Assembly: GCF_000186345.1 (NCBI RefSeq)
Contig: NC_014962.1
Coordinates: forward strand, 1,550,001 to 1,614,000
Origin: Isosphaera pallida ATCC 43644
GTDB lineage: Bacteria; Planctomycetota; Planctomycetia; Isosphaerales; Isosphaeraceae
DNA length: 64,000 nucleotides
Direction: 5' to 3'
The notes below the pieces were generated by a model. It saw only the letters and a program-made list of their open reading frames with translations, ran no database searches and had not been told where the DNA came from. A program made the translations under genes and the position numbers. Shown in pieces: positions 1-64,000 of this stretch. How positions within the stretch are numbered: position 1 is the first letter of the stretch; the number at the start of each line of letters is the position of its first letter.

Positions 1-461
1 GGAAACCTTTTGGGGTGATCGTGCTGGCCGAAGGTCTGGCCGAACTTCTTCCCTCGGAGATGCTCAAAGGCATCCCCCGCGACGATCACGGCCACATCTC
101 CATCTCCCAGGTCAACTTGGGCAAAACCTTCGCCAAGCTCGTCGCCAACGAATACCGAAGCCAGACCGGCAAAGATCGCAAAGTCAATGGCCTTCAGCTC
201 GGTTACGAAGCCCGTTGCGCTCAACCTCACGCCTTCGACGTGATGCTGGGCAGCCAACTCGGAGTCGGCGCTTATCGCGCGTTGGTCGAACGAGGGTTGG
301 ACGGCGTGATGGTTTCCGTCTCCGGCCAGCTTGATCTCACCTACGTCGATTTCGACAAGCTCGTCGATCCCGAGACCCTAGTGACCAAGGTTCGCTTCAT
401 CGAGAAGGATTCCGACTTTCAAAAGCTGGCTCGCTTCCTCGAAACTCAAGTGCAGTACTGA
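1..461 (+). CDS. pfp: PPi-dependent 6-phosphofructokinase, C-terminal part
   Basis: This is the 3' end of a gene that begins before the window; the frame is open from base 3 and reads KPFGVIVLAEGLAE into the visible part. About 150 residues remain. The segment GYEARCAQPHAFDVMLGSQLG, followed by a VSVSGQ stretch and the ending FIEKDSDFQKLARFLE, is the conserved C-terminal region of the long PPi-dependent phosphofructokinase family (diphosphate:fructose-6-phosphate 1-phosphotransferase). That family phosphorylates fructose 6-phosphate reversibly with pyrophosphate in the cytoplasm. The phosphoryl-donor residues that would separate PPi from ATP use lie upstream and cannot be seen, so donor choice rests on family resemblance. 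A membrane pyrophosphatase is encoded at 37908-40088. Confidence 0.85.
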   Translation, partial: KPFGVIVLAEGLAELLPSEMLKGIPRDDHGHISISQVNLGKTFAKLVANEYRSQTGKDRKVNGLQLGYEARCAQPHAFDVMLGSQLGVGAYRALVERGLDGVMVSVSGQLDLTYVDFDKLVDPETLVTKVRFIEKDSDFQKLARFLETQVQY

Positions 462-726
462 GTTAAGTCAAGTGGAGGGGAGTGATCGTTGCTTGCGTGT
501 CCAGTCGATCCAACCGATTCGTGACGGCCTGGTCACGGTCTTGGTTGTAACCCAGTCCAAGTCGGGTTGACTCAAATCGACTGGACGCCAACGATCCACT
601 TCACCACCGGCGGGGCGGGGCAATCTCACTTCAACCCACGCCGCCCGCCGACGCGGAACTGTTCCGACGTCGTTCTGTCGGTCGCATCCATAACCTACGT
701 TCCCATCCTCTCACGGCTTCTCACGA

Positions 727-981
727 ATGAATCCACGGCTCACGCTCACCCTGCGTCTTCTGGGACCGGCGCTGCAAGTGATCGCGCTGTTGGCCCTGAT
801 TGGATTCCGCCCACAGATGGCCCGCGAGGTGGTTGGGATTCCGCTTCAGTCCATCTTTTTGGCTCTCTTTGGGCTGGGATTCCTCATGGTGATGATCGCC
901 CTGACGTTGGGACGCTCTTTCACCCCAACGCCGCGAGAACGCCCAGCGCCACGCGAGTCCGGCGACTTGGAACGCCCTTGA
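727..981 (+). CDS. Small two-helix membrane protein
   Basis: A predicted 84-residue protein not recognised as a known family. Two hydrophobic stretches at about residues 7-25 (LRLLGPALQVIALLALIGF) and 38-61 look like transmembrane helices. A short Arg/Pro-rich hydrophilic tail rich in PRER-type residues follows. The start ATG at 727 has no clear Shine-Dalgarno. A longer overlapping frame (567-1073) lacks protein-like composition, so this frame is preferred. It stands alone between the phosphofructokinase gene and the convergent S41 protease gene. The hydrophobic pattern makes it a credible gene, but the function is unknown. Confidence 0.6.
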   Translation: MNPRLTLTLRLLGPALQVIALLALIGFRPQMAREVVGIPLQSIFLALFGLGFLMVMIALTLGRSFTPTPRERPAPRESGDLERP

Positions 982-1113
982 AGGAATCTCGAATCAGTCT
1001 TGATACCAATGCTGACTCGAAGCCAAGTGGACCGCGGCAAGCTCTGCAAAACGCTCTGATATTGAAATGTTGATTTTCTGAAAAGAGAGGGGCTCGGAGC
1101 AACTCCTGAGTTT

Positions 1114-2943
1114 TTAGAGGCCCGGTTGTGTCCGTATGGCTCGACCCGGGCGGGGTCCGAGTTTGGGATAGTCATCCAAACGTCGGAGCGCTGCTTCGCG
1201 GATTGGATCGTAGGCTGGCGTTCCATCGGCCGCGCCAGCGGATTCGCCCGAGAGGGTTGGCTTGAGATTAGAGCGCACCATGAGATTGGGAACCACCCCG
1301 TGTCCTGAGTAGGGGTGATCGAGTGGCGAGTGGAACACGGCGGTGGTGAGTTTGAGACCGACTGGCACGGTTCGCAACGGCAGAATGCTTTGAATCGAAC
1401 CCTTGCCGTAGCTGGTTTCGCCAACCACCAACGCCCGCTCGTTCTCCTTTAAGGCTCCGGCCAGAACCTCCGCTGCGCTGGCGGAGTGACGGTCGATCAA
1501 GACCGCCAGCGGCAAGCGATAGACCGCTGGAGTTCGGTCGATGTAGTCGCTGGTTTGGTCCGCCGCCCGTCCCCGAGTGCGGACAATCCGACCCCGATCT
1601 AAAAAGAGGTCGGCCAGGTCGATTGAGACATTCAGCAATCCGCCGGGGTTGTCTCGAAGGTCCAAGACCAGCGCGGTCATTCCGTCCTGCTCCAACCGCC
1701 GCATCGCCCGCTGAAACTCCTCCAAGGTGGTCCGTTGGAAGCCGTTGAGGCGAATGTAACCCACGCCGCGTGAGCGGTCGATGATCTTGACTTCGGCCAC
1801 GCTTTCGATTTCGACATGACGACGCACCAAACGCACACGATGGATCGTGCCTGGAGCGCGACGAATCTCCAACTCGACCGAGGATCCTTCGGGACCCTCG
1901 AGAGTCCGGGCGGCGGTGTCCAGATCGAGCTTGGCCAAGGAGCGGCCGTCCACGGCAATGATCCAATCTCCCGGCCTCAGTCCCGCCTCGGCCGCGGGAC
2001 CGCCCCGAAGCACTCCCACCAATTTGAGGGCGTCCTGCTCGTATTTGAGATCGACCCCAAGACCCACGAAATTGCCGTCGATCAGAGCGAAGAGTTCGTT
2101 CAATCGATCAGGGGTCAGGCATGTGGTATGCGGATCCAGCGCGTCACAAGCACCGAAGATGAATTCCAACATAGCGGGGGTTGGTTCCAACCGCAGTGCC
2201 CGGCTGGCCATGCTCACCAGCCGATGCGCTTCGAAGATCGCTTCACGACGGGTGCTGACCCGGACGGTTTGCCGTTCGGCTCGGAGACGCTCGCGGACGA
2301 GGCGGATCCGCTCGGCCGGCTGGTGTCCCAGGTGGCGATCCACAAACACCGGGTCGCGCAAAGCGACGTCGAAGTGGTCGATGCCACGCTTGACCAGACG
2401 CTCCATCGACACCACATCGACGTAATGCCGCTCGATTTGTTCGAGAACTTCGGCGTAAAGCGCTTGGGAAACCTCCGGTTCCAGAGTGAGCAGGTCGTTC
2501 TGGAAACTTCGATCACGGTATCGCTTGTTGAGCCGCGCGTGAATTTCGCACAACCGCTTGCGGTCTTGGAAGTCAGCACAATCGGGGTGGCGTTTGGACG
2601 CTTCGGTGTAGTGGCGAACTGCCTCGTCCCAGGCGCGGCGACGTTCTAAGGTGATCCCCGCCCGCAACAACCGGGTTGGCTCGTCCGACTCGCCGTCGTC
2701 GGGCAAGGCGGGGGCGAGCGCTCCGGCCGGGAGCGAAACGACGGGAGCTGGATCTAATTGGACCCACGCGAGGGCTGGGACAGGTGATCCCACCGGGAGC
2801 AGGAGCGAAACCACCACCCACCAAGCCGCCCACACGAATGGCCCTTGTCCTTGGCGTTGAAACCGACCCGGCTGATCGAGAGAAGCCGGTGTGTTTCCGA
2901 AGCGACGCCGCCGGATGTTTCGCTCCCGATGCCGACCACTCAT
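1114..2943 (-). CDS. C-terminal processing protease, S41 family with PDZ domain
   Basis: A predicted 609-residue exported serine protease of the Prc/CtpA type, which cleaves periplasmic proteins near their C-termini. A hydrophobic signal/anchor is at about residues 37-60. A short TPR-like helical region follows at about 75-110, a PDZ domain at about 290-365 (GPAAEAGLRPGDWIIAVDG) and the S41 catalytic domain at about 380-560. The nucleophile is Ser489 in SASAAEV and the general base is Lys514 in SYGKGSIQ; their 25-residue spacing matches the family. The ATG at 2943 is preferred over an upstream TTG at 2991 because GGGAG sits 8 bases before it. The N-terminal TPR-like part is longer than in E. 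coli Prc. Confidence 0.9.
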   Translation of the reverse strand: MSGRHRERNIRRRRFGNTPASLDQPGRFQRQGQGPFVWAAWWVVVSLLLPVGSPVPALAWVQLDPAPVVSLPAGALAPALPDDGESDEPTRLLRAGITLERRRAWDEAVRHYTEASKRHPDCADFQDRKRLCEIHARLNKRYRDRSFQNDLLTLEPEVSQALYAEVLEQIERHYVDVVSMERLVKRGIDHFDVALRDPVFVDRHLGHQPAERIRLVRERLRAERQTVRVSTRREAIFEAHRLVSMASRALRLEPTPAMLEFIFGACDALDPHTTCLTPDRLNELFALIDGNFVGLGVDLKYEQDALKLVGVLRGGPAAEAGLRPGDWIIAVDGRSLAKLDLDTAARTLEGPEGSSVELEIRRAPGTIHRVRLVRRHVEIESVAEVKIIDRSRGVGYIRLNGFQRTTLEEFQRAMRRLEQDGMTALVLDLRDNPGGLLNVSIDLADLFLDRGRIVRTRGRAADQTSDYIDRTPAVYRLPLAVLIDRHSASAAEVLAGALKENERALVVGETSYGKGSIQSILPLRTVPVGLKLTTAVFHSPLDHPYSGHGVVPNLMVRSNLKPTLSGESAGAADGTPAYDPIREAALRRLDDYPKLGPRPGRAIRTQPGL

Positions 2944-3504
2944 GGCGGAAACTCCCAGGCGGTGGGTGGACCAGACGATCGGCGGGTTCAAGCAAGACCG
3001 CGGCGGCGACGGCGATTCGACGACGCGACATCAGGCATCCATCGCCCGATGACCCGTCACGAACGCCTCAACGCCACCCGCGCTTGGACCCGAAGATCAG
3101 TCGAATCCCGTGGAACCGTCGGCCGACGCGGGGCCATCGACCTCGACGGCTCGCGTTCAGACCAACATCTCCACGTTCGTCACCGCATCTGTTCGCGGAG
3201 GTGCGAGAACTCAAAGGGATGAGACCCGGATGAACCCATCTTCAAGATCCTCACGTTGGGTTCAACCGAGTGAGGTCGTCCATCCGCGCGGGGCTCGTCT
3301 TATGGTGCGAGTTCTCGATGAAGACCTTGCCAGACCGCGCGTTACACTGAGATATACCACGAAGATGGGCATGTTACCTCGGTGTTGTCCAAAACTTGAG
3401 AAAAATCGTAAGCCTCGTTACATCTCCTGCGCGGTTGAAGGGATTGTCCTGGATAGGATGAGGTTTGAGTTTAAGTTGGGTCAGTGAACTGAGACCTTAT
3501 CTCG
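2944..3504. other. Intergenic gap, 561 bp
   Basis: This lies between the start of the S41 protease and the end of the glycosyltransferase gene, both on the minus strand. Short ORFs here are Arg/Pro-rich with no family resemblance. It presumably holds the protease promoter, but no convincing -35/-10 pair was seen. Confidence 0.5.
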
Positions 3505-4716
3505 TTAGGGTCGGGGTTGCGAACGGAGGTGTTCTAGAAGATCGACATAAGCGGCGGCGATCACTGGCCAAGCGAATCGATCGAGGACACGCGTGCGTCC
3601 GGCGTCGCCGAGCTGACGGCGGCGATCGGGGGACTCGACCAGCTGGAGGATGGCGTGGAGCCAGTCCTCGACCTCAATGGATCGTTGATGGGCTGGGCGT
3701 TCTGCGACCAGCCACCCCGCCTCGCCTACGACGTGGGGAATCTCGCCGGAGGCCGTGGCGATCACTGGTTTGCCGCAGGCCATCGCCTCAACCAACACCC
3801 GACCAAATTGCTCCCGCCAGCGTCGAGTGGTGCGACTTGGCAACACCAGGAGGTCGAGCGCATTAATCCAGCCAGCAATGGCTTCGTGGCCGACCCCGGT
3901 GACGACGCGAACCGCGCCTTGGTGTCGGGATTCGAGCGCGCGCAGTTGGGATTCCAGAGGCCCACCGCCGACGAACAGACCACGAAATCGGCCGGGTTCA
4001 CGACGATCCATCAAGTCGATGAGCAGGTCGATCCCTTTTTCGGGGACGAAGCGTCCGACGTAACCAATCAGGGGGGGCCCCGGCTCGCTCCAACCTAGGC
4101 GTTGGCGGATTGTGCGGGCAGCGGCGGGATTGGGGGCGAATCGGTGATGGTCCACCCCGGGGGGAAGGACGCGCACGAGAATGCGTCCCGTGTCATAGCG
4201 GGACGCTAAGGCGTTGCGGGCGGTTTGTCCGTAAGGTAGCCAGGCGTCAGCGCGGCTGATGGTCGCCCGTTCCGACCAGGAGAAGGGCGGGGGATAGCGC
4301 TTGAGAAGGTTCTGATAGGTCGCCACGGCGAGGAATGAGTTACTGGGCATGGCCCGAGCTGTCTGACCGGCGGCTAGAACGTAGGGTTCCTGTTCAAGCC
4401 GGATCAGGTCAAATCGGCCCGACCGAATCAAATCCAGTGCGGTTCGCCCATATCGAATGAGTTGGGGAAGTCGGGCGAATGGTTGAACCAAATCGTCCAA
4501 GACCAACGACGCGCCGTGAGATGGGCGGGAGGAGCCGCAGTGCGGAAGTCCCACCTCCACTGGGTCGGCGGTCATCCGCCCCCATTCCCCCTTCCAAACG
4601 CGGGGCGCGACAACCACGACCTCCCAACCGTAGGCCATCGCCAGTTCGTAAGCCAAGCGGCGGTTAGAACCGACCACCTGACTGTGACCCAGCGAGAGCA
4701 TGCGCGGCGGCGTCAT
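3505..4716 (-). CDS. Glycosyltransferase family 4
   Basis: A predicted 403-residue GT-B-fold retaining glycosyltransferase. The N-terminal half begins MLSLGHSQVVGSNRRLAYELA. The C-terminal Rossmann half has GYVGRFVPEKGIDLL at about residue 215 and the donor-binding motif FGRVLVEAMACGKPV at about 303-317, the GT4 EX7E-type region. It probably adds a sugar from a nucleotide-sugar donor to an envelope glycan in the cytoplasm. The frame is open to a TTG at 4791 that overlaps the stop of the upstream carrier-protein gene (TTGA). The ATG at 4716 matches the family N-terminus better, but neither start has a strong ribosome site. It shares an operon with the acyl carrier protein gene, 71 bases or less away. 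Confidence 0.88.
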   Translation of the reverse strand: MTPPRMLSLGHSQVVGSNRRLAYELAMAYGWEVVVVAPRVWKGEWGRMTADPVEVGLPHCGSSRPSHGASLVLDDLVQPFARLPQLIRYGRTALDLIRSGRFDLIRLEQEPYVLAAGQTARAMPSNSFLAVATYQNLLKRYPPPFSWSERATISRADAWLPYGQTARNALASRYDTGRILVRVLPPGVDHHRFAPNPAAARTIRQRLGWSEPGPPLIGYVGRFVPEKGIDLLIDLMDRREPGRFRGLFVGGGPLESQLRALESRHQGAVRVVTGVGHEAIAGWINALDLLVLPSRTTRRWREQFGRVLVEAMACGKPVIATASGEIPHVVGEAGWLVAERPAHQRSIEVEDWLHAILQLVESPDRRRQLGDAGRTRVLDRFAWPVIAAAYVDLLEHLRSQPRP

Positions 4717-4787
4717 GGGTGGGGCGGGTGTGACCTGAAAAGACCAGGCGAAGTGGCCAAGCTTCGACCATGCACGGCGCTCGAAGG

Positions 4788-5042
4788 TCAAGCCGCGTTG
4801 GTTTTGGACTCCACAAGGTCAGCGATCCGCTCGATCGAGTCGAGGTGGGCCACCCCGGCTTCATGAGCTTCCACCGTGATCCCGAAGGTCTCCTCCAGGA
4901 ATGCGACGAGCTTGAGGGTGCTGATCGAATCGAGGATCCCCCCCGTGATGAGCGGGGTTTCCGCTCGCAGTTCCTCGGGGGATTCCCCAGGCAGAAACTC
5001 GCGGAGGATATAGTCTTGAACCGCGGATTTGATGTCATCCAT
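4788..5042 (-). CDS. Acyl carrier protein-like stand-alone carrier
   Basis: A predicted 84-residue phosphopantetheine carrier protein. The attachment site is Ser39 in GGILDSIS, the usual D-S-hydrophobic motif, followed by LKLVAFLEETFGI of helix II and a typical third helix near DSIERIADLV. The ATG at 5042 has GGAG 8 bases upstream. An in-frame extension to 5129 is not protein-like and was dropped. It is followed directly by a glycosyltransferase gene, so a role in a dedicated acyl or aminoacyl transfer during envelope glycan synthesis is possible. It differs from the housekeeping AcpP in motif (no DSLD) and is probably not the fatty-acid carrier. A holo-ACP synthase is encoded at 19923-20456. 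Confidence 0.85.
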   Translation of the reverse strand: MDDIKSAVQDYILREFLPGESPEELRAETPLITGGILDSISTLKLVAFLEETFGITVEAHEAGVAHLDSIERIADLVESKTNAA

Positions 5043-5551
5043 GATTATCGCTCCGACGCTGGCTGGCGAGGGGTGCGGGCCGCGGTGATCGACACGTTTC
5101 GGGTCGTCTCCGGGAAGATCCGTCTCCACGGGGCTCGCGGCCTCTCAAAAATAAGCCCTCCACCCACGCGGGTCAAGTCCGGTTGGAATTCGGTCTGGAC
5201 GTCCCACGCTTCGACTGATGAAATGGGCACGCCCGTCGCGTTGGGGTTGGTCCCCAACCAAAACCGCCGAAAACGGCTCAACGACTCTTCCCAACCCTTC
5301 CGATATCCCTCTCGTGCCATTCCGCCTACGGAATCACGCGGAAGGGCGTGGAGGACGCCAATGATTGCCGACTCTCCTTTCACGTCTTGATCGGAGAATC
5401 CGCAAACGTCATTCACCCCTCCCGTCGCGCGATGGCCATGCCACCACCGGAGAGGAACCAACCGATTGGGACTTCGCCAGTTCGAGTTGGACCGAGGAAC
5501 CGCGTCGCGGTTCGTCGTTTTGGCTCTTGTTCTTTCAGAAAGGGTTCGCCC
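5043..5551. other. Intergenic gap, 509 bp, divergent promoters expected
   Basis: This separates the minus-strand carrier/glycosyltransferase pair from the plus-strand polysaccharide export gene. A minus-strand frame (5045-5713) has some protein-like residues near its end but overlaps the export gene and has no recognised family. No clear promoter was found. Confidence 0.45.
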
Positions 5552-6280
5552 GTGGCACGGATGCTTTCCAACCCGAGTCGGATGGGATGGAATCTCGTCG
5601 TCCCGGCGATGATCCTGACGCTTTCCGGTTGCGGCTTGTTCCAACGGCAAGAAGCGCATCCCGTCGGAATCGTCGATTTCAATCAACCCCGTGAATTGGA
5701 CAAGACGACCCAACCCCCTTATGTTGTGGAACCCGGCGACCAGTTGGCAATCTCAATTCGGCCCACCTCGATTTTCTTCACGCAGCCGACCGTGACGGTC
5801 CAAACCGACGGAATGATCGACCTGGAATTTTTCGGCGAGGTGATGGTCGCGGGAGCGACTCTTCAGGACGTTGAACAACGTTTACTCCAGCAAGTCATGG
5901 AGGTCACTCGCCGTCGCAACCTCCCATCAACCGAGCCAATCGAGGTCGCAGTAAGGTTGGTGTCCAGCGCCAGCAAGCATTACTACGTGCTGGGTAAGGT
6001 GCGTGATCCCGGACGGGTGCCTCTCACCACCTCGATCACCGTGTTGGACGCGATCTTGAACGCGGGTTTGCTCTCTTACAGCCGTCCCGAGGAGGCATAT
6101 CTTTCGCGTCCCCACTTACCCGGCATGCCTCCGTTGATCCTCAAGATCGACTGGGAGGCGATCACCAAGTTTGGCGACACCACGACAAATTATCAGGTGA
6201 TGCCAGGAGATCGCATCATTGTACCCGGTGGCCGCCAGCCCGGTTTGCTGGGAACCTTGCTGGGCATCGGTGGCAACTGA
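5552..6280 (+). CDS. Polysaccharide export lipoprotein (Wza/BexD type)
   Basis: A predicted 242-residue lipoprotein of the polysaccharide biosynthesis/export family. The lipobox LTLSGC gives Cys27 as the lipidated residue. The Poly_export domain lies at about residues 55-140 (YVVEPGDQLAISIRPT, then VTVQTDGMIDLEFFGEV). An SLBB-like domain follows at about 145-220 (YYVLGKVRDPGRVPL). It probably forms an outer-membrane or periplasmic ring for exopolysaccharide export. The GTG at 5552 is chosen because AAAGGG ends 7 bases before it; the ATG at 5561 is the alternative. No Wzc-type tyrosine kinase gene is adjacent, but a glycosyltransferase and a carrier protein lie divergently next to it. Confidence 0.9.
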   Translation: MARMLSNPSRMGWNLVVPAMILTLSGCGLFQRQEAHPVGIVDFNQPRELDKTTQPPYVVEPGDQLAISIRPTSIFFTQPTVTVQTDGMIDLEFFGEVMVAGATLQDVEQRLLQQVMEVTRRRNLPSTEPIEVAVRLVSSASKHYYVLGKVRDPGRVPLTTSITVLDAILNAGLLSYSRPEEAYLSRPHLPGMPPLILKIDWEAITKFGDTTTNYQVMPGDRIIVPGGRQPGLLGTLLGIGGN

Positions 6281-6370
6281 GACGTCAATGAGATGGGTCT
6301 GACGGAGTTGGTTCTAAGGCAGGTCGGGTTTGACCCGTCGGATTAAGCCTTGGCACATCGACTCATCTTC

Positions 6371-7348
6371 TTACAGGATGGGTTCACCAGCTTGAAGGGT
6401 GCGGTCGATCGCTTCGGTCACCGGGGTGAGTTGAAAGTCCGGCAGCAGTTCGCGCCGACGTGGATCATCCAAACGAACCGGCCGGTCGATTGCGCGGCGT
6501 TGAGCGTAATACACCTGGGCTTCGGGGTCGATGAGACCCAAGGCGGCCATGAGCCACCAGGGGACCGAGCGCACGAGGCGATCCGGTTGTTGACAGGCGG
6601 CGGCGACTTGGCAGGCGAAGGCCCAACGGCTCTCGAATTGAGGACCGGCCAGGTGGACCACCTCCACGGGATTGAGTGGTTGGGCGGGACGATCCAGAAG
6701 ATCGACCGTAAGTCGAACCAAGTCTGGGACATACGCTGCCGTGAAGGGGGCGTGGGGGTCGCCCGGCACCGCGATAGGTTGGTGAGCCCGCGCGGCGTTG
6801 AACACCCGAGTAGTCCAGCCCGATCGGACTCCCGGACCGAAGGGCTCGCCCGAACGTACTACCAACACAGGCGCGCCGACGCCAGCCGAGTCCCGGACCC
6901 GACTTAACCACTGGTTGCGGGCCGCGCCCCGCTCGTCAAATGGATCGGCCGGAGTGGATTCCTCAATCACCGGAGTCAATTCCGAGGCGAAGCCCACCGT
7001 GTCGTCCCAAATCACCAACCGAGCCCCTTCGGCACACGCCGCGGCGTAGGCTCGGGCGTCGAGATCGGTTTGAAGCCGCGTGCGGAGAATCGGCGCAGCG
7101 CGGGCCGCTTGGACGAGGATTCCACAGCCCACGACGGCCTCCAGCAACACCTCGATGTCGGAGGGATCCCCTTCACGCCATTCCACCTGTTCCAACCAGG
7201 CCGCCTCGGGATGTCGCCGACGTGTTCGAGCGATCGAACGCACCAACACCCGCACCGGACCCAAGCAGCGATCCAACCAAGTCTGAACCACTCCCGCGCC
7301 CCACGCTCCCCCCGCTCCTACCACCAGGATCGGCTTGTGTTGACCCAT
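6371..7348 (-). CDS. NAD(P)-dependent epimerase/dehydratase family protein
   Basis: A predicted 325-residue extended short-chain dehydrogenase. The N-terminal Rossmann motif is ILVVGAGGAWGAGVV (a variant of GxxGxxG). A proximal RVLVRS strand and VVHLAG-type segments follow in the C-terminal half. The usual YxxxK catalytic pair is not evident, which places it nearer the atypical NmrA-like or sugar-epimerase-like members, so the substrate is unknown. The ATG at 7348 follows a GGGGGG run and is preferred over an upstream start at 7486 whose extra 46 residues look non-coding. It converges on the polysaccharide export gene across 90 bp that contains a weak inverted repeat (CGGGT/ACCCG). Confidence 0.8.
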   Translation of the reverse strand: MGQHKPILVVGAGGAWGAGVVQTWLDRCLGPVRVLVRSIARTRRRHPEAAWLEQVEWREGDPSDIEVLLEAVVGCGILVQAARAAPILRTRLQTDLDARAYAAACAEGARLVIWDDTVGFASELTPVIEESTPADPFDERGAARNQWLSRVRDSAGVGAPVLVVRSGEPFGPGVRSGWTTRVFNAARAHQPIAVPGDPHAPFTAAYVPDLVRLTVDLLDRPAQPLNPVEVVHLAGPQFESRWAFACQVAAACQQPDRLVRSVPWWLMAALGLIDPEAQVYYAQRRAIDRPVRLDDPRRRELLPDFQLTPVTEAIDRTLQAGEPIL

Positions 7349-7774
7349 TGCGTTGCGACCCCCCCGATCACCACCCGCGTTTCCAGTCGGAAATGGTATG
7401 ATAAGCAACCAATCCGCTTCGACGCGATCTAACCAAGTTTGATCGAGGAACAGCCTTCGAACCAGACCACGTCCGCGACCAGGCACCCCGCGCTGCGTTC
7501 ACCTGATCGGTCTCGCTTCAAAAGATGCGCAGTCGGTTTTTGAATCTGCGCCGCCGACAACTGATCGTCACCATGCGACGTCCGGAGAACCGGACGTGTT
7601 GGGTTGATCCTTGGTTTTCTCTCAATAGGCCAACAGATCGGCGGAGTCGAGTTGGAGGTAGGAAACAACCCTACTCCACCGACCGGATAAGGCGGGATGA
7701 GGAATGGGCCAAGGTGAAAAAGGGGGAGGAGTTGGGGTGAATGTGGGTTGCAAGCTGGAACAACCAAAACGACG
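7349..7774. other. Intergenic gap, 426 bp
   Basis: This gap between two minus-strand genes holds a 112-codon frame (7429-7767) that is Pro/Arg-rich and unlike any family. No RNA gene or terminator hairpin was recognised. Confidence 0.4.
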
Positions 7775-9127
7775 TCAAGACAGGGAGGACCGTGTCAGAT
7801 CGCGTAGCTGGGTCAGCAGCAGGTCGTTCTCACGCAGCGATCGGATGGCAAACCTTAAGTGGCCGCGGGTCGGCACGGTCAAGCCGGGTCCGTGGAGAAC
7901 CGAACCGATCTCCAACCCGCGATAGTTGGAGCATTCCCGGGTCACCACGCCGCGGCGGGCAAGAGCCTCATGCAAGGTTTGTGAGGTCCAAGGGGAATCC
8001 TCGGTCACGCTGATCAGGAGGAAGTTGGGCAGGCCGGGCGCGTCGGCGGGACGTTCCCGACCGGGCCAGACCGGACGGATGCCGGGAAAATCCCAAAGAT
8101 GATCCAAGACCCGACGCGACTCACGCAGGATTGACGCGACGACGCGGGGAGCGTAATCGGGGGTTTCCTCCAGCGCCACGCGAGCCGCAGCCTCAGCGGG
8201 GGCGGCAACGGTCCAGGGGTCCTGGCGTGCCCTCATGCGTTCAATCACGTTGGGCGAGCCAACCGCGTAGCCGACCCGAAGACCGGGCATGGCGTAAAAC
8301 TTGGTCATCGAGCGGAACACAATCAGATTATCCCGGCGAACCACCTCGTTGACCACCGTCCGATCCGCCTCGTCGGGCAAAAATTGCAAATAGGCTTCAT
8401 CCACGGCGGTGATCAGATGCGGCCCTCCACGATCGACCGCGTCGAGCAACGCGGAGCGATTCCAAGCGCGGCCAGTGGGGTTGTTGGGGTGGCCGGTCCA
8501 GTGAATCCCAATTGCGCCCTCCGGCGGTGCAAAGGACTGGGTCCAGCCGATGACCTCGGTAGGCCAGACCTTGGGGCGAAGTCGGGCTAGGGCGGAACAG
8601 CGACGGTATTCGGCGTAGCTAGGCTCGATCAAGTGCGCCAGAGGTGCCTCGGGCCGACCAAGACGCTCAGCGCGCCGCCGCATTGGGTCGGCCTGAGATT
8701 CGGCCAGAAGACGGATCAACTCGGTCGTGCCCGCGCCAACCAGCACGCAGTTCTTCGGAACGTCGTGAAATTGGGCGATCGCCTCCACCAAGCGAGGGCA
8801 TCCGGTGACCGGGTAGCGTTCGGATTGGCCAAACGCGGCCCATGCGGCTTCCCAAACCCGCTTCGTCATCCCTATCGCGTTGATACTGACCGAAAAATCC
8901 ACCAACGGCAGGTCGTTCAATCCATAACGCGCTCGAATCGAATCCAAGTCGCCGCCATGACGAATTGGCGTGATCTCCTCGGTTTCTTCCCAACGATCTC
9001 CCCGACTTGTCGCGGTTCGGTCTGAGGAGTCGGAAATGAACTCCGTTTTGTGAATCGCTTCGGACACCACGGTCGAACCATCATCCGTCCTCGTCGGGAC
9101 TCGTTGTCTCACCGGCTCCCCCGTCAC
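7775..9127 (-). CDS. CobD/HisC-like PLP aminotransferase
   Basis: A predicted fold-type I PLP enzyme of up to 450 residues. The region around residue 57 reads HGGDL, then DFSVSINAIG, the signature of threonine-phosphate decarboxylase (CobD). CobD makes (R)-1-aminopropan-2-ol phosphate for cobamide side chains. The core also matches histidinol-phosphate aminotransferases: HPNNPTG substrate loop, DEAYLQF, and the PLP lysine Lys276 in SMTKFYAMPGLRVGY. The start is uncertain; the GTG at 9127 lacks a Shine-Dalgarno and the first 45 residues are poorly structured. No other cobalamin genes are in the window, so activity could be CobD or a general aminotransferase. CobD is slightly favoured by the HGG motif. 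Confidence 0.82.
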   Translation of the reverse strand: MTGEPVRQRVPTRTDDGSTVVSEAIHKTEFISDSSDRTATSRGDRWEETEEITPIRHGGDLDSIRARYGLNDLPLVDFSVSINAIGMTKRVWEAAWAAFGQSERYPVTGCPRLVEAIAQFHDVPKNCVLVGAGTTELIRLLAESQADPMRRRAERLGRPEAPLAHLIEPSYAEYRRCSALARLRPKVWPTEVIGWTQSFAPPEGAIGIHWTGHPNNPTGRAWNRSALLDAVDRGGPHLITAVDEAYLQFLPDEADRTVVNEVVRRDNLIVFRSMTKFYAMPGLRVGYAVGSPNVIERMRARQDPWTVAAPAEAAARVALEETPDYAPRVVASILRESRRVLDHLWDFPGIRPVWPGRERPADAPGLPNFLLISVTEDSPWTSQTLHEALARRGVVTRECSNYRGLEIGSVLHGPGLTVPTRGHLRFAIRSLRENDLLLTQLRDLTRSSLS

Positions 9128-9350
9128 TTTTGCCTAGAACGCAACACACTTGGGCGGCTACTCAAAATCCACCTTCCCCAACAACTCAACCCGGAGCGTC
9201 CACCTCAGGACGGAAACCGGAATGGTCTCGTGGGGGATGAGGATGGGTGAATGATGACGAAGGCGTGAAGAAAACGCAAGGTTTCGCTCAAGGTTTCGGG
9301 AAGATTGTGTTATTGTTAAGCGGAAGGGTATCGTGGGAAGTTCTTACTTA

Positions 9351-9557
9351 TTAGTAGAGGGGGGAGCGAAGGGATTTGGGGGGAGAGGGGGACTCGTTGG
9401 GAGGGGTGTTGGGTCTTCGACCGCTTTGAGAGCGACACCGATCCGAGCAATAGACGACCTGATCCCAACAGCGTTCCCACTTCTTGCGCCAAATGAACAA
9501 GCGTCCGCAGATCGGGCAGAGTTTTGAGGGACGTTGATTGGGAGTTTGGTGGGGCAT
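9351..9557 (-). CDS. DUF2256 zinc-binding protein
   Basis: A predicted 68-residue protein matching DUF2256. The hallmark is [19 protein letters not shown] followed by YCSDRC. Four cysteines (Cys14, Cys17, Cys37, Cys41) would hold one zinc ion, with Cys30 as an additional conserved cysteine. The ATG at 9557 is used because the family begins a few residues before the first CxxC; a longer frame in another register (9344-9610) is a shadow. The Pro/Ser-rich tail after the zinc module is probably disordered. The function of the family is unknown. It lies between the CobD-like gene and cinA on the same strand. Confidence 0.85.
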
Positions 9558-9632
9558 AGTAGGAAGATCCGGTCGAGGGAAACGAGAACGGGAGAACCTT
9601 CTTTAATCAATTAATGAGATGATGTGGTGTGA

Positions 9633-10955
9633 TTAGGAGGATGAGGAGGCGAGGTCGTTGGTTTGAGGGGGGCGATGGGGGTCGGCGGAGGAGCGTAGGT
9701 GTCGCCGAACCAGATCGAGCGCGATGCGAACAGCGCGTTTACGGATGATGTCGCGGGGTTTTTCGGGTCCGATCTCGCTGCGATGGGCGATGGAACCTTG
9801 GGAGGTGGCCAGACCAAACCAAACCAAACCCACCGGCTTTTCGAGGCTACCGCCTCCGGGGCCCGCGATACCGGTGACGCTGAGTCCGAGGTCGGCACCC
9901 AGACGGAGCCGCACGCCTTCGGCCATGGCGCGGGCCACTGGTTCGGAAACCGCTCCGTGGGTTTCCAACAACGAGGCGGGAACTCCCAAGAGTTGCGTTT
10001 TGGCCGTGTTGGCGTATGTGACCAACCCCCCTAGATAATGAGCGCTGATGCCGGGAATGGCGGTGAGTTCGGTGGAGATCATCCCCCCCGTGCAGCTTTC
10101 CGCCAGGGCTAGAGTGACTTTCCGTTCAGCCAAGAGGCGGGCCACAGCGTGAGGCAATTCTTCCGAACCCTCGCCCACTAGGAAGTCGGCGAATCGGCGT
10201 TGAATCTCTTGACGATCGGCTTCCAGGCGTTGGCGCGCTTCTGCTTCGGTCGAGCCGAACGAGCGGATATGAAAGCTGATAAGGCCGTCGCTGGCGGTGA
10301 TGCCCACGTCGGGGTTGCGTCCCCGCGTGGTCAGATCGAGCGCTTGGGATTCCATTTCCGACTCGCCACGTCCGAAGAGGTTCAATCGCGTGGTCAACAC
10401 GTTCGAACCGAATGCCTGGGGGAAGGCGTCGCGGAGCAGTGGAATCACCCGTTCGTCGAACATGGTCTTCATTTCATGGGGCACGCCTGGGAGACAGACG
10501 AAGGCGGCCCGGACCTGGGGATCGTTGGGACGGGGTGGGGCCCAGATTCCAGGTGCGGTACCGACCGGGTTGGGGATGGGCCGACAATCCTCGGGCACAA
10601 GAGCTTGCACGGCGTTGCGGGGCGACATGGTTCGGTTGAGACGGGCGAAGAAGCCGCGAATCGCCTCCAAGGAGTCCCGGTCCTCGATCAAAGGGACGCC
10701 ACGGAGTTCCGCGACGATCTCGCGGGTGAGGTCGTCCTGGGTCGGCCCCAACCCCCCAGTGGTCAGCACGACATCGGAGCGAACTGCGGCAACGCGGAAG
10801 GCGTCGAGATTGTCGGCGTGGTCGTCGCCAAGCAGGGTGATAAACCGGGCGGTCAGTCCCAGGTCGCCCAAACGACGCGCCAGCCAACCGCTATTGGTAT
10901 CGGTCTTGGCTCCACTCACCAACTCCGTGCCGATCGCTAGGATTTCCACGCGCAT
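9633..10955 (-). CDS. cinA: CinA family nicotinamide-nucleotide amidohydrolase
   Basis: A predicted 440-residue two-domain CinA protein. The N-terminal COG1058/MoaB-like domain begins MRVEILAIGTELVSG and includes LTTGGLGPTQDD. The C-terminal amidohydrolase domain has LALAESCTGGMISTELT and the later SVTGIAGPGGGS. The C-terminal domain deamidates nicotinamide mononucleotide in NAD recycling; the N-terminal domain may hydrolyse ADP-ribose-type substrates. The ATG at 10955 is preferred over 10967 because GGGG sits 6 bases upstream. The C-terminal 40 residues are Pro/Ser-rich and extend beyond the usual end. It is followed by the DUF2256 gene 76 bp downstream on the same strand. Confidence 0.93.
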   Translation of the reverse strand: MRVEILAIGTELVSGAKTDTNSGWLARRLGDLGLTARFITLLGDDHADNLDAFRVAAVRSDVVLTTGGLGPTQDDLTREIVAELRGVPLIEDRDSLEAIRGFFARLNRTMSPRNAVQALVPEDCRPIPNPVGTAPGIWAPPRPNDPQVRAAFVCLPGVPHEMKTMFDERVIPLLRDAFPQAFGSNVLTTRLNLFGRGESEMESQALDLTTRGRNPDVGITASDGLISFHIRSFGSTEAEARQRLEADRQEIQRRFADFLVGEGSEELPHAVARLLAERKVTLALAESCTGGMISTELTAIPGISAHYLGGLVTYANTAKTQLLGVPASLLETHGAVSEPVARAMAEGVRLRLGADLGLSVTGIAGPGGGSLEKPVGLVWFGLATSQGSIAHRSEIGPEKPRDIIRKRAVRIALDLVRRHLRSSADPHRPPQTNDLASSSS

Positions 10956-11773
10956 GACAAACCCCATCCCTCAAAATGATGAAGATTCGGTCAAGTCCGA
11001 TCCAGTCGGTTGGGTCAGAGCAGGTCGTCCGGGTATAATACGTTGAGAAGGGTTTCCGTCGCCTCCGCGACCTGTTGAATTCGAGTGAGCGTTTGTCTAC
11101 ATGCGGTAACGGATGTCGGAATGCCTAATCTGATGCGCGTCAACTTCACCGTCTCGGTTTGGTGGGTTTGGCCGCGGTTTGGAAGGCTTACCGGCACAGT
11201 TGACCTCGCACGTTGGATTTGGCGTCGTCCCCCTGAACTTTTGGCCTTCGAGTCCACTCTGGATAAGCGTTCGCGGCCGTTTGGGGGTCCAACGAGGGTC
11301 GATCCACGTCCAAGTGGAGACAACGCGAAACCTCTTGAATGGGAGAGATCATCTCGTCACGCTGTTCCCCGATCGATCCGGGACGACGGAGGCCAGTGGA
11401 GTATCGGAACCCACGACCTCCGAGGTCCGGGTCACTTCGATCTCCGACGCTCTAGGCCCGACCACGCAACGACACGAGCCGTTCGTCGATCCCTTGGGGG
11501 AGCCTGCTGCTTCCCTGCGACATGACACCAAAGGATCGCCGTCTCGACCCTGCCGCTGTTCCGCCGACCTTGCGCCGCTCGGTTCCCACTCCCGATTCCC
11601 CAACTTGAGCCATCACGCGCCCGACCCCTCCCCGCGATTCGCCAAGTCGGATGGGTCAGACGTGCGAGCCAGGGGGTTGGAGAGGAAGGAATGAGGGGTG
11701 GCCCGGTCCGCCGTCCTGCGACCATCCCGCCCGGCTTCCGCTTCGACCCGTTCCGTTTCGGGAGAACATCGCC
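10956..11773. other. Intergenic gap, 818 bp
   Basis: This separates divergent cinA and the HNH gene. A minus-strand frame (11015-11323) ends with a helical-looking segment (QQVAEATETLLNVLYP) but lacks a credible start or family. No RNA gene was recognised. It presumably holds both promoters. Confidence 0.4.
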
Positions 11774-12373
11774 ATGCAAGGAGTCGTTCTGGACCGTCCG
11801 ACCTTGGTTCTCAACCGTCACTGGCAGCCGGTCAACGTCGCTTCGGTGGCCCGCTGTTTGGTCATGGTGTACAACGAGTCGGCTCGGATTGTTGACCCCG
11901 ACGATTTCCGGCTTTACACCTGGGAGGATTGGGCCCGTCTGACTCCCCGCGACGACGAGCCGTCGATTCGCTGCGTGAACTTTCGGCTCAAGGTGCCCGA
12001 AGTCATTACCTTGACCCGTTACGACAAGTATCGCGAGAACACCGTCACCTTCTCCCGACGCAACATTTTTAAACGGGACCACGGCACTTGTCAGTACTGC
12101 GGTTGCAAGCCCGGCAGCGAGGCTTTGACGATCGACCACGTTCGACCCCGCTCTCAGGGCGGGGTCTCTTCTTGGGAGAATTGCGTGTTGGCGTGCGTCG
12201 AGTGTAACTCCCGCAAGGCGAACCGGACTCCAGAGCAGGCCGGCATGGTCCTCAAACGCAAGCCGTTCCGGCCCAACTGGAAGCCGATTTACGCCCACTC
12301 CGGCATCCGAATCGAATCCTGGTCCAAGTTCATCTCTGAAGCCTATTGGAACGTCAGCCTCGACGAGTCCTGA
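11774..12373 (+). CDS. HNH endonuclease
   Basis: A predicted 199-residue protein with a complete HNH/McrA-type nuclease motif. Zinc-binding cysteines are Cys106 and Cys109 (CQYC) and Cys141 and Cys144 (CVEC). The catalytic Asp-His is at residues 121-122 (IDHVRPRSQGG), then SWENCVLAC and NSRKAN. Residues 1-90 form a compact domain typical of bacterial stand-alone HNH proteins (VLNRHWQPVNV). The ATG at 11774 has GGGAGA about 8 bases upstream; the longer frame from 11651 is dropped. No methylase, helicase or phage gene is adjacent, so restriction is not indicated. A DNA repair or processing role is possible but unproven. Confidence 0.9.
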   Translation: MQGVVLDRPTLVLNRHWQPVNVASVARCLVMVYNESARIVDPDDFRLYTWEDWARLTPRDDEPSIRCVNFRLKVPEVITLTRYDKYRENTVTFSRRNIFKRDHGTCQYCGCKPGSEALTIDHVRPRSQGGVSSWENCVLACVECNSRKANRTPEQAGMVLKRKPFRPNWKPIYAHSGIRIESWSKFISEAYWNVSLDES

Positions 12374-12635
12374 TCCTCAAAACTCGATTCGCCCCACCAT
12401 CTCCGGTTCCCACTTCCGTGGGTTGAGTGTGTTTTCCAGGCAGCGCCCCACCGCCTTCGGCCTCATCCTCTCGGTTTCCAACCAGAGTGAGCGGGTCTGA
12501 AGGCGTTGGTTTTGAACAATCATTGTGTCCGCCGGTTGAGTCCGATTGGCGCTCGGATATGCTCAAGAAGGAACCCGGGCGTCCAAACCCACCCGGCGTC
12601 TCGAGAGCGGCATAACATGCGGAGAACTCGTACAC

Positions 12636-13628
12636 GTGCGATACCTGGTCACCGGAGGCGCGGGATTCATCGGCGGTCATCTGTGCGAGCGGCTGATCGC
12701 CCAAGGACACGAGGTTCTGGCGCTGGACGATCTGTCCACTGGCTCTTTTGACAACCTCCAGCGGCTCGACGGCCACGAGCGGTTCGAGTTTCGCTGCGCC
12801 TCGGTACTGGAACGTCGGGTCGTTGAACGTTGCGTGCGCGAATGCCAAGGGGTTTATCATCTCGCTAGCGCTGTGGGGGTCAAGTTGGTCGTGGATCAAC
12901 CGGTCAAGACGATCGAAACGATCGTAGGTGGCACCGAAGTGGTCCTGAACTCCTGCGCCCGTTATCGGCGTCCGGTGCTTCTGACCTCGACGAGCGAAGT
13001 GTATGGCAAGAGTCCCAAAGTTCCCTTCGCCGAGTCGGACGACTGCGTGATGGGGCCGACGACCACGCGGCGCTGGGCTTATGCCTGCGCTAAGGCGTTG
13101 GACGAGTTTCACGCCCTCGCCTACTGGCACCAAGCTCGTCTGCCCGTGGTGATTGCCCGGTTGTTCAACACGGTTGGCCCCCGGCAAACCGGACGCTACG
13201 GCATGGTCATTCCTCGCTTCGTGGCTCAGGGATTGGCAGGCGAACCGATCACGGTCTATGGCGACGGCCGCCAGTCCCGCTGCTTCGCCCACGTCAAGGA
13301 TGTGGTGGGGGCGCTGTGCGGCTTGATGGATCATCCCCGCGCTCGCGGCGAAGTCTTCAATATCGGCAACGACCAGGAAGTCACTATCCTCCAACTGGCC
13401 GAACGGGTGCGCGACCTTACTGGGGGACGCTCCGAAATCCGACTGATACCCTATCACGAAGCTTACACCGTGGGCTTCGAGGATATGATGAGGCGGGTGC
13501 CCGACCTCTCCAAGATTCGACGCTTGATCGGCTATCGCCCGACCTACGATCTCGACGCGATCCTCCGCGACGTGATCGCCGAAGCCCAAGCCGCTGCTCC
13601 AGGTTCGTCCACCCTCTCGACATCTTGA
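12636..13628 (+). CDS. NAD-dependent nucleotide-sugar epimerase/dehydratase
   Basis: A predicted 330-residue extended SDR enzyme acting on an NDP-sugar. It starts with RYLVTGGAGFIGGHL (GxxGxxG at residues 7-13) and LDDLSTGS. It has TSTSEVYG with the catalytic Ser/Thr, YACAKALDE with the YxxxK pair, and the substrate region RLFNTVGPRQTGRYGMVIP. This resembles UDP-glucuronate decarboxylase and UDP-glucose/galactose epimerase families, where the product would be a precursor for envelope glycans. The GTG at 12636 is used because GGAG lies 11 bases upstream and the family begins at this point; the frame is open to 12546. The gene is followed at once by a hairpin that may terminate it. Confidence 0.92.
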   Translation: MRYLVTGGAGFIGGHLCERLIAQGHEVLALDDLSTGSFDNLQRLDGHERFEFRCASVLERRVVERCVRECQGVYHLASAVGVKLVVDQPVKTIETIVGGTEVVLNSCARYRRPVLLTSTSEVYGKSPKVPFAESDDCVMGPTTTRRWAYACAKALDEFHALAYWHQARLPVVIARLFNTVGPRQTGRYGMVIPRFVAQGLAGEPITVYGDGRQSRCFAHVKDVVGALCGLMDHPRARGEVFNIGNDQEVTILQLAERVRDLTGGRSEIRLIPYHEAYTVGFEDMMRRVPDLSKIRRLIGYRPTYDLDAILRDVIAEAQAAAPGSSTLSTS

Positions 13629-13631
13629 AAA

Positions 13632-13655
13632 CAAAACGGTCCAGCCCTGGTTTTG
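13632..13655 (+). terminator. Possible terminator after epimerase
   Basis: A hairpin CCAG-CC-CTGG, with flanking AAAA and TTTT that can extend pairing after a small bulge, lies 4 bases after the epimerase stop and ends in a short T run (GGTTTTG). Confidence 0.45.
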
Positions 13656-13777
13656 TGCGTCATCGCCCAAGAAATTGAGCGCGTCTCGTCAGCATCGCGG
13701 CGCGGCCCTCCGCGACGCTCCCCTCGTTTCCGACCGTTCCCTCGTTCTATCCCAGGCGATTCTTCCAACAACCAACT

Positions 13778-14083
13778 ATGCGGCTTTGGCACCTGTTTGT
13801 TCTGGTCGCGGCGACGGCGATTGTCATGACCCTCTGGAAGGGGACGATCGGCCGCATCGGGGTGATCGTGTTTTTCTTCGGTCTGATCGAGGTGATTCTA
13901 GCAGTCTCGGCGGTGATGGCGTTGTTCCAGACGATTGGTCACTTCGGCGCAGCCCGTACTCCCGGCGATTCGCTGATGGCGCTCATCGCCACTGGGGTGG
14001 TGCTCGTTGGCGGCTCGTCGTTGATGTGGTTGGTGGCGTTGGTGGGAGTCCAAGTCTTTCAGCTAGCGGTACCGGTGCCTTGA
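13778..14083 (+). CDS. Small integral membrane protein, about three helices
   Basis: A predicted 101-residue protein of no recognised family. Hydrophobic stretches at about residues 4-22, 29-50 and 66-95 (the last probably one long or two short helices) indicate an inner-membrane protein with little outside the bilayer. Gly/Arg loops (KGTIGR, GAARTPGD) separate the helices. The ATG at 13778 is the first in frame, with no good Shine-Dalgarno. It lies between the epimerase and the convergent chaperone gene and may be monocistronic. The composition strongly supports a real gene; the role is unknown. Confidence 0.72.
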   Translation: MRLWHLFVLVAATAIVMTLWKGTIGRIGVIVFFFGLIEVILAVSAVMALFQTIGHFGAARTPGDSLMALIATGVVLVGGSSLMWLVALVGVQVFQLAVPVP

Positions 14084-14258
14084 CCTTATCCCAACCATTC
14101 AAACACCCTTGGACTCCGCTGGACCACCACGCTGGGAGGATTGGCACGACGAACAATGACCCAAGCTGTTCTCATCGAAGACCGGATGGGAGGGCAGCCG
14201 GCGTGTTCGTTTTCCGCGGAACGGATTGATCACCTTGCATCCATTGAGTTCAGCTTGA

Positions 14259-16385
14259 TCACCCCTGACGTTCGGCGCGTCGGCGTTCGTCAGCTTGACG
14301 CTGCGCTTCGTCGGCGGGCATCCAATCCTCGGGCAATCCCGCGTTGCGGCGTAGTTCGGCCATTCGGGCCTTCAACGCCTCCTGGAGGGTTTGCCGCAGG
14401 AGTTCGCTCTGAATCGACTCGCGCTCCCGTTGGTTGTTGATCCCAACGAAGTCGTTGAAGGGCGCTTTGAGGCGGTTCTCATAGGCTACCACGTAAAAGC
14501 GGTCGATTGGCGCGTTGGGAGCGACGAAGGCGTCGCCGGGGCGTTCAAGTTTGAAGTAGGCGTCACGGAGTTGGTCGCCTGCGTTCACAAATTCAAAAAT
14601 GTCGTTCGCGCGATAAGTTGTCTGGGCGCTGAAGGGGGAAAGGTTTGGGAGTTCAACGAACTTGGTGACAGGCGCGATGGTGATAACCGGGTTCTCGCCA
14701 GCGGCGGCGCGGAGGTCGCCGTTTTTAGCGCGGACCTCGGCCAGAAACGCTTCAGCGGCGGCCTGGGCAAGCTTGCGGGCTTCGGCGAACCGCCAAGCGG
14801 CAATCACTTGTTCGCGGACTTCGTTGAAGCTGGGAACCCGCGCCGGCTCGTCGGCGATGCGCCAGGCGTTGTAGACCCGTCCTTCGGCGTCCACGGTTTC
14901 GAGTTTTTCGAACAGACGGGTATTCTGCTCGAAGGCCATTTGGGCGAACAGCTGCGAGGTATCCGGGACGCTTCCCGAGCGTGGGTCGGGGTAGGTGGTG
15001 CCGCTGACGCTCGAGGCGATCGGACCCAACTCGGCGAGGGTGGCGCGCGAGACTGCCGGCGAGACTTGGAACTGCATTTCCTCTATCTTCTGAACCACTG
15101 CTTGGAGAGCGGCGTTGAAGGCGGCGATCACCCCGGAACCGTCCTTGATGGGGGGGGGCGTCACGCCCAGTCCGCTCAGCAACTGCTCGACGCCTTGACG
15201 CAGACCAAACTCAAGTAGCTCGTCAAGAGGAGGGTCCTCTTCCTGACCCTCTGCGCTTCGTCCTCGGGATCGCGTGGCGCGATCGACCGCCTGGTCGTAG
15301 AGGTTGATGAACGGATCGACCACGCGGGTTTGCAAGACGCCAAATCGTTCGTCGAGGGTCAAGGCGACCCGCTCGGTGGTGAGGTCTTCGACCAGGGTGT
15401 TCTGGACCATCGCCAAGGTCAACGGAGTCAACGTGGCGGTGGGATCGCCTTGAAACAGATCAGTCGGCAAGGCGTCCAGATCGGTCCAGCGGGCGGCTGC
15501 CACGGCGTTGCGAATGGCGCGGGCACGGTCCAGTTGAATCTGTGGCTTGCGGATCTGGAACATCTCGCGGAGTTCGTGGTCGTCCGCGACCAACCGGGTT
15601 CGGATGGTTTGAGCCAGAGCCTGGGAGTCGATCGACGCGATGGCGAAGCGGACTTTGCGGGGGATTTTGAACCCTGGTTCGGCGGGGTTGGCATCGGGGA
15701 GTTGGTTTTTGTACTTGTTGAAGAGGGCTTGAAGGTCGGCTTCGGATGGTTGGGCGGTGACTTGATCAAGGTAGTCCTCGACTTTGAACTCGCGGGCGAC
15801 CCCTGCGATTCGCTCGTTGCGGTCGCGGTAGCCGTCGTATACGTCGAGGGGGGTCACGGGCGCGACGACTCCCAAGCTTTGAGCCAGGGAGAGGCGGTAC
15901 TGGGAGGCAATGGCGCTGAGCAACTGGTCAGAGGTGACGGAGTTGCCGTAGCGGGACGATTTCACGTTGACGAGCAGCGCGTTGTCTTTGGCGTCGGAGA
16001 TATCGATCCCCAAAGCACGCAGGTAATCTTCACCGAGTTCCGGAGTGGAGGGAATTCCAGCCTCGTCGGCCACCTTCTGGAGGATCATCGCGTCCACCAG
16101 TTCGCGGGTGGAGGTACCGCCGAAGGGTTGAGGGTTGAGCGACACGCCGTATTTCGCGCGAATCACCAGATCGATGAACTCGTTGGCCAATGCGCGGGTT
16201 TGGGCGATCTTGGAGAGATCGGCGGTCATGACCTTGCGACCGTAAAGAACCGCCTCCTCGCGGTTTTGGGTCATCGTTGGCCCAAACAGGTAGGGGAGAG
16301 CGTCGCCCAACGTGAACAGGAACATGGCGACAATCGCCATGATGGCCAGGATTTTCTTCTGGTTGCGACGAACGGCGTCAAGCAT
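14259..16385 (-). CDS. SurA/PpiD-like periplasmic chaperone, membrane anchored
   Basis: A predicted 708-residue protein. A single membrane anchor at about residues 10-32 (ILAIMAIVAMFLFTLGDALP) follows a short basic start, as in PpiD. A SurA_N-type helical region is at about 50-190, rich in ANEFIDLVIRAKYG-like helices. The central and C-terminal parts are helical, with repeated QSEADLQALFNKYK-type segments and a final charged coiled region. A clear parvulin (PPIC) motif was not identified, so isomerase activity is uncertain and a folding-chaperone role is inferred. The ATG at 16385 has GAGGG about 6 bases upstream; the longer frame to 16829 overlaps the divergent topA region and was dropped. 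Confidence 0.75.
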   Translation of the reverse strand: MLDAVRRNQKKILAIMAIVAMFLFTLGDALPYLFGPTMTQNREEAVLYGRKVMTADLSKIAQTRALANEFIDLVIRAKYGVSLNPQPFGGTSTRELVDAMILQKVADEAGIPSTPELGEDYLRALGIDISDAKDNALLVNVKSSRYGNSVTSDQLLSAIASQYRLSLAQSLGVVAPVTPLDVYDGYRDRNERIAGVAREFKVEDYLDQVTAQPSEADLQALFNKYKNQLPDANPAEPGFKIPRKVRFAIASIDSQALAQTIRTRLVADDHELREMFQIRKPQIQLDRARAIRNAVAAARWTDLDALPTDLFQGDPTATLTPLTLAMVQNTLVEDLTTERVALTLDERFGVLQTRVVDPFINLYDQAVDRATRSRGRSAEGQEEDPPLDELLEFGLRQGVEQLLSGLGVTPPPIKDGSGVIAAFNAALQAVVQKIEEMQFQVSPAVSRATLAELGPIASSVSGTTYPDPRSGSVPDTSQLFAQMAFEQNTRLFEKLETVDAEGRVYNAWRIADEPARVPSFNEVREQVIAAWRFAEARKLAQAAAEAFLAEVRAKNGDLRAAAGENPVITIAPVTKFVELPNLSPFSAQTTYRANDIFEFVNAGDQLRDAYFKLERPGDAFVAPNAPIDRFYVVAYENRLKAPFNDFVGINNQRERESIQSELLRQTLQEALKARMAELRRNAGLPEDWMPADEAQRQADERRRAERQG

Positions 16386-16747
16386 GGCGACCCTCGGAGA
16401 GCGGTGAGCCGCTCCAAACCTCCATCCCCCCCCTTGACAGCGTGGGAAGATGCTAGCTAAGTGAGAGGCGGTTCGGATCGTCCGACCGCCGCGATCAGAC
16501 GCTGAGTGTACCAGGAAGCGGCGACCTAAGGCCAGAGCATCCATGACCGTCGCGTGGGTGCGAATCGAGCCGTCGCCGCGGGATCGACCAGGTCGCGTCG
16601 CGTCGTCCCAACCTTGGCCGCGTCTCCCAGAATGGTTGAGCCGACCAGAATGGTTGAGCCGACCCGTTTCGATTCGATCCGACTTGACTTGACTTGATCC
16701 GATCCCCTCTGCACGACGCTGTCCCTGCGACGAGGATTCCAACCACC
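16386..16747. other. Divergent intergenic region with short repeats
   Basis: This 362-bp gap between the chaperone and topA holds an 18-bp tandem repeat (16627-16662) and three successive GACTT units (16681-16695). A TTGACA at 16434 lacks a well-spaced -10. Confidence 0.5.
16627..16662. repeat. 18-bp tandem repeat, two copies
   Basis: CCAGAATGGTTGAGCCGA occurs twice without gap or mismatch (16627-16644 and 16645-16662), about 85 bp upstream of topA. Confidence 0.85.
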
Positions 16748-19642
16748 GTGGCACGTTTTTCCGCCGCGTCCCCATCCCGACGTACCACCCGGACTTCCCA
16801 GGAACGATCCCCTTCGAGGGACGCTTCAATTGCCCTGGAGTCTCACGACCCGACTGATCCTATCCCACGGTTTGATGAGGTCTCGACTGACGCCTCCGAG
16901 CCGGCGTCTGCTCACAATGGGGCCACGTCGGCGGCGTCGCCTCGCACGACGCGGACCAAGAGCGTGACCAAAAAACCCAAGGCCGGTTTGAGTTCCACCG
17001 CGACTAAGCGGACCTCGCGCAAAGCCACCTCCGCCAAGCGCAGCACGGACAATGGTGAACCCGTGGAGGGAACTGCGGGCGTCGGGTCCCGTTCAGGCAA
17101 ACGCCAGGCGTTGGTGATTGTGGAAAGTCCCAAAAAGGCGATCGCCATCGGCAAGTTTTTGGGGAGTGGTTACGTCGTCAAGGCCAGCAAGGGTCACGTC
17201 CGCGACCTGCCCAAGAACGTCTTGGGGATTGACGTCGACCATGAATACCGTCCCACCTACGAAATCATCCCCAAGAAAGAGGACACGATTTCCGAATTGA
17301 AACGCGACGCCAACCGCGCGGACGTGGTCTACCTGGCCACCGACCCCGACCGCGAAGGCGAAGCGATTGCCTGGCACCTCAAGGAAGCACTCGAACTTCC
17401 CGACGAGAAGGTGCGGCGGGTGCGGTTCCACGAAATCACCGAGAAGGCAGTACGCGAGGCGTTCCAGCACGCCGGACCCATCGACCACCACAAGGTGGAC
17501 GCCCAACAGGCCCGTCGGCTGATGGACCGGCTCATGGGCTACCCCCTCAGTCAGCTGCTGTGGAAGAAGGTGGCACGCCACCTCAACCTGTCGGCCGGGC
17601 GGGTTCAGTCGGTCGCGGTGCGGCTCATCGTCGAACGCGAGAAAGAGATCCGCGCCTTCGTGCCCGAGGAATACTGGGAGATCACCGCGACCCTCTCGGC
17701 TCAGGGCAAGACCGACGAGCTGGACCGCTTCACCGCCAAGCTCGCCGAGTGGAAGGGTTCCAAGTTCAAGGTGGATCATGAGACCCAGGCCCGTGCCATC
17801 CGCGATGCGCTGACCGCCGCCGAGTTCGTGGTGCGTTCGGTGGAGGATGTCGAGAAAAAGGATCCCCCCGCTCCCCCCTTCAAGACCTCGACCCTCCAGC
17901 AACAAGCCTCGATCCGATTCCGGTTTTCGTCCGACCGCACTATGTCGATTGCCCAACAGCTTTATCAAGGCATCGACCTAGGCGACGGCAATACCGTGGG
18001 ACTGATTACCTACATGCGGACCGACTCGCTGCGTGTCAGCGACGAGGCGATCAAAGGGGTGCGTGAAGTCATTGCCTCACGTTACGGCGACGCCTACCTG
18101 CCCGTCAAACCCAACCAGTACGAAGCAGGCAAACTCGCCCAAGAGGCCCACGAGGCGATTCGACCCACCGACCTGAGCCTCACCCCCGAGTCGATCCAGA
18201 ACCGGCTGACCCATGATCAGTTCAAACTCTATCAACTGATTTACCGCCGCTTCGTGGCCAGCCAGATGACCCCGGCAATCTTCGCGGTCACCAATGTGAC
18301 GATCGAGGCGGGCGAGGGCGTCTTCAAGACTCAGGGCAAGATGCTCAAGTTCGACGGCTACCGCAAAGTCCTTCCGCCTGCCGGTAAGCAGGAGGACGCT
18401 TTGCTGCCCCCCTTGGTTCCCCACCAGATCCTCGATCTGCATGCGTTGGAACCATCCCAACACTTCACACAGCCCCCCCCCCGTTACAACGAGGCCAGCC
18501 TCATCAAGGCGCTGGAGAAGGAAAACATCGGCCGCCCCTCCACTTACGCCACGATTATCCAGAAGATCCAGGAGCGCAACTACGTCGAGCAAAAGGATCG
18601 CCGCTTTTATGCCACCAACCTTGGCATGGTCGTCACCGATTTGTTGGTCGAGCATTTTCCCAAGATGCTCGACCTCAAATACACCTCGCACATCGAAGAC
18701 GAACTCGACCGGATTATGAGTGCGGAAGCGCGAATGGTGCAGGTGCTGGACGAGTTTTATCACCCGTTTCAGGACGCCTTGAAAGTCGCTGAGACGCGGA
18801 TGCCCAAGGTCCAGATTCCCTCGGACAAGGTATGTCCGACCTGTGGCGCTCCCATGGTCGAAAAGTACAACAAGGCGGGTAAATTTTTGGGTTGCTCGCG
18901 TTATCCTGACTGCACCACCATAATGTCGGCCGACGGCACCCTCAAAAAAGCGGCGGTCGAGACGGAATACCAATGCCTCAAATGCGGCAAACCGCTGGTG
19001 ATGCGCGAGGGTAAGCGAGGCGAATTCCTGTCCTGCTCGGGGTATCCCGAATGCAAGGAAACCTATCAACTTGACGAAGACGGCCGCCTGATTCCCACTC
19101 GCGAGGAGACCGACTACATTTGCTCCAAGTGCGGTAAACCGATGCTCAAGCGTCAGGGGCCGCGCGGACCGTTCCTAGGTTGTTCAGGCTACCCCAAGTG
19201 CAAGAACACGATTCAACTCGACGATCAAGGCCAGCCGGTCAAGACCATCGAGATCGACGTGAAATGTCCCAAGTGTGGCGGACCCATGGCGATCAAGCAA
19301 AGCTGGCGCGGGCCATTTTTAGGGTGCCTGAATTATCCTAAGTGCCGCGGCACCGCGCCGATTCCGCCGGAACTCAAAGAGAGTCATCCCGAGCTGTTTG
19401 TCAACACCCGCGCCGAAGACCCCATCAAGGCCGCGTTGAAGTCGTTGACCATTGACGAACCATGCAGCAAATGCGGCAAACCGATGGTGGCACGTCAGGG
19501 GAAAAAAGGCTTTTTCCTGGGTTGTACCGGCTATCCCAAATGCCGTGAGGTGAGAGAGCCGGACGAAGCCACCCTGGAACGCATCCAGCAAGCGGTCGCC
19601 GCCGCCGAAGGGCTGACAGCTGGCTCTCCCGCAGCCACTTGA
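16748..19642 (+). CDS. topA: DNA topoisomerase I with five zinc ribbons
   Basis: A predicted 964-residue type IA topoisomerase that relaxes negative supercoils. After a Ser/Thr/Lys-rich N-terminal tail (about residues 1-115), the TOPRIM domain starts at ALVIVESPKKAIAIGKFLG and includes ATDPDREGEAIAWHL. The catalytic Tyr422 lies in LITYMRTDS. The C-terminus (about 695-935) carries five C4 zinc-ribbon modules of the form CxxCGxPM...GxFLGCxxYPxC, more than the three of E. coli TopA. The GTG at 16748 is chosen with GAGGA about 10 bases upstream, though other in-frame starts (16694) exist, so the tail length is uncertain. Codon pattern and both flanks suggest a single-gene transcript. Confidence 0.95.
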   Translation: MARFSAASPSRRTTRTSQERSPSRDASIALESHDPTDPIPRFDEVSTDASEPASAHNGATSAASPRTTRTKSVTKKPKAGLSSTATKRTSRKATSAKRSTDNGEPVEGTAGVGSRSGKRQALVIVESPKKAIAIGKFLGSGYVVKASKGHVRDLPKNVLGIDVDHEYRPTYEIIPKKEDTISELKRDANRADVVYLATDPDREGEAIAWHLKEALELPDEKVRRVRFHEITEKAVREAFQHAGPIDHHKVDAQQARRLMDRLMGYPLSQLLWKKVARHLNLSAGRVQSVAVRLIVEREKEIRAFVPEEYWEITATLSAQGKTDELDRFTAKLAEWKGSKFKVDHETQARAIRDALTAAEFVVRSVEDVEKKDPPAPPFKTSTLQQQASIRFRFSSDRTMSIAQQLYQGIDLGDGNTVGLITYMRTDSLRVSDEAIKGVREVIASRYGDAYLPVKPNQYEAGKLAQEAHEAIRPTDLSLTPESIQNRLTHDQFKLYQLIYRRFVASQMTPAIFAVTNVTIEAGEGVFKTQGKMLKFDGYRKVLPPAGKQEDALLPPLVPHQILDLHALEPSQHFTQPPPRYNEASLIKALEKENIGRPSTYATIIQKIQERNYVEQKDRRFYATNLGMVVTDLLVEHFPKMLDLKYTSHIEDELDRIMSAEARMVQVLDEFYHPFQDALKVAETRMPKVQIPSDKVCPTCGAPMVEKYNKAGKFLGCSRYPDCTTIMSADGTLKKAAVETEYQCLKCGKPLVMREGKRGEFLSCSGYPECKETYQLDEDGRLIPTREETDYICSKCGKPMLKRQGPRGPFLGCSGYPKCKNTIQLDDQGQPVKTIEIDVKCPKCGGPMAIKQSWRGPFLGCLNYPKCRGTAPIPPELKESHPELFVNTRAEDPIKAALKSLTIDEPCSKCGKPMVARQGKKGFFLGCTGYPKCREVREPDEATLERIQQAVAAAEGLTAGSPAAT

Positions 19643-19713
19643 CCGATGGTTTGTCCCCCTGGCCGCCGATCGGGTTGTTCAAATCCTCTAAGGTCCAATC
19701 CGATTTCCCCGAC

Positions 19714-19729
19714 CGTTGGCTTCCCAACG
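19714..19729. terminator. Weak hairpin after topA
   Basis: CGTTGG-CTTC-CCAACG, a 6-bp stem, lies 70 bases after the topA stop and 190 bases from the convergent acpS end. There is no T tract, so it is only a possible terminator. Confidence 0.35.
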
Positions 19730-19922
19730 ATGCCCGACCCTAACAGGTTCCCAACCCATGAATGAGATCCGAGAACGAAGCCGTGAAGGGTGACAAGGAC
19801 GTGTTCCGAGTTCCTACCACCACGGGGTCGGAGATCAAAGGGACGGTTGCGAGTGAGTCGCCCCCTCCCCCCAAACTCGGTTTCCAATCGGGTTGAACGA
19901 CCCGAGTGAGGGTCTACGAAAC

Positions 19923-20456
19923 CTAGGAAGTCAAGTCGCCGGGAGGAACTCCATCATCCTGGGCGGAAAGATTCTCATCCCCTTTGAGGGTTGGGGGAAA
20001 CGGGGGCGGTGGAGGGATTGATGGGCGGCTCCCCGAAGAACCACTGCGGCTTCGGGAACTGGAACGCTTCGCTTTGGCCAGGACAAGAACCGTCGCGGTG
20101 GCGAAGTAACGATTGGTCGCCACCGCGATTTTTACGTCGCAAGTGCGACGGGCCAGAACCAGCAATTTGGCCCGCCCGCGGACCCTCACCTCCAAAACCC
20201 CATGTGAACGTTCAGCAATCTCGACATCAGTGGCCGCCACTCCTCCCTTCTTCCAGGTGGTCCCCAGCGCCTGCAGCATGGCTTCCTTGGCGGCCCATCG
20301 CCCCGCAAACCATTCGGCCGGTCGCTTACGGGAAATTCCCCGCTGGATCTCGCGTTCCGTGTAAACCCGGCGCAAAAAGACATCGCCATGGTCGGCCAAA
20401 TGCTTGGCGACTCGAACCACCTCGACAATCGATGTTCCTATTCCGATGATCTCCAT
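19923..20456 (-). CDS. acpS: Holo-ACP synthase-like protein, atypical metal site
   Basis: A predicted 177-residue protein whose first 125 residues match AcpS, which transfers 4'-phosphopantetheine from CoA to carrier proteins. It starts MEIIGIGTSIVEVVRV and contains WFAGRWAAKEAMLQALGT, keeping Glu58. The Mg-binding Asp of the usual GTDIVE motif is replaced by Ser9, and the usual SISH segment near the C-terminus reads IAVATNRYFATA. These losses suggest reduced or altered activity. The final 45 residues are a Ser/Pro-rich extension. The ATG at 20456 fits the family start; the upstream frame to 20570 is not protein-like. No partner gene is adjacent on this strand; the nearest carrier gene is at 4788-5042. 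Confidence 0.8.
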   Translation of the reverse strand: MEIIGIGTSIVEVVRVAKHLADHGDVFLRRVYTEREIQRGISRKRPAEWFAGRWAAKEAMLQALGTTWKKGGVAATDVEIAERSHGVLEVRVRGRAKLLVLARRTCDVKIAVATNRYFATATVLVLAKAKRSSSRSRSGSSGSRPSIPPPPPFPPTLKGDENLSAQDDGVPPGDLTS

Positions 20457-21141
20457 CGCGGAACTCCCGGTGACAATCGGACTTTTCGCGCCGAAACCAG
20501 AACTTGTTGGGGTTTGAGGAGGCCGCCGCTTCAACCGGTGTGACCGGCGAACGCAATCGCAATCACTCACAACCGATTCACGTTGGTTTGAACACGGAAC
20601 ATCACCCCTTGGTTTGGAGTTTACCTTGTTTTTCGATCAATCTCCAACCAACGTGGAGAACCGATTCTCCCAAATTGGAGAAAGAAATCGTGGCTCCCCT
20701 CGTTTGACTCCCCCCCTCTCTCTTGTGCCGAACGATGTTCAAGATTGTTACCGAGGGGGGATCTCCCCACGCCCACCGTGAACCGGCTGGAATGTGACCC
20801 GACTTGCCAGGCGTGGCGTATTGTCTACGCTCTCGAAGGTGAACCAAACACCGCCGCGAGTTTGGAAGGGTTCATCAACGTCATTACCCTCCATAGCGCG
20901 TTTTTGGCAATCCGTCGCGAGGTTGTCGCTTGTGGGTCGTGGAGTTCGTTACCTCATCGTAAACTTTGACTGGGAGTTGGTCTTCCTAAACGACCCAACC
21001 AAACCGGTCAAACCCAAAATGAGGGAGACTTTCCATCGGATTCCCGAACACCTCGGTAAGTTGCAAATCAAATCATCCACAGTTGAGTTGTTCCGGACCG
21101 AGTCCGTCTCCAATTGATTCCAGTTCCGAGGATTGCACCGA
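20457..21141. other. Intergenic gap, 685 bp, divergent
   Basis: This separates acpS (minus) and the fasciclin gene (plus). It contains a nested inverted repeat at 20641-20681 and long C and G runs around 20708-20760. Short frames here (20602-20847, 20794-21117) show no family resemblance. Confidence 0.5.
20641..20681. repeat. Nested inverted repeat
   Basis: Outer arms TCTCCAA (20641-20647) and TTGGAGA (20675-20681) enclose an inner hairpin GGAGAA-CCGA-TTCTCC (20655-20670). Because TCTCC and GGAGA recur, alternative pairings are possible. It lies between divergent acpS and the fasciclin gene and could be an operator or an RNA structure. Confidence 0.6.
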
Positions 21142-22398
21142 ATGCCGCACTTCCACACTGCTCGGGATCGATCAACCCACCGTCGTCGGTTTCAGTTCCA
21201 AGCCGACTGCCTCGGTTTGGAAGATCGGACCTTGTTGTCGGCCTCCCCGCTGACACGACCCGCGGCCGAAGTCGTCATCGCCTCCACGACTTCGACGAAC
21301 CGGGTCAACACGGTCAACCTTAACCAGAATCAGATCGCGGTTGCCGAGCGATTCGTCAACAACGTTTATTACGACCTGCTCGGTCGCGCTCCAACGAGCG
21401 AGGAGTTGACCCGTGGTGTCAATCAGATTTCGCGGGGTCAAGTCAACGCTCGGGTTCAATTCGTTCGGAATCTCTTACGTAGCGATCAGTTTCGCGCGAA
21501 CCAGATCGCCGAGGCCTATCAGCGTTATCTCGGCCGGGAGGTGACCGATCAAGAACTTCAGGGTTGGCTACGTGCCCTAGGTCCCAACGGATCAGTCGGA
21601 CGAGTGGAATTGGCCCTGTTGTCGGGTCCTTCCTTCTTCCGTCAAGCGGGCGGCACCAACGCCGCGTTCGTCCAAGCGCTTTTTGAATCGACCTCCGGTC
21701 AGGTCAATCCACGCGTGGCCGCCAATTTGGTCGCCAACTTGGACAGTGGGCGAATCAGCCGAACCGACGCGGCCCGCACCGTGTTGTTTGGTTCCCGCTC
21801 CGCCCAGGCGTTCGTCAACTCCGCCTTCAACCGGGTTCTCTACCGCGAGGCCGACGCTCCCGGTCTTGCCACCCTTTCTCAACGCTTCCAAGCGACGCGC
21901 CGTCCTGAAGCGGTCTTCGAGGCGCTCGCCACATCGCGGGAATACCTCAACCTCTCGGCTCGGGCCAATGGCGACCTCGTGGACACCGCCGCCTCTGCCG
22001 GCATCTTCAACACCCTACTGGCCGCCGTCGGCGCAGCGGGTTTGGAAGACACCCTGCGTGGCGAAGGACCGTTCACCGTCTTTGCGCCAACCGACGCCGC
22101 CTTTGCCGCTCTCCCAGCCGGTTTGCTCGACGCCCTGCTGCTGCCTGAAAACCGCCCGACCCTCACGCGCATTCTGACCTATCACGTCGTGCCCGCCAAG
22201 CTCTCTGCTCCAGAGTTGCTCAACCTCGGCTCGGCACCCACCGTCGAGGGCAATTCGGTCACAGTTAGCCTGAACAACCAAGGCAATCCCGTGGTTAATC
22301 AAGCCGGAATCGTGGCCGTCAACGTGCTGGCATTCAACGGCTTCGCCCATGCCATCGATCAAGTGTTGCTGCCGCCGGGGATTGTTCTCCCATCCTAG
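21142..22398 (+). CDS. DUF4214-fasciclin surface protein with LEPR-XLL-type motif
   Basis: A predicted 418-residue secreted or surface protein. The N-terminus has a basic stretch and LGLEDRTLLSA at about residues 24-34, the LEPR-XLL-type motif seen at the start of large extracellular planctomycete proteins. DUF4214-like repeats follow at about 65-275 (VNNVYYDLLGRAPTSEEL, then AYQRYLGREVTDQEL, then AFNRVLYREADAPGL). A FAS1 adhesion domain at about 277-410 has FTVFAPTDAAFAALP, ILTYHVV and the ending HAIDQVLLPP. The ATG at 21142 has GAGGA 9 bases upstream. It may bind surface glycans or other cells; it lacks an obvious C-terminal sorting motif. A strong hairpin follows the stop. Confidence 0.88.
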   Translation: MPHFHTARDRSTHRRRFQFQADCLGLEDRTLLSASPLTRPAAEVVIASTTSTNRVNTVNLNQNQIAVAERFVNNVYYDLLGRAPTSEELTRGVNQISRGQVNARVQFVRNLLRSDQFRANQIAEAYQRYLGREVTDQELQGWLRALGPNGSVGRVELALLSGPSFFRQAGGTNAAFVQALFESTSGQVNPRVAANLVANLDSGRISRTDAARTVLFGSRSAQAFVNSAFNRVLYREADAPGLATLSQRFQATRRPEAVFEALATSREYLNLSARANGDLVDTAASAGIFNTLLAAVGAAGLEDTLRGEGPFTVFAPTDAAFAALPAGLLDALLLPENRPTLTRILTYHVVPAKLSAPELLNLGSAPTVEGNSVTVSLNNQGNPVVNQAGIVAVNVLAFNGFAHAIDQVLLPPGIVLPS

Positions 22399-22441
22399 CT
22401 AACTACCCCTGACCATCACTGGGACGACCGACCTTTCCACG

Positions 22442-22473
22442 CCAACGCGACGCGCGTGTTCGCGTCGCGTTGG
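22442..22473 (+). terminator. Strong hairpin after fasciclin gene
   Basis: A perfect 13-bp stem CCAACGCGACGCG / CGCGTCGCGTTGG with a 6-base loop starts 44 bases after the stop and is followed by TGGTTTCC. It is likely a transcription terminator, although the T tract is short. Confidence 0.7.
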
Positions 22474-22571
22474 TGGTTTCCTTGCACTTCCTCCTCGAAA
22501 AAAAGCAAACTCTCTTGACCTCCCCCCCTCGCGTCAACCTAGGAGTTCCGACATTTTTCGGCGGCGGACTC

Positions 22572-22601
22572 TTGCCCAAACCCACCCCGATTGGGTATCA
22601 T
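22572..22601 (+). promoter_or_regulatory. Probable tRNA-Leu promoter
   Basis: TTGCCC (22572-22577), an 18-base spacer and TATCAT (22596-22601) resemble a sigma-70 promoter, with expected start about 30 bases before the tRNA. Confidence 0.5.
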
Positions 22602-22640
22602 TTCTGCACCACAAGTGAGGGAAAGTCATCCCCAAACGTT

Positions 22641-22726
22641 GCCGAAGTGGCGGAACTGGCAGACGCGCTAGGTTCAGGTCCTAGTGGGAGTAACATCCCG
22701 TGGAGGTTCAAATCCTCTCTTCGGCA
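22641..22726 (+). tRNA. tRNA-Leu(CAG)
   Basis: An 86-base type II tRNA with a long variable arm. The acceptor stem GCCGAAG pairs with CTTCGGC, then discriminator A. The anticodon stem CTAGG/CCTAG holds loop TTCAGGT, giving anticodon CAG, which reads CTG. The T arm is GAGG-TTCAAAT-CCTC. CCA is not encoded after the discriminator. All arms pair without mismatch in the stems checked. It stands alone; no other tRNA was recognised nearby. Confidence 0.95.
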
Positions 22727-22851
22727 CTCTGTCGGATTGATGATTTCTATTTTAATAAGCCCTCGCCTCTCCATTGACTTCGGCTCTGGATTTTGGATGA
22801 GCGTGAGAACCTCTTAAAGGCGGGATCGCATCCAAAAGGGTGTGACCCCGT

Positions 22852-22885
22852 TTTCGCTTGACTTGCACTGCTTTCGCTTGACTTG
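22852..22885 (+). repeat. 14-bp direct repeat at promoter
   Basis: TTTCGCTTGACTTG occurs at 22852-22865 and 22872-22885, 20 bases apart. The second copy overlaps the -35 element of the hldD promoter. Confidence 0.8.
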
Positions 22886-22905
22886 AATCCGTGTCCCCTT
22901 AGAAT
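22878..22905 (+). promoter_or_regulatory. Probable hldD promoter
   Basis: TTGACT (22878-22883), a 16-base spacer and TAGAAT (22900-22905) form a good sigma-70-like pair; transcription would begin near 22912, giving a leader of about 65 bases before hldD. Confidence 0.6.
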
Positions 22906-22977
22906 GCCGTCCCAACCTGATTAGCGACGATTTCCATTCACATCCCCACCGACCTCGAAAGGAGTCTTCCAACCACC

Positions 22978-24042
22978 ATGAGCGTCGTGGCGATTACCGG
23001 CGCGGCCGGGTTCATCGGCTCTAACCTGGCACATCGCATGGCGCGAGAGTTGCCCGACGCGACCTTGCTCCTGATCGATCACCCCCTAGACAATCGGAAA
23101 ATTGCTCACTGGCAGGGGTTGCCCAGTCGTTATGTGTACATCAGCCGCGACGTGTTGCGTGACTCCCTGATTCACGACCGTGACTTTTGGCCCCAGCCCC
23201 TGGATGTGGTGTTTCATCTTGGTGCGTGCAGCAGCACCACGGAACGCAACTGGTCCTACCTGGCCGACAATAATCTGGGTGACACCCAACGGCTTTGGAC
23301 TTATTGCGCCCGACGCGGCATCCCTTTTTACTATGCCTCCAGCGCCGCAACTTACGGCGACGGTTCCCAAGGCTTTTCCGACCGTACCCATCCGCGTGAC
23401 CTCAAACCCCTTAACCTTTACGGCAAGAGCAAAAACGATTTCGACCTCTGGGCGCTCGACCAAATCGACCGCGGCGCGGCCCATCCACCCGCTTGGGCCG
23501 GTCTCAAGTTCTTCAACGTGTTCGGCCCGCGCGAGGGTCACAAAGGACCGATGATGTCGATGGTTTGGAAAGCGCGCCGCCAGATCGAGGAAACCGGGAT
23601 TGTCCGTCTATTCCGGTCCAACACCCCCTCCCAGCCCGATGGTGGTCAGACCCGTGACTTTGTGTACGTCGAGGATTGTTTGGATCATCTGCTCTGGCTC
23701 TGGCGTCACCCTGAGGTCCACGGCCTCTTTAACAGTGGAACCGGCCAACCGCGAACCTTCCTCGACTTAGTCCACGGCGTCTTCTCCGCGTTGGAACGTC
23801 CGCCGCGGATCGAGTTCATTCCAATGCCTTCCGAACTTGTAGGCCAGTATCAGAACTTCACCCAGGCCGACATGAGCAAGCTGATCGCAGCCGGGTATCC
23901 ACTCAACCCCACCCCGTTGGAAGTCGGCATTCAACGCGCCTTTGAAACCGAAACCGCTGGCGTCTCCTCGGACCCGGCCATGCCCTCTACGCTCGTCGTC
24001 ACCCCGCAACCTGTCCACGGCCAGCCCACCCTCAGCCAATGA
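22978..24042 (+). CDS. hldD: ADP-L-glycero-D-manno-heptose 6-epimerase
   Basis: A predicted 354-residue HldD/RfaD enzyme that epimerises ADP-D-glycero-D-manno-heptose at C6 for LPS-core heptose. It starts MSVVAITGAAGFIGSN (GxxGxxG). Family signatures are FHLGACSSTTE, YASSAATYGDG, YGKSKNDFD with the YxxxK pair, and LKFFNVFGPREGHKGPMMSM. A later TRDFVYVEDC is also typical. The ATG at 22978 has AAGGAG upstream with a longer spacer. About 35 residues after the usual end are a Ser/Pro-rich tail. Other heptose genes are not in the window. Its presence is consistent with an outer membrane carrying heptose-containing glycan. Confidence 0.94.
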   Translation: MSVVAITGAAGFIGSNLAHRMARELPDATLLLIDHPLDNRKIAHWQGLPSRYVYISRDVLRDSLIHDRDFWPQPLDVVFHLGACSSTTERNWSYLADNNLGDTQRLWTYCARRGIPFYYASSAATYGDGSQGFSDRTHPRDLKPLNLYGKSKNDFDLWALDQIDRGAAHPPAWAGLKFFNVFGPREGHKGPMMSMVWKARRQIEETGIVRLFRSNTPSQPDGGQTRDFVYVEDCLDHLLWLWRHPEVHGLFNSGTGQPRTFLDLVHGVFSALERPPRIEFIPMPSELVGQYQNFTQADMSKLIAAGYPLNPTPLEVGIQRAFETETAGVSSDPAMPSTLVVTPQPVHGQPTLSQ

Positions 24043-24408
24043 CGCGGTGAACCTTCACCTGGCTTCGCAACAACCACCGTCGAAGACCCTTAGTCGACGC
24101 TCGGCAACAAGTTCCCGCTCGATACCGCCCGCTCAATCGAGTCGGTTGACGTCTCGCCACCGATTCCGTCGAATCGAAGCAACTTACCCTCGTGGTCAGA
24201 AAATGAGAACAATTCAATAAGGTGTTCTCTCCGGGCGTTCGCTCGATTTGACGCCCCGTCGTCCTCGCCCGTTCGGTCGGCCCGGCGCTCCGTCTGCACC
24301 GAATTGGCTTCCTTCGGCAAAGTTCCTCGCCGATCAAACGTTTGTTCGCCTCCAATGTGCGATGTTCTCGCGCGTGATGAATTGCACCATCGCGTGGGAC
24401 TGGAAAGG
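24043..24408. other. Intergenic gap, 366 bp
   Basis: Between hldD and the deoxyhypusine-synthase-like gene, both plus strand. Frames here have no protein-like composition, and no promoter pair or RNA gene was recognised. Confidence 0.4.
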
Positions 24409-25491
24409 ATGACAACATTTATGGCCTCGACTTCCGATCCCCTGGTCAAATCCGATCTTCTCAGTCAGACGGTCGAGCATATCGACATCACTCGTTATAA
24501 CGTGGTTCCGATCGTGGAGGCGATGGGGAGGATGGCCTTCTCGGCGCGTGATTTGGCGCGTGCCTCGGAGATTTACGACCGGATGCTCCACGACAAGGAT
24601 TGCGCGGTGATCCTCTGTCTGGCTGGGTCGCTGATCTCGGCGGGGCTCAAGCATATTTTCGCCGAGATGGTCCGCTCGCGGATGGTGGACGCCATTGTTT
24701 CCACTGGGGCCAATATCGTCGATCAAGACTTCTTCGAGGCGTTGGGCTTCCGCCACTACGTCGCCCAAGAGAAGTACCGCTCAGGGATGTTCGACGACCA
24801 ACTGCGGCAACTTCAAATCGACCGGATTTATGACACCTTCATCGACGAGGAGGAACTGCGGGTCTGCGACGAGACGATCCAGAAGCTGGCCGACGCCGCC
24901 GAACCGCGTCCCTACTCCTCGCGTGAGTTCATCAAGCTGATGGGTCGGCATTTGGAGACGGTCGGTTGCAACAGTGAATTGTCGATCGTCTATGAGGCCT
25001 ACAAGGCCGACGTGCCGATCTTCTGTCCAGCCTTCTCCGACTGCTCGGCGGGCTTTGGTCTGGTCGCTCACCAACATGCGCGAGGCGACGGTCCCAAGGT
25101 GTCGATCGACTCGGCCAAGGACTTTTACGAACTGACGCAACTCAAGATCCGCAACCCAGTCACTGGCCTCGTTATGATTGGCGGCGGCGTGCCCAAAAAC
25201 TTCGCGCAGGATATCGTCGTGGCCGCCGAAATCCTCGGCGAAGACGCGCCGATGCACAAATACGCCATCCAGATCACGGTGGCCGACGTACGCGACGGTG
25301 CGCTCTCCTCCAGCACCTTGAAGGAAGCCTCCTCTTGGGGCAAAGTGGACACCGTCTTTGAGCAGATGGTCTACTCGGAAGCGACCCTGGCCCTGCCTCT
25401 GATCGCGGGCTACGCCTACCACAAGGGAGCCTGGCGCGATCGGGAAGCTAAACGGTTGGCGCGTCTGCTCGAACCGACCGCCGTGAGCTGA
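24409..25491 (+). CDS. Deoxyhypusine-synthase-like enzyme
   Basis: A predicted 360-residue member of the deoxyhypusine synthase fold. The catalytic lysine equivalent is Lys312 in SSWGKVDT, the segment where the enzyme imine forms. LCLAGSLISAGLKHIF, VSTGANIVDQD and the FSDCSAGFG and IGGGVPKNF segments are family NAD/spermidine-site regions. Bacteria lack the eIF5A target, and some bacterial homologues instead make homospermidine, so a polyamine role is more likely than protein modification. The start is either ATG 24409 or ATG 24421; the upstream GGAAAGG favours neither clearly. The gene overlaps nothing and is followed by the CAAX protease gene 72 bp away, perhaps co-transcribed. Confidence 0.88.
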   Translation: MTTFMASTSDPLVKSDLLSQTVEHIDITRYNVVPIVEAMGRMAFSARDLARASEIYDRMLHDKDCAVILCLAGSLISAGLKHIFAEMVRSRMVDAIVSTGANIVDQDFFEALGFRHYVAQEKYRSGMFDDQLRQLQIDRIYDTFIDEEELRVCDETIQKLADAAEPRPYSSREFIKLMGRHLETVGCNSELSIVYEAYKADVPIFCPAFSDCSAGFGLVAHQHARGDGPKVSIDSAKDFYELTQLKIRNPVTGLVMIGGGVPKNFAQDIVVAAEILGEDAPMHKYAIQITVADVRDGALSSSTLKEASSWGKVDTVFEQMVYSEATLALPLIAGYAYHKGAWRDREAKRLARLLEPTAVS

Positions 25492-25563
25492 CCCCCGCTC
25501 GACCCGACCCATGCTGAGACTCCGGGCGGTGGATTCCCCTCCTCTTCGAGACTTCGTGTCAAC

Positions 25564-26325
25564 ATGAGTTCACCCGAATTGCCACCGCCTCGCCAACCCC
25601 ACGCCGCAGCCCCCCCCAACCCTCCCTCCGTTCCGGCACCCAATCAGGATCTCCTAACCTGGTTTGCTTACGCCGCGCCCATGTTGGTTTTTCTGGTTCT
25701 AACCCAACTGGAAAGCTGGTTTGTCACCCCCGAAGGCCAACCCGACCCTGATCGTTATCCCTGGCTTTACACAGGCAAACTGCTGGCGGTTGGAATCACC
25801 CTGTTTCTTTGTCGTTCCACCTGGCGCGATTACCGCCCGTTGCCTAGCCTGGGCGCGCTGGCGGCCGCCATCGCGGTCGGCCTGACGGTGGCCACGCTCT
25901 GGGTCGGGCTGGATGGTCTCTATCCCATTCCCTCCTGGATGGGCACCCGCTCCTCGTTCGACCCGGAGGTGCTGGATCCAACCAGCATGGTCGCGTTCAT
26001 CACCGTTCGTCTGATCGGTCTGGCACTGATCGTACCGTTCTTCGAGGAACTCTTTTGGCGCTCGCTGGTCGTGCGGTTCGTAATCGACCCCGACGATTTT
26101 ACCCGCGTCCCGGTGGGCCGGATGTCGCTCAACGCCGCCCTCGTCTCGACAGCGCTGTTCGCCGCCGCTCATCCCGAGTGGCTGCCCGCCTTGATCACCG
26201 GGTTGCTCTGGGCTGGACTCCTCGACCGCACCGGCTCCCTATCGGCCTGCCTTGTCAGCCACGTTGTCGCTAACCTCGCGCTGGGATGCTACGTCGTCGC
26301 CACCGGCTCCTGGCACTTTTGGTGA
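25564..26325 (+). CDS. CAAX protease-related protein of exosortase type
   Basis: A predicted 253-residue polytopic membrane protein of the CPBP/Abi family. About eight hydrophobic segments are visible. The catalytic EExxxR motif is Glu161-Glu162 to Arg166 (FFEELFWRS), with a likely metal-ligand His203 in AAHPEW and a further His in VSHVVAN. The overall pattern, including the final GSWHFW, matches the CAAX prenyl protease-related proteins found near exosortases (TIGR03008 as remembered). Such proteins are assumed to help sort exported proteins to the surface. No exosortase gene is in the window, so the link is by family only. The ATG at 25564 lacks a Shine-Dalgarno. A 30-residue Pro/Ala-rich N-terminus precedes helix 1. 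Confidence 0.87.
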   Translation: MSSPELPPPRQPHAAAPPNPPSVPAPNQDLLTWFAYAAPMLVFLVLTQLESWFVTPEGQPDPDRYPWLYTGKLLAVGITLFLCRSTWRDYRPLPSLGALAAAIAVGLTVATLWVGLDGLYPIPSWMGTRSSFDPEVLDPTSMVAFITVRLIGLALIVPFFEELFWRSLVVRFVIDPDDFTRVPVGRMSLNAALVSTALFAAAHPEWLPALITGLLWAGLLDRTGSLSACLVSHVVANLALGCYVVATGSWHFW

Positions 26326-26502
26326 ACTCAACCCCCCTCCGCAACGCCACCGATTATTGGACGCCTTCATCCAAGTTTCACTGGACAGTCAGGCTGAGGG
26401 GCGCGAAGCTGAGTGCCAAGCCGACTGGACCAGGTGAGTGAGCCTTCGACGACCTTGAGGCCGTCCCTCGCCTTGGGGAGATCGGCGTCGAGGGTGATGC
26501 CA

Positions 26503-29193
26503 ATGAATCTCATTCGATGGAACCCGGGACGACTTGGTTCCGGCGTGCGGCTCACGAGGATTCCAGTATGGACGTTGGTGTGCGTGGTTTCGGTGGTGAC
26601 CGTTGGAGTGGGGTGGGGTTCGCAACCGCCCAGCGACCCGCCGGGCCAGCCCGCGCTCCAATCTGAACCAAATCGCTCGGCCGGGCCGGTCGAGGGTGGC
26701 TACCTGCTGCCCAATGGTTGGACGATCACGCCGGCGGGCCGTCAGGTGACCATCGGCGACCTGCCGCTCAACATCCTGCCGTTGGCCGACGGCCGTTACG
26801 CTTTGGCGGGCACCTGCGGGTTCAACACCCATGAATTGAATGTCATCGACCTGGAGAAAGGCCAGGTGGTTGAACGGGCGCGGGTACGACAAAGCTGGTT
26901 CGGCCTGGCTTATCGTCCAGCCGACCGCGTGGTTTGGTGGGCCGGCGGCGGGTCGGGGTTGATCCATTCCTATCGGTTCGATCCTGAAACCGCCAAGCTC
27001 GAACGGATCAACGATCCCGAACCCATCCTCAACGACCTGACCCGCGCTGCAGCCCCCAAGCTGGCCGCACCCGCCGATCCCAACGCGGCCCGCTTCCGCA
27101 CTGGGTTGGTCCTCAGCCGTGATGGTCGCACGCTCTACGCGCTAGATATCAATGAAGGACGCCTCGACGCCCTCGACGCCGACTCCGGCAAGCTGCTACG
27201 TCGTGCCAAGGTCGGCGTGCGGCCTTACGACGTGGTCTTCTCGCCCAACGGTGCCGTGCTTTACGTCTCGGATTGGTCGCAACGCCAGGTGCTGGTGGTC
27301 GATCCGGCCGACCTCCGGGTAATCGCCACCATCGGGGTTGGCGAGCATCCCAATCAAATCGTGGTCGATCCCAAGCAGGAACGGTTGTTCGTGGCCAACG
27401 CGTCGAGCAACACCGTCAGCGTCATCGACGCGCGGGCCGGCGTGGTGGTCGAAACCATCGTCACCTCGCTGTTCCCCAACGCCCCCGAAGGCAGCACCCC
27501 CGACGCTCTGGCGATCACCCCAGACGGCTCGACCCTCTTCGTCGCCAACGCCGACAATAATTGCGTGGCCGTGGTCGATGTTGCCACCCCCCGACGCTCG
27601 GCCATCAAGGGATTCATCCCCACCGGCTGGTACCCGACCGCCTTGGCCGTCACTCCCGACGGCGGCACCCTGCTGGTCGGCGTGGGCAAAGGGAACCAAT
27701 CCCGCGCCAACCCGCCCAGCGAGGAATACCGCAAACAGGTCGATGAGATCCTCAAGCGCGAAACGATCACCGATCTTCCCAAGGAAACCCTCGCCGAACT
27801 CAAACGGTTCCCCTACATCGGCACCCTGCTCTCCGGCGCAGTCTCGATCGTGCCAATCCCCGACGACGCCCAACTGGCCACCTATACGGAACAGGTTTAC
27901 AAAAACTGTCCGTATACCGATCGGATGCTCGACACGGCCGATGCCCCGACGCACCCCACCGCGATCCCGGTCAAGGTGGGCGACCCCTCGCCGATCGAAC
28001 ATGTGATCTACATTATTAAAGAAAATCGCACCTATGATCAGGTGTTTGGAGATCTGCCCCAAGGCAATGGCGACCCCACCTTGACCCTCTTCGGCCGCGA
28101 GGTGACACCCAATCATCACAAACTCGCCGAGGAGTTTGTCCTTTTGGACAACCTCTATTGCAACGGTCAGGTTTCGGCGGACGGCCACCCGTGGTCAACG
28201 ATGGCCTACAACACCGACTACCTTGCGCGCAATTGGATGTTAACCTATTCGCGGCGAACCGGCGTCGATTTGGACGACGAGGCGATGCTTGCCAAAGCTC
28301 CCTCGGGCTTCCTCTGGGACGCCTGCGCCCGCGCTGGTCTGAGCTACCGCAGCTACGGCGAGTATGGCAACCGGGTCTCGCAACCCGACGGCACGGTCAA
28401 AATGGAAGCGCGGGTGCCCGGTTTGGTGGGCCACATCTGCCCCGACTACGGCATTCCCAAAGTCCCCGGACGACGCCCTCGTGACACCGACAACGCCGAG
28501 GTCTTCCTCGCCGAGTTCCGCGAGTTCGAGACGAACGGCAACCTGCCCCGTTTGATCATCATGAGTTTGGGGGAAGATCACACCGACGGCACCCGCCCCG
28601 GCGCATTCACCCCCCAAGCCTGCGTGGCCAGCAATGACCTGGCGCTGGGCCGAATCGTCGAAGCGGTCAGCAAGAGCCGTTACTGGCCCAAGACCGCGAT
28701 CTTCGTCATCGAGGACGATGCCCAGAATGGTCCCGACCATGTGGACGCCCACCGCACCGTCGGCCTTGTCGTCAGCCCTTATGCCAAGCGCAAGGTGGTT
28801 GATTCAACGATGTATCAGACCGTCTCGATGATCCGCACGATCGGCTTGATCCTTGGCCTGCCCCCGCTTAGCCAGTACGACGCCGGGGCGACGCCGATGT
28901 TCAAAAGCTTCACCAACGTCCCCGACTTGACACCCTACGACCACGAACCGGCCCGCATTGACCTCAACGCGGTCAACACCGAGTTGGCCTACGGCGCGAA
29001 GCGGTCAATGGAGTTGGATTTCAGCGATTACGACAAGATCGACGACTTCGAGCTCAATGAAATTCTCTGGCGGGCGATCAAAGGAGCCGACGCACCAATG
29101 CCTCCGGCGGTTCGTCGCGCTTTGGCGTTCCGCCCCCGTCTCATCGAAGGTGAAACCGGCATCAACCCGACGTCCTCGAACCCGACACCCTGA
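26503..29193 (+). CDS. YVTN-type beta-propeller plus phosphoesterase
   Basis: A predicted 896-residue exported protein. A signal segment (IPVWTLVCVVSVVTVGVGW) at about residues 18-37 is followed by a YncE/YVTN-type beta-propeller at about 60-430, with repeats such as YVSDWSQRQVLVVDP and LFVANASSNTVSVID. The C-terminal part from about 500 is a phosphoesterase domain of the phospholipase C/acid phosphatase superfamily (IEHVIYIIKENRTYDQVFGD, then VIEDDAQNGPDHVDAHR). The propeller could position a substrate or partner; the substrate is unknown. The ATG at 26503 has GAGGG 8 bases upstream. A strong hairpin follows about 46 bp after the stop. The domain pair recurs in planctomycetes and acidobacteria as remembered. 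Confidence 0.88.
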   Translation: MNLIRWNPGRLGSGVRLTRIPVWTLVCVVSVVTVGVGWGSQPPSDPPGQPALQSEPNRSAGPVEGGYLLPNGWTITPAGRQVTIGDLPLNILPLADGRYALAGTCGFNTHELNVIDLEKGQVVERARVRQSWFGLAYRPADRVVWWAGGGSGLIHSYRFDPETAKLERINDPEPILNDLTRAAAPKLAAPADPNAARFRTGLVLSRDGRTLYALDINEGRLDALDADSGKLLRRAKVGVRPYDVVFSPNGAVLYVSDWSQRQVLVVDPADLRVIATIGVGEHPNQIVVDPKQERLFVANASSNTVSVIDARAGVVVETIVTSLFPNAPEGSTPDALAITPDGSTLFVANADNNCVAVVDVATPRRSAIKGFIPTGWYPTALAVTPDGGTLLVGVGKGNQSRANPPSEEYRKQVDEILKRETITDLPKETLAELKRFPYIGTLLSGAVSIVPIPDDAQLATYTEQVYKNCPYTDRMLDTADAPTHPTAIPVKVGDPSPIEHVIYIIKENRTYDQVFGDLPQGNGDPTLTLFGREVTPNHHKLAEEFVLLDNLYCNGQVSADGHPWSTMAYNTDYLARNWMLTYSRRTGVDLDDEAMLAKAPSGFLWDACARAGLSYRSYGEYGNRVSQPDGTVKMEARVPGLVGHICPDYGIPKVPGRRPRDTDNAEVFLAEFREFETNGNLPRLIIMSLGEDHTDGTRPGAFTPQACVASNDLALGRIVEAVSKSRYWPKTAIFVIEDDAQNGPDHVDAHRTVGLVVSPYAKRKVVDSTMYQTVSMIRTIGLILGLPPLSQYDAGATPMFKSFTNVPDLTPYDHEPARIDLNAVNTELAYGAKRSMELDFSDYDKIDDFELNEILWRAIKGADAPMPPAVRRALAFRPRLIEGETGINPTSSNPTP

Positions 29194-29238
29194 AACGTCC
29201 GCGCGGTTGACCCGTGCCACCAAAGCGCGTCCTCCCAA

Positions 29239-29280
29239 GCCGACCCGTCCGGTCCGATCCTTCGGACCAGCCGGGTCGGC
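29239..29280 (+). terminator. Double-stem hairpin after phosphoesterase
   Basis: An outer 9-bp stem GCCGACCCG/CGGGTCGGC (29239-29247 and 29272-29280) encloses a symmetric 3x3 internal loop and an inner 7-bp stem GGTCCGA-TCCT-TCGGACC. It lies 46 bases after the stop, before the RND operon, and has no T tract. Confidence 0.65.
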
Positions 29281-29322
29281 GTCACTTATGTCGAGACGTG
29301 TCTTAGAATTACGTCAAGGTGG

Positions 29323-29337
29323 TTGTCAAGTGGACAA
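29323..29337. promoter_or_regulatory. Possible operator upstream of RND operon
   Basis: A palindrome TTGTC-AAGTG-GACAA, followed by a related TTGGACAA, lies 57 bases upstream of the adaptor start. A TAGAAT at 29304-29309 could be a -10 element but its -35 is poor. Regulator binding is only a guess. Confidence 0.35.
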
Positions 29338-29393
29338 ACTGATTGGACAATCAAGCGCTGTTTGTCTCCGCTGGTTGTTCGAGGAACAAAACC

Positions 29394-30731
29394 ATGTCCG
29401 TAACGACTCGGGATGTTGAGGCAACCGCCATTGACGCGACGTCGTCCGCGTTACACTCATCCGCTGCTGCCAAGAAGACGCGGCGTTCGGGTCCGGGATT
29501 CTTCACCTGGTTGTTCCGCGTCCTGGGCCAACTTTTGCTTGCAGTGTTGTTCGCCGCGGGGATCCTCGGCCTCATGATTTGGCTTTCAGGTGCCTTTGAG
29601 GCCAAGGTGCCCACCGATCGGACGATGGCGATGGCGGTCCCGCCCCAGATCGAGGAAGGCGAGTTCGACATCGTTGAGGTCCGTCGCATCGAACGTCCCC
29701 AAGTCGAGACCGCCGTGGGAACGGTTCGCGCTGCTCACGAAGTGTCGGTCGCCTCCAAAATCCTGGCAAGGGTGGAAGAGGTGAACATCCTGGCGGGTCA
29801 AGCGGTTCGCAAGGGTGATGTCTTGATGCGTCTGGACAAGGCCGATCTCGAAGCGCGTCTTGAACAGGCCAAGGCCGGCGAAGCGGCGGCCGAAGCCCGC
29901 GCGGCCCAGGCGCGAGCCGATTTCGCCCGCGCTGAGCGATTGCGTGCCAATCAAGCGATCCCCCGCGATCAATATGAAGCGGCCGCCACCGCGCTCAAGG
30001 CGGCTGAGGCCGATTTGGAACGAATGCGGCGGACCGTCAAGGAAGCCTCGATCATCGAGGATTACGCCTTGATCCGCGCTCCGATCTCGGGGGTGATTGT
30101 GGATAAGCTGGTGAATGTGGGCGACACGGTCACGCCAGGCCAACCAATTGCCACCCTTTACGACCCCACCCGGATGCAAATGGTCGCCACCGTGCGCGAG
30201 AGTTTGGCCCAGCGCCTCAAGGTGGGGCAGACCATCCCGGCCCGCCTCGACGCGCTGGGTTATGAATGTCAGGCGGTCATCAGCGAAATCGTGCCCGAAG
30301 CTCAGGCCGAAAGCCGCTCGTTCCAGGTCAAGGTGACCGGTGACTGTCCTCCTAACGTCTACAGCGGGATGTTCGGACGGATTCTCATTCCACTTGACCA
30401 TGAATCCGTGACCGTGGTGCCTGAATCGGCCGTGAGGCGGGTTGGTCAACTCGACCAGGTGGACGTGGTCGAGGAGGACGGCGCGATTCGCCGCCGCATT
30501 GTCCGTTTGGGTCGAAGCTTCAGCGAGGATCGTGAAGTTCTCTCCGGCCTGGTCCCCGGTGAACGGGTCAGAGCGCGGAAGACCACCCCGATCGCTCCGC
30601 CCGACCGTATCCAAAAGATCCAAGCAATCGCCGAACCAATGCCTAACCAAAACCAAAACGGGAATCCTTCCAATTCCGCCGCCTCTGCCGATTCGGTTGC
30701 CTCCACGCCGGAAAGCGAGGTCGCGCCATGA
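29394..30731 (+). CDS. RND efflux periplasmic adaptor (MFP)
   Basis: A predicted 445-residue membrane fusion protein that links an RND pump to the outer-membrane channel. A membrane anchor at about residues 37-62 (LFRVLGQLLLAVLFAAGILGL) follows a short tail. The lipoyl/hairpin region spans roughly 95-210, with ARVEEVNILAGQAVRKGDVL before and DYALIRAPISGVIVDKLVN after the coiled coil. The beta-barrel and MP-like domains follow, with a basic and polar tail. The ATG at 29394 has GAGGAAC 5-6 bases upstream. The gene ends in an ATGA overlap with the RND permease gene, so the two form an operon. No TolC-type gene is adjacent. Confidence 0.92.
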   Translation: MSVTTRDVEATAIDATSSALHSSAAAKKTRRSGPGFFTWLFRVLGQLLLAVLFAAGILGLMIWLSGAFEAKVPTDRTMAMAVPPQIEEGEFDIVEVRRIERPQVETAVGTVRAAHEVSVASKILARVEEVNILAGQAVRKGDVLMRLDKADLEARLEQAKAGEAAAEARAAQARADFARAERLRANQAIPRDQYEAAATALKAAEADLERMRRTVKEASIIEDYALIRAPISGVIVDKLVNVGDTVTPGQPIATLYDPTRMQMVATVRESLAQRLKVGQTIPARLDALGYECQAVISEIVPEAQAESRSFQVKVTGDCPPNVYSGMFGRILIPLDHESVTVVPESAVRRVGQLDQVDVVEEDGAIRRRIVRLGRSFSEDREVLSGLVPGERVRARKTTPIAPPDRIQKIQAIAEPMPNQNQNGNPSNSAASADSVASTPESEVAP

Positions 30732-33700
30732 CCACGCGAGCCAACTCCGGCGGCGAGACAACCCATCGCCATACTCACGGTCGTGAAGATATTCTCACTG
30801 GGATCGTCCGCATCTTTCTGGAATCGAACTTTTCGATCATTCTCATCATTGTGGCGGTTCTGATTGGTCTCGGTGCGCTGTTGGCGACCGCCCGCGAGGA
30901 AGACCCGCAAATCGTGGTGCCGTTGGCCGACATCATGGTGGAAATGCCGGGCCATACCGCCGAGGAGGTCGAACGCCTTGCCACCATTCCCTTGGAAAAG
31001 GCCCTCTATCAGATCGACGGCGTCGAGTACGTTTACAGCATGTCGCGCGAGAACCGGGCGATTATCACCGTCCGCTTCTTCGTCGGCCAGGACCGGGAAC
31101 GCAGCCTGGTCAAAATTCACAAAAAAATTGATGAGAATCTCGATCTCATCCCGCCGGGGGTGACCGGCTGGGTTGTCAAACCCATTGAGATCGACGACGT
31201 GCCAATTGTTTCGATGGCGTTGATCAGCGATCCCGACCAAGCGGGGCCGGGAACCGAATCCGCTGAAGATGGATATCCCATTCGGCGCGTGGCGGAGGAA
31301 CTGGCGCAACGGCTTTCCGCCCTGCCGAACGTCTCGCGGGTTCAGGTCATCGGCGGAATGCCTCGACAGGTCCGGATCGACCTCGACCCGGAACGGATGC
31401 GGGCCTATTCGTTGAGTCCGTTGGAAATCCAGAGGGCACTCATTGGTTCCAATTTGATCACCCCGGCCGGCTCGTTTGAACGCAACGACGCGATGGTGAC
31501 GGTGGAGGCCGGCCTGCGGCTCGATCGCCCTGAACAGCTGCCCAACTTGGTGGTCGGGGTGTTCCAGGATCGCCCCGTCTTCCTCAAGGATGTCGCGACG
31601 ATTCGCGATGGGCCGGCTGAGGCGTCGTCTTACGTCCGTCACGGTTTCGGTCCGGCTCGGGAGTTCGCGGTCGAACCCGGCGCGCCGGGTTACGTGCTGG
31701 GCGCGCCCGTCGCCCACGACCAAGACGGGAAGGCCCACCAACTCGTTGCCCAGGTTGAACCGCCTCAAACCGCGGTGACGATCGCTGTCTCCAAGCAAAA
31801 GGGAACCAACGCCGTTTCGGTGGCCGAGGCGGTCCTCAACCGCGTCGAGGAACTCCGGGCCGACTTGGTTCCCTCCGATATGAAACTGGTCGTGACCCGC
31901 AATTCGGGTCTGGTCGCCAATGAAAAAGTCAACGAATTGATTGAAGCGCTTTGGGTTGCCATCGTGATCGTCCTGGCGCTTCTGACGCTGAGCCTCGGCT
32001 GGCGCGACGCCTTGGTGGTCGCCGTGGCGGTTCCCGTGGTGTTTGGTCTGACCCTCGGCGTCAACTATCTCGCCGGTTATACCATCAACCGCGTGACCCT
32101 GTTTGCCTTGATCCTCTCGCTGGGTCTGCTGGTGGACGACCCGATTGTGGACGTTGAAAACATCGCTCGCCACTTCTCCACCCGCGGCCGCGCTGACAGG
32201 GAGGTGGTGCTGGAGGCAGTCGCCGAAATTCGTCCTCCGCTCATTAGTGCGACGCTTGCCGTGATCGTGAGCTTTTTACCGCTGTTTTTCATCACCGGCA
32301 TGATGGGACCCTACATGGCCCCCATGGCGCTGAATGTTCCCATCGCCATGTTGATGTCGATGGTTGTCGCTTTCACGATCACGCCGTGGCTGGCCTATCA
32401 AGCGTTGCGTGGGCATGTCAAGCCGATGAACGGGGAATCCCCTCCCGTCGGTCACGATCACGACCCCGACGACCCGGACACGATTCGACGAACGATGCTC
32501 TATCGGTTCGCCCGTCCCCTAATGAGTCCACTGTTGGGTTCGAAGTGGCGGTCGGTGCTGTTTTTGTTGATTATGGCGGGTGTGACCCTGGCAGCGACCG
32601 CTTTGGCGGCGGTCCGGGCGGTCCCGCTCAAAATGCTGCCTTATGATAACAAAAATGAATTCCTTGTTCTGATTGACCTCGATGAGGGAACGACCCTGGA
32701 ACGAACCGACGCGGTCGTGCGCCAGTTTGAGACGCTGTTGGCAGTCGAACCGGAAGTCGTCAACCTGACGAGCCATGTCGGCGTGTCGGGCCCGATCGAC
32801 TTCAATGGCCTAGTGCGTCACTACGGCCTGCGGGCCATGCCCCATCAGGCTGAAATCCGAGTCAACCTGGTTGGTAAACGTCACCGAAGTCAGCAAAGCC
32901 ACGCCATCGGCCTGCGGCTGCACGACCGTTTGACCGAACTGGCCGACCGCTTCAACGCGCGGGTCAAAATCGTCGAACTGCCGCCGGGCCCGCCAGTCCT
33001 TTCCTCGTTGGTCGCGGAGGTGTACGGGCGCCCCGATATGACATATGACCAACTCGCCGACGCCGCTGAGGTGGTCGCGCGGCGGTTTCGGGTCGAGCCG
33101 GGTGTGGTAGACGTGGACGACACCATCGAAACGCCCGCCCGCAAATTGATCTTTGTGACCGATCAGGAGAAAGCCGCTCTCAATGGTGTCTCGGTTGAGG
33201 AGATCGCGCGAACGTTAGCCCTGGTCCTTCATGGCGGTCATGCGGGGACCGTGCGCGAAGTCGGCGAGGTCAACCCGCTCCGCATCGAGTTGCGGTTGCC
33301 CCGCGAACTGCGCTCCACTCCGGAAGATTTAGCGCGGGTGCAGGTCAAGGGAACCAACGGCCGGTTGGTGCCGCTTTCCGAGTTGGGCGTCTGGGAGGAA
33401 GGTCGGGTCACCCAAACGATTCATCGCAAGAACCTGGAGCGTGTTGTTTACGTCTTGGCCGAAACCCTCGGCAGGCCGCCGGGCGATTGCGTGGCTGACA
33501 TCGCGTTGGATCGGGTCGAACCCCAACCCGGCGACTCCCAAGGGTTTGTGGCCGAGGGAACCGGCAAGCCGGTGGCACTCCGCACCTTTGGATTGGAGGG
33601 CGGCGGTGTTCCTTGGGCCTTGCCCGAGGGGGCGCGGGTCTCGTTCTCTGGCGAGGGCGAGTGGAAAATCACTCTCGATGTCTTCCGCGATCTCGGGTTG

Positions 33701-34237
33701 GCGTTCGCCGCAGCGATGGTCATGATTTATGTCATCTTGACCATGCAAACCAACTCGTTCGTGGTTCCCTTGGTGGTGATGCTGGCGATCCCGTTGACAA
33801 TCTCCGGGGTCATGCCCGGCTTCTTTATGCTCAACGCCTTGACGGGAACCACTGTCGAGGGTTACGCCGACACCGTCGATTTCACCGCCACCGCGATGAT
33901 TGGCATGATCGCTCTGTCCGGGATTGTCACCCGCAACGCGATTATCCTGGTGGAGTTTATCCATCACGCGGTCAAACGCGGCCGGTCACTATTCGACGCG
34001 ATCATTGAAAGCTGGGTGGTCCGAATGCGGCCAATCCTGTTGACCGCCGCCGCGGCCATGCTCTCCTCGATTCCAATCACGCTCGACCCGATCTTCTCGG
34101 GACTTGCTTGGTCACTGATCTTTGGACTGATCGCCTCGACGGTGTTTACCCTCTTTGTGATCCCGGCCGCCTATTGGCTCATCAACGCGACACAGGTGGA
34201 CATTGATGGTTCTTATTCCGACCAGTCGGAAGAATGA
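30728..34237 (+). CDS. RND family efflux permease
   Basis: A predicted 1169-residue inner-membrane RND pump of the AcrB/HAE-type superfamily, which exports hydrophobic compounds or metabolites by proton antiport. The start is typical (TGIVRIFLESNFSIILIIVAVLIGLGALLA). The paired proton-relay acidic residues are Asp470-Asp471 in GLLVDDPIVDVEN. Twelve membrane segments in two groups are expected, with two large periplasmic loops. It is about 130 residues longer than AcrB, with added sequence near residues 310-350 (YVLGAPVAHDQDGKAHQLV) and 930-980. The start codon overlaps the adaptor stop (ATGA). Substrates cannot be predicted. Confidence 0.93.
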   Translation: MTTRANSGGETTHRHTHGREDILTGIVRIFLESNFSIILIIVAVLIGLGALLATAREEDPQIVVPLADIMVEMPGHTAEEVERLATIPLEKALYQIDGVEYVYSMSRENRAIITVRFFVGQDRERSLVKIHKKIDENLDLIPPGVTGWVVKPIEIDDVPIVSMALISDPDQAGPGTESAEDGYPIRRVAEELAQRLSALPNVSRVQVIGGMPRQVRIDLDPERMRAYSLSPLEIQRALIGSNLITPAGSFERNDAMVTVEAGLRLDRPEQLPNLVVGVFQDRPVFLKDVATIRDGPAEASSYVRHGFGPAREFAVEPGAPGYVLGAPVAHDQDGKAHQLVAQVEPPQTAVTIAVSKQKGTNAVSVAEAVLNRVEELRADLVPSDMKLVVTRNSGLVANEKVNELIEALWVAIVIVLALLTLSLGWRDALVVAVAVPVVFGLTLGVNYLAGYTINRVTLFALILSLGLLVDDPIVDVENIARHFSTRGRADREVVLEAVAEIRPPLISATLAVIVSFLPLFFITGMMGPYMAPMALNVPIAMLMSMVVAFTITPWLAYQALRGHVKPMNGESPPVGHDHDPDDPDTIRRTMLYRFARPLMSPLLGSKWRSVLFLLIMAGVTLAATALAAVRAVPLKMLPYDNKNEFLVLIDLDEGTTLERTDAVVRQFETLLAVEPEVVNLTSHVGVSGPIDFNGLVRHYGLRAMPHQAEIRVNLVGKRHRSQQSHAIGLRLHDRLTELADRFNARVKIVELPPGPPVLSSLVAEVYGRPDMTYDQLADAAEVVARRFRVEPGVVDVDDTIETPARKLIFVTDQEKAALNGVSVEEIARTLALVLHGGHAGTVREVGEVNPLRIELRLPRELRSTPEDLARVQVKGTNGRLVPLSELGVWEEGRVTQTIHRKNLERVVYVLAETLGRPPGDCVADIALDRVEPQPGDSQGFVAEGTGKPVALRTFGLEGGGVPWALPEGARVSFSGEGEWKITLDVFRDLGLAFAAAMVMIYVILTMQTNSFVVPLVVMLAIPLTISGVMPGFFMLNALTGTTVEGYADTVDFTATAMIGMIALSGIVTRNAIILVEFIHHAVKRGRSLFDAIIESWVVRMRPILLTAAAAMLSSIPITLDPIFSGLAWSLIFGLIASTVFTLFVIPAAYWLINATQVDIDGSYSDQSEE

Positions 34238-34286
34238 TCTGGGTCTCGGTGGGGCCGACACGTCATGCGACGTTTGGCTCCACCTT

Positions 34287-34340
34287 GATTTCCATTGAGG
34301 CTCGTCCTCCCCCGATTTCCGTTGAGGCTCGTCCTCCCCC
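34287..34340. repeat. 27-bp tandem repeat, two copies
   Basis: Two adjacent 27-base units (34287-34313 and 34314-34340), beginning GATTTCC and ending CCTCCCCC, differ at one base (A or G at the eighth position). They lie in the gap between the convergent RND permease and the membrane-protein gene. Confidence 0.8.
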
Positions 34341-34489
34341 GCCAATCCGCCGCCATGTTGGGGATGGATGGCGGGGAGGGCCAATGAAGTACGCCGCAAC
34401 CGCGGTTGGTTGCAGCTGGTTTGGCTTTGAACACAACCTGATGGGACTCCAACTCAACTCAACTTGGCTTGAACTTCATTTCATGTGGT

Positions 34490-35416
34490 TCAAACATCGA
34501 GCCGGGACCGTTCCAAAGGGTCGCCCAGTTCGTCGTCGCCGTCCATAACGCCGTGGCGGTTGAGACCGCCTAGCGGGTCGGGCAAGGTGCCGCGATCCAG
34601 ATACCACATCCGGTCGGGTCCGCGAACCAGACCCATTCGTCCGGGACAGACCGCCAAGTGTTTGCCAGTACGGGCGTGGCTGACATGGATCTCGAATGTC
34701 GCCTGGCATTCATCACGGGTTTTGGAGTGATCCGACTTGAACTTGCGGACCTCAAATCGCAACGGATTGAGAAACTTCGGCTGGTTTCTCCGTCCCTCCA
34801 GTCGGGCGAGCGTCTGGTTCCAATACGTCTTGAAGCTGGTGAAATCGTTAAAAGAGCGGCACTTACGGCCGACTTTAGAAAGCATGAGCCACATCCGCTT
34901 GTGATGGGGACGCACATGCGACAAGGCCGCGTAAAACTCTTTGAGAGCCTGTTCCGGAACCAGGCGAACCGGACGTTCCAACGTGAGGATCAGCGGGAAG
35001 GCGACCAGGGCGGCGACCGCCAGACCCAAGATCAGGGTCAGAAAGGCCAAGCCGAAAGCGAGTTGGACGAGCAGCCAGCCGGTCAGACCCAGCACAAGGA
35101 ACAACACCAGAAGGAATTTGAGCAGATCGCCGCCCCACTCGGCTTGACGAGTCCAGACCTCCACATCTGCCGTTACATTGCGGCGCGGGGTCGGGGATGA
35201 TGCAGGGGTGCCGACCCGCCCCCGGGCCAGGGCGGATTGGTCCTCCGGTTCGTCGATGAGGTCGTAAGCTGATTGTCCGCTAGTGTCGGGTGGAATCGAC
35301 CCGGAAGGTGTTCGATCGGCCTGCAACGGCGCATCGTCGAACAGACCACGCGCATCGGCTGGATCGCGGTCGTCGTCGGAGGGGGCGAAGGGGTCGTGGG
35401 GACGAGCCGGATTCAC
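34490..35416 (-). CDS. Membrane protein coupled to VCBS-repeat gene
   Basis: A predicted 308-residue protein of no recognised family. Residues 1-95 are polar and Asp/Pro-rich, probably disordered. Two membrane helices lie at about 98-145 (LLKFLLVLFLVLGLTGWLL, then FGLAFLTLILGLAVAALVAF). A soluble domain of about 160 residues follows, basic and Trp/Phe-rich (HKRMWLMLSKVGRKCRSF). The GTG at 35416 overlaps the stop of the upstream gene as GTGA and has GGGAG about 8 bases upstream, so translation is probably coupled. The longer frame to 35524 was dropped. The context suggests a partner of the VCBS-repeat protein, with the soluble domain on one face of the membrane. Confidence 0.8.
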   Translation of the reverse strand: MNPARPHDPFAPSDDDRDPADARGLFDDAPLQADRTPSGSIPPDTSGQSAYDLIDEPEDQSALARGRVGTPASSPTPRRNVTADVEVWTRQAEWGGDLLKFLLVLFLVLGLTGWLLVQLAFGLAFLTLILGLAVAALVAFPLILTLERPVRLVPEQALKEFYAALSHVRPHHKRMWLMLSKVGRKCRSFNDFTSFKTYWNQTLARLEGRRNQPKFLNPLRFEVRKFKSDHSKTRDECQATFEIHVSHARTGKHLAVCPGRMGLVRGPDRMWYLDRGTLPDPLGGLNRHGVMDGDDELGDPLERSRLDV

Positions 35417-37707
35417 CAGAGAAGCTCCCGATGCGAAAAAATGAGGACTCGCCCATCTTCGCATCCGACCACAAGATTGGGCGCGAAGGTTTGGCCAGGT
35501 TGCGTCACACCGCAGGGGGAGCAACCAGTTCCGCTCAACGGCAACGTTGGATCGTCGGCGTTGCGCCGGCGGATTTCGCGTGGAATGAACCGATCGCTGC
35601 CGTCGTTTTCCAGCAAGATGACCACGGGGCGTAAAGTGGCGCGAAGGTTGGGGCGAGCCGGCACCCCCAGCAGAGCCTCAGCCACCCCAATGGCGTCGGG
35701 CCCAAGACCCACCAGAATGTCGATCCGGTCGGGGCGGACGAACGGCCCGGCCCAAAGATTGACACCCCCGGCGCGGGAGAATCCCCCATCCAGCCGGATC
35801 AGGCGTCCCAGGCGATCGGTGAGGGCGAGCGGTTCGCCAACTTCGCAAGGACCGACACGCGGATAAACACAAAGGAATCCTTGAAGATCGAGCGAGATCA
35901 GGTCGGGGATCTCGTTTGACCTCCAGTGGGCGGCAGCAGGTCTGACTCGAGGCGGCGTAATCAACGGCCGTTTTTCCAAGGTGAGTTTGCGGGGATATTC
36001 CCAACGGGGTTGGGTGGGGCCGCCGTTGTGATGCATGTAGAGAAGTTCACCTCCAGCGGTGCCGATGAGTAGGTCGAGTCGTCCATTGCCGTTCCAGTCA
36101 ATTAAGGCGGGGCGGGCGTGGCCGAGACGGGGTTGGATTGGTCCAAGGATCATGCCGTCAGGGCCAGGATCAACGCGGAAGGGCAAGCCACCGGCTTCGA
36201 GTTCCAACGGCTCGGCGTAGCTGGGATGACCCGGCTTGCCGAGGTCCTCGACCAGGTGGAGCCGACCGGCGCGGTCGCCCATCACCAAGTCGAGATCGCC
36301 ATCGCCGTCCAGATCGGCACACGTCACAGTCGCTCCACCGCCCAACCGCAACCGACGATCGTGGACCCGAATGGGTTGAGGGGCCTTGGCCTCGTCGCGG
36401 CGCGAGCCAGGATCCACGATGAAGATGCGTCCCGTGGCGCTTCCAAACAGAAGCGAGGCGGGTTGTCGAGGACCGCGTGGGTAAGCCACGCTCAAGGGGC
36501 CGCGATCGTCGGGCAGACGCAAGTTGCCGTCAGGGGAGCCGGATCGTTTGAGGGGCCGGGGTTCCAACAGGACCGGTGGGCACTGACCGCCGAAATTTCG
36601 GAAGACGCGAAGGATCCCGGCTTCATCGGTCGCCAAGAGTTCGATCCCGCCGCCCCCGCCCCAACTGAGAGCCAGACCGGCCGGCATGCGGCCCAGCTTG
36701 AGCGGACCTGCCTCGTCGCCGATTTCGTCGCGGACCACCAATCGGGGAGGCGGGATCTCCGCGGAGGAAGAGTCCTCGGGACCGAGATGCTCGATCCACA
36801 GCAAGCGGCCTTGAGGCGGCTTGCCCCGCCAACGGCCGTCGTCGTCGTAGCCTGGATGTCCGCCCAGTTCGTTGAGGCCTACCTGGAGGTGAGGCGGCAG
36901 CGTCTCGCCTTCGGGCCAGTAATCATCCAGACATTCATAACCGACCAGCAAATCCCAACGACCGTCGCCATTCCAGTCGGCGACGATCAGTTGAGCAATT
37001 CGACCGGGGCCAAGACCCAGGTCTTCGGTCAAACCGAGGTCGATCCGGGGCCCGAAGTTGGCCGGCCCCATGTTGGCTTGGTCGGGCAGAAAGACTAAGC
37101 GGCCGCTGGAGTCCTCCACCGCTATCAGATCAAAGCGGGGGGAGTCGGCTCGAGGAACGGCCACCCAACGGCTCAAATCGCTCAAACAGGCCAGAACGTC
37201 GCCGGGTCCAACGGGGTCGTCAGGAGTGGATCGGCGATGGAGGGTGGCCACCCGCGGTCCGGCTTCGAGGACGCTGGAGATTAATAGATCAAGGGTTCCG
37301 CGTCCTGTGCTTTCCCAGTCGATTGCGAGAGGATGGGGATCGTACCCGACCATGAGGGGGGGAGCGACGACCGACGGATCATAAAGCGCTTCGGGATTGG
37401 GGGGAGGAGCGGTCAAGTCAGGTTTGGCGTCGGCTTGGGGGAGGTTGGAGAGCCGTTGGGACTCGTCGAGTGAGTCAGGCTCGAGCGAGGCGTCAGGAGA
37501 TGATTGGGAAAAGGACGGAGGGATGTCGATTTGGTCAACAGGGTGGGACTCCATATCGAGTCGGGAGGGAAATTCGGCGGGGGGAGCGGCGGCAACTGGC
37601 TGGGGATTGTGATCCAAACCCAAGCCGAAGCCGTCGGGGGACGAGGGTGAGTTTGGATGAGAGGGTTGAGGATTGGCGGGGTGGGGGTCGTGGTCATCGA
37701 TGGGCAT
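35413..37707 (-). CDS. FG-GAP/VCBS-repeat beta-propeller protein
   Basis: A predicted 764-residue protein. The first 130 residues are Pro/Ser/Asp-rich and probably disordered. The remainder carries repeated FG-GAP/VCBS motifs such as DWNGDGRWDLLVGY, DLDGDGDLDLVMGD and DWNGNGRLDLLIGT, likely calcium-binding propeller blades. No signal peptide is visible at the ATG at 37707, which begins MPIDDHDPHPANPQP, whereas most family members are exported. The frame extends to 37815 but that part is not protein-like. It is followed by a membrane-protein gene in GTGA overlap. Whether it reaches the envelope through an unknown route or an unrecognised start is open. Confidence 0.82.
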   Translation of the reverse strand: MPIDDHDPHPANPQPSHPNSPSSPDGFGLGLDHNPQPVAAAPPAEFPSRLDMESHPVDQIDIPPSFSQSSPDASLEPDSLDESQRLSNLPQADAKPDLTAPPPNPEALYDPSVVAPPLMVGYDPHPLAIDWESTGRGTLDLLISSVLEAGPRVATLHRRSTPDDPVGPGDVLACLSDLSRWVAVPRADSPRFDLIAVEDSSGRLVFLPDQANMGPANFGPRIDLGLTEDLGLGPGRIAQLIVADWNGDGRWDLLVGYECLDDYWPEGETLPPHLQVGLNELGGHPGYDDDGRWRGKPPQGRLLWIEHLGPEDSSSAEIPPPRLVVRDEIGDEAGPLKLGRMPAGLALSWGGGGGIELLATDEAGILRVFRNFGGQCPPVLLEPRPLKRSGSPDGNLRLPDDRGPLSVAYPRGPRQPASLLFGSATGRIFIVDPGSRRDEAKAPQPIRVHDRRLRLGGGATVTCADLDGDGDLDLVMGDRAGRLHLVEDLGKPGHPSYAEPLELEAGGLPFRVDPGPDGMILGPIQPRLGHARPALIDWNGNGRLDLLIGTAGGELLYMHHNGGPTQPRWEYPRKLTLEKRPLITPPRVRPAAAHWRSNEIPDLISLDLQGFLCVYPRVGPCEVGEPLALTDRLGRLIRLDGGFSRAGGVNLWAGPFVRPDRIDILVGLGPDAIGVAEALLGVPARPNLRATLRPVVILLENDGSDRFIPREIRRRNADDPTLPLSGTGCSPCGVTQPGQTFAPNLVVGCEDGRVLIFSHRELLW

Positions 37708-37907
37708 GAGAGGAAATCCCGGAAATGGACGGTCGTGGTGTCTGAGGCAAATCACTCCATCCGTCGGACAACGACGCCCGGATGCGGGAGACGGCCCGCC
37801 GCGGTCGTCAACCAACCTGACGCGCGACGGGCCGGCTTCAAAGGAAGGCGGGCCAAAACCAAGGGTCGTGGGGAGGGGGCGTCAACCAATCTCCAGGGAG
37901 GAACCCA

Positions 37908-40088
37908 TCACGACGCGGAGACCGGTTGATCGTGGGCGGCCACCGCGGCCGGGGCGTCAGACGGTTTGGTTTCCGTGGGCGAACCGCTCCGCGCCGCGAG
38001 CGTGGGAGCAGTAATCAGTGCAATAATGCTGATCAGTTTGATCAGGATGTTGAGACTCGGACCGGCGGTGTCCTTGAACGGGTCGCCCACCGTGTCGCCC
38101 ACCACGGCGGCTTTGTGAGCTTCGGACTTTTTGGGATACAGTTGACCTTGCGAGTCGCGGTAGCCTTCGCCTTCGAACGATTTCTTGGCGTTGTCCCAAG
38201 CGCCGCCGGCATTGGACATGAAAATTGCCATGAGGACGCCCGAGACGGTCACGCCGGCGAGGAAGCCGCCCAACGCCTCAAGGCCCAGCAAAAAGCCCAA
38301 CACGATCGGCGAGGCGACGGCGAGGATCCCCGGGGCGATCATCTGCTTGAGCGCAGCACCAGTGGAGATGGCCACGCAGCGGGCCGAATCTGGCGCAGCG
38401 GTTCCTTCGCGTAGGCCCGGGACCTCGCGGAACTGGCGACGGACCTCCTCGATCATATCCATGGCCGCATTGCCGACAGCCCGCATTGCCAAAGAACTGA
38501 ACAGATAGGGTAACATGCCGCCCACGAACAGACCGGCCATCACGCGGGGATTATTGAGCGAGATGGTGGCAAGACCGGATTCCTGCAGGAACGCGGCGAA
38601 CAGCGCTAGGGCGGTCATAGCGGCCGCAGCGATCGCAAAGCCTTTGCCAATGGCGGCGGTGGTGTTGCCCACCGCGTCGAGTTTGTCGGTGATGGCGCGA
38701 ACCTCGGGAGGCTGACCGCTCATCTCGGCGATGCCGCCGGCGTTGTCGGCGATCGGTCCGTAGGCGTCCACGGCCAGTTGGATGCCAGTGGTTGAGAGCA
38801 TTCCCAGCGCAGCCAGGGCGACGCCGTAGAGGTCGCCGACCTCGTAGGCTCCCACCACGCCGAAGGCGATCATCAACAGTGGCAGGGTGGTCGATTCCAT
38901 CCCCACGCTCAGCCCGGCGATGATGTTGGTGGCCGGACCGGTCTTGGAGTTTTCGGCGATCGAACGCACCGGGCGTTTGCCGATTGAGCAGTAGTAGGAG
39001 GTGGTCAAACCGACCCCCACACCGACCGCCAGACCAATCAGCATCGCCAGGTAAAGATTCCACCATTCCAGCACATGACCTGAAACGCCATAGGCGGCCC
39101 CGGCGGGCCAGAAGATCAAGAGGATCACCGCCGAGACCACTGCCATTGCCACAGCCGCGCCGATTGAGCCGGAGTCGAGGGCGTGTTGGGGGTTGCCCCC
39201 TTCTTTGGTCCGAACCAGGAAGGTACCGCCGATCGAGCAAACGATGCCTAACGCAGCCAGCAGGATCGGGGTCAGCACGGCGGCGGTTTGAATTGATGTG
39301 GTGGTGCTGTTGGAACCGGCGGCAGCGGTGAAGCCCAAACCCAGCACCATCGTTCCTACGATTGAGCCCACGTAGGATTCGAAGAGGTCGGCCCCCATGC
39401 CGGCCACGTCGCCCACGTTGTCACCCACGTTGTCGGCGATCACTGCGGGATTGCGGGGCGAGTCCTCGGGCAAATCCTGCTCCACCTTGCCCACAAGGTC
39501 GGCTCCCACGTCGGCCGCTTTGGTGTAAATGCCGCCCCCCACCCGTGCGAACAACGCGATCAGCGAGGCACCCATCGAAAAGCCAGTGACCACCCCGAGG
39601 GCGGTGGGCAGCTCGAAGAGGTTGGAGGCGGTGAGGAAGACCAGGGACAGGCCGACTAAGCCAAGGCCCACCACGCACATTCCCATCACCGAACCGCCAG
39701 CAAAGGCAACGTCCAAGGCTTGAGTCAAGCCGTGTTTGGCGGCGGCGGTGGTGCGAACATTGGCTTGGGTCGCCACCCTCATCCCGATAAAGCCAGCCAA
39801 CCCCGAGGTCACTGCGCCGACCACGAACGCCAGGGCGATCGAGGGGTGGCGATCGCTTACGCCTCCCAGGTTTTGAAACACCAACAAACCGGCCACGATC
39901 ACCAGCATCACCGCCAAAACGGAGTATTCCTTTTTGAGAAATGCCATCGCCCCGGACTGAATCCAGCTGGCGATCTCCTTCATATGGTCTTCGCCCGGGT
40001 CTTGCTGCACGATCCAGCTTGTCTTGAACCCGGCGAACACTAAAGCCGCCACCCCCGCCAACACCGCTACGATCACCAGCGCGGTCAC
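37908..40088 (-). CDS. hppA: Membrane-bound K+-dependent pyrophosphatase
   Basis: A predicted 726-residue ion-pumping pyrophosphatase with about 16 membrane helices. The PPi-binding segment [20 protein letters not shown] and the upstream [20 protein letters not shown] are complete. [10 protein letters not shown] carries Ala where K+-independent enzymes have Lys, which marks the K+-dependent subfamily, pumping Na+ or H+. The enzyme couples PPi hydrolysis to an ion gradient across the cytoplasmic membrane. The GTG at 40088 has GAGGAG 8 bases upstream. It matches the PPi-dependent phosphofructokinase at the window start, suggesting PPi is an important energy currency here. It has its own gap of 200 bp before the VCBS gene. 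Confidence 0.95.
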
Positions 40089-40479
40089 GCTCTACGCTCC
40101 TCAAGAAGAGGTCGCAACGTGGAAACAACAATTCGGCAAACCGTTGGTGGCTTGCTTCTCAGTCCGCTCGGCTTCAACTATGTTCATGTTTTGCAAGCGG
40201 AATCTACCCCGACCGATCGAGCGGACGAGAGTGCGAGGGCGACCAACCGCCAGGGTTCCCACGGACAACGACTCGGTATCAAGATGCGCTTGGTCGGACT
40301 CGACCACGCGAGGGTCGAACGGTTTTGCGACCAAGCGGCCTGTTTTCATTCTAAACGAACCGCGACGCGATCACCAGAACCCGTCGGACCCGCTCCAGGC
40401 CAACCGGGGCGTTTTCCCGGACGTTGGGGCGGTCCCGCAACGTCCGGGAGGCTGGGAGGAACCCCTTTTCAGCGACGGA
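40089..40479. other. Intergenic gap, 391 bp
   Basis: This lies between the end of the RNase E/G gene and the start of hppA, both minus strand, and should hold the hppA promoter. Frames here are shadows and no promoter pair was recognised. Confidence 0.4.
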
Positions 40480-43400
40480 TCAATAACCGCTGCGGCGGGA
40501 GGATGACCCGACCCCGTGGGAACCATAACCGGTTCCGGCGGGCGGGGTTGGCAACGCGGCAAGCCCGCTGCTGTACCCCGCGCCACTCGTCACCGGCGAA
40601 GGTCCTCCCGGGATGAGGGAACGCAGTTCGACCCCATTTTGATCGAAGCATTCCAGCTTCAGCTGATCGCCTGGACCCACGTCGGTGGCGCGAATCTCGA
40701 TCGTTAGGTTGCCCTCGATTTCGAGTTGGGCAATCTCCTTGCGTTTCTTGTTGGCCAGGTATTCGGCGGTGGGGGTCGAAACCGTCAACACCAAGCGACG
40801 CACCTCGGGACGATGCGCCGCCAGGGCGAGCAGTCGCATCACCTCGATCGAGAGGCTCTCGGGGGTCTTGATCAGACCGGTCCCCTGGCAGTGGGGACAA
40901 TCCTGATAGACCGACCGCTTCAAACTGGGACGGATGCGCTGACGGGTCATCTCGATGATCCCAAACTGGCTCATCCGCAGGACCTTGGTCCGCGCTCGAT
41001 CGCGTTTGATCGCCTCCCGCAGCGCCCGCTCGACTCCCCGGCGGTGCTTTTCCTCGCGCATGTCGATGAAGTCGTTGATGATCACGCCGCCCAGGTCGCG
41101 TAGCCGAAGTTGCCGGGCGATCTCCTTGGCGGCCCGCAGGTTGGTTTCGTAAGCGGTCTTCTCGGCGTCGTTTTCGACCCGGAAGTTGCCCGAGTTGACG
41201 TCGATGGCCACTAGCGCTTCGGTCGGTTCGATGATGATCGAGCCGCCACCGGGCAACGGGACGTGCTTGCGGTGAATCCGCTGGATTTCCTCCTCCAACC
41301 CGTAAAGGTGGAAGAGCGGGGTCTTGCCCTCGTAGAGCTTGAGCCGATCCACGTACCGTGGCATGACGTTCTGAAGAAATTCGCGAGCATGTTCATACGC
41401 CTGGCGCTCGTCGATCCAGATCGTGTCGATGTCGTCGGAGAACACGTCGCGGATCGTGCGCGTGATCATATCGGATTCCTGATAGATCACCGCCGGCGCT
41501 TGAGTCCGCTTGATCCGCCGAAGGATTGCCTTCCAGAGTCTCAACAAATAGGCCATGTCACGGGCCAGTTCCTTCTTGGTCCGATCGACCCCGGCGGTTC
41601 TGACGATGAAGCCGAGATTGTTGGGCGGATTGAGCTCCTCCATGATCTCCTTGAGTTTGCGACGTTGGGCTTCATCGTTGATCTTGCGCGAGACGCCCAC
41701 CCGGTTGAGACCCGGCATCAACACTAAATAACGTCCGGGGATGCTGATGTAAGTGGAAAGGGTGGGCCCCTTGTTGCCGATGCTTTCCTTGATGACCTGG
41801 ACGATCACCTCGTCGCCTCGACGGAAAATTTCTTGAATGGGCGGACGGACCACGCCACGGGTGCGCGAGCCGGGGATGACGGTCCCTGCGCGATCCTCGC
41901 CGCGTTTGTAGCGTCCGTCGGGTCCGCGTAGACCCATTTCGGCCTCAAGTACGGCGATCTCCTCAATCTCGCGGCGGATTTCCTCCTGAAGTTCGGGATC
42001 GATTTCGTCCTCGGGATCCACCGGACGGCGGGCCAGCGCCGAACGACGTTCCTCATCGACCTCGACCTCGACGTGGTCTTGATCCTCCACCTCTTGGTCG
42101 TGGTCGTCGTCGTCCTCGGAGAGGCCCTCGAAGTCCTCCAACTCGGCCTCGTCCAGATCCTCTAACTCCTCGTCTTCGTCTTCAAACTCCTCCAGGTCGT
42201 CGTGAAGATCGTCGAGGGAGTCGAGATCCTCGGGGTGGGCGAACTCGTCGTCGTGGCGATCGGTTGGACGTGAGGGGGAAGCGGGAGCTGGGAGGGAGGG
42301 CATGGCCCGGTGGCCGCGACCGCGGGGTTCGCGTGGCGCGGGTGTTTGGGGGGGAGACTCCTCTTCGATCAGATCGCCGCCGAACTCGGTTCGCGCGCGA
42401 GGACGATCCACCGATCGTTCCCGTTCAACGCGATGTTTATACAGGGGGCCGAGATCAACGGCGGGTCGTTCTCGCAATCGCCTTCGCGTTTCGGCGGCCG
42501 GTTCCCGCTCGCCTCCTGTGTCGAAGGGTGGCTCAGGCAGTCGTTCCCGAGTGGTCGAAGGGTGAGCGGATTGAACTTCTTCGCGTTCGCTCCGCACGGG
42601 ACTTTGCGCTGGAGCGGGCGATTCGAGTTCCTCTTCGAACTCGCCGTCCGGTTCGTCGAGGTCGGTGGGCAGGTCGTCGAACTCGGCGTCTTCGGTCATG
42701 GAGCGACGCGGTTGGGAAACGGTTTCGATTCCCCGGTCGCGGCGGCGGCTGCGACGGCGGCGGCGACGACGACGACGCCCGGCGGAGTCGGTCTCGCTTT
42801 CCGAACCCGGCGCGGTCACGAGGGGATCGAGCCCAAGATCGGTTTCGATCCGTTCCTCTGGTTCGATGGTGGCTTCGCTGTCCACATCGAACTGGTCCTC
42901 TCGCTCTGGTTTGACTTGGCCTCGACGTGAAGCTGGGTGATGGCCGGGAGTGGGTTCGGGGCGTGCCAAGGAGCGGCGAGACGCGGGAGGTTCCAAGGTC
43001 GGTTCGAACCCGGCGACATCGCGCCTGGGTTCCATGGTGGTCTGGGCTTCCGTTTCGGTGTCGAAGGGCGTGATGGCGGTTAAAGCCAACCGGGTCCGTT
43101 CGCGACGAGGCACGTATCCGGGCTCACCGGCCCGGCCATGAGGAATCGGGGGGGCGGCTGGTCGCAGCGGGCGGGGCGGGGCGGGCGAGAGGGAGCGGGC
43201 GCGCGTCGATGGGGTGATGGCGGGAGGAATGGCCGGAGGGCTGGTCGCCGACGGCGTTTGGGATCCAATGTCACGGTCGCGCAGCTTGGGCGGCGGAAGC
43301 GGAGGAATGGGAGCGGTTGGGTGTGGCGCGGGACGATCGCCTCCACGGGCGCGAATAGCTTGGCGTCCGCGGAGACTCGTGGGAAGCTCGCGCGGTTCGG

Positions 43401-44901
43401 CGCGATTGTCAAACGCCACGGCCTCGTCGAACGCCTCCGGCACCGCGGTCTCTTGAATGGCTTCGAGTTCTTCGGCCAACTCCAAGTCGATGTCGTCCTC
43501 ATCGCCCGCGAACAGGTCGCGGTTGGCGTGAGGATAAACTGAGGAAACCGGGGTCGTGGAAGGGGCTGTGGTAGGGCGGGATCGGGAGCCGAGATCGCCA
43601 GGACGGTCCGTCCGACGCGAAGGCGTGGAGGTGGGGCCGACGGTTTCTTCATGGGCCGCTTCGATTGGAGAGGTTGGCACGCTTGCTGAGGTCGGTGGGA
43701 GTGGACGCGCCTTGTCCTTCAAGGAAGGACGGCTTCGACCACGATCCCGACGACGCGCGGGAGTTCGATCGAACTCGGCCTCGAACGGATCCTCGACGGC
43801 CGACGGCGGCGGAGACGTATTCTCGGGGACATCGCTGGCAGTGGGGTTTCGATTCTCAGGAGCCTGGAGGGCCGATGGTTCGGCGAGGAGCGCTTCGCGA
43901 TGGCGCGGGTTGCGATTGGGTGGCAACTCCAAGCCAAGATCGGCGGTCTCGTACAGCGGGTCCTCAGTCTCCCGAGCGGGTCTTGGAGTCGTCGCCACGG
44001 ATGGGGGGTGTTCAACCACGTCGCCTTCGCTGGCGTCGAAGTCGGTCGGTTCGGTGACGGGTCGGGGCTCCGAACGGGTCCAATTGCGTGAGCGAACCCA
44101 TTCGCCGCGGTCTCGACTTGGCCGAGGACGGAGTGATTCGGCTCCAAAACGATCCTCAGCCAAATCATTCGAGCGGGTTTCGACCCGCTCCTGATGCGCT
44201 GCGGGGGAGGTCTCTTGAACCAATCCCCGACCAAAGCTGCTTGGAGCGGGCTGGGACGGGGCGGCGGGTTCCGGCGTGGTGGTCGATGGCAGGGACGAGA
44301 TGACGCCGTGTTCGGCGGCGGGGCGGGGCGGCGATGTGGGGAGGGGGGCTTGGGAGGTCGTACCAAACGGCTCCGAGCCACTCAACGGCGTCAACGGCCC
44401 GGATTCGCCGGTGAGTCCTTCCCCGAAGACGCGGGGCTCTTGGGGACGGGACGGAAAAGGACGACGACGATACCGACTGCGGTCCATCCGGTCGGGGCGT
44501 TCGCCACGTCCCCGATCCCGGCCCCTTCGGAGATCGCGGTCCCGATCCCGGCCCCGCGCCGGCCGCGGAGTGGCAGGCGAGGCAAGCGGATCGCTTTCCT
44601 CACCGGACTCATCGGCGACTAAGCTCGCGCTGGTCGAGCCGCCGCGCGGTTGGAAGTATTGGGGATCGACGTCCGAAACATGCAGGAAGCCGTTGCGACC
44701 CACCGAGAAATCGACGAACGCGGCCTGAAAGCCAGGTTCGATGTTCACCACCCGGCCTTTATAGATGTTGCCCGTATAGTTCTCGTGACTGGCCCGTTCG
44801 ACGTAAAGCTCTTCGAGAACGCCGTTTTCCACCACGGCGATTCGGCACTCCTCCGATTGGAGGACGTTGATGAGCATTTCTTTCTTTTTCATCGTCATCA
44901 T
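40480..44901 (-). CDS. rne: Ribonuclease E/G with giant insertion in S1 domain
   Basis: A predicted 1473-residue endoribonuclease. The S1 domain starts near the N-terminus (GNIYKGRVVNIEPGFQAAFVDFSVGRNGFLHV), but is interrupted after about residue 85. It resumes at about 1020 (EIFRRGDEVIVQVIKESIGNKG). The inserted 930 residues are low-complexity: Arg/Pro/Ser-rich with an acidic Asp/Glu tract near 900-970. The catalytic core follows, with metal-binding Asp1234 (AIDVNSGN) and Asp1277 (NDFIDM), and the Zn-link CPHC near 1335. The C-terminus is short, unlike the E. coli degradosome scaffold. The start is one of three nearby ATGs (44901 or 44892). It probably processes and decays RNA. The DUF2344 and PTS genes lie upstream. 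Confidence 0.92.
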   Translation of the reverse strand: MMTMKKKEMLINVLQSEECRIAVVENGVLEELYVERASHENYTGNIYKGRVVNIEPGFQAAFVDFSVGRNGFLHVSDVDPQYFQPRGGSTSASLVADESGEESDPLASPATPRPARGRDRDRDLRRGRDRGRGERPDRMDRSRYRRRPFPSRPQEPRVFGEGLTGESGPLTPLSGSEPFGTTSQAPLPTSPPRPAAEHGVISSLPSTTTPEPAAPSQPAPSSFGRGLVQETSPAAHQERVETRSNDLAEDRFGAESLRPRPSRDRGEWVRSRNWTRSEPRPVTEPTDFDASEGDVVEHPPSVATTPRPARETEDPLYETADLGLELPPNRNPRHREALLAEPSALQAPENRNPTASDVPENTSPPPSAVEDPFEAEFDRTPARRRDRGRSRPSLKDKARPLPPTSASVPTSPIEAAHEETVGPTSTPSRRTDRPGDLGSRSRPTTAPSTTPVSSVYPHANRDLFAGDEDDIDLELAEELEAIQETAVPEAFDEAVAFDNRAEPRELPTSLRGRQAIRARGGDRPAPHPTAPIPPLPPPKLRDRDIGSQTPSATSPPAIPPAITPSTRARSLSPAPPRPLRPAAPPIPHGRAGEPGYVPRRERTRLALTAITPFDTETEAQTTMEPRRDVAGFEPTLEPPASRRSLARPEPTPGHHPASRRGQVKPEREDQFDVDSEATIEPEERIETDLGLDPLVTAPGSESETDSAGRRRRRRRRRSRRRDRGIETVSQPRRSMTEDAEFDDLPTDLDEPDGEFEEELESPAPAQSPVRSEREEVQSAHPSTTRERLPEPPFDTGGEREPAAETRRRLRERPAVDLGPLYKHRVERERSVDRPRARTEFGGDLIEEESPPQTPAPREPRGRGHRAMPSLPAPASPSRPTDRHDDEFAHPEDLDSLDDLHDDLEEFEDEDEELEDLDEAELEDFEGLSEDDDDHDQEVEDQDHVEVEVDEERRSALARRPVDPEDEIDPELQEEIRREIEEIAVLEAEMGLRGPDGRYKRGEDRAGTVIPGSRTRGVVRPPIQEIFRRGDEVIVQVIKESIGNKGPTLSTYISIPGRYLVLMPGLNRVGVSRKINDEAQRRKLKEIMEELNPPNNLGFIVRTAGVDRTKKELARDMAYLLRLWKAILRRIKRTQAPAVIYQESDMITRTIRDVFSDDIDTIWIDERQAYEHAREFLQNVMPRYVDRLKLYEGKTPLFHLYGLEEEIQRIHRKHVPLPGGGSIIIEPTEALVAIDVNSGNFRVENDAEKTAYETNLRAAKEIARQLRLRDLGGVIINDFIDMREEKHRRGVERALREAIKRDRARTKVLRMSQFGIIEMTRQRIRPSLKRSVYQDCPHCQGTGLIKTPESLSIEVMRLLALAAHRPEVRRLVLTVSTPTAEYLANKKRKEIAQLEIEGNLTIEIRATDVGPGDQLKLECFDQNGVELRSLIPGGPSPVTSGAGYSSGLAALPTPPAGTGYGSHGVGSSSRRSGY

Positions 44902-45466
44902 GCAGCGATCTCACTGGGTTGGTTCGTGGGGTTCCGATCCAACGCCGCCCCGCGCCTCGGGAAAATGAGGACGATGAGCGGGATACGGGAAAAGGAACCG
45001 AAACATGGGAATCGAAACGTGTTGGAGTGGGGTGAGACCGCGTGTGACCAGTCGCCGAATGAATCTTGTCGGGAGCAACTGGCTCAACTATGAACGCCAT
45101 GATCAATCCTAGCCGACTCAAGCCAACGGAACCGGATCGATTTGATCGGTCCAACGGGATCCCCGAGGGTTCGTCGCGGTGGAGAGGAACCGCCGCGGGG
45201 CTTGGGTTGAGGGAGGAGAGGATGAGCATGGGTCTAGCAGGGTCACGCGGTGATGCCGAGGGGCAACAAGGTCGGCGGGATCGATCACGAGACGGGTTGT
45301 GAGCGGGGCCTCTTCGACGCGATAGAGGTGGAGGCACCGAACGCCAGCGATGCGAGCGGGACTCGACGCGAGCAGACCGAACCTTCTCGAAGCGATTCGA
45401 CGACCGATGGAGATCTCGGTGGAGGGGAGTACGAGGAGATGAAGCGGATTCCGGGTGGAATGCCGT
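44902..45466. other. Intergenic gap, 565 bp, before RNase E/G
   Basis: A long leader-size space upstream of the RNase E/G gene, between it and the DUF2344 gene. RNase E genes are often self-regulated through long 5' leaders, but no specific structure was demonstrated here. No gene is supported. Confidence 0.4.
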
Positions 45467-46462
45467 TTAGACGCGATCGGGGTCAAGACCAAGATCCCGG
45501 TCGTCGTCCGAAACGTCGGAGTGGCCATCCCCAGCCCTGATAGCGGGGTTGTCCCTGTTCGTGGTCGGGGAACTGCTGGGCGACTCGACCAGTTCGTCGG
45601 CGAGCGTCACGTCGTCGCGGGACAGGACACCACCGGACTGGGTTATGCTCAAGGCGTCGAGGTAAGCGAGCAGTTCCTCGGCTCTGGCCGCGCCTTGGGT
45701 CAGGGCGCGCAGGGTGAACCGCAGCACGGGACGAGTGGCGGGGGGATCGGGTGCGTTGGGGTCAGGTTCGTAGTCGAGTCTCAGGTCGAGCAAGGACTCC
45801 TTGAGGTCGATCGTGACGGGTTGGTCGTGGGGACGATCGGGCCGGGACCGAACCAATGGCGCGGTGGGGGCCTGAAGCAGCGAGGCGATCGCATGTTCAA
45901 CGCGGCACGGATCGGGTGCTGCGCAAAGCGTTCGTCCCGGGGCCAGCCGCAGCTTGATGCCGGGTCCCAGACGTCCGTCATAAAACGTGGGGTCGGTAGA
46001 GGCGACTGAACGCTCCGGCCAGCGGACCGAGTAGACCGCCCACACGGGATGGCCAGCACGCCCGGGGGCCAGGTCGCGCTGGTTGGTCGGTCCTTCCAAA
46101 AAGCGAAGACCTTCAGGGGCCTGAGCCTGGAGCCGTCGCGCGGTCTCCTGAGCCGAGAGCGGCTCGGTCAGGCTCAGTTCCAGAGGCTCGCGACGTCCTT
46201 CCACACCCAGACCTAGGGGCAGGGGGAAGACCAATTTAGGACGGGGGTTGTAACCTTGCGAATAAGACATCGGCAACTCGGCTCGCCTCAACATCCGTTC
46301 GAGGCAACGCATGAGATCATGGTGACTGATGAACCGAAGATCGCCGGTTTTGGCGAACCGAAGGCGAACTCGGGTGACGGCGGGACGTTCACCGCCGAGG
46401 GGGGGGAGCGCCGGGGCGGGGAGGTGCCGCGCGCCGGTTTCAGGCGAAGCGGGCACGGTCAT
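45467..46462 (-). CDS. DUF2344 / TIGR03936 family protein
   Basis: A predicted 331-residue DUF2344 protein. Residues about 30-260 carry the signature RLRFAKTGDLRFISHHDLMRCLERMLRRAELP, then SQGYNPRPKL. In many bacteria this module is fused to or encoded beside a radical SAM protein and often lies next to RNase E/G, as it does here. It contains no CxxxCxxC itself, and no radical SAM gene is present in the window. The ATG at 46462 overlaps the ptsI stop (ATGA), so translation is coupled. The C-terminal 70 residues are an Asp/Ser-rich tail. The biochemical role of the family is unknown; association with RNA or tRNA modification is speculative. Confidence 0.87.
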   Translation of the reverse strand: MTVPASPETGARHLPAPALPPLGGERPAVTRVRLRFAKTGDLRFISHHDLMRCLERMLRRAELPMSYSQGYNPRPKLVFPLPLGLGVEGRREPLELSLTEPLSAQETARRLQAQAPEGLRFLEGPTNQRDLAPGRAGHPVWAVYSVRWPERSVASTDPTFYDGRLGPGIKLRLAPGRTLCAAPDPCRVEHAIASLLQAPTAPLVRSRPDRPHDQPVTIDLKESLLDLRLDYEPDPNAPDPPATRPVLRFTLRALTQGAARAEELLAYLDALSITQSGGVLSRDDVTLADELVESPSSSPTTNRDNPAIRAGDGHSDVSDDDRDLGLDPDRV

Positions 46463-48471
46463 GGGGACTCGTTGGCCTCCGGTTGGGGGGAAGTCGTGGA
46501 CAGGCGCGTCGAGGGGGAGGGCGAGGCATGGTCGGTGACCAACGACGAGGTCGCCAGTTCGCCGCTTTCCTCGTCGCCTTCGCACTCGTTCTCAAACACG
46601 TCGCGCACGAGGGTCTCGCGGAGTAGCGACTCGACTTCGCTGGCCAAGTCGAGGTTGCGGGCTTGATGGGCTAGGGCTTCCAGATCGGACATGCGGACCC
46701 GGCGCACCAGGTCTTTGATGACGCCGATGCGTTGGGGCGGCATGCTCAAGGACCGCAGTCCGAGTCCCAGCAGAACGAGGACCGATTTGGGATCACTACC
46801 CATTGCGCCGCAGACGGTCAATTCGGTGTCGTGTTCTCGAGCGGCCGCCACCACCAGGGCGATGAGACGCAACACCGAGGGGTCCAATCCCGAGGAGAGG
46901 TCGGCCACCAGGGGGTTAGCCCGATCCACTGCCAGGGTGTACTGGACCAGGTCATTGGTACCGATCGAGAGGAAATCGGCTTCGCGGGCCAACTTGTCGG
47001 CGATCAGGGCGGCGGAGGGAACCTCGATCATGGCTCCTAGGGGAGGGAGCGGGTCGGGTGGCGTATCGCCGCGGGCGCGGAGCTCCTCGGCGGCTTGGAC
47101 CACCAGCGCCCGAGCCTGACGAAACTCGCTCAAAGTGGTGACCATCGGAAACAGGATCCGCACGTCCCCCAAACGCGCAGCGCGGAGCACGGCGCGAAGT
47201 TGGAGCTTGAACTCCTCGGGATCGCGAAGCGAGCGGCGTAGCGATCGCAATCCCAAACAGGGGTTGACTTCCTCGACTCGATGACGTTGGAGACCGTTGA
47301 CGCGAGCGACCGGAGACTTGTCGGCCCCCAGGTCGAGGGTGCGGATTGTGACCGGGCGTCCCTCCAGCGCGCGGACGACCCGGGCATACGCTTGGAACTG
47401 TGCCTCTTCGTCGGGGGGGTGCGGGGCGTTGAGGAAGAGGAATTCGGAGCGGAACAGGCCGATCCCCTCCGCGCCCCGCTCCCGGCAATCATCGGCTTCT
47501 TCGGGGAACTCGATGTTGCCCAGGATCGACACGGCCACCTTGTCGCAAGTCAGCGCCGGCAGGATCGCCTGGCGGTCGGCAACGCGACGGCGACGAGCTC
47601 GTTTGTGAGCGAGACGACGGGCCTGGTTGCGGGTCGCCTCGTCGGGGTTGAGGATCAAAATCCCATCATCGCCATCGAGGATGGCTTCGCCACAGAGGGG
47701 AACCTGGTCCAGGAAGGGTCCCAACCCCACCACGGCGGGCAGACCCAACGCCGCGGCCACGATCGCGGTGTGACTGGAGACTCCACCGGCTTCGGTTGCG
47801 AATCCCAGGACGCGCCGCGGGTCCAACCGAGCCGTTTCGCTAGGACTGAGATCGTGGGCTAGGATCAGCACTGGCTCGTCGAAGATTTCCCAAGGGCGAA
47901 TCTGAGCCGATTCGGTTCCGGCGAGTTGGTCGAGGATGCGTTGTTCGATGTCCAACAGGTCCGCGGCGCGGGCGGCGAGATAGGGGTTGCTGGTTCCCAA
48001 TGCTCGGAGACGCTCAGCATGACGTCGGAGCACCTGAACCACCGCGCCCGCGGCATCAATGGTTTGGGAGCGGATGACCTCCTCGGCCTCACGTTGGAGG
48101 GAGGGATCGGCGATCATCGAGGCGTGGACCCGCAGGATGTCGGCATACTGGGTCCCTAACCGGTCCCGAGCCTCGTTGACCGCGTCGGAGGTGGCCCGGG
48201 CGGCTTCGGTCAACGCCTGAGCCAGACGTTGGATTTCCGAATCCACCTGATTCGGCTCGATGCTGCGTACCGTTTGTCCGGGTGTGCGGGGATCCAGGGC
48301 GATCACTGGACCGATTGCCAAGCCGGAGCCAACCGCCAGACCGACGAACCGCTTGGGGGCGGCACCACCGTGACGACGGCCCCCTCCACCCGAGGTCATT
48401 GACGCGGGGGAAGGCGATGGGACGGGGGGGCGTTCCCAAATCGAGGAGATCGACCAGTCGTGGGAGTTCAT
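46459..48471 (-). CDS. ptsI: PTS enzyme I (PEP-protein phosphotransferase)
   Basis: A predicted 670-residue EI that transfers phosphate from PEP to HPr. The phosphorylated histidine is His234 in GGVSSHTAIVA. The PEP-binding C-terminal domain has GLFRSEFLFL, TLDLGADK, ATG-like SIGTNDLVQYTL and the catalytic Cys554 in TVCGAMGSD. Overall length and order fit the family, with extra tails: about 30 residues of Gly/Ser-rich lead and about 45 acidic/Ser residues at the end. Its start codon overlaps the HPr stop (ATGA), and its stop overlaps the start of the DUF2344 gene (ATGA). No sugar-specific EIIB or EIIC is in the window, so a regulatory circuit is likely. Confidence 0.95.
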   Translation of the reverse strand: MNSHDWSISSIWERPPVPSPSPASMTSGGGGRRHGGAAPKRFVGLAVGSGLAIGPVIALDPRTPGQTVRSIEPNQVDSEIQRLAQALTEAARATSDAVNEARDRLGTQYADILRVHASMIADPSLQREAEEVIRSQTIDAAGAVVQVLRRHAERLRALGTSNPYLAARAADLLDIEQRILDQLAGTESAQIRPWEIFDEPVLILAHDLSPSETARLDPRRVLGFATEAGGVSSHTAIVAAALGLPAVVGLGPFLDQVPLCGEAILDGDDGILILNPDEATRNQARRLAHKRARRRRVADRQAILPALTCDKVAVSILGNIEFPEEADDCRERGAEGIGLFRSEFLFLNAPHPPDEEAQFQAYARVVRALEGRPVTIRTLDLGADKSPVARVNGLQRHRVEEVNPCLGLRSLRRSLRDPEEFKLQLRAVLRAARLGDVRILFPMVTTLSEFRQARALVVQAAEELRARGDTPPDPLPPLGAMIEVPSAALIADKLAREADFLSIGTNDLVQYTLAVDRANPLVADLSSGLDPSVLRLIALVVAAAREHDTELTVCGAMGSDPKSVLVLLGLGLRSLSMPPQRIGVIKDLVRRVRMSDLEALAHQARNLDLASEVESLLRETLVRDVFENECEGDEESGELATSSLVTDHASPSPSTRLSTTSPQPEANESP

Positions 48472-48833
48472 GGCGCACGACCCTCCACATTGGTGTCAGC
48501 TCCAGTGGGTGGAGCGGAGGGGTCGGAGGTGGTGGAACTGGGGTGCTCCTCTTCGTCCTCGTAAAACCGCGCCGCGACGAGTTGGGCCAGAGCCTCCAGG
48601 GCCGCTTCGGCGTCTGGTCCCCGAGCTTCCAGTTCCAGAATCGTTCCGCGTTCAGCGGCCAGCGAAGTCAGGTCCAGAATGCTTTTGCCGTTGAACGAAC
48701 CGCCCCGGTAATGGACGGTGATCTCTGCTTGAAAACGGGACGCCAACCGCACGAACTGATCGGCCGGGCGCAGGTGAAGGCCCAGGAAGTTGAGGATTTC
48801 CACCTGGCGACGGGCGACGGACGGTTCGGACAT
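48468..48833 (-). CDS. ptsH: HPr phosphocarrier protein
   Basis: A predicted 121-residue HPr. The phosphorylated histidine is His20 in GLHLRPADQF. The regulatory serine equivalent is Ser51 in NGKSILDLTSLAAERG. The fold region ends near residue 95. A tail of about 25 residues rich in Asp/Glu/Ser/Thr follows, absent from E. coli HPr. The serine suggests, but does not prove, control by an HPr kinase; none is in this window. The ATG at 48833 is preferred over the in-frame start at 48854. The stop overlaps the ptsI start by ATGA, so ptsH and ptsI are coupled. A 455-bp gap separates it from the EIIA gene. Confidence 0.93.
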   Translation of the reverse strand: MSEPSVARRQVEILNFLGLHLRPADQFVRLASRFQAEITVHYRGGSFNGKSILDLTSLAAERGTILELEARGPDAEAALEALAQLVAARFYEDEEEHPSSTTSDPSAPPTGADTNVEGRAP

Positions 48834-49288
48834 GCGCGACGACTCGGGCGGCAAGGGATCACGAAGAAGGGATCGCTGGGCGGGCTACTCGGTTCAACCG
48901 ACCAACTCGCAACGCATTGGCGACGCCAGGACTCGGCGACGCAGGTGCGGGACGCTCGCCCGAAAACTGAGTCGATCGAAGAGAACCGACTCCCGGAACA
49001 ACAACCATCATGCGGACGGGACAGGAAGTGGATCCGCGCGGCAGCAGAAGGTCAACGGAGGGTTGGTATCAACAGGTGTTTGGTCAGCGTCCACCATCCA
49101 CCGCACCAGGAAGACCACATCCCTCGCGGAAGCGCCAAGCGGCTGGGATCGTGCGTCAACCCGACGCGTTCCTTTTGGGAACCACCACTTGCCTAAGGGC
49201 AGGGACTCGCCTCCGGGGGAACCCAACCGCGTCGCCGAAGCTGACCACCAACTACGGAAGAGCTCCCCAGAAACCATAACCGATAGGG
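48834..49288. other. Intergenic gap, 455 bp, inside the PTS block
   Basis: This lies between the EIIA gene and ptsH on the same strand. No gene, terminator or promoter could be supported. Its size suggests ptsH may have its own promoter. Confidence 0.4.
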
Positions 49289-49768
49289 TCAACGGCCGAG
49301 CATCATCCCCTGTTCGGCTTCGAGAATGAGATCCCAAACCTGGGCGGGTGTTTTAGACTGCCGCAGCAGGTTGACGAAGTTCTCATCCTTCAAATGCCGC
49401 GTGATGTTTTCCAGCGCACGGAGATGATCGCCGGGTTGGTTGGGCGGGGAGATCAGCAGGAAGAAGACGTAGACCGGTTCGCCGTCGAGGGCGGCGAATT
49501 CCACTCCTTTGCGAGAAAGCGCCACCGCGCCGAGGAGCCGCTGCGCGGAGGGATGTCGGGTATGGGGAACGGCCACGCCTTGACCAATTCCGGTGGAACC
49601 GAGTTCCTCGCGGCTGAGGATCGCCTTGATGACGCTTTCAAAATCCTCTTCAGAAAGCAGTCCCGCGGTTAACAACCCGCGGGCGACTTCGCGAACCACC
49701 TCGGGTTTGGTGGTGGATTCCAAATCGACGGAGATCGCTTCACGAACCACAAAATCAGAGAGTTTCAT
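49289..49768 (-). CDS. PTS EIIA, fructose/nitrogen type
   Basis: A predicted 159-residue PTS EIIA domain of the mannitol/fructose/PtsN family. The phosphorylated histidine is His69 in GVAVPHTRHP. Flanking family segments are LSREELGSTGIGQG upstream and LLISPPNQPGDHLRALENI downstream. As a lone EIIA encoded near HPr and EI, with no permease domain, it resembles the nitrogen PTS output protein, which signals through its phosphorylation state. The ATG at 49768 matches the domain start; a longer frame to 49807 was dropped. It is the promoter-proximal gene of the block. What it regulates is unknown, and PtsN partners such as an rpoN gene are not in the window. Confidence 0.9.
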   Translation of the reverse strand: MKLSDFVVREAISVDLESTTKPEVVREVARGLLTAGLLSEEDFESVIKAILSREELGSTGIGQGVAVPHTRHPSAQRLLGAVALSRKGVEFAALDGEPVYVFFLLISPPNQPGDHLRALENITRHLKDENFVNLLRQSKTPAQVWDLILEAEQGMMLGR

Positions 49769-50753
49769 CCAGCGCAGCCCTCCAGGGCAATCGGGGCCGG
49801 ATCGCAACGCCGCGGGATTCGAGAATCGAAAGGCTCAACCCGAGCGTAACGAACCAAGCGGGGCGGTTCGAGGTCGGGTCGTCAACCGGTGGATCGAATC
49901 GCGTGGGGGGAGGTGTCGGGTTCATTCAACTCGACGCCCGGCGCGAGCCGGACACTCGCAACCGGGAGAGAGGTTGTGTTTCCGTGCGACGGCCTCGTCA
50001 TGGGTCGCCCTGACTCTCGACGCGTTCGGAGTCGAACGCAAACCCTTCGAGTCATGCCCGCAGGAGGCGGCGGAAACCGAGAGGAGTTGGGAAGCCAATG
50101 GCAATGAACCGGGAGCAACCTCCAGGACATCTCGACCAGACCTGATGGAATGAACGAATAGGGCGGACGAAAAGGCGCGACCCGAGGGGACGCGACGAGA
50201 CCGAAGCGATCGGCCTAGGTGATCGATGGGGATGGCAACATCCAAGGAGGACGGACCTTGACGACCAGATCCCGCTTTTCGGTCAAATGACCGTCGTCAG
50301 CCGCAACGTCGGGACGGACAATGACGGGTTGGTTGACGGAAAGACAGTCGGTCGTAGGGTTGGAGGTCCATCTCATCCTGGTGACAATCATGGGACTGGC
50401 GTGCGGGGCGTACCTTAGTCCTTCGCGTCCAACGGGTCCAAGCGGAGACCACCCAAGAAGCAATCCGTTCCGCCCGATTCGGGACTTGGATCACGGCCCT
50501 CTTCCCGCTGATTCCGGCCAAATCGGTCTGGCCGACCAACGTCGCCAAGTGGGCTGGGCGGTGGGATGAGGAATCTCGTCCGTGAATCGGGATGAGGGAC
50601 CTCGGACACGATGCGCTCAATGAGCGTCGAGCGTCACGCTCGGTTCCGAAGCCGTCTCGATAACGGTCACCCAACCATGAACGGGAACTGGACGAAGGGA
50701 AGGTTGCGAGGGACGCCACGATATTCCACCCTACACGGTGGCCACCATGTCGG
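49769..50753. other. Intergenic gap, 985 bp
   Basis: The longest gap in the window, between the EIIA gene and the phosphatase gene, both minus strand. Several frames of 70-160 codons overlap on both strands; all are Arg/Pro/Ser-rich with no family features. No tRNA or terminator was recognised. A small RNA cannot be excluded. Confidence 0.4.
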
Positions 50754-51524
50754 TCAAGGGGTTGGCCCATGCGGTTGAGAGGCCAGGGGGGGGAGGGCCT
50801 CTCCCAAAACCCGCTCGTGGTAGTATCGTTTCATCCGTCGGTAATCCGGCCCACGAGAGGCGGCGACGAGCCCGAAGGTTCGGTCGATTTCCGCAACCGC
50901 CTCGTCGAAACTCCAGCCGCAGACCTTCATTCGATACGCCATCTGGACCATCGACGCCCGATTGATACCGTGGTGGCAGTGAAAGAAGACCGGCTGATTG
51001 GCCGGATCGCCCACCACCTTGACCGCCTCGTCGATTTGATCGAAGAGGTCGCGGCCTTGCATGAATCGGCGATCGTCCACGATCGGCAGGTGAACCCAGC
51101 GAGCGCCGTGGGCCTCCACCTGCGCCTTCTCCCGAATGGCCAGCGGATGGTCGGCGGGATGAGCCAGGGCGACCACGGTTTTGATGTCATAGTCGTTGAG
51201 CAACCGGCTCATAGGCCAAGGCTTCTGCCAGGCTCCCCGATAGACTCGTCCCGGCTCGATCTCGGCGAACTGGGATAGCAGCACGTAATCGTGACCGTGA
51301 CGCCAGGCTTGCCACCCGGCCAGAACCGCCAACGCCAGCCAGGCGGTGAGCCGGATCGAACGCGGCAAGCTCAGCCAACGACCCCGGACGACCGACCACC
51401 CCCCCCTGTCGCACTCCGCACGAGGCGACGTGTGTGGTGGCGCGGCGGTCACTCGACCCGATCCGGTCGAGACGCCGTGGCGAAACCCGATCGAAGCGCG
51501 GTCGGTTTCGGGAGCGCTCGGCAT
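50754..51524 (-). CDS. Dual-specificity phosphatase, membrane anchored
   Basis: A predicted 256-residue protein-tyrosine/dual-specificity phosphatase. The active-site signature is HCHHGINRAS, with Cys183 and Arg189 (CX5R). A likely acid loop is DDRRFM. An N-terminal basic tail and a hydrophobic segment at about residues 57-72 (LTAWLALAVLAGWQAW) suggest a membrane anchor with the catalytic domain on one side. Substrates might be phosphotyrosine, phosphoserine/threonine or lipids; the sequence does not decide. The ATG at 51524 has AGGA about 10 bases upstream. The gene stands alone; the archease gene lies 360 bp upstream on the same strand. Remembered relatives occur in planctomycetes. Confidence 0.87.
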   Translation of the reverse strand: MPSAPETDRASIGFRHGVSTGSGRVTAAPPHTSPRAECDRGGWSVVRGRWLSLPRSIRLTAWLALAVLAGWQAWRHGHDYVLLSQFAEIEPGRVYRGAWQKPWPMSRLLNDYDIKTVVALAHPADHPLAIREKAQVEAHGARWVHLPIVDDRRFMQGRDLFDQIDEAVKVVGDPANQPVFFHCHHGINRASMVQMAYRMKVCGWSFDEAVAEIDRTFGLVAASRGPDYRRMKRYYHERVLGEALPPLASQPHGPTP

Positions 51525-51884
51525 GGTTCGTTTTTCCTACATAGAAAGACACGGAGAACCGGTTCACCAGTCGGAGGGGATCGTCGGTCCTCGACATCGA
51601 ATCGAATCGAGCAGCGATGGCAGACTAGCCTCGATCGGTTGGACCGACAACGCCGATTGCCTGGGTAGCGTTTCAAATAAGCCCAACACGCAACATCGAC
51701 CGTCGAACTCGGACAGTTCTCATGTTTTTGGACCAAGAGGTCGGGGGCTTCGGCGCGATCGATTCGACCGTCGCCATTCAACCGAGCTGACCCAGCGCTC
51801 AATTTGGTTCCAATCAAACGGGTCGGGGGCGGTCCCGGGTTCCGTTGGAACCCACCCCAGCAAGGGAAGCAATCCCCACTGAGC
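51525..51884. other. Intergenic gap, 360 bp
   Basis: This lies between the archease gene end and the phosphatase start, minus strand. No gene or motif was recognised. Confidence 0.4.
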
Positions 51885-52307
51885 TTAGATGTCCAAAATG
51901 AATCGCGCGGTCCATCCTTGGTCGGTTCGACTGAGCTGAAAGTCGTGGCGGGTCACCGCCTTGACTTCGTGATCCAGGAGATGACGGTGAGGATCGATCG
52001 GCTCGCCGAGCAGTTCGGCAGTGAGACTTTTGCCGTGCTCGGCCACCTGGACCTGGAACATGGCGTAAACCCGTTGGCGGGTTTCGACGCGGAAGATCAA
52101 CTCCGACAGCCAAGCCATCAGTAGCTCTTCGGGCGAGTCGGCCCTGAGGCTGACCGACTCGACCACTTCGGTTCGCACCTCGTGCCGATTCGCCACCACA
52201 TAGTCCATCAATCCTTGCGCGCAGGTTCGAAACAGGTCGTCCAAATCACGTCCGTGAACCTGGAGACCGACATCGGCGGTGTGGTCCAACAGTTCGATTG
52301 TTCCCAT
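51885..52307 (-). CDS. Archease
   Basis: A predicted 140-residue archease, a small metal-binding protein that helps the RNA ligase RtcB complete its guanylylation cycle. The family start IELLDHTADVGLQVHG carries conserved metal-ligand Asp/His. The later LLDHEVKAVTRHDFQL contains the second conserved His/Asp region, and the ending ARFILDI carries the terminal Asp. The ATG at 52307 is clear. No rtcB is present in the window, so the partner must be elsewhere or the protein has another role. It stands divergently from the secretin gene, 904 bp away. Confidence 0.93.
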   Translation of the reverse strand: MGTIELLDHTADVGLQVHGRDLDDLFRTCAQGLMDYVVANRHEVRTEVVESVSLRADSPEELLMAWLSELIFRVETRQRVYAMFQVQVAEHGKSLTAELLGEPIDPHRHLLDHEVKAVTRHDFQLSRTDQGWTARFILDI

Positions 52308-53211
52308 TGTCGGTTAGGCACCCTGGGAGAATCGCCCGCTGCCCTCCTAGAACGAGACAGGGGTGGGGTTGCGAGAATCAATCCGAGAAACGCGATTGGC
52401 GCGGACGGACGGTGATTTGGCAAGTCCCCGGCTGATTTTTGGAAAGATTTCCAAAACGTTCTCAAAGTCAACCGCCGTGTGGACGATGCAATCTGTAGCG
52501 ATTGCGCCTGGAGTCCCGAAAAAGACGGTTCAATCGATCGAAGCGAGGCCGAATCGAGAGATTGGCGTAGCTGGATCGAGGCGGACCGACCAAGCTCAAA
52601 TGGACTCGCAGGGCGCGATCTGGATGGAATCGGCTTTCCCCACCTTCTACCAGATGACGAGGCGACCCGCCGTGGCAGACCTGAATGTTGACCCCCAACC
52701 GGTGGCCGGTGAACAGCGAACCGAACTCGGGCATGGGGATCGGATCCGCGGGGAGGGCCGCTGCCGTCGGGAAGGAACCACACGGATGGAGGAGACCCTC
52801 ATCGACCGCGAACCGGACGGAACCGACTGGCACCAGTCGGTTGCGATTGACCGACCGATGGGATGCCAGTATCACAACGCCCCGACGAAGCCCTTGGTCT
52901 TGCCCGGTTCGAACGGGTCCGACTCCAAGGCCGGCGGGCCAGCCAAACTCGGAACCCCGACCGCTGGGATGGAACCCACTGGTCGGGATGCCGGACCGAT
53001 CGCGCCCGCGGGCGGATCGGATCGTCAGTCGTCTTTGTTTTCCTGGCGGGACTTGTCGGAGCGATCGGCTTCGACTCCCGGGTGGGGTTGGGATCAAGGA
53101 TGGATCGAGTGTCTGCCGCGGGGTCGCCGCGAGGGATCGTCCCACGGGACGGCTCTCCGCTCCGGTCGTCAGGAGAACGGCCGGCCGACTCGTCGGCGAA
53201 AGGAGGTCGCG
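52308..53211. other. Intergenic region, 904 bp, upstream of secretin
   Basis: The secretin frame is open back to 52363, but the sequence upstream of 53212 is not protein-like and precedes a signal peptide, so it is treated as non-coding. Competing minus-strand frames (52468-53454) also lack family features. A regulatory leader may lie here. Confidence 0.45.
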
Positions 53212-56200
53212 TTGGGAAGGCTCAAGACATACGCTCTCCTCATGACGGCTGGCGCGTGGGGGCCTTTGGCCACCTCCCCGTCGGTCCAGGCCCAGGTCGC
53301 CGCTAGAGGCGAGGCGGCCCCTTCCGCGTCGGCACGCCCGGCGGCTCCGGTGCCCCCAATCGAGTATCTCAAGGCCGGAGCGCAGCTCTACAACGCGAGC
53401 AAGTTCGACTTGGCGGCCAAGTATCTCCAGGCGGCCCACGACTATCGTGACCAACTCACTCCCGAGGAACGTGAGGTGCTGCAGGATTACCTTGACGCCT
53501 ATCGGGAGGCCACTGGCAAGAGCGTGACCGCCGCCGCGGCGAGTCCCGCTCTCAAGCGGGACGTCCAGATCCGCACCACGTCGGCCGGTTCGGAAAAGTC
53601 CCGCGCGATGGAACTGCTTGGCCGAGCCCGGCGCGAGTTGACCCTAGGCCGTCCCGAGGAGGCCAAGGCGTTGGCCCGCGAAGCGATGACCCTCAATGTC
53701 AGCTTCGCCCCAGGCGAGGATAGCCCTGAAGTGGTGATGCGCGACATCGAGCAGGCCGCCACCGTGCCGGCGACCCGCGGCGGCACCACCGACGAAAAAC
53801 AAAAGGGCCGATGGCTGCTCAAAACCGCGCGTGAGCAGATGGCGATGGGCAACCTCGAGGCCGCCGCCGAGAAGCTCGCCGAAGTCGAACGCATGTCGGT
53901 CAAATGGGGTCTGTTCGACGACACGCCCGCCAAGGTGCGCAAAGATCTTGAAAAAATGATGAAGCGGGTCGGTTCCAACGCCGCGCCCGGCGGTTCGAAC
54001 ACGTCCGGTCGCAAAGACTTGGAGCAGGCCCGCGATCGTCTGCGTCAAGCCCGCGCTGCGTTGGACTCGAACGACCTAGACAAGGCCGAGGAGATTGCCC
54101 GCGAAGTCGAATCGTGGAACCTCAAATACGGCGTGTTCGAGGATCATCCTCTCAAGGTGATGGCCGCGGTCAAGGCGTTGCGCCAACGTGACGAGATGCG
54201 TGGTTTGGGCAGCAAAGCGACCCGTCCCACCGAGGGCATCTATCGAACCTTGGTCGAGCAGGCACGGGAACGGATTGCCCAGGGCAAGCTCGACGAGGCC
54301 GAGGAACTGGCCCGCAAGGCCAAATCGATCAACGCCTATCCCCCCGTCACGGCGGATCGGGCCGAGTCGGTCCTTTATGACCTGGCGTTGCTTCGCGCCA
54401 AGGCGGAGAAGGAGGGGAAGGTCGCCGAGCCCATGAGTACTCGGCTTGAACGCGAGGCCAATGAATTGCTGGCTCAGGGCAAGCGCGAGGAGGCCGCGGC
54501 CAAGTTCGCCGAAGCCGACCGGATGTTGGCTCAGGAAACCGGCCGTCCTCAGGTGGGCGAGCCGTCTCTGAGCGAGGAACCAGCTCCTACCAGCAAGGTG
54601 GACGCCCAGGTGGTAACCGTGACGACATCCGAACCTCAAGAGGGTGACCAAGCTGTCGAGAATGCCACTAGGACGGCCGCGTTGGCGTTGGATGATCCAG
54701 ACGTGTCCGATCCGGTTGATCTCAAGGATGAACCGCTGCCTCAACCCATCGAGGATTTTGCCGACGCAGACGACTCGACCAAAACTGACAACGCCGCGAT
54801 GGAACAGGCTCAAGCCCTGCTGAAAGCCGGCAACTTCGCTGCTGCCCGCGCCAAGGCCAAGGAAGCCATGAGTCGTCCCGAGCTGGCTGAGGCCGCCGAG
54901 GATCTGATGGCCCAGATTGGTCTGGCCGAGCAAGCCGCCGCTTTGAGCCTGTATGAGAATGCGTTGGCCGTGATGCGTCAGGGCGACTTCCCTCGGGCCA
55001 AGGCGATGCTGGAGGAGGTTCTGGCCTCTCAGGCCGAGTTGGACCCCGCTCTCCACGACCGCATCCGTCAAATGCTTGAACGGATCGTCGTCCCTGACGC
55101 CAACGGTGATAAGAACGTGGCCGAAGGTCAAACCGCGGTGACCAATGGTTCTAAGCCGGTTAGCCTCGAGGACGCTGAGACCATCCGGGTCCAACGGCTC
55201 AACGCCGAGGTCGGCGAGGCGGTGGCCAAGGCCCGACGTATGTTGGAGGTCGATCCCGACCAGTCGATCCGCATCCTTGAAGAGACCCTGACTCGGGTTC
55301 AAAGCGAACCGGTTTCTCCCTCCGCTTCCCGCGCGATGGTCCGACGAGTCGAGGTCGCCCTGGAGCTGGCCCGCCGCGACAAGGCCGAGTTTGACGCGCG
55401 GATGAAGGACGCCAACGAACGGGCGGCCATCGAACGCAAGCGTCTGCGGATTCTCGAAGCCGAGAAGGCCAAGCTGGAGCAATTCGGCGAGTTGATGACC
55501 AAGGCGACCGAGGCTCTGAACAACAACCAATACGTCGAAGCCGAAGCGTTTGCCAAAAAGGCGTTGGAAATCGACCCCAACGACGTAACCGCCACCGCGT
55601 TGATCTGGAAGGCGCAGTTCGAGCGGCGATACAAGACCGACGAAGAGACCCGCTCGCTCAAGGAGAAGTCGTTCGTCACCGCCATGCAGGAACTCGACAA
55701 GGCGTTCATCGTCCCTGACGATGTGCAGACCCGGTCGATCTCCTACCCCGAGACCTTCGCCGACCTGACCAAGAAGCGTCGCGAAGCTCAAGAACGCATG
55801 GCCTACCGCAAGCCGGAATCGACCCTGGCGATTGAGCGCAAGCTCAACGAGCCAATCACCATCAATGTTGATAAGCAACCGCTTGCGCAAGCGATGGAGT
55901 TCATCCGCAATTACACCGGTTTGAACGTGGTGATTGACCCCAAGGCGCTGGCGGCCGAGGGTCTCACGATGGAGTCGCCGGTGACCCTGCACGCCAACGA
56001 CATCCGGCTCAAGAACGCTCTGCGTTACATGCTGGAACCCCTGGGGTTGACCTACCGGGCTGAGGAGGAAGTGCTGCTGATCACCTCACCCCAGTCCAAC
56101 ACCGCACGGTTGAGAACGGAAACCTACTACGTTGGCGATCTGGTCTTGGGACCCAACCAGCCCCGTAACGCTTTGGACGGCAACACCCAACTGGCCTCAG

Positions 56201-57666
56201 CCACCAGCGATCCGATGCTCAATCCGGTCACGACCAACACGATGGCTCAAACCCCCTTTGGTCAGGTGCCGGCGTCCAGTCTCAACGGTAACGCTGGATC
56301 GGCCAACGGCCTGCCCAGCGGAACCAACATCGTCAGCACTCCGGCCACCAAGGTCGATATGACTCCGCTGATTCAACTCATCACCACCTCAATCGCGCCG
56401 GGAACCTGGAAACTCCAAAGCGACGAGTACGGCGGCCTTGGCTTTGGTCAGTTGGGTGGCGATGCCGGACTGGGTGGTGGATTGGGCGGCGATGTGGGCG
56501 GTCAAGTGGGCACGATCACGCCGTTCTTCCTCAACATCAGCTTGATTATCCGCCACACCGACGAGGTCCACGAGCAGGTGGACGACCTGCTGCGGCAGCT
56601 TCGCCGGCTCCAGGACCTGCAAATCTCGGTGGAGGTGCGGTTCATCACGGTGGACGACAACTTCTTCGAGGAAATCGGTGTGGACTTCGACTTCGAGATC
56701 CAGGACGACGTAGTGGGTCGCAAGAGTTCCTTCGCCATCCTCAATGGCACGGCGAGTGACCTGTTCATCGACCCAACTGGCGACGATGTGGTGTCGCCGT
56801 TCCTGATCAACCAGAACCGCGATAAGGCCATTGGCAAACGTCCGCTGGTGGTTGGACGAGCCGCCCCCGGCGACGCGACCAACCCGGCGACCGCCTTCAC
56901 CCCCAACCTGAACATCCCGTTCGTCAACAACACCGAGCAGGCCGCCACTCCCACCCTCGCGGGGTTCGTCCCCGGTGCCGGCGCGACCCTAGGTGTGTCG
57001 ATCCTTTCCGACTTGGAAGTCTATCTGTTCATGCGGGCGGCTCAAACCGACGTTCGCTCGAACATCATCCAGGCTCCCAAGGTGACCACCTTCAACGGAG
57101 CCTTCGCCCAGGTCGCTAGCCAAACTCAGCAGTTCTACGTCGCTAGCGTGACCCCGGTGGTTGCCTTCGGCGCAGTGGCCTTCACGCCCGACGTCCAGCC
57201 GCTGCCCATCGGTATCACCTTGAACGTCCAGCCGGTGATCACGGCGGATCGTCGCTATGTGCGGCTGTCGCTCAACCCGGTGTTCATCTCCAACGCCAGC
57301 TTCCAGCAGTTCACCGTGGCCGGCGGCGTGGGTGGCATCGGCGGCATCGGCGGCATTGGCGGTGGTGATGGAGCGCAGATTGCCACCACCATCCAATTGC
57401 CCACCTTCACCCTGTTCACGGTCAACACCACGGTCACCGTCCCCGACGGCGGCACTGTGTTGCTCGGCGGTGTGAAGACCTCTGAAGAAGAGCGACGCGA
57501 GTTCGGCGTGCCGGTCCTCTCCAAGACGCCTTACCTCAACCGCCTCTTCCGCAATATTGGCATCGGTCGGACCTCCCGCTCGATTATGATGATGGTCACC
57601 CCCCGCATCATCATCCTCGAAGAGGAGGAAGAGCGTCTGGGCATCCCACCCACCATCTCGCTCTGA
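53212..57666 (+). CDS. Giant secretin with TPR-like N-terminal region
   Basis: A predicted 1484-residue outer-membrane secretin-family protein (type II/III secretion, type IV pilus type). Start TTG at 53212 is chosen because a perfect AAAGGAGG lies 5-6 bases before it and a signal peptide (LKTYALLMTAGAWGPLATSPSVQAQ) follows. Residues about 40-700 are helical TPR-like repeats. An N0/STN-type domain is at about 878-962 (ITINVDKQPLAQAMEFI), then a Gly-rich linker near 1073-1100. The secretin domain is at about 1110-1475, with VPDGGTVLLGG near 1410 and MMVTPRIIIL near 1460. No ATPase, pseudopilin or prepilin genes are nearby, so it is an orphan. Its transported substrate is unknown; LEPR-XLL proteins are candidates only. 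Confidence 0.9.
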   Translation: MGRLKTYALLMTAGAWGPLATSPSVQAQVAARGEAAPSASARPAAPVPPIEYLKAGAQLYNASKFDLAAKYLQAAHDYRDQLTPEEREVLQDYLDAYREATGKSVTAAAASPALKRDVQIRTTSAGSEKSRAMELLGRARRELTLGRPEEAKALAREAMTLNVSFAPGEDSPEVVMRDIEQAATVPATRGGTTDEKQKGRWLLKTAREQMAMGNLEAAAEKLAEVERMSVKWGLFDDTPAKVRKDLEKMMKRVGSNAAPGGSNTSGRKDLEQARDRLRQARAALDSNDLDKAEEIAREVESWNLKYGVFEDHPLKVMAAVKALRQRDEMRGLGSKATRPTEGIYRTLVEQARERIAQGKLDEAEELARKAKSINAYPPVTADRAESVLYDLALLRAKAEKEGKVAEPMSTRLEREANELLAQGKREEAAAKFAEADRMLAQETGRPQVGEPSLSEEPAPTSKVDAQVVTVTTSEPQEGDQAVENATRTAALALDDPDVSDPVDLKDEPLPQPIEDFADADDSTKTDNAAMEQAQALLKAGNFAAARAKAKEAMSRPELAEAAEDLMAQIGLAEQAAALSLYENALAVMRQGDFPRAKAMLEEVLASQAELDPALHDRIRQMLERIVVPDANGDKNVAEGQTAVTNGSKPVSLEDAETIRVQRLNAEVGEAVAKARRMLEVDPDQSIRILEETLTRVQSEPVSPSASRAMVRRVEVALELARRDKAEFDARMKDANERAAIERKRLRILEAEKAKLEQFGELMTKATEALNNNQYVEAEAFAKKALEIDPNDVTATALIWKAQFERRYKTDEETRSLKEKSFVTAMQELDKAFIVPDDVQTRSISYPETFADLTKKRREAQERMAYRKPESTLAIERKLNEPITINVDKQPLAQAMEFIRNYTGLNVVIDPKALAAEGLTMESPVTLHANDIRLKNALRYMLEPLGLTYRAEEEVLLITSPQSNTARLRTETYYVGDLVLGPNQPRNALDGNTQLASATSDPMLNPVTTNTMAQTPFGQVPASSLNGNAGSANGLPSGTNIVSTPATKVDMTPLIQLITTSIAPGTWKLQSDEYGGLGFGQLGGDAGLGGGLGGDVGGQVGTITPFFLNISLIIRHTDEVHEQVDDLLRQLRRLQDLQISVEVRFITVDDNFFEEIGVDFDFEIQDDVVGRKSSFAILNGTASDLFIDPTGDDVVSPFLINQNRDKAIGKRPLVVGRAAPGDATNPATAFTPNLNIPFVNNTEQAATPTLAGFVPGAGATLGVSILSDLEVYLFMRAAQTDVRSNIIQAPKVTTFNGAFAQVASQTQQFYVASVTPVVAFGAVAFTPDVQPLPIGITLNVQPVITADRRYVRLSLNPVFISNASFQQFTVAGGVGGIGGIGGIGGGDGAQIATTIQLPTFTLFTVNTTVTVPDGGTVLLGGVKTSEEERREFGVPVLSKTPYLNRLFRNIGIGRTSRSIMMMVTPRIIILEEEEERLGIPPTISL

Positions 57667-57720
57667 TCCCAAACGCTCGATCTAACCGATCTGACCTGTT
57701 GAGACCAAGCTGAACGGCCT

Positions 57721-57760
57721 CCGGCCTCGACGAGGGAACCCAATCCCCCGTCGAGGCCGG
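57721..57760. terminator. Hairpin between convergent secretin and LEPR genes
   Basis: A perfect 12-bp stem CCGGCCTCGACG / CGTCGAGGCCGG with a 16-base loop lies 55 bases after the secretin stop and 82 bases before the convergent gene end. It could terminate both. Confidence 0.7.
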
Positions 57761-57842
57761 TTCGCGTTGGAAACCTCACGGCCGAGTCGTTGTGCCGGAC
57801 GACCTGGGAGTGGTCGTCATGATCCTGATCTCAGCCTCTCTC

Positions 57843-59843
57843 TCAACGACGCAGTTGACCGTGGAACCGCGACGGACGCTCAGGCGGCTCCAGACCGGGC
57901 GAACGCTTGACCGCGAAGAAACCCGTTCCCTGGCGTCCCAACACGGTCGGCACCGTGTTGCCCTTTTCGCCAAACTGGATCGCCCGGCCCCGCTGATGGG
58001 CATGGATGGAACCGGGACCCTTCAGGTCGTCGGTGGGACCAAACTGGGTCGTCCGTCCAAACACTTGGTTGGCTCCCGGATCGTAGGTGGCCGAGACCAC
58101 CGAATCGATCAGATCGCCCCGAGGAATGTACAGCGGTCCCACCGAACCCGGAGCGCGGTTGGCCTCCAGGCCGTCCACGAACGACACATAATCGAACCCA
58201 CCGGCGATCTCGGAGTTGGACAGATCGCCGGTGATCACCCCGCCGCCCACCGCACGTTGGGCCAGGATCGCCGCCGCCGTGAGAGCGTTGCCCGGTCGCG
58301 GCACGTAGCTGGTGACTCCAGTGGTCTGAGTTTGGGCGGAGGCGGGATCGACCCCCAACAGACCTTTTGTCTCGGCTGCGTCGGCCCGCAGTCGTCCAAT
58401 CGTGGTGGCGGTCACCAACCCACCAAAGCCGCCAGTAGCTGGATCGCGCGGGAAGCTGTTGGGCACCCCCGGATTGACCAGTTCCACCGCCGCGGGATAA
58501 CCCCGATCGAAATCGGGACGACCGAAGTTGGAGGCCACCCGCGCCGTGGAGACCGGGCTGTTGGCCCGGTTGTCCACCGGGGAACCTAACCCGCGGGCGA
58601 AGGTCAGCGAACCAATCGGCCCATTGACATCTAATCCAAGGCCGTCGGCGTTGCCGCCGAACTTGGCGTGAGCCAACCGGCTCATCCCGGTGAACCCGTC
58701 CTCGAACGGTCTCGCCGACCGCGATACCGTGACGTTGTGCGTCTCGCCATTGACCTTGATTCGACCCGCCGCCGGAGTTCGCAGCGCCGTGCGTCCCGTG
58801 GTGCCGACCTTGGTGAACTGGATGTTTTCCGCGGCGTTCTCGCGGGGAGCGCGGGTGATCGAGGTCGCCTCGAACGAACGCACCGGCGCATTGACCAGGA
58901 ACTCGACCGTGGGATCGACCCGAGGCGCGGTTGGCGGCGGCAGAATCCGTTGCGACCGCGCGAACTGGCCGGTCGGGTCGTTGCGCAGCGGTTGCGTCTG
59001 ACGGGCGGCGAACTCGTTCGAGTTGAACACCGTGTTGCGGATGGCGTTGAGCTTGATCCGTGGATGTGTGTGCACCAGGGGCGTGGTCGGATCGCCGATC
59101 ACCACCTGGAACGGCTTGGCCAGCGCGGCGGTGGGAGTGCCAAGGTTGGCCTGGTCGATCGTGGCCTCAATGTTGTTGAACGACAGGGTGTTCACCCCGC
59201 CCGGCAGGAAGATTTCCGGATCCACGTTGAGTTCGGCCCCCGGCGTGCGGGTCCGCGCCAACGAGAACCCATTCAGGATAATCGAATGCGCCCCGGTTTC
59301 GCCCACCAGACGGTTGAAGAACACCACGCCGTCGCTGTGCCGGAACGACGGTTCGTTGGTGTTGCCCGCGCTCTTGGGGAACGAGGAGGCGGTGGTCTGG
59401 CCGGTGATCACCGTGCGTCGGAGATCGGTCCCAACCAGTTGAATCGTGTCGATGTCGTCGTTCAAGACGCCATCGTAGGGGGTCACATCAGTGACGATGA
59501 TCGTTCCAGGCCCGTGCACCGTGATGACGTAGGTGTCGCCGTCGCGGTCCTGGCCACGGATGATCTTGCCATCGGCGTCCAATTGCAACAGCGACGCCTC
59601 GCTCGGCTTGAATCGGGGAGTCACTCGGACCGCCGGTCCTTCATGCTCGATGGTGCGAACATGAGCTGGGTCGATCAAATGATAACGACCAAAGCCGACC
59701 GTCAAGAGTAGCCTTGACTCCATCGTCTCGATGATCGGCGCGGCGTTGAGACGCCGGGACCGACCGGGTTTGTCGTGGTTGACCATCCGGGCCGCCAACC
59801 GTCCGCCGTCGGCGTCGGGGCGCGTCCGCCGCATTCCTCGCAT
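57843..59843 (-). CDS. Exported protein with LEPR-XLL-type N-terminus
   Basis: A predicted 666-residue protein not recognised beyond its N-terminus. It has a basic start and TMESRLLLTVGFG at about residues 40-52, an LEPR-XLL-type motif like that of the fasciclin protein at 21142. The rest is rich in Thr/Ser/Asn/Gly/Pro with beta-strand-like VIVTDVTPYDG-type stretches and few cysteines, typical of an extracellular repetitive or adhesin-like protein. The ATG at 59843 has GGGAGGG about 9 bases upstream; the frame to 60101 is not protein-like. It converges on the secretin gene across a hairpin. Export by that secretin is a speculation from position only. Confidence 0.78.
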   Translation of the reverse strand: MRGMRRTRPDADGGRLAARMVNHDKPGRSRRLNAAPIIETMESRLLLTVGFGRYHLIDPAHVRTIEHEGPAVRVTPRFKPSEASLLQLDADGKIIRGQDRDGDTYVITVHGPGTIIVTDVTPYDGVLNDDIDTIQLVGTDLRRTVITGQTTASSFPKSAGNTNEPSFRHSDGVVFFNRLVGETGAHSIILNGFSLARTRTPGAELNVDPEIFLPGGVNTLSFNNIEATIDQANLGTPTAALAKPFQVVIGDPTTPLVHTHPRIKLNAIRNTVFNSNEFAARQTQPLRNDPTGQFARSQRILPPPTAPRVDPTVEFLVNAPVRSFEATSITRAPRENAAENIQFTKVGTTGRTALRTPAAGRIKVNGETHNVTVSRSARPFEDGFTGMSRLAHAKFGGNADGLGLDVNGPIGSLTFARGLGSPVDNRANSPVSTARVASNFGRPDFDRGYPAAVELVNPGVPNSFPRDPATGGFGGLVTATTIGRLRADAAETKGLLGVDPASAQTQTTGVTSYVPRPGNALTAAAILAQRAVGGGVITGDLSNSEIAGGFDYVSFVDGLEANRAPGSVGPLYIPRGDLIDSVVSATYDPGANQVFGRTTQFGPTDDLKGPGSIHAHQRGRAIQFGEKGNTVPTVLGRQGTGFFAVKRSPGLEPPERPSRFHGQLRR

Positions 59844-60399
59844 CTCAGAATCCCTCCCTTCACGCGGAACTCGACCAATCGCTCCAACCCGGCCATCCCA
59901 ACTCGGCGCGATGTCCGATCGAACCATTCTGATCGTCAAACCACGACGATGCTCGGCGTTCGATCTCATCTCACCCCAAGGTGCGACGACCGACGAAACA
60001 ACGTCCTCCGCGCTCCTTGCTCCATCCTGGGGACTATCGCGGCGTTCGGTTGGAGACTGGGCTGGTAAACGGCCGCGACGCGAGCCGCTCGTCGAACCCA
60101 CGCCGAACCGACCCGACGACTCCGCCTTGACAGTCCTTCAAATCGGCCCCCGTCGCCGATCCTCCCCACCCGTCCCGCCCCGACCACTCACCTAGGTGAA
60201 CGATCGCGCTGGATGCGCCGATCCGACCCAACGGGACGAACCGCGCGGGTAGTCGTCATCCAACATCCCCCTGCGTTCGATCGGTTATGATTGAACATCG
60301 CGTCCCGGCGGTTCAGCCGATCGTCCCGGCGGTTCGCAACCCACCACCCTTGTGGATCAAGGCGTTGTTTCCATCCGCGATCACGGTATGAGGAGCCGC
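59844..60399. other. Intergenic gap, 556 bp, divergent
   Basis: This separates the minus-strand LEPR gene and the plus-strand lipoprotein gene. It contains a -10-like TATGAT (60286-60291) with a poor -35, then a 14-bp direct repeat (60301-60335). No gene is supported. Confidence 0.45.
60301..60335 (+). repeat. 14-bp direct repeat, 21-bp period
   Basis: CGTCCCGGCGGTTC occurs at 60301-60314 and 60322-60335. The 21-bp spacing is two helical turns, as in tandem operator sites. It lies just downstream of a TATGAT hexamer. Confidence 0.75.
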
Positions 60400-60624
60400 A
60401 TGAACCCTAACGATTCGCTTCCACCTAACGTTCTGCATCGTCGTGTCGCAAGGCTCGCGTGGGCTGTCATGGTTCTGTCACTTGGGACGATCGCGTGCGG
60501 TTGCGCAGGCGCGCATCGCCGTCAAGTCTACTATCCCGGCTTCGAACACGAACGTCCTTCCAACAACTGGCGAACCCCCGGCACCGTCCCGGTCCCACCG
60601 CCTCGGTTCGAGGCGGAAAACTGA
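60400..60624 (+). CDS. Small lipoprotein
   Basis: A predicted 74-residue protein. The signal segment LARLAWAVMVLSLGTIACGCAGA-like region ends in a lipobox (TIAC or CGC), giving a lipidated Cys. A short Pro/Asn-rich tail (RPSNNWRTPGTVPVPPPRF) follows. The ATG at 60400 has AGGAG about 5 bases upstream; an in-frame ATG at 60388 is the alternative. No family is recognised. It lies 36 bp ahead of the GH9 fragment and might be co-transcribed. The signal and SD support a real gene; the function is unknown. Confidence 0.7.
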   Translation: MNPNDSLPPNVLHRRVARLAWAVMVLSLGTIACGCAGAHRRQVYYPGFEHERPSNNWRTPGTVPVPPPRFEAEN

Positions 60625-60660
60625 CAATTCCGTAAGAACACACTCTTACTGAATGTAGTG

Positions 60661-61206
60661 ATGTTCATGGTCTCTCTCACAACGACACCCGTTCTGACCG
60701 TCATGTTGGTGGGAGAGGTTCCCGTCACGGATGATCCCTCCGCCGCGGTCAAACCGCCGTTCAATTACGCTGAGGCGATGCAGAAGTCGCTGTATTTCTA
60801 CGAGGCGCAGCAATCGGGGCGGCTCTCACCCAACAACCGCGTGACCTGGCGGGGCGACGCCTGTTTGACCGACGGTCAAGACCTCGGACGCGACCTCTCA
60901 GGAGGCTGGTTCGACGCGGGCGATCACTGGACCGCCAACCTCACCATGTCGTGGGCCGCGTTGTGTCTGGCCACCTCCGCCGATTTCTACCCCAAGGTCT
61001 GGAAGCGGGTCGGCCAAATGGATGAGTTACTTGAGGAACTCGTTCATGTCAATGATTACTTCGTCCGCTGCGTGCGAGAACTCGGCGACGCGGCCGAGGC
61101 GGTCCGCGACGGCGATTCCATGAAGGGTGCCTTCCTCAACAACTGCCTTCTACCCCGGATCCCCGTCTACAAGAAGGGCGTCAAGATCGGCGGCGACCCG
61201 ATTTGA
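60661..61206 (+). pseudogene. Truncated GH9 family glycosidase
   Basis: A frame of 181 codons. After a poor signal-like start, it matches the N-terminal part of family 9 endoglucanases. FNYAEAMQKSLYFYEAQQSGRL is followed by NNRVTWRGDACLTDGQDLGRDL and GGWFDAGDHW, where the Asp pair of DAGD includes the expected base of the inverting mechanism. QMDELLEELVHVNDYFVRCV follows. The rest of the (alpha/alpha)6 barrel and the catalytic acid Glu near the C-terminus are missing, as the family domain needs about 430 residues. The last 40 residues (DSMKGAFLNN onward) do not match. No remainder was found before the convergent sulfatase. It is therefore probably a decayed gene. Confidence 0.75.
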
Positions 61207-61267
61207 TCCGATGGTCTGCGTCAAGAGTCAAGATGCACCATTCCACATGGTCTTAGTTTCCATGTCC

Positions 61268-61302
61268 GTCCGTTCGCGTCACTTGGGATGACGCGAACGG
61301 AC
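61268..61302. terminator. Bidirectional hairpin terminator
   Basis: A perfect 14-bp stem GTCCGTTCGCGTCA / TGACGCGAACGGAC with a 7-base loop lies between the GH9 fragment end and the convergent sulfatase end. Confidence 0.75.
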
Positions 61303-61327
61303 CCACCAATCTTAACCTTATTCTGCG

Positions 61328-64000
61328 TTAGCGGTTACCTTCAAGAAGGGCACGAAGTTCGGCCAGGGTTTGGGCGTGGTCGGGATCGTTGGCCCGATTC
61401 TTCTGCTCAAGCGGGTCGTTGGCGTGGTCGTAGAGTTCCACGCCATTGGCTCCATCGTCCCAAACCGTGCAACGCCAACGCTCGGTCCGCACACTGCGGC
61501 CCTCGAAGCCTGCGCGACGAACTTGGGTGAACGCCGGACGATCCCACGACGCCTTGGGATTGTTGAGCAGGGGACGCAGGCTCGCCCCTGGTAGGTTGGG
61601 GGGCGGAGTCAGTCCCGCCAGGTCGGCCAAGGTGGGATACAGGTCGATCAATTCGACCGTGCGTTCGCAGGATTGTCCCTTAGCCTGGTCTGCCACGCCG
61701 TAACCGGCGATCACGAGGGGAACCCGCGCGGACTCCTCGAAATTGCTCTGCTTGAGCCAAAGTCCATGCTCGCCCAAGTGATACCCGTGGTCGGAAAGAA
61801 ACACAACGATGGTTTTGTCTCGCAGGCCCAATGCATCAATCGCCGCCAGAACCCGACCAAGCTGAGCGTCCACAAACGAGATCGAAGCCCAGTAGGCTTG
61901 CTTGCAGCGTCGTTCCTGCTCGGGCGTGATACCGAAGCTAGGCCAGGGACGGGTCGAGGCGAAGGCGGCGGCCGGCACGTCTTCGGGGATCATGTTGGGA
62001 CGCGGAGTCAACGACACCGTCTCAAACGGATAAAGGTCAAAGTATTTCTGAGGGGCGACATAAGGCGTGTGGGGACGGTAGAAACCGACCGCGAGGAACA
62101 AGGGTTGGTCTTGCCGTTGGTTGAGGATGCGGATGGCCTCGCTGGCCACTTTGCCGTCGGTGTGGTCCTCGTCCTTACCATCGGGGTCGCTCAAATAGCA
62201 CATCCCCGCGCCCAAGCCGCGCTTGGGTGTATGATTGATGATCTTAGGCTCAAGCTCAGACTTATCGATCCCGACAGGGTTGACCTTCTCAGACCACGAG
62301 GGGGGATCGTCCAGGCCGTCGGTGCCGATCTGACCGGGGTTGCCGTAGTGGTAGAGTTTGCCCACCCGCGCGACATGATACCCATTGGTTTTGAACAACT
62401 GAGGTAGTGTTAGAATATTGGGGTCGGTCTCGCGGAACTGTTTCTGGTTGTCGTACACCTTGGTTTGGTCGGGGCGAAGTCCGGTGAGGAAGGAAGCGCG
62501 GCTGGGGTTGCAAAGGGGATACTGGCAATAAGCCCGATCGAATCGAACCCCACGGGCTGCGAGTGCGTCTAGGTGGGGGGTCTTGACCTGGGGGTGACCA
62601 TAACAGCCCGCGTCGTTGTTCATGTCGTCCACCGTGATGAACACCACGTTGGGCCGTTGGACGGCGGCTGGAACCAAACGCGGAGGGCTGGCGGCCTGGG
62701 GTCGAGTCGCGGCGGCCTTCGTGGTGGCCGCGTCGCCAGCCGCCGGGCTGTTGGCCTGGAAGGTCGCCGCGGGGTCAGGGTCAGGCACCTTCAACTCAGC
62801 GCGGAGGCGTTCAAGCTCGGCATGCAGTTCAGCCTGAATCTGTGCGTATTCGGGCTTGCCGTAGACGCTGGTCAATTCCAAGGGATCGGTTTCAAGGTCG
62901 AACAGCTCCCACTCGTCGATGTCGTCGCCGTAGAACCGGACCAACTTGTAGCGGTCGGTCACCACGCCGTAATGCCTACGCACCGAGTGAACGCCTGGAT
63001 ATTCATAATAGTGATAGTAGAACGACTTGCGCCAATCAGCGGGGGTTTTGCCCTTGAGGATCGGCACCAGACTCCGTCCGTGAAGGTCATCGGGGGGGGT
63101 AAGGCCGGCGGCCTCCAGAAAGGTGGAGGCGAAATCGAGGTTAGATACCAGGTCGCGGTTGACTGAACCGGGTGCGACCACGCCAGGCCAACGGATCAAC
63201 AACGGTGTGCGCAACGACTCCTCGAAGATGAATCGCTTGTCGAACCAGCCGTGCTCGCCCAAATAAAATCCCTGATCGGAGCAGTAGACCACAATGGTGT
63301 TGTCGGCGACGCCGGCGGCCTCCAGCGCCTCCAGCAACCGCTGAACCGACTCGTCCACCGCTTTGACGCACCCCAGATAGTCGTGCATGTAACGGTTGTA
63401 CTTCCAACGAACCAGGTCGTTTCCTTCGAGCTTGGCTTGGCGGAAGGCGCGGTTACGTGGTTCGTAGTAGGCGTCCCAGACTCGGCGTTGTTCGGCGTTG
63501 AGCCGCGCTGGAGGGACCAACTTGAGGTCGCGCTCGTTCATGGTTCGAGCAATGGTCATATCCTGTTCCCGCTCCGCCTTGCCGCGACCGGCGTAGTCGT
63601 CGAACAAGGTGGGGGGCTCGGGATAGACCCGGTCGTTGTCGTGACCGAGGTGCCGCAGCGCCGGCTCCCACTCACGATGGGGCGCTTTATGATGAACCAT
63701 CCAAAGGAACGGCCGCGAAGGATCGCGTGATTGGGTGAACCACTGCAAAGCCCGTTCCGTAATCAAGTCGGTGACGTAGCCAGTTTTGGTGATTTTGCCG
63801 GTGGGCGTCAGGAAGTCGGGATTATAGTAATGCCCCTGACCCGGCAGGATTTCCCAGTCGTCGAAGCCGGTCGGTTCGCTTACAAGGTGCCACTTGCCGA
63901 AAAGCGCGGTTTGATACCCTGCCTTCTGGAGCAGTTTGGGGAAGGTGGTTTGGGAGCCGTCGAATCGACTACGATTGTCATAGAATCCGTGAGCGTGGGA
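61328..64000 (-). CDS. Tandem two-sulfatase fusion, N-terminus beyond window
   Basis: A frame open from 64000 to 61328, about 890 codons seen and incomplete at the N-terminus. The first part is the C-terminal two-thirds of one sulfatase: SQTTFPKLLQKAGYQTALFGKWH at the edge, FLWMVHHKAPHREWEP, and CSDQGFYLGEHGWFDKRF. An Ala/Thr/Pro-rich linker of about 50 residues (near TKAAATRPQAASP) joins it to a complete second sulfatase. That begins NVVFITVDDMNNDAGCYG and has the formylglycine motif CNPSR (Cys codon 62510-62512), resembling iduronate-2-sulfatase. Each sulfatase family is usually a separate 450-500 residue protein. The product is probably exported and may cut two sulfated glycans. Both need a Cys-modifying enzyme, not in the window. 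Confidence 0.9.
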   Translation of the reverse strand, partial: SHAHGFYDNRSRFDGSQTTFPKLLQKAGYQTALFGKWHLVSEPTGFDDWEILPGQGHYYNPDFLTPTGKITKTGYVTDLITERALQWFTQSRDPSRPFLWMVHHKAPHREWEPALRHLGHDNDRVYPEPPTLFDDYAGRGKAEREQDMTIARTMNERDLKLVPPARLNAEQRRVWDAYYEPRNRAFRQAKLEGNDLVRWKYNRYMHDYLGCVKAVDESVQRLLEALEAAGVADNTIVVYCSDQGFYLGEHGWFDKRFIFEESLRTPLLIRWPGVVAPGSVNRDLVSNLDFASTFLEAAGLTPPDDLHGRSLVPILKGKTPADWRKSFYYHYYEYPGVHSVRRHYGVVTDRYKLVRFYGDDIDEWELFDLETDPLELTSVYGKPEYAQIQAELHAELERLRAELKVPDPDPAATFQANSPAAGDAATTKAAATRPQAASPPRLVPAAVQRPNVVFITVDDMNNDAGCYGHPQVKTPHLDALAARGVRFDRAYCQYPLCNPSRASFLTGLRPDQTKVYDNQKQFRETDPNILTLPQLFKTNGYHVARVGKLYHYGNPGQIGTDGLDDPPSWSEKVNPVGIDKSELEPKIINHTPKRGLGAGMCYLSDPDGKDEDHTDGKVASEAIRILNQRQDQPLFLAVGFYRPHTPYVAPQKYFDLYPFETVSLTPRPNMIPEDVPAAAFASTRPWPSFGITPEQERRCKQAYWASISFVDAQLGRVLAAIDALGLRDKTIVVFLSDHGYHLGEHGLWLKQSNFEESARVPLVIAGYGVADQAKGQSCERTVELIDLYPTLADLAGLTPPPNLPGASLRPLLNNPKASWDRPAFTQVRRAGFEGRSVRTERWRCTVWDDGANGVELYDHANDPLEQKNRANDPDHAQTLAELRALLEGNR

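Follow-up and report, generated by a model that had tools for sequence, protein, structure and literature searches.

A giant secretin of Isosphaera pallida is probably the PilQ-type gate of a type IV pilus machine whose genes are dispersed

The window analysed here, a 64,000-nucleotide stretch of the Isosphaera pallida genome, carries a giant secretin gene. It is a single uninterrupted frame for 1484 aa on the plus strand, running from a TTG start at 53212 to 57666 as the first-pass annotation had placed it, and its product matches the Pfam Secretin model with an E-value of 5e-25. A strong ribosome binding site, AAGGAGGT, could be read directly and ends 4 bases 5' of the start. The gene is genuine. 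Its product consists, in this order, of a signal peptide, a helical repeat arm of ~830 residues and the N0 and secretin domains (Table 1). It had been called roughly double the usual length, in agreement with the PilQ chains in the PDB list (571-901 aa) and the other secretin of the genome (779 aa).

Table 1 Features of the giant secretin gene, in window positions
Feature	Residues	Position	Strand	Basis
Ribosome binding site AAGGAGGT		53200..53207	+	read directly
Giant secretin gene, PilQ-type, 1484 aa		53212..57666	+	reading frame, Pfam and family-model matches
Signal peptide	~1-27	53212..53292	+	judged by eye from sequence
TPR-like repeat arm, helical units	49-442	53356..54537	+	AlphaFold2 model
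Repeat unit 1	133-183	53608..53760	+	repeat profile
Repeat unit 2	202-250	53815..53961	+	repeat profile
Repeat unit 3	277-322	54040..54177	+	repeat profile
Repeat unit 4	347-387	54250..54372	+	repeat profile
Unstructured acidic linker	443-527	54538..54792	+	pLDDT <50 over 447-523
Second helical part, long helices; TPR_2 at 763-791	528-842	54793..55737	+	Pfam and AlphaFold2 model
N0 (STN-like) domain	~881-965	55852..56106	+	Pfam, predicted fold, structure matches
Low-complexity linker	966-1047	56107..56352	+	pLDDT <50
Conserved stretch, possibly an N1-like domain	1048-1136	56353..56619	+	alignment conservation; low-confidence fold prediction
Secretin domain	1277-1467	57040..57612	+	Pfam PF00263, E 5e-25
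Terminator-like hairpin just 3' of the gene, perfect 12-bp outer stem, no T run		57721..57760	.	sequence

The arm spans residues 49-880 and, in the AlphaFold2 model, is nearly all helix except for its linkers. The TPR-like arm first proposed, of about 660 residues, stands as to its helical, TPR-like character; it is longer than was thought, and Pfam places a TPR in one region only, residues 763-791 (E 3e-5, just below the curated cut-off). A profile seeded from relatives only finds four repeat units of ~50 residues. It was built from 16 seed sequences with the Isosphaera protein excluded, the seed pattern having been drafted after viewing an alignment that did include that protein, and it matched none of 47 shuffled first-880-residue stretches. 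In a fold search the arm matched generic helical repeat proteins at TM-scores of only about 0.1, which supports no reading finer than "TPR-like". The distinctive trait of the giant secretin is the length of this arm: the N0 domain starts at a median residue of 891 in 21 Planctomycetia proteins and of 542 in 20 proteins of other classes, the latter from loci hand-picked mostly among better-scoring genomes rather than drawn at random.

The N0-type domain reported ahead of the secretin domain was borne out. Its fold is predicted at about residues 881-960 with a pLDDT of ~93 and resembles the N0 domains of PilQ, GspD and InvG, and its place in front of a C-terminal secretin domain is that seen in PilQ. 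In the predicted model of the secretin half, quality is poor from about residue 966 to 1120. Among nine family models, TIGR02515 (PilQ) scored highest with 88.9 bits against a cut-off of 284.35; the GspD model TIGR02517 gave 76.4 bits (cut-off 351.35) and the Amuc_1098 family NF042912 72.4 bits (cut-off 750). With scores far under all three cut-offs, sequence alone cannot tell a pilus from type II secretion, and since the PilQ score lies below its own, our claim is limited to a protein that works like PilQ, without certified membership. The fold ranking placed V. cholerae PilQ first (E 2e-13), with GspD chains also among the top structural matches. Traits of the Amuc_1098 kind are present, namely an N-terminal TPR-like arm joined to a secretin and a PilM-type partner. 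PF13629, an N-terminal domain associated with the Tad secretins RcpA/CpaC, was not listed for the giant secretin in the Pfam search at E up to 1.

No partner genes had been seen near the secretin, and whole-genome searches agree: T2SSE ATPase, T2SSF and PilM are absent from the window, the nearest PilM lying 113 kb and the nearest ATPases ~140 kb away. The label of an orphan suits the Isosphaera genome and does not suit all relatives. We compared 43 named loci, each having at least 8 kb of DNA upstream. A PilM-PilN fusion gene and two genes for single-helix membrane proteins lie directly upstream of the secretin, on the same strand, in 21 of them, Singulisphaera, Paludisphaera and Aquisphaera among them; PilM is found in 22, at least one partner gene in 23 and none in 20. 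Of the 20 genomes of the same class taken first, just one had PilM inside the fetched secretin locus. Compared with relatives, the window itself has no consistent conserved synteny outside the secretin. The order PilM, two membrane proteins, secretin recurs in other classes of planctomycetes, where the secretin is shorter, and in one such locus (L085) four pilin-like genes, recognised by eye, come next. The giant form therefore looks like an enlarged ordinary one.

Across 294 genomes, a secretin match was found in 284 and PilM in 291; with both nearly universal, their co-occurrence carries no information. Both are scarce in family f76, where PilM is missing from three of four genomes and the secretin match is absent or weak (E 1e-10 to 3e-12) in all four. 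Ten genomes gave no secretin match, and nine of these carry PilM, six of them in family f35; these nine either count against a strict pairing of secretin and PilM or hold divergent secretins that the query misses.

The PilM operon of Isosphaera, at C2:1483442-1490350 (1.48-1.49 Mb), contains no secretin. Its PilM-type protein passes TIGR01175 (pilM) with 158 bits (cut-off 133) and has its top score against the Amuc_1101 family (218 bits, cut-off 650). The fusion has a PilM domain at residues 61-410, an invariant T-N-L-x-P stretch and a hydrophobic helix at 438-456. This build is GspL-like, yet it is the PilM models that score, with no GspL match listed for it at E up to 1e-6. The PilN Pfam model gave no match in the genome and may overlook a fused PilN. 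Neither of the other two partners falls into a clear family, the third gene matching none that is recognised, and PDB profile searches with both gave nothing meaningful. The third gene is a candidate for the role of PilP or GspC. Single members of the second-gene family weakly match GspM and GspB (E 0.014 and 0.04), and the second gene of L085 weakly matches Amuc_1100 (E 7e-4). Comparison with the operon of family f45 supported the match between the second genes (95.3 percent) and not that between the third genes (18.8 percent).

A cluster at 4.1 Mb holds PilB, PilT, PilB2, PilC and pilin-like genes, and no secretin. Assembly and retraction ATPases and PilC are thus present in the genome, PilB and PilC just below the curated cut-offs and PilT above. 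Two PilT-family ATPases exceed the cut-off of 319.1, with 444.7 bits (the PilT at 4.1 Mb) and 387.4 bits. PilB1 stays under cut-off both as PilB (score 632) and as GspE (616), and the PilC-type gene scores best as GspF (391.5 bits, cut-off 424). Large pseudopilin-like genes, several in number, also lie in the cluster; the start of one, which spans 2187 aa, resembles GspK when judged by eye. The one pilin scored against family models gave a weak GspG score (32.9 bits, cut-off 88.85). Further parts are scattered, with a PilT and a GspE-like gene at 1.46 Mb and a GspF-like gene at 1.11 Mb.

The genome holds just two secretins, neither of them in the PilM operon or the 4.1 Mb cluster. The second, of 779 aa, carries PF13629 at its N-terminus, has its top family score with GspD (146.5 bits, cut-off 351) and lies ~100 kb from the Tad genes, outside the Tad cluster. 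Next to it come a 423-aa gene and a TPR gene; all four relatives examined preserve this trio, and their loci gave no pilM or pilB match. It looks Tad-like, of another type than the giant secretin and with other neighbours.

Together, the secretin-less pilus loci elsewhere and the Tad-like look of the other secretin make it probable that a recognisable type IV pilus machine has the giant secretin as its gate, encoded apart from the rest. The ATPase and pseudopilin genes sought elsewhere were found, and the 4.1 Mb cluster and PilM operon, both lacking a secretin, come close to what the first-pass annotation had named as speaking against its own reading, a complete pilus or type II locus without a secretin of its own. 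Of its proposal of an outer gate to an uncharacterised system, the first half holds, the protein being very probably an outer-membrane gate; the PilM-type neighbours in relatives argue against the second.

Our proposal, with a probability of roughly 0.77, is that the giant secretin serves the type IV pilus machine of the cell as its PilQ-type secretin in the outer membrane. Judging from its family, a dozen or so copies would assemble into an outer-membrane ring. The N0 domain and long arm of each copy would hang into the periplasm and may meet an inner-membrane complex of the PilM-PilN fusion and the two single-helix proteins, whose genes share the secretin operon in several relatives and lie at a distance of 113 kb in Isosphaera. 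A motor of PilB, PilC and PilT and the pilins, all encoded at 4.1 Mb, could drive a retractable pilus through the ring, if gate and motor are rightly matched. Numerous pili, pits and gliding are described for Isosphaera pallida (PMC3072084), and the giant secretin may have a role in these pili and in gliding.

In this lineage, a rearrangement probably split the secretin gene from its operon. The positions fit one inversion, the operon being on the minus strand with the end of its third gene at C2:1483442 and the secretin starting on the plus strand at C2:1603212. A single inversion predicts that archease adjoins the kinase left of the PilM operon in an uninverted relative; this adjacency was seen in neither of two Singulisphaera genomes, which speaks against a single inversion. 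The apparent orphan becomes a likely part of a known machine whose genes are dispersed in Isosphaera.

One alternative is that the giant secretin is a type II secretion gate, with the ATPase, GspF and pseudopilin genes at 4.1 Mb exporting folded enzymes without a long pilus. The GspF score of the PilC-type gene, the near equality of the GspE and PilB scores, the large pseudopilin-like genes with one GspK-like start, the weak GspG score and the weak GspM and GspB matches would all suit it. However, retraction is a property of pili, and two PilT-family ATPases are above cut-off. The PilM model is passed where GspL is not listed, PilQ leads in both the family and the fold scores of the giant secretin, and the organism is described as bearing pili (PMC3072084), so we consider type II secretion unlikely. 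Still less credible is a reversed pairing, in which the 4.1 Mb machine uses the 779-aa secretin and the Tad pilus or another set of parts uses the giant one: the GspD score of the 779-aa protein, its place outside the Tad cluster and the lack of pilus genes near the giant secretin in Isosphaera are outweighed by PF13629, the adjoining TPR gene and the absence of pilM or pilB matches nearby in all four relatives, and by PilM-type genes as the recurring neighbours of the giant secretin. A ring of some pilus-unrelated system with a borrowed secretin, which the isolation of the gene in Isosphaera and an arm length well beyond that of known secretins might suggest, is highly improbable given the same gene order around shorter secretins in other classes, with four pilin-like genes in L085.

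Crateriform structures, or pits, are a planctomycete hallmark and number about 100 per cell. A tentative and rather doubtful extension is that the giant TPR-PilQ forms the outer-membrane ring of these structures, where its arms, the enlarged PilM-N fusion and the partners would act as a "press stud" that fastens the two membranes to each other over the width of a large periplasm, with pili-like fibres emerging from it. This reading fits large pits that carry 12-nm fibres and link the membranes (PMC5394234), Phycisphaeraceae described so far without pits (PMC8882080, PMC7783415), and the greater arm length of Planctomycetia proteins compared with the loci examined from other classes. One described Pirellulaceae species in which pits were not seen (PMC8303584) counts against a simple rule. 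In the accessible open-licence literature we found no protein named for crateriform structures and no secretin tied to pits; the lone match on planctomycetes, secretin and crateriform draws no such link in the passages shown. Were it true, giant PilQ would be the ring protein of a hallmark structure.

Among known systems, GspD shares the order of N0 and secretin domains; unlike GspD systems, the giant secretin scores under the GspD cut-off and its genome has PilT-type ATPases. PilQ of Vibrio, Pseudomonas and Neisseria is alike in its N0 and secretin domains and in the PilM/PilN-type genes upstream, which for the giant secretin are found in relatives. In contrast, the giant secretin has one confident N0 domain, a long linker and a partner in which PilM and PilN are fused, and these PilQ proteins are not known to carry a TPR arm. 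In Planctopirus limnophila, a tractable laboratory strain of the same class, Plim_0794, Plim_3284 and Plim_3688 are called PilQ-like, and one of them may be the giant form. The single deletions and a triple mutant, whose third gene is named Plim_3281, are viable, and section 17 of the paper describes no phenotype of pili or cell surface (PMC11958385). The PilQ of Akkermansia muciniphila (Amuc_1098), described as a type IV pilus secretin of the PVC superphylum with N-terminal TPRs and a C-terminal secretin domain (PMC4960237), is a precedent for a TPR arm on a pilus secretin. It has 907 aa and three TPRs, whereas the giant secretin has 1484 aa, four units of another repeat and a second helical block. 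The giant form would document an enlarged pilus gate across a bacterial class with an unusually wide periplasm.

The giant secretin of Isosphaera pallida is a real gene, as the first-pass annotation had it; it is also conserved and likely works as a type IV pilus gate. It is a single frame in a genome of two contigs and 5,529,304 bases (5,472,964 in the chromosome contig, C2). Upstream lies AAGGAGGT, which ends 4 bases 5' of the TTG start, and the hairpin downstream would fit a gene transcribed alone. PilQ is the top score among the nine NCBIfam models listed (88.9 bits, below the cut-off of 284.35). The query half of the protein matches 284 of 294 planctomycete genomes, including all 20 others of the class Planctomycetia, where the frames at all 20 loci measure 1195-1706 aa.

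Features of the giant secretin, its operon partners and other genes (bare positions, window; C2, chromosome contig; L, fetched locus)
Feature	Position	Detail
Giant secretin	53212-57666 (+)	TTG start, 1484 aa
Unstructured linkers in arm	residues 447-523 and 631-650	AlphaFold2
Very long helices in arm	residues 652-832	AlphaFold2
TPR	residues 763-791	Pfam, sub-threshold
N0 domain	residues ~881-960	pLDDT about 93
STN	residues 924-957	Pfam, sub-threshold
Secretin domain	residues 1277-1467	Pfam, E 5e-25
Terminator-like hairpin	57721-57760	3' of giant secretin, no T run
PilM	C2:1489121-1490170 (-)	found once in genome; first of three genes
First operon protein, PilM_2	residues 61-410	912 aa
First operon protein, hydrophobic segment	residues 438-456	after TNLLP
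Second operon protein, hydrophobic segment	residues 16-34	530 aa, one segment
Third operon protein, hydrophobic segment	residues 62-80	765 aa, one segment
Apparent PilM and PilN fusion	L092:8613-11351	
Second secretin, 423-aa gene, TPR gene	L009:7220-12361	trio
2187-aa frame	L015:4519-11082 (C2 about 4122318-4128881)	closes pilin series
Tad-type ATPase	L012:5674-7356	
Lone GspF-like gene	L188:9212-10285 (C2 about 1110711-1111784)	1.11 Mb
RNase E/G frame	40480-44901 (-)	1473 aa
PTS cluster	46459-49807 (-)	enzyme I, HPr, EIIA of type 2
Glycosyl hydrolase family 9 frame	60658-61206 (+)	182 aa
Sulfatase frame	61328-64000 (-)	extends past window end

AlphaFold2 (24 sequences; mean pLDDT 77.2) predicts residues 49-880 of the arm as mostly helices, grouped in units with short unstructured stretches between them; the low pTM of 0.31 means that their mutual arrangement is not given by the model. 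With 16 seed units taken from relatives and none from the Isosphaera protein, a repeat profile finds four units in the giant secretin and a mean of 4.2 per protein across 47 proteins, some of the other 46 being seed sources, and matches 0 of 47 shuffled stretches. Unit number varies among species, from 3 in one relative (L132) to 7 in another (L061). In the model of the second half (mean pLDDT 58.4), N0 is predicted with high confidence and the secretin strands with lower confidence. Foldseek ranks Vibrio cholerae PilQ first (E 2e-13), and in a second structure comparison the N0 and secretin parts match their counterparts in GspD, PilQ, InvG and further proteins (Z 7.8-11.6 among the matches listed). 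This enlarged arm represents a variation on a kind already known. Among 21 proteins of the same class, N0 is estimated to begin at a median of residue 891 (range 639-1057), versus 542 (248-777) in 20 other-class proteins, mostly chosen from better-scoring genomes; owing to this choice and to shared ancestry, with one or few events, the rank test on these starts (p 8e-8) is not independent evidence.

The gene had also been called an orphan, which holds in the Isosphaera genome and fails in several relatives. A scan of genome contigs gave 507 relatives, of which we took the best 80; in 43 the sequence preceding the secretin is 8 kb or longer. There, all three partner genes lie upstream on the same strand in 21/43, PilM in 22/43 and at least one in 23/43, among them Singulisphaera acidiphila (L104), Singulisphaera sp. 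GP187 (L096), Paludisphaera soli (L103), Aquisphaera insulae (L113) and Bythopirellula polymerisocia (L153); no partner gene was detected upstream in the remaining 20. One same-class genome (G205) carries PilM, the second gene, the third gene and a giant secretin of 1420 aa as one same-strand run. PilM matches 291 of 294 planctomycete genomes. In the first-taken 20 same-class whole genomes it falls within the fetched locus in only one (Mfd in 12), so the giant secretin has probably separated from the PilM operon more than once. In other-class loci, PilM shares the fetched locus with a shorter secretin in 6/20. One same-class family regularly has the giant secretin close to the repair gene mfd and a conserved lipoprotein-like gene of ~460 aa (L052, L056-L059, L061, L062, L064, L065, L068-L070).

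The first operon protein passes TIGR01175 pilM, with an Amuc_1101_fam match below cut-off. INLLP-type motifs signal where PilN begins, and GspL has a PilM-PilN fusion build. Since TNLLP follows the PilM domain, the protein reads, from its sequence, as a PilM-PilN fusion of GspL-like build. T419, N420, L421 and P423 are invariant in 22 aligned sequences, across which PilM and PilN are apparently fused in a single protein. In a profile comparison the second protein is related (95.3 percent) to its positional counterpart, the second gene, in the pilM-secretin operon of two loci of a family from another class (f45). That f45 gene matches Amuc_1100_fam weakly in L085 (E 7e-4) and not in L088, and 4 of 23 members of the Isosphaera second-gene family match that model (best E 0.06). 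L085 also has four pilin-like genes, recognised by eye, downstream of its secretin. Comparisons of the third protein gave no family name. From position, the second gene is putatively PilO-like and the third putatively PilP/GspC-like.

As anticipated, no partner ATPase lies near the giant secretin: a genome-wide PF00437 search finds six at three sites, none within the window, and the PF00482 F-type proteins lie at 4.11, 1.11 and 0.21 Mb, likewise none inside it. The 4.1 Mb cluster holds two PilB/GspE-type ATPases with MshEN domains, one PilT (444.7 bits, above the cut-off of 319.1), one PilC/GspF, along with a run of pilin-like genes (N_methyl in 5/6 tested). A further PilT sits beside a GspE-like gene at 1.46 Mb. 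The machine is recognisable, and the suggestion of an uncharacterised system looks unlikely. The main rival is type II secretion using the same parts. In the likely pilus gate, the giant secretin would form a ring in the outer membrane, its arm and N0 would reach the PilM-N complex, and PilB would polymerise the filament that PilT retracts. The domains present, the partner operon that recurs in relatives and the distinct type of the genome's one other secretin are direct observations; we infer the assembly, the contacts, the match to the 4.1 Mb motor and the phenotype. The 2187-aa frame begins like GspK, judged by eye, and lacks a Pfam match; it is a candidate giant minor pseudopilin. The lone GspF-like gene adjoins a 2075-aa frame, distant from all ATPases found.

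A PF00263 search finds two secretins in the genome, and the second (779 aa, 0.10 Mb, carrying PF13629) is of a different type, with GspD as its best NCBIfam model (146.5 bits, below the cut-off of 351). It lies ~100 kb from a Tad-like cluster at 0.21 Mb, which encodes RcpC/CpaB together with a TadA-type ATPase scoring 353 bits against a cut-off of 373; a Tad-type ATPase (L012) has a collagen-like G-V-T-G-x repeat run in its N-terminal part. The trio of the second secretin is kept in four of four relatives (S. acidiphila, Singulisphaera sp. GP187, P. soli and A. insulae), and the 12-20 kb around it there gave no match to Isosphaera Tad, pilB or pilM genes. These genomes have two or three secretins, always one giant (1477-1560 aa).

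Elsewhere in the window, the RNase E/G frame matches Pfam only from residue 1053, the glycosyl hydrolase frame covers only the first 113 of 444 family positions (either truncation of the gene or a broken frame), and the sulfatase frame has two Sulfatase and two SGSH_C stretches in tandem.

A link between the giant secretin and crateriform structures, the pits on planctomycete cells, is a candidate that is directly testable; our search of open-licence papers found none naming a pit protein. Isosphaera pallida cells are described in part of PMC3072084 with pit-like wall features, numerous pili and gliding motility. For Planctopirus, sections of PMC5394234 report ~104 crateriform structures per cell by extrapolation, at least some joining outer to inner membrane, and 12-nm pili-like fibres at large ones in some cases. 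The described Phycisphaeraceae are without them in passages of PMC8882080 and PMC7783415. Pits were not seen in Rubripirellula lacrimiformis (Pirellulaceae), according to part of PMC8303584, which counts against a simple rule; its authors liken the appendages of their strains to the Thermus type IV pilus machine. In Planctopirus limnophila, an excerpt of PMC11958385 reports single deletions of three PilQ-like genes and also a triple mutant, with viability kept. Akkermansia PilQ is described in part of PMC4960237 as an outer-membrane secretin of 907 residues that carries three TPRs at its N-terminus; the giant secretin is an enlarged version of the same design, although it scores below the curated Amuc_1098 and PilQ cut-offs.
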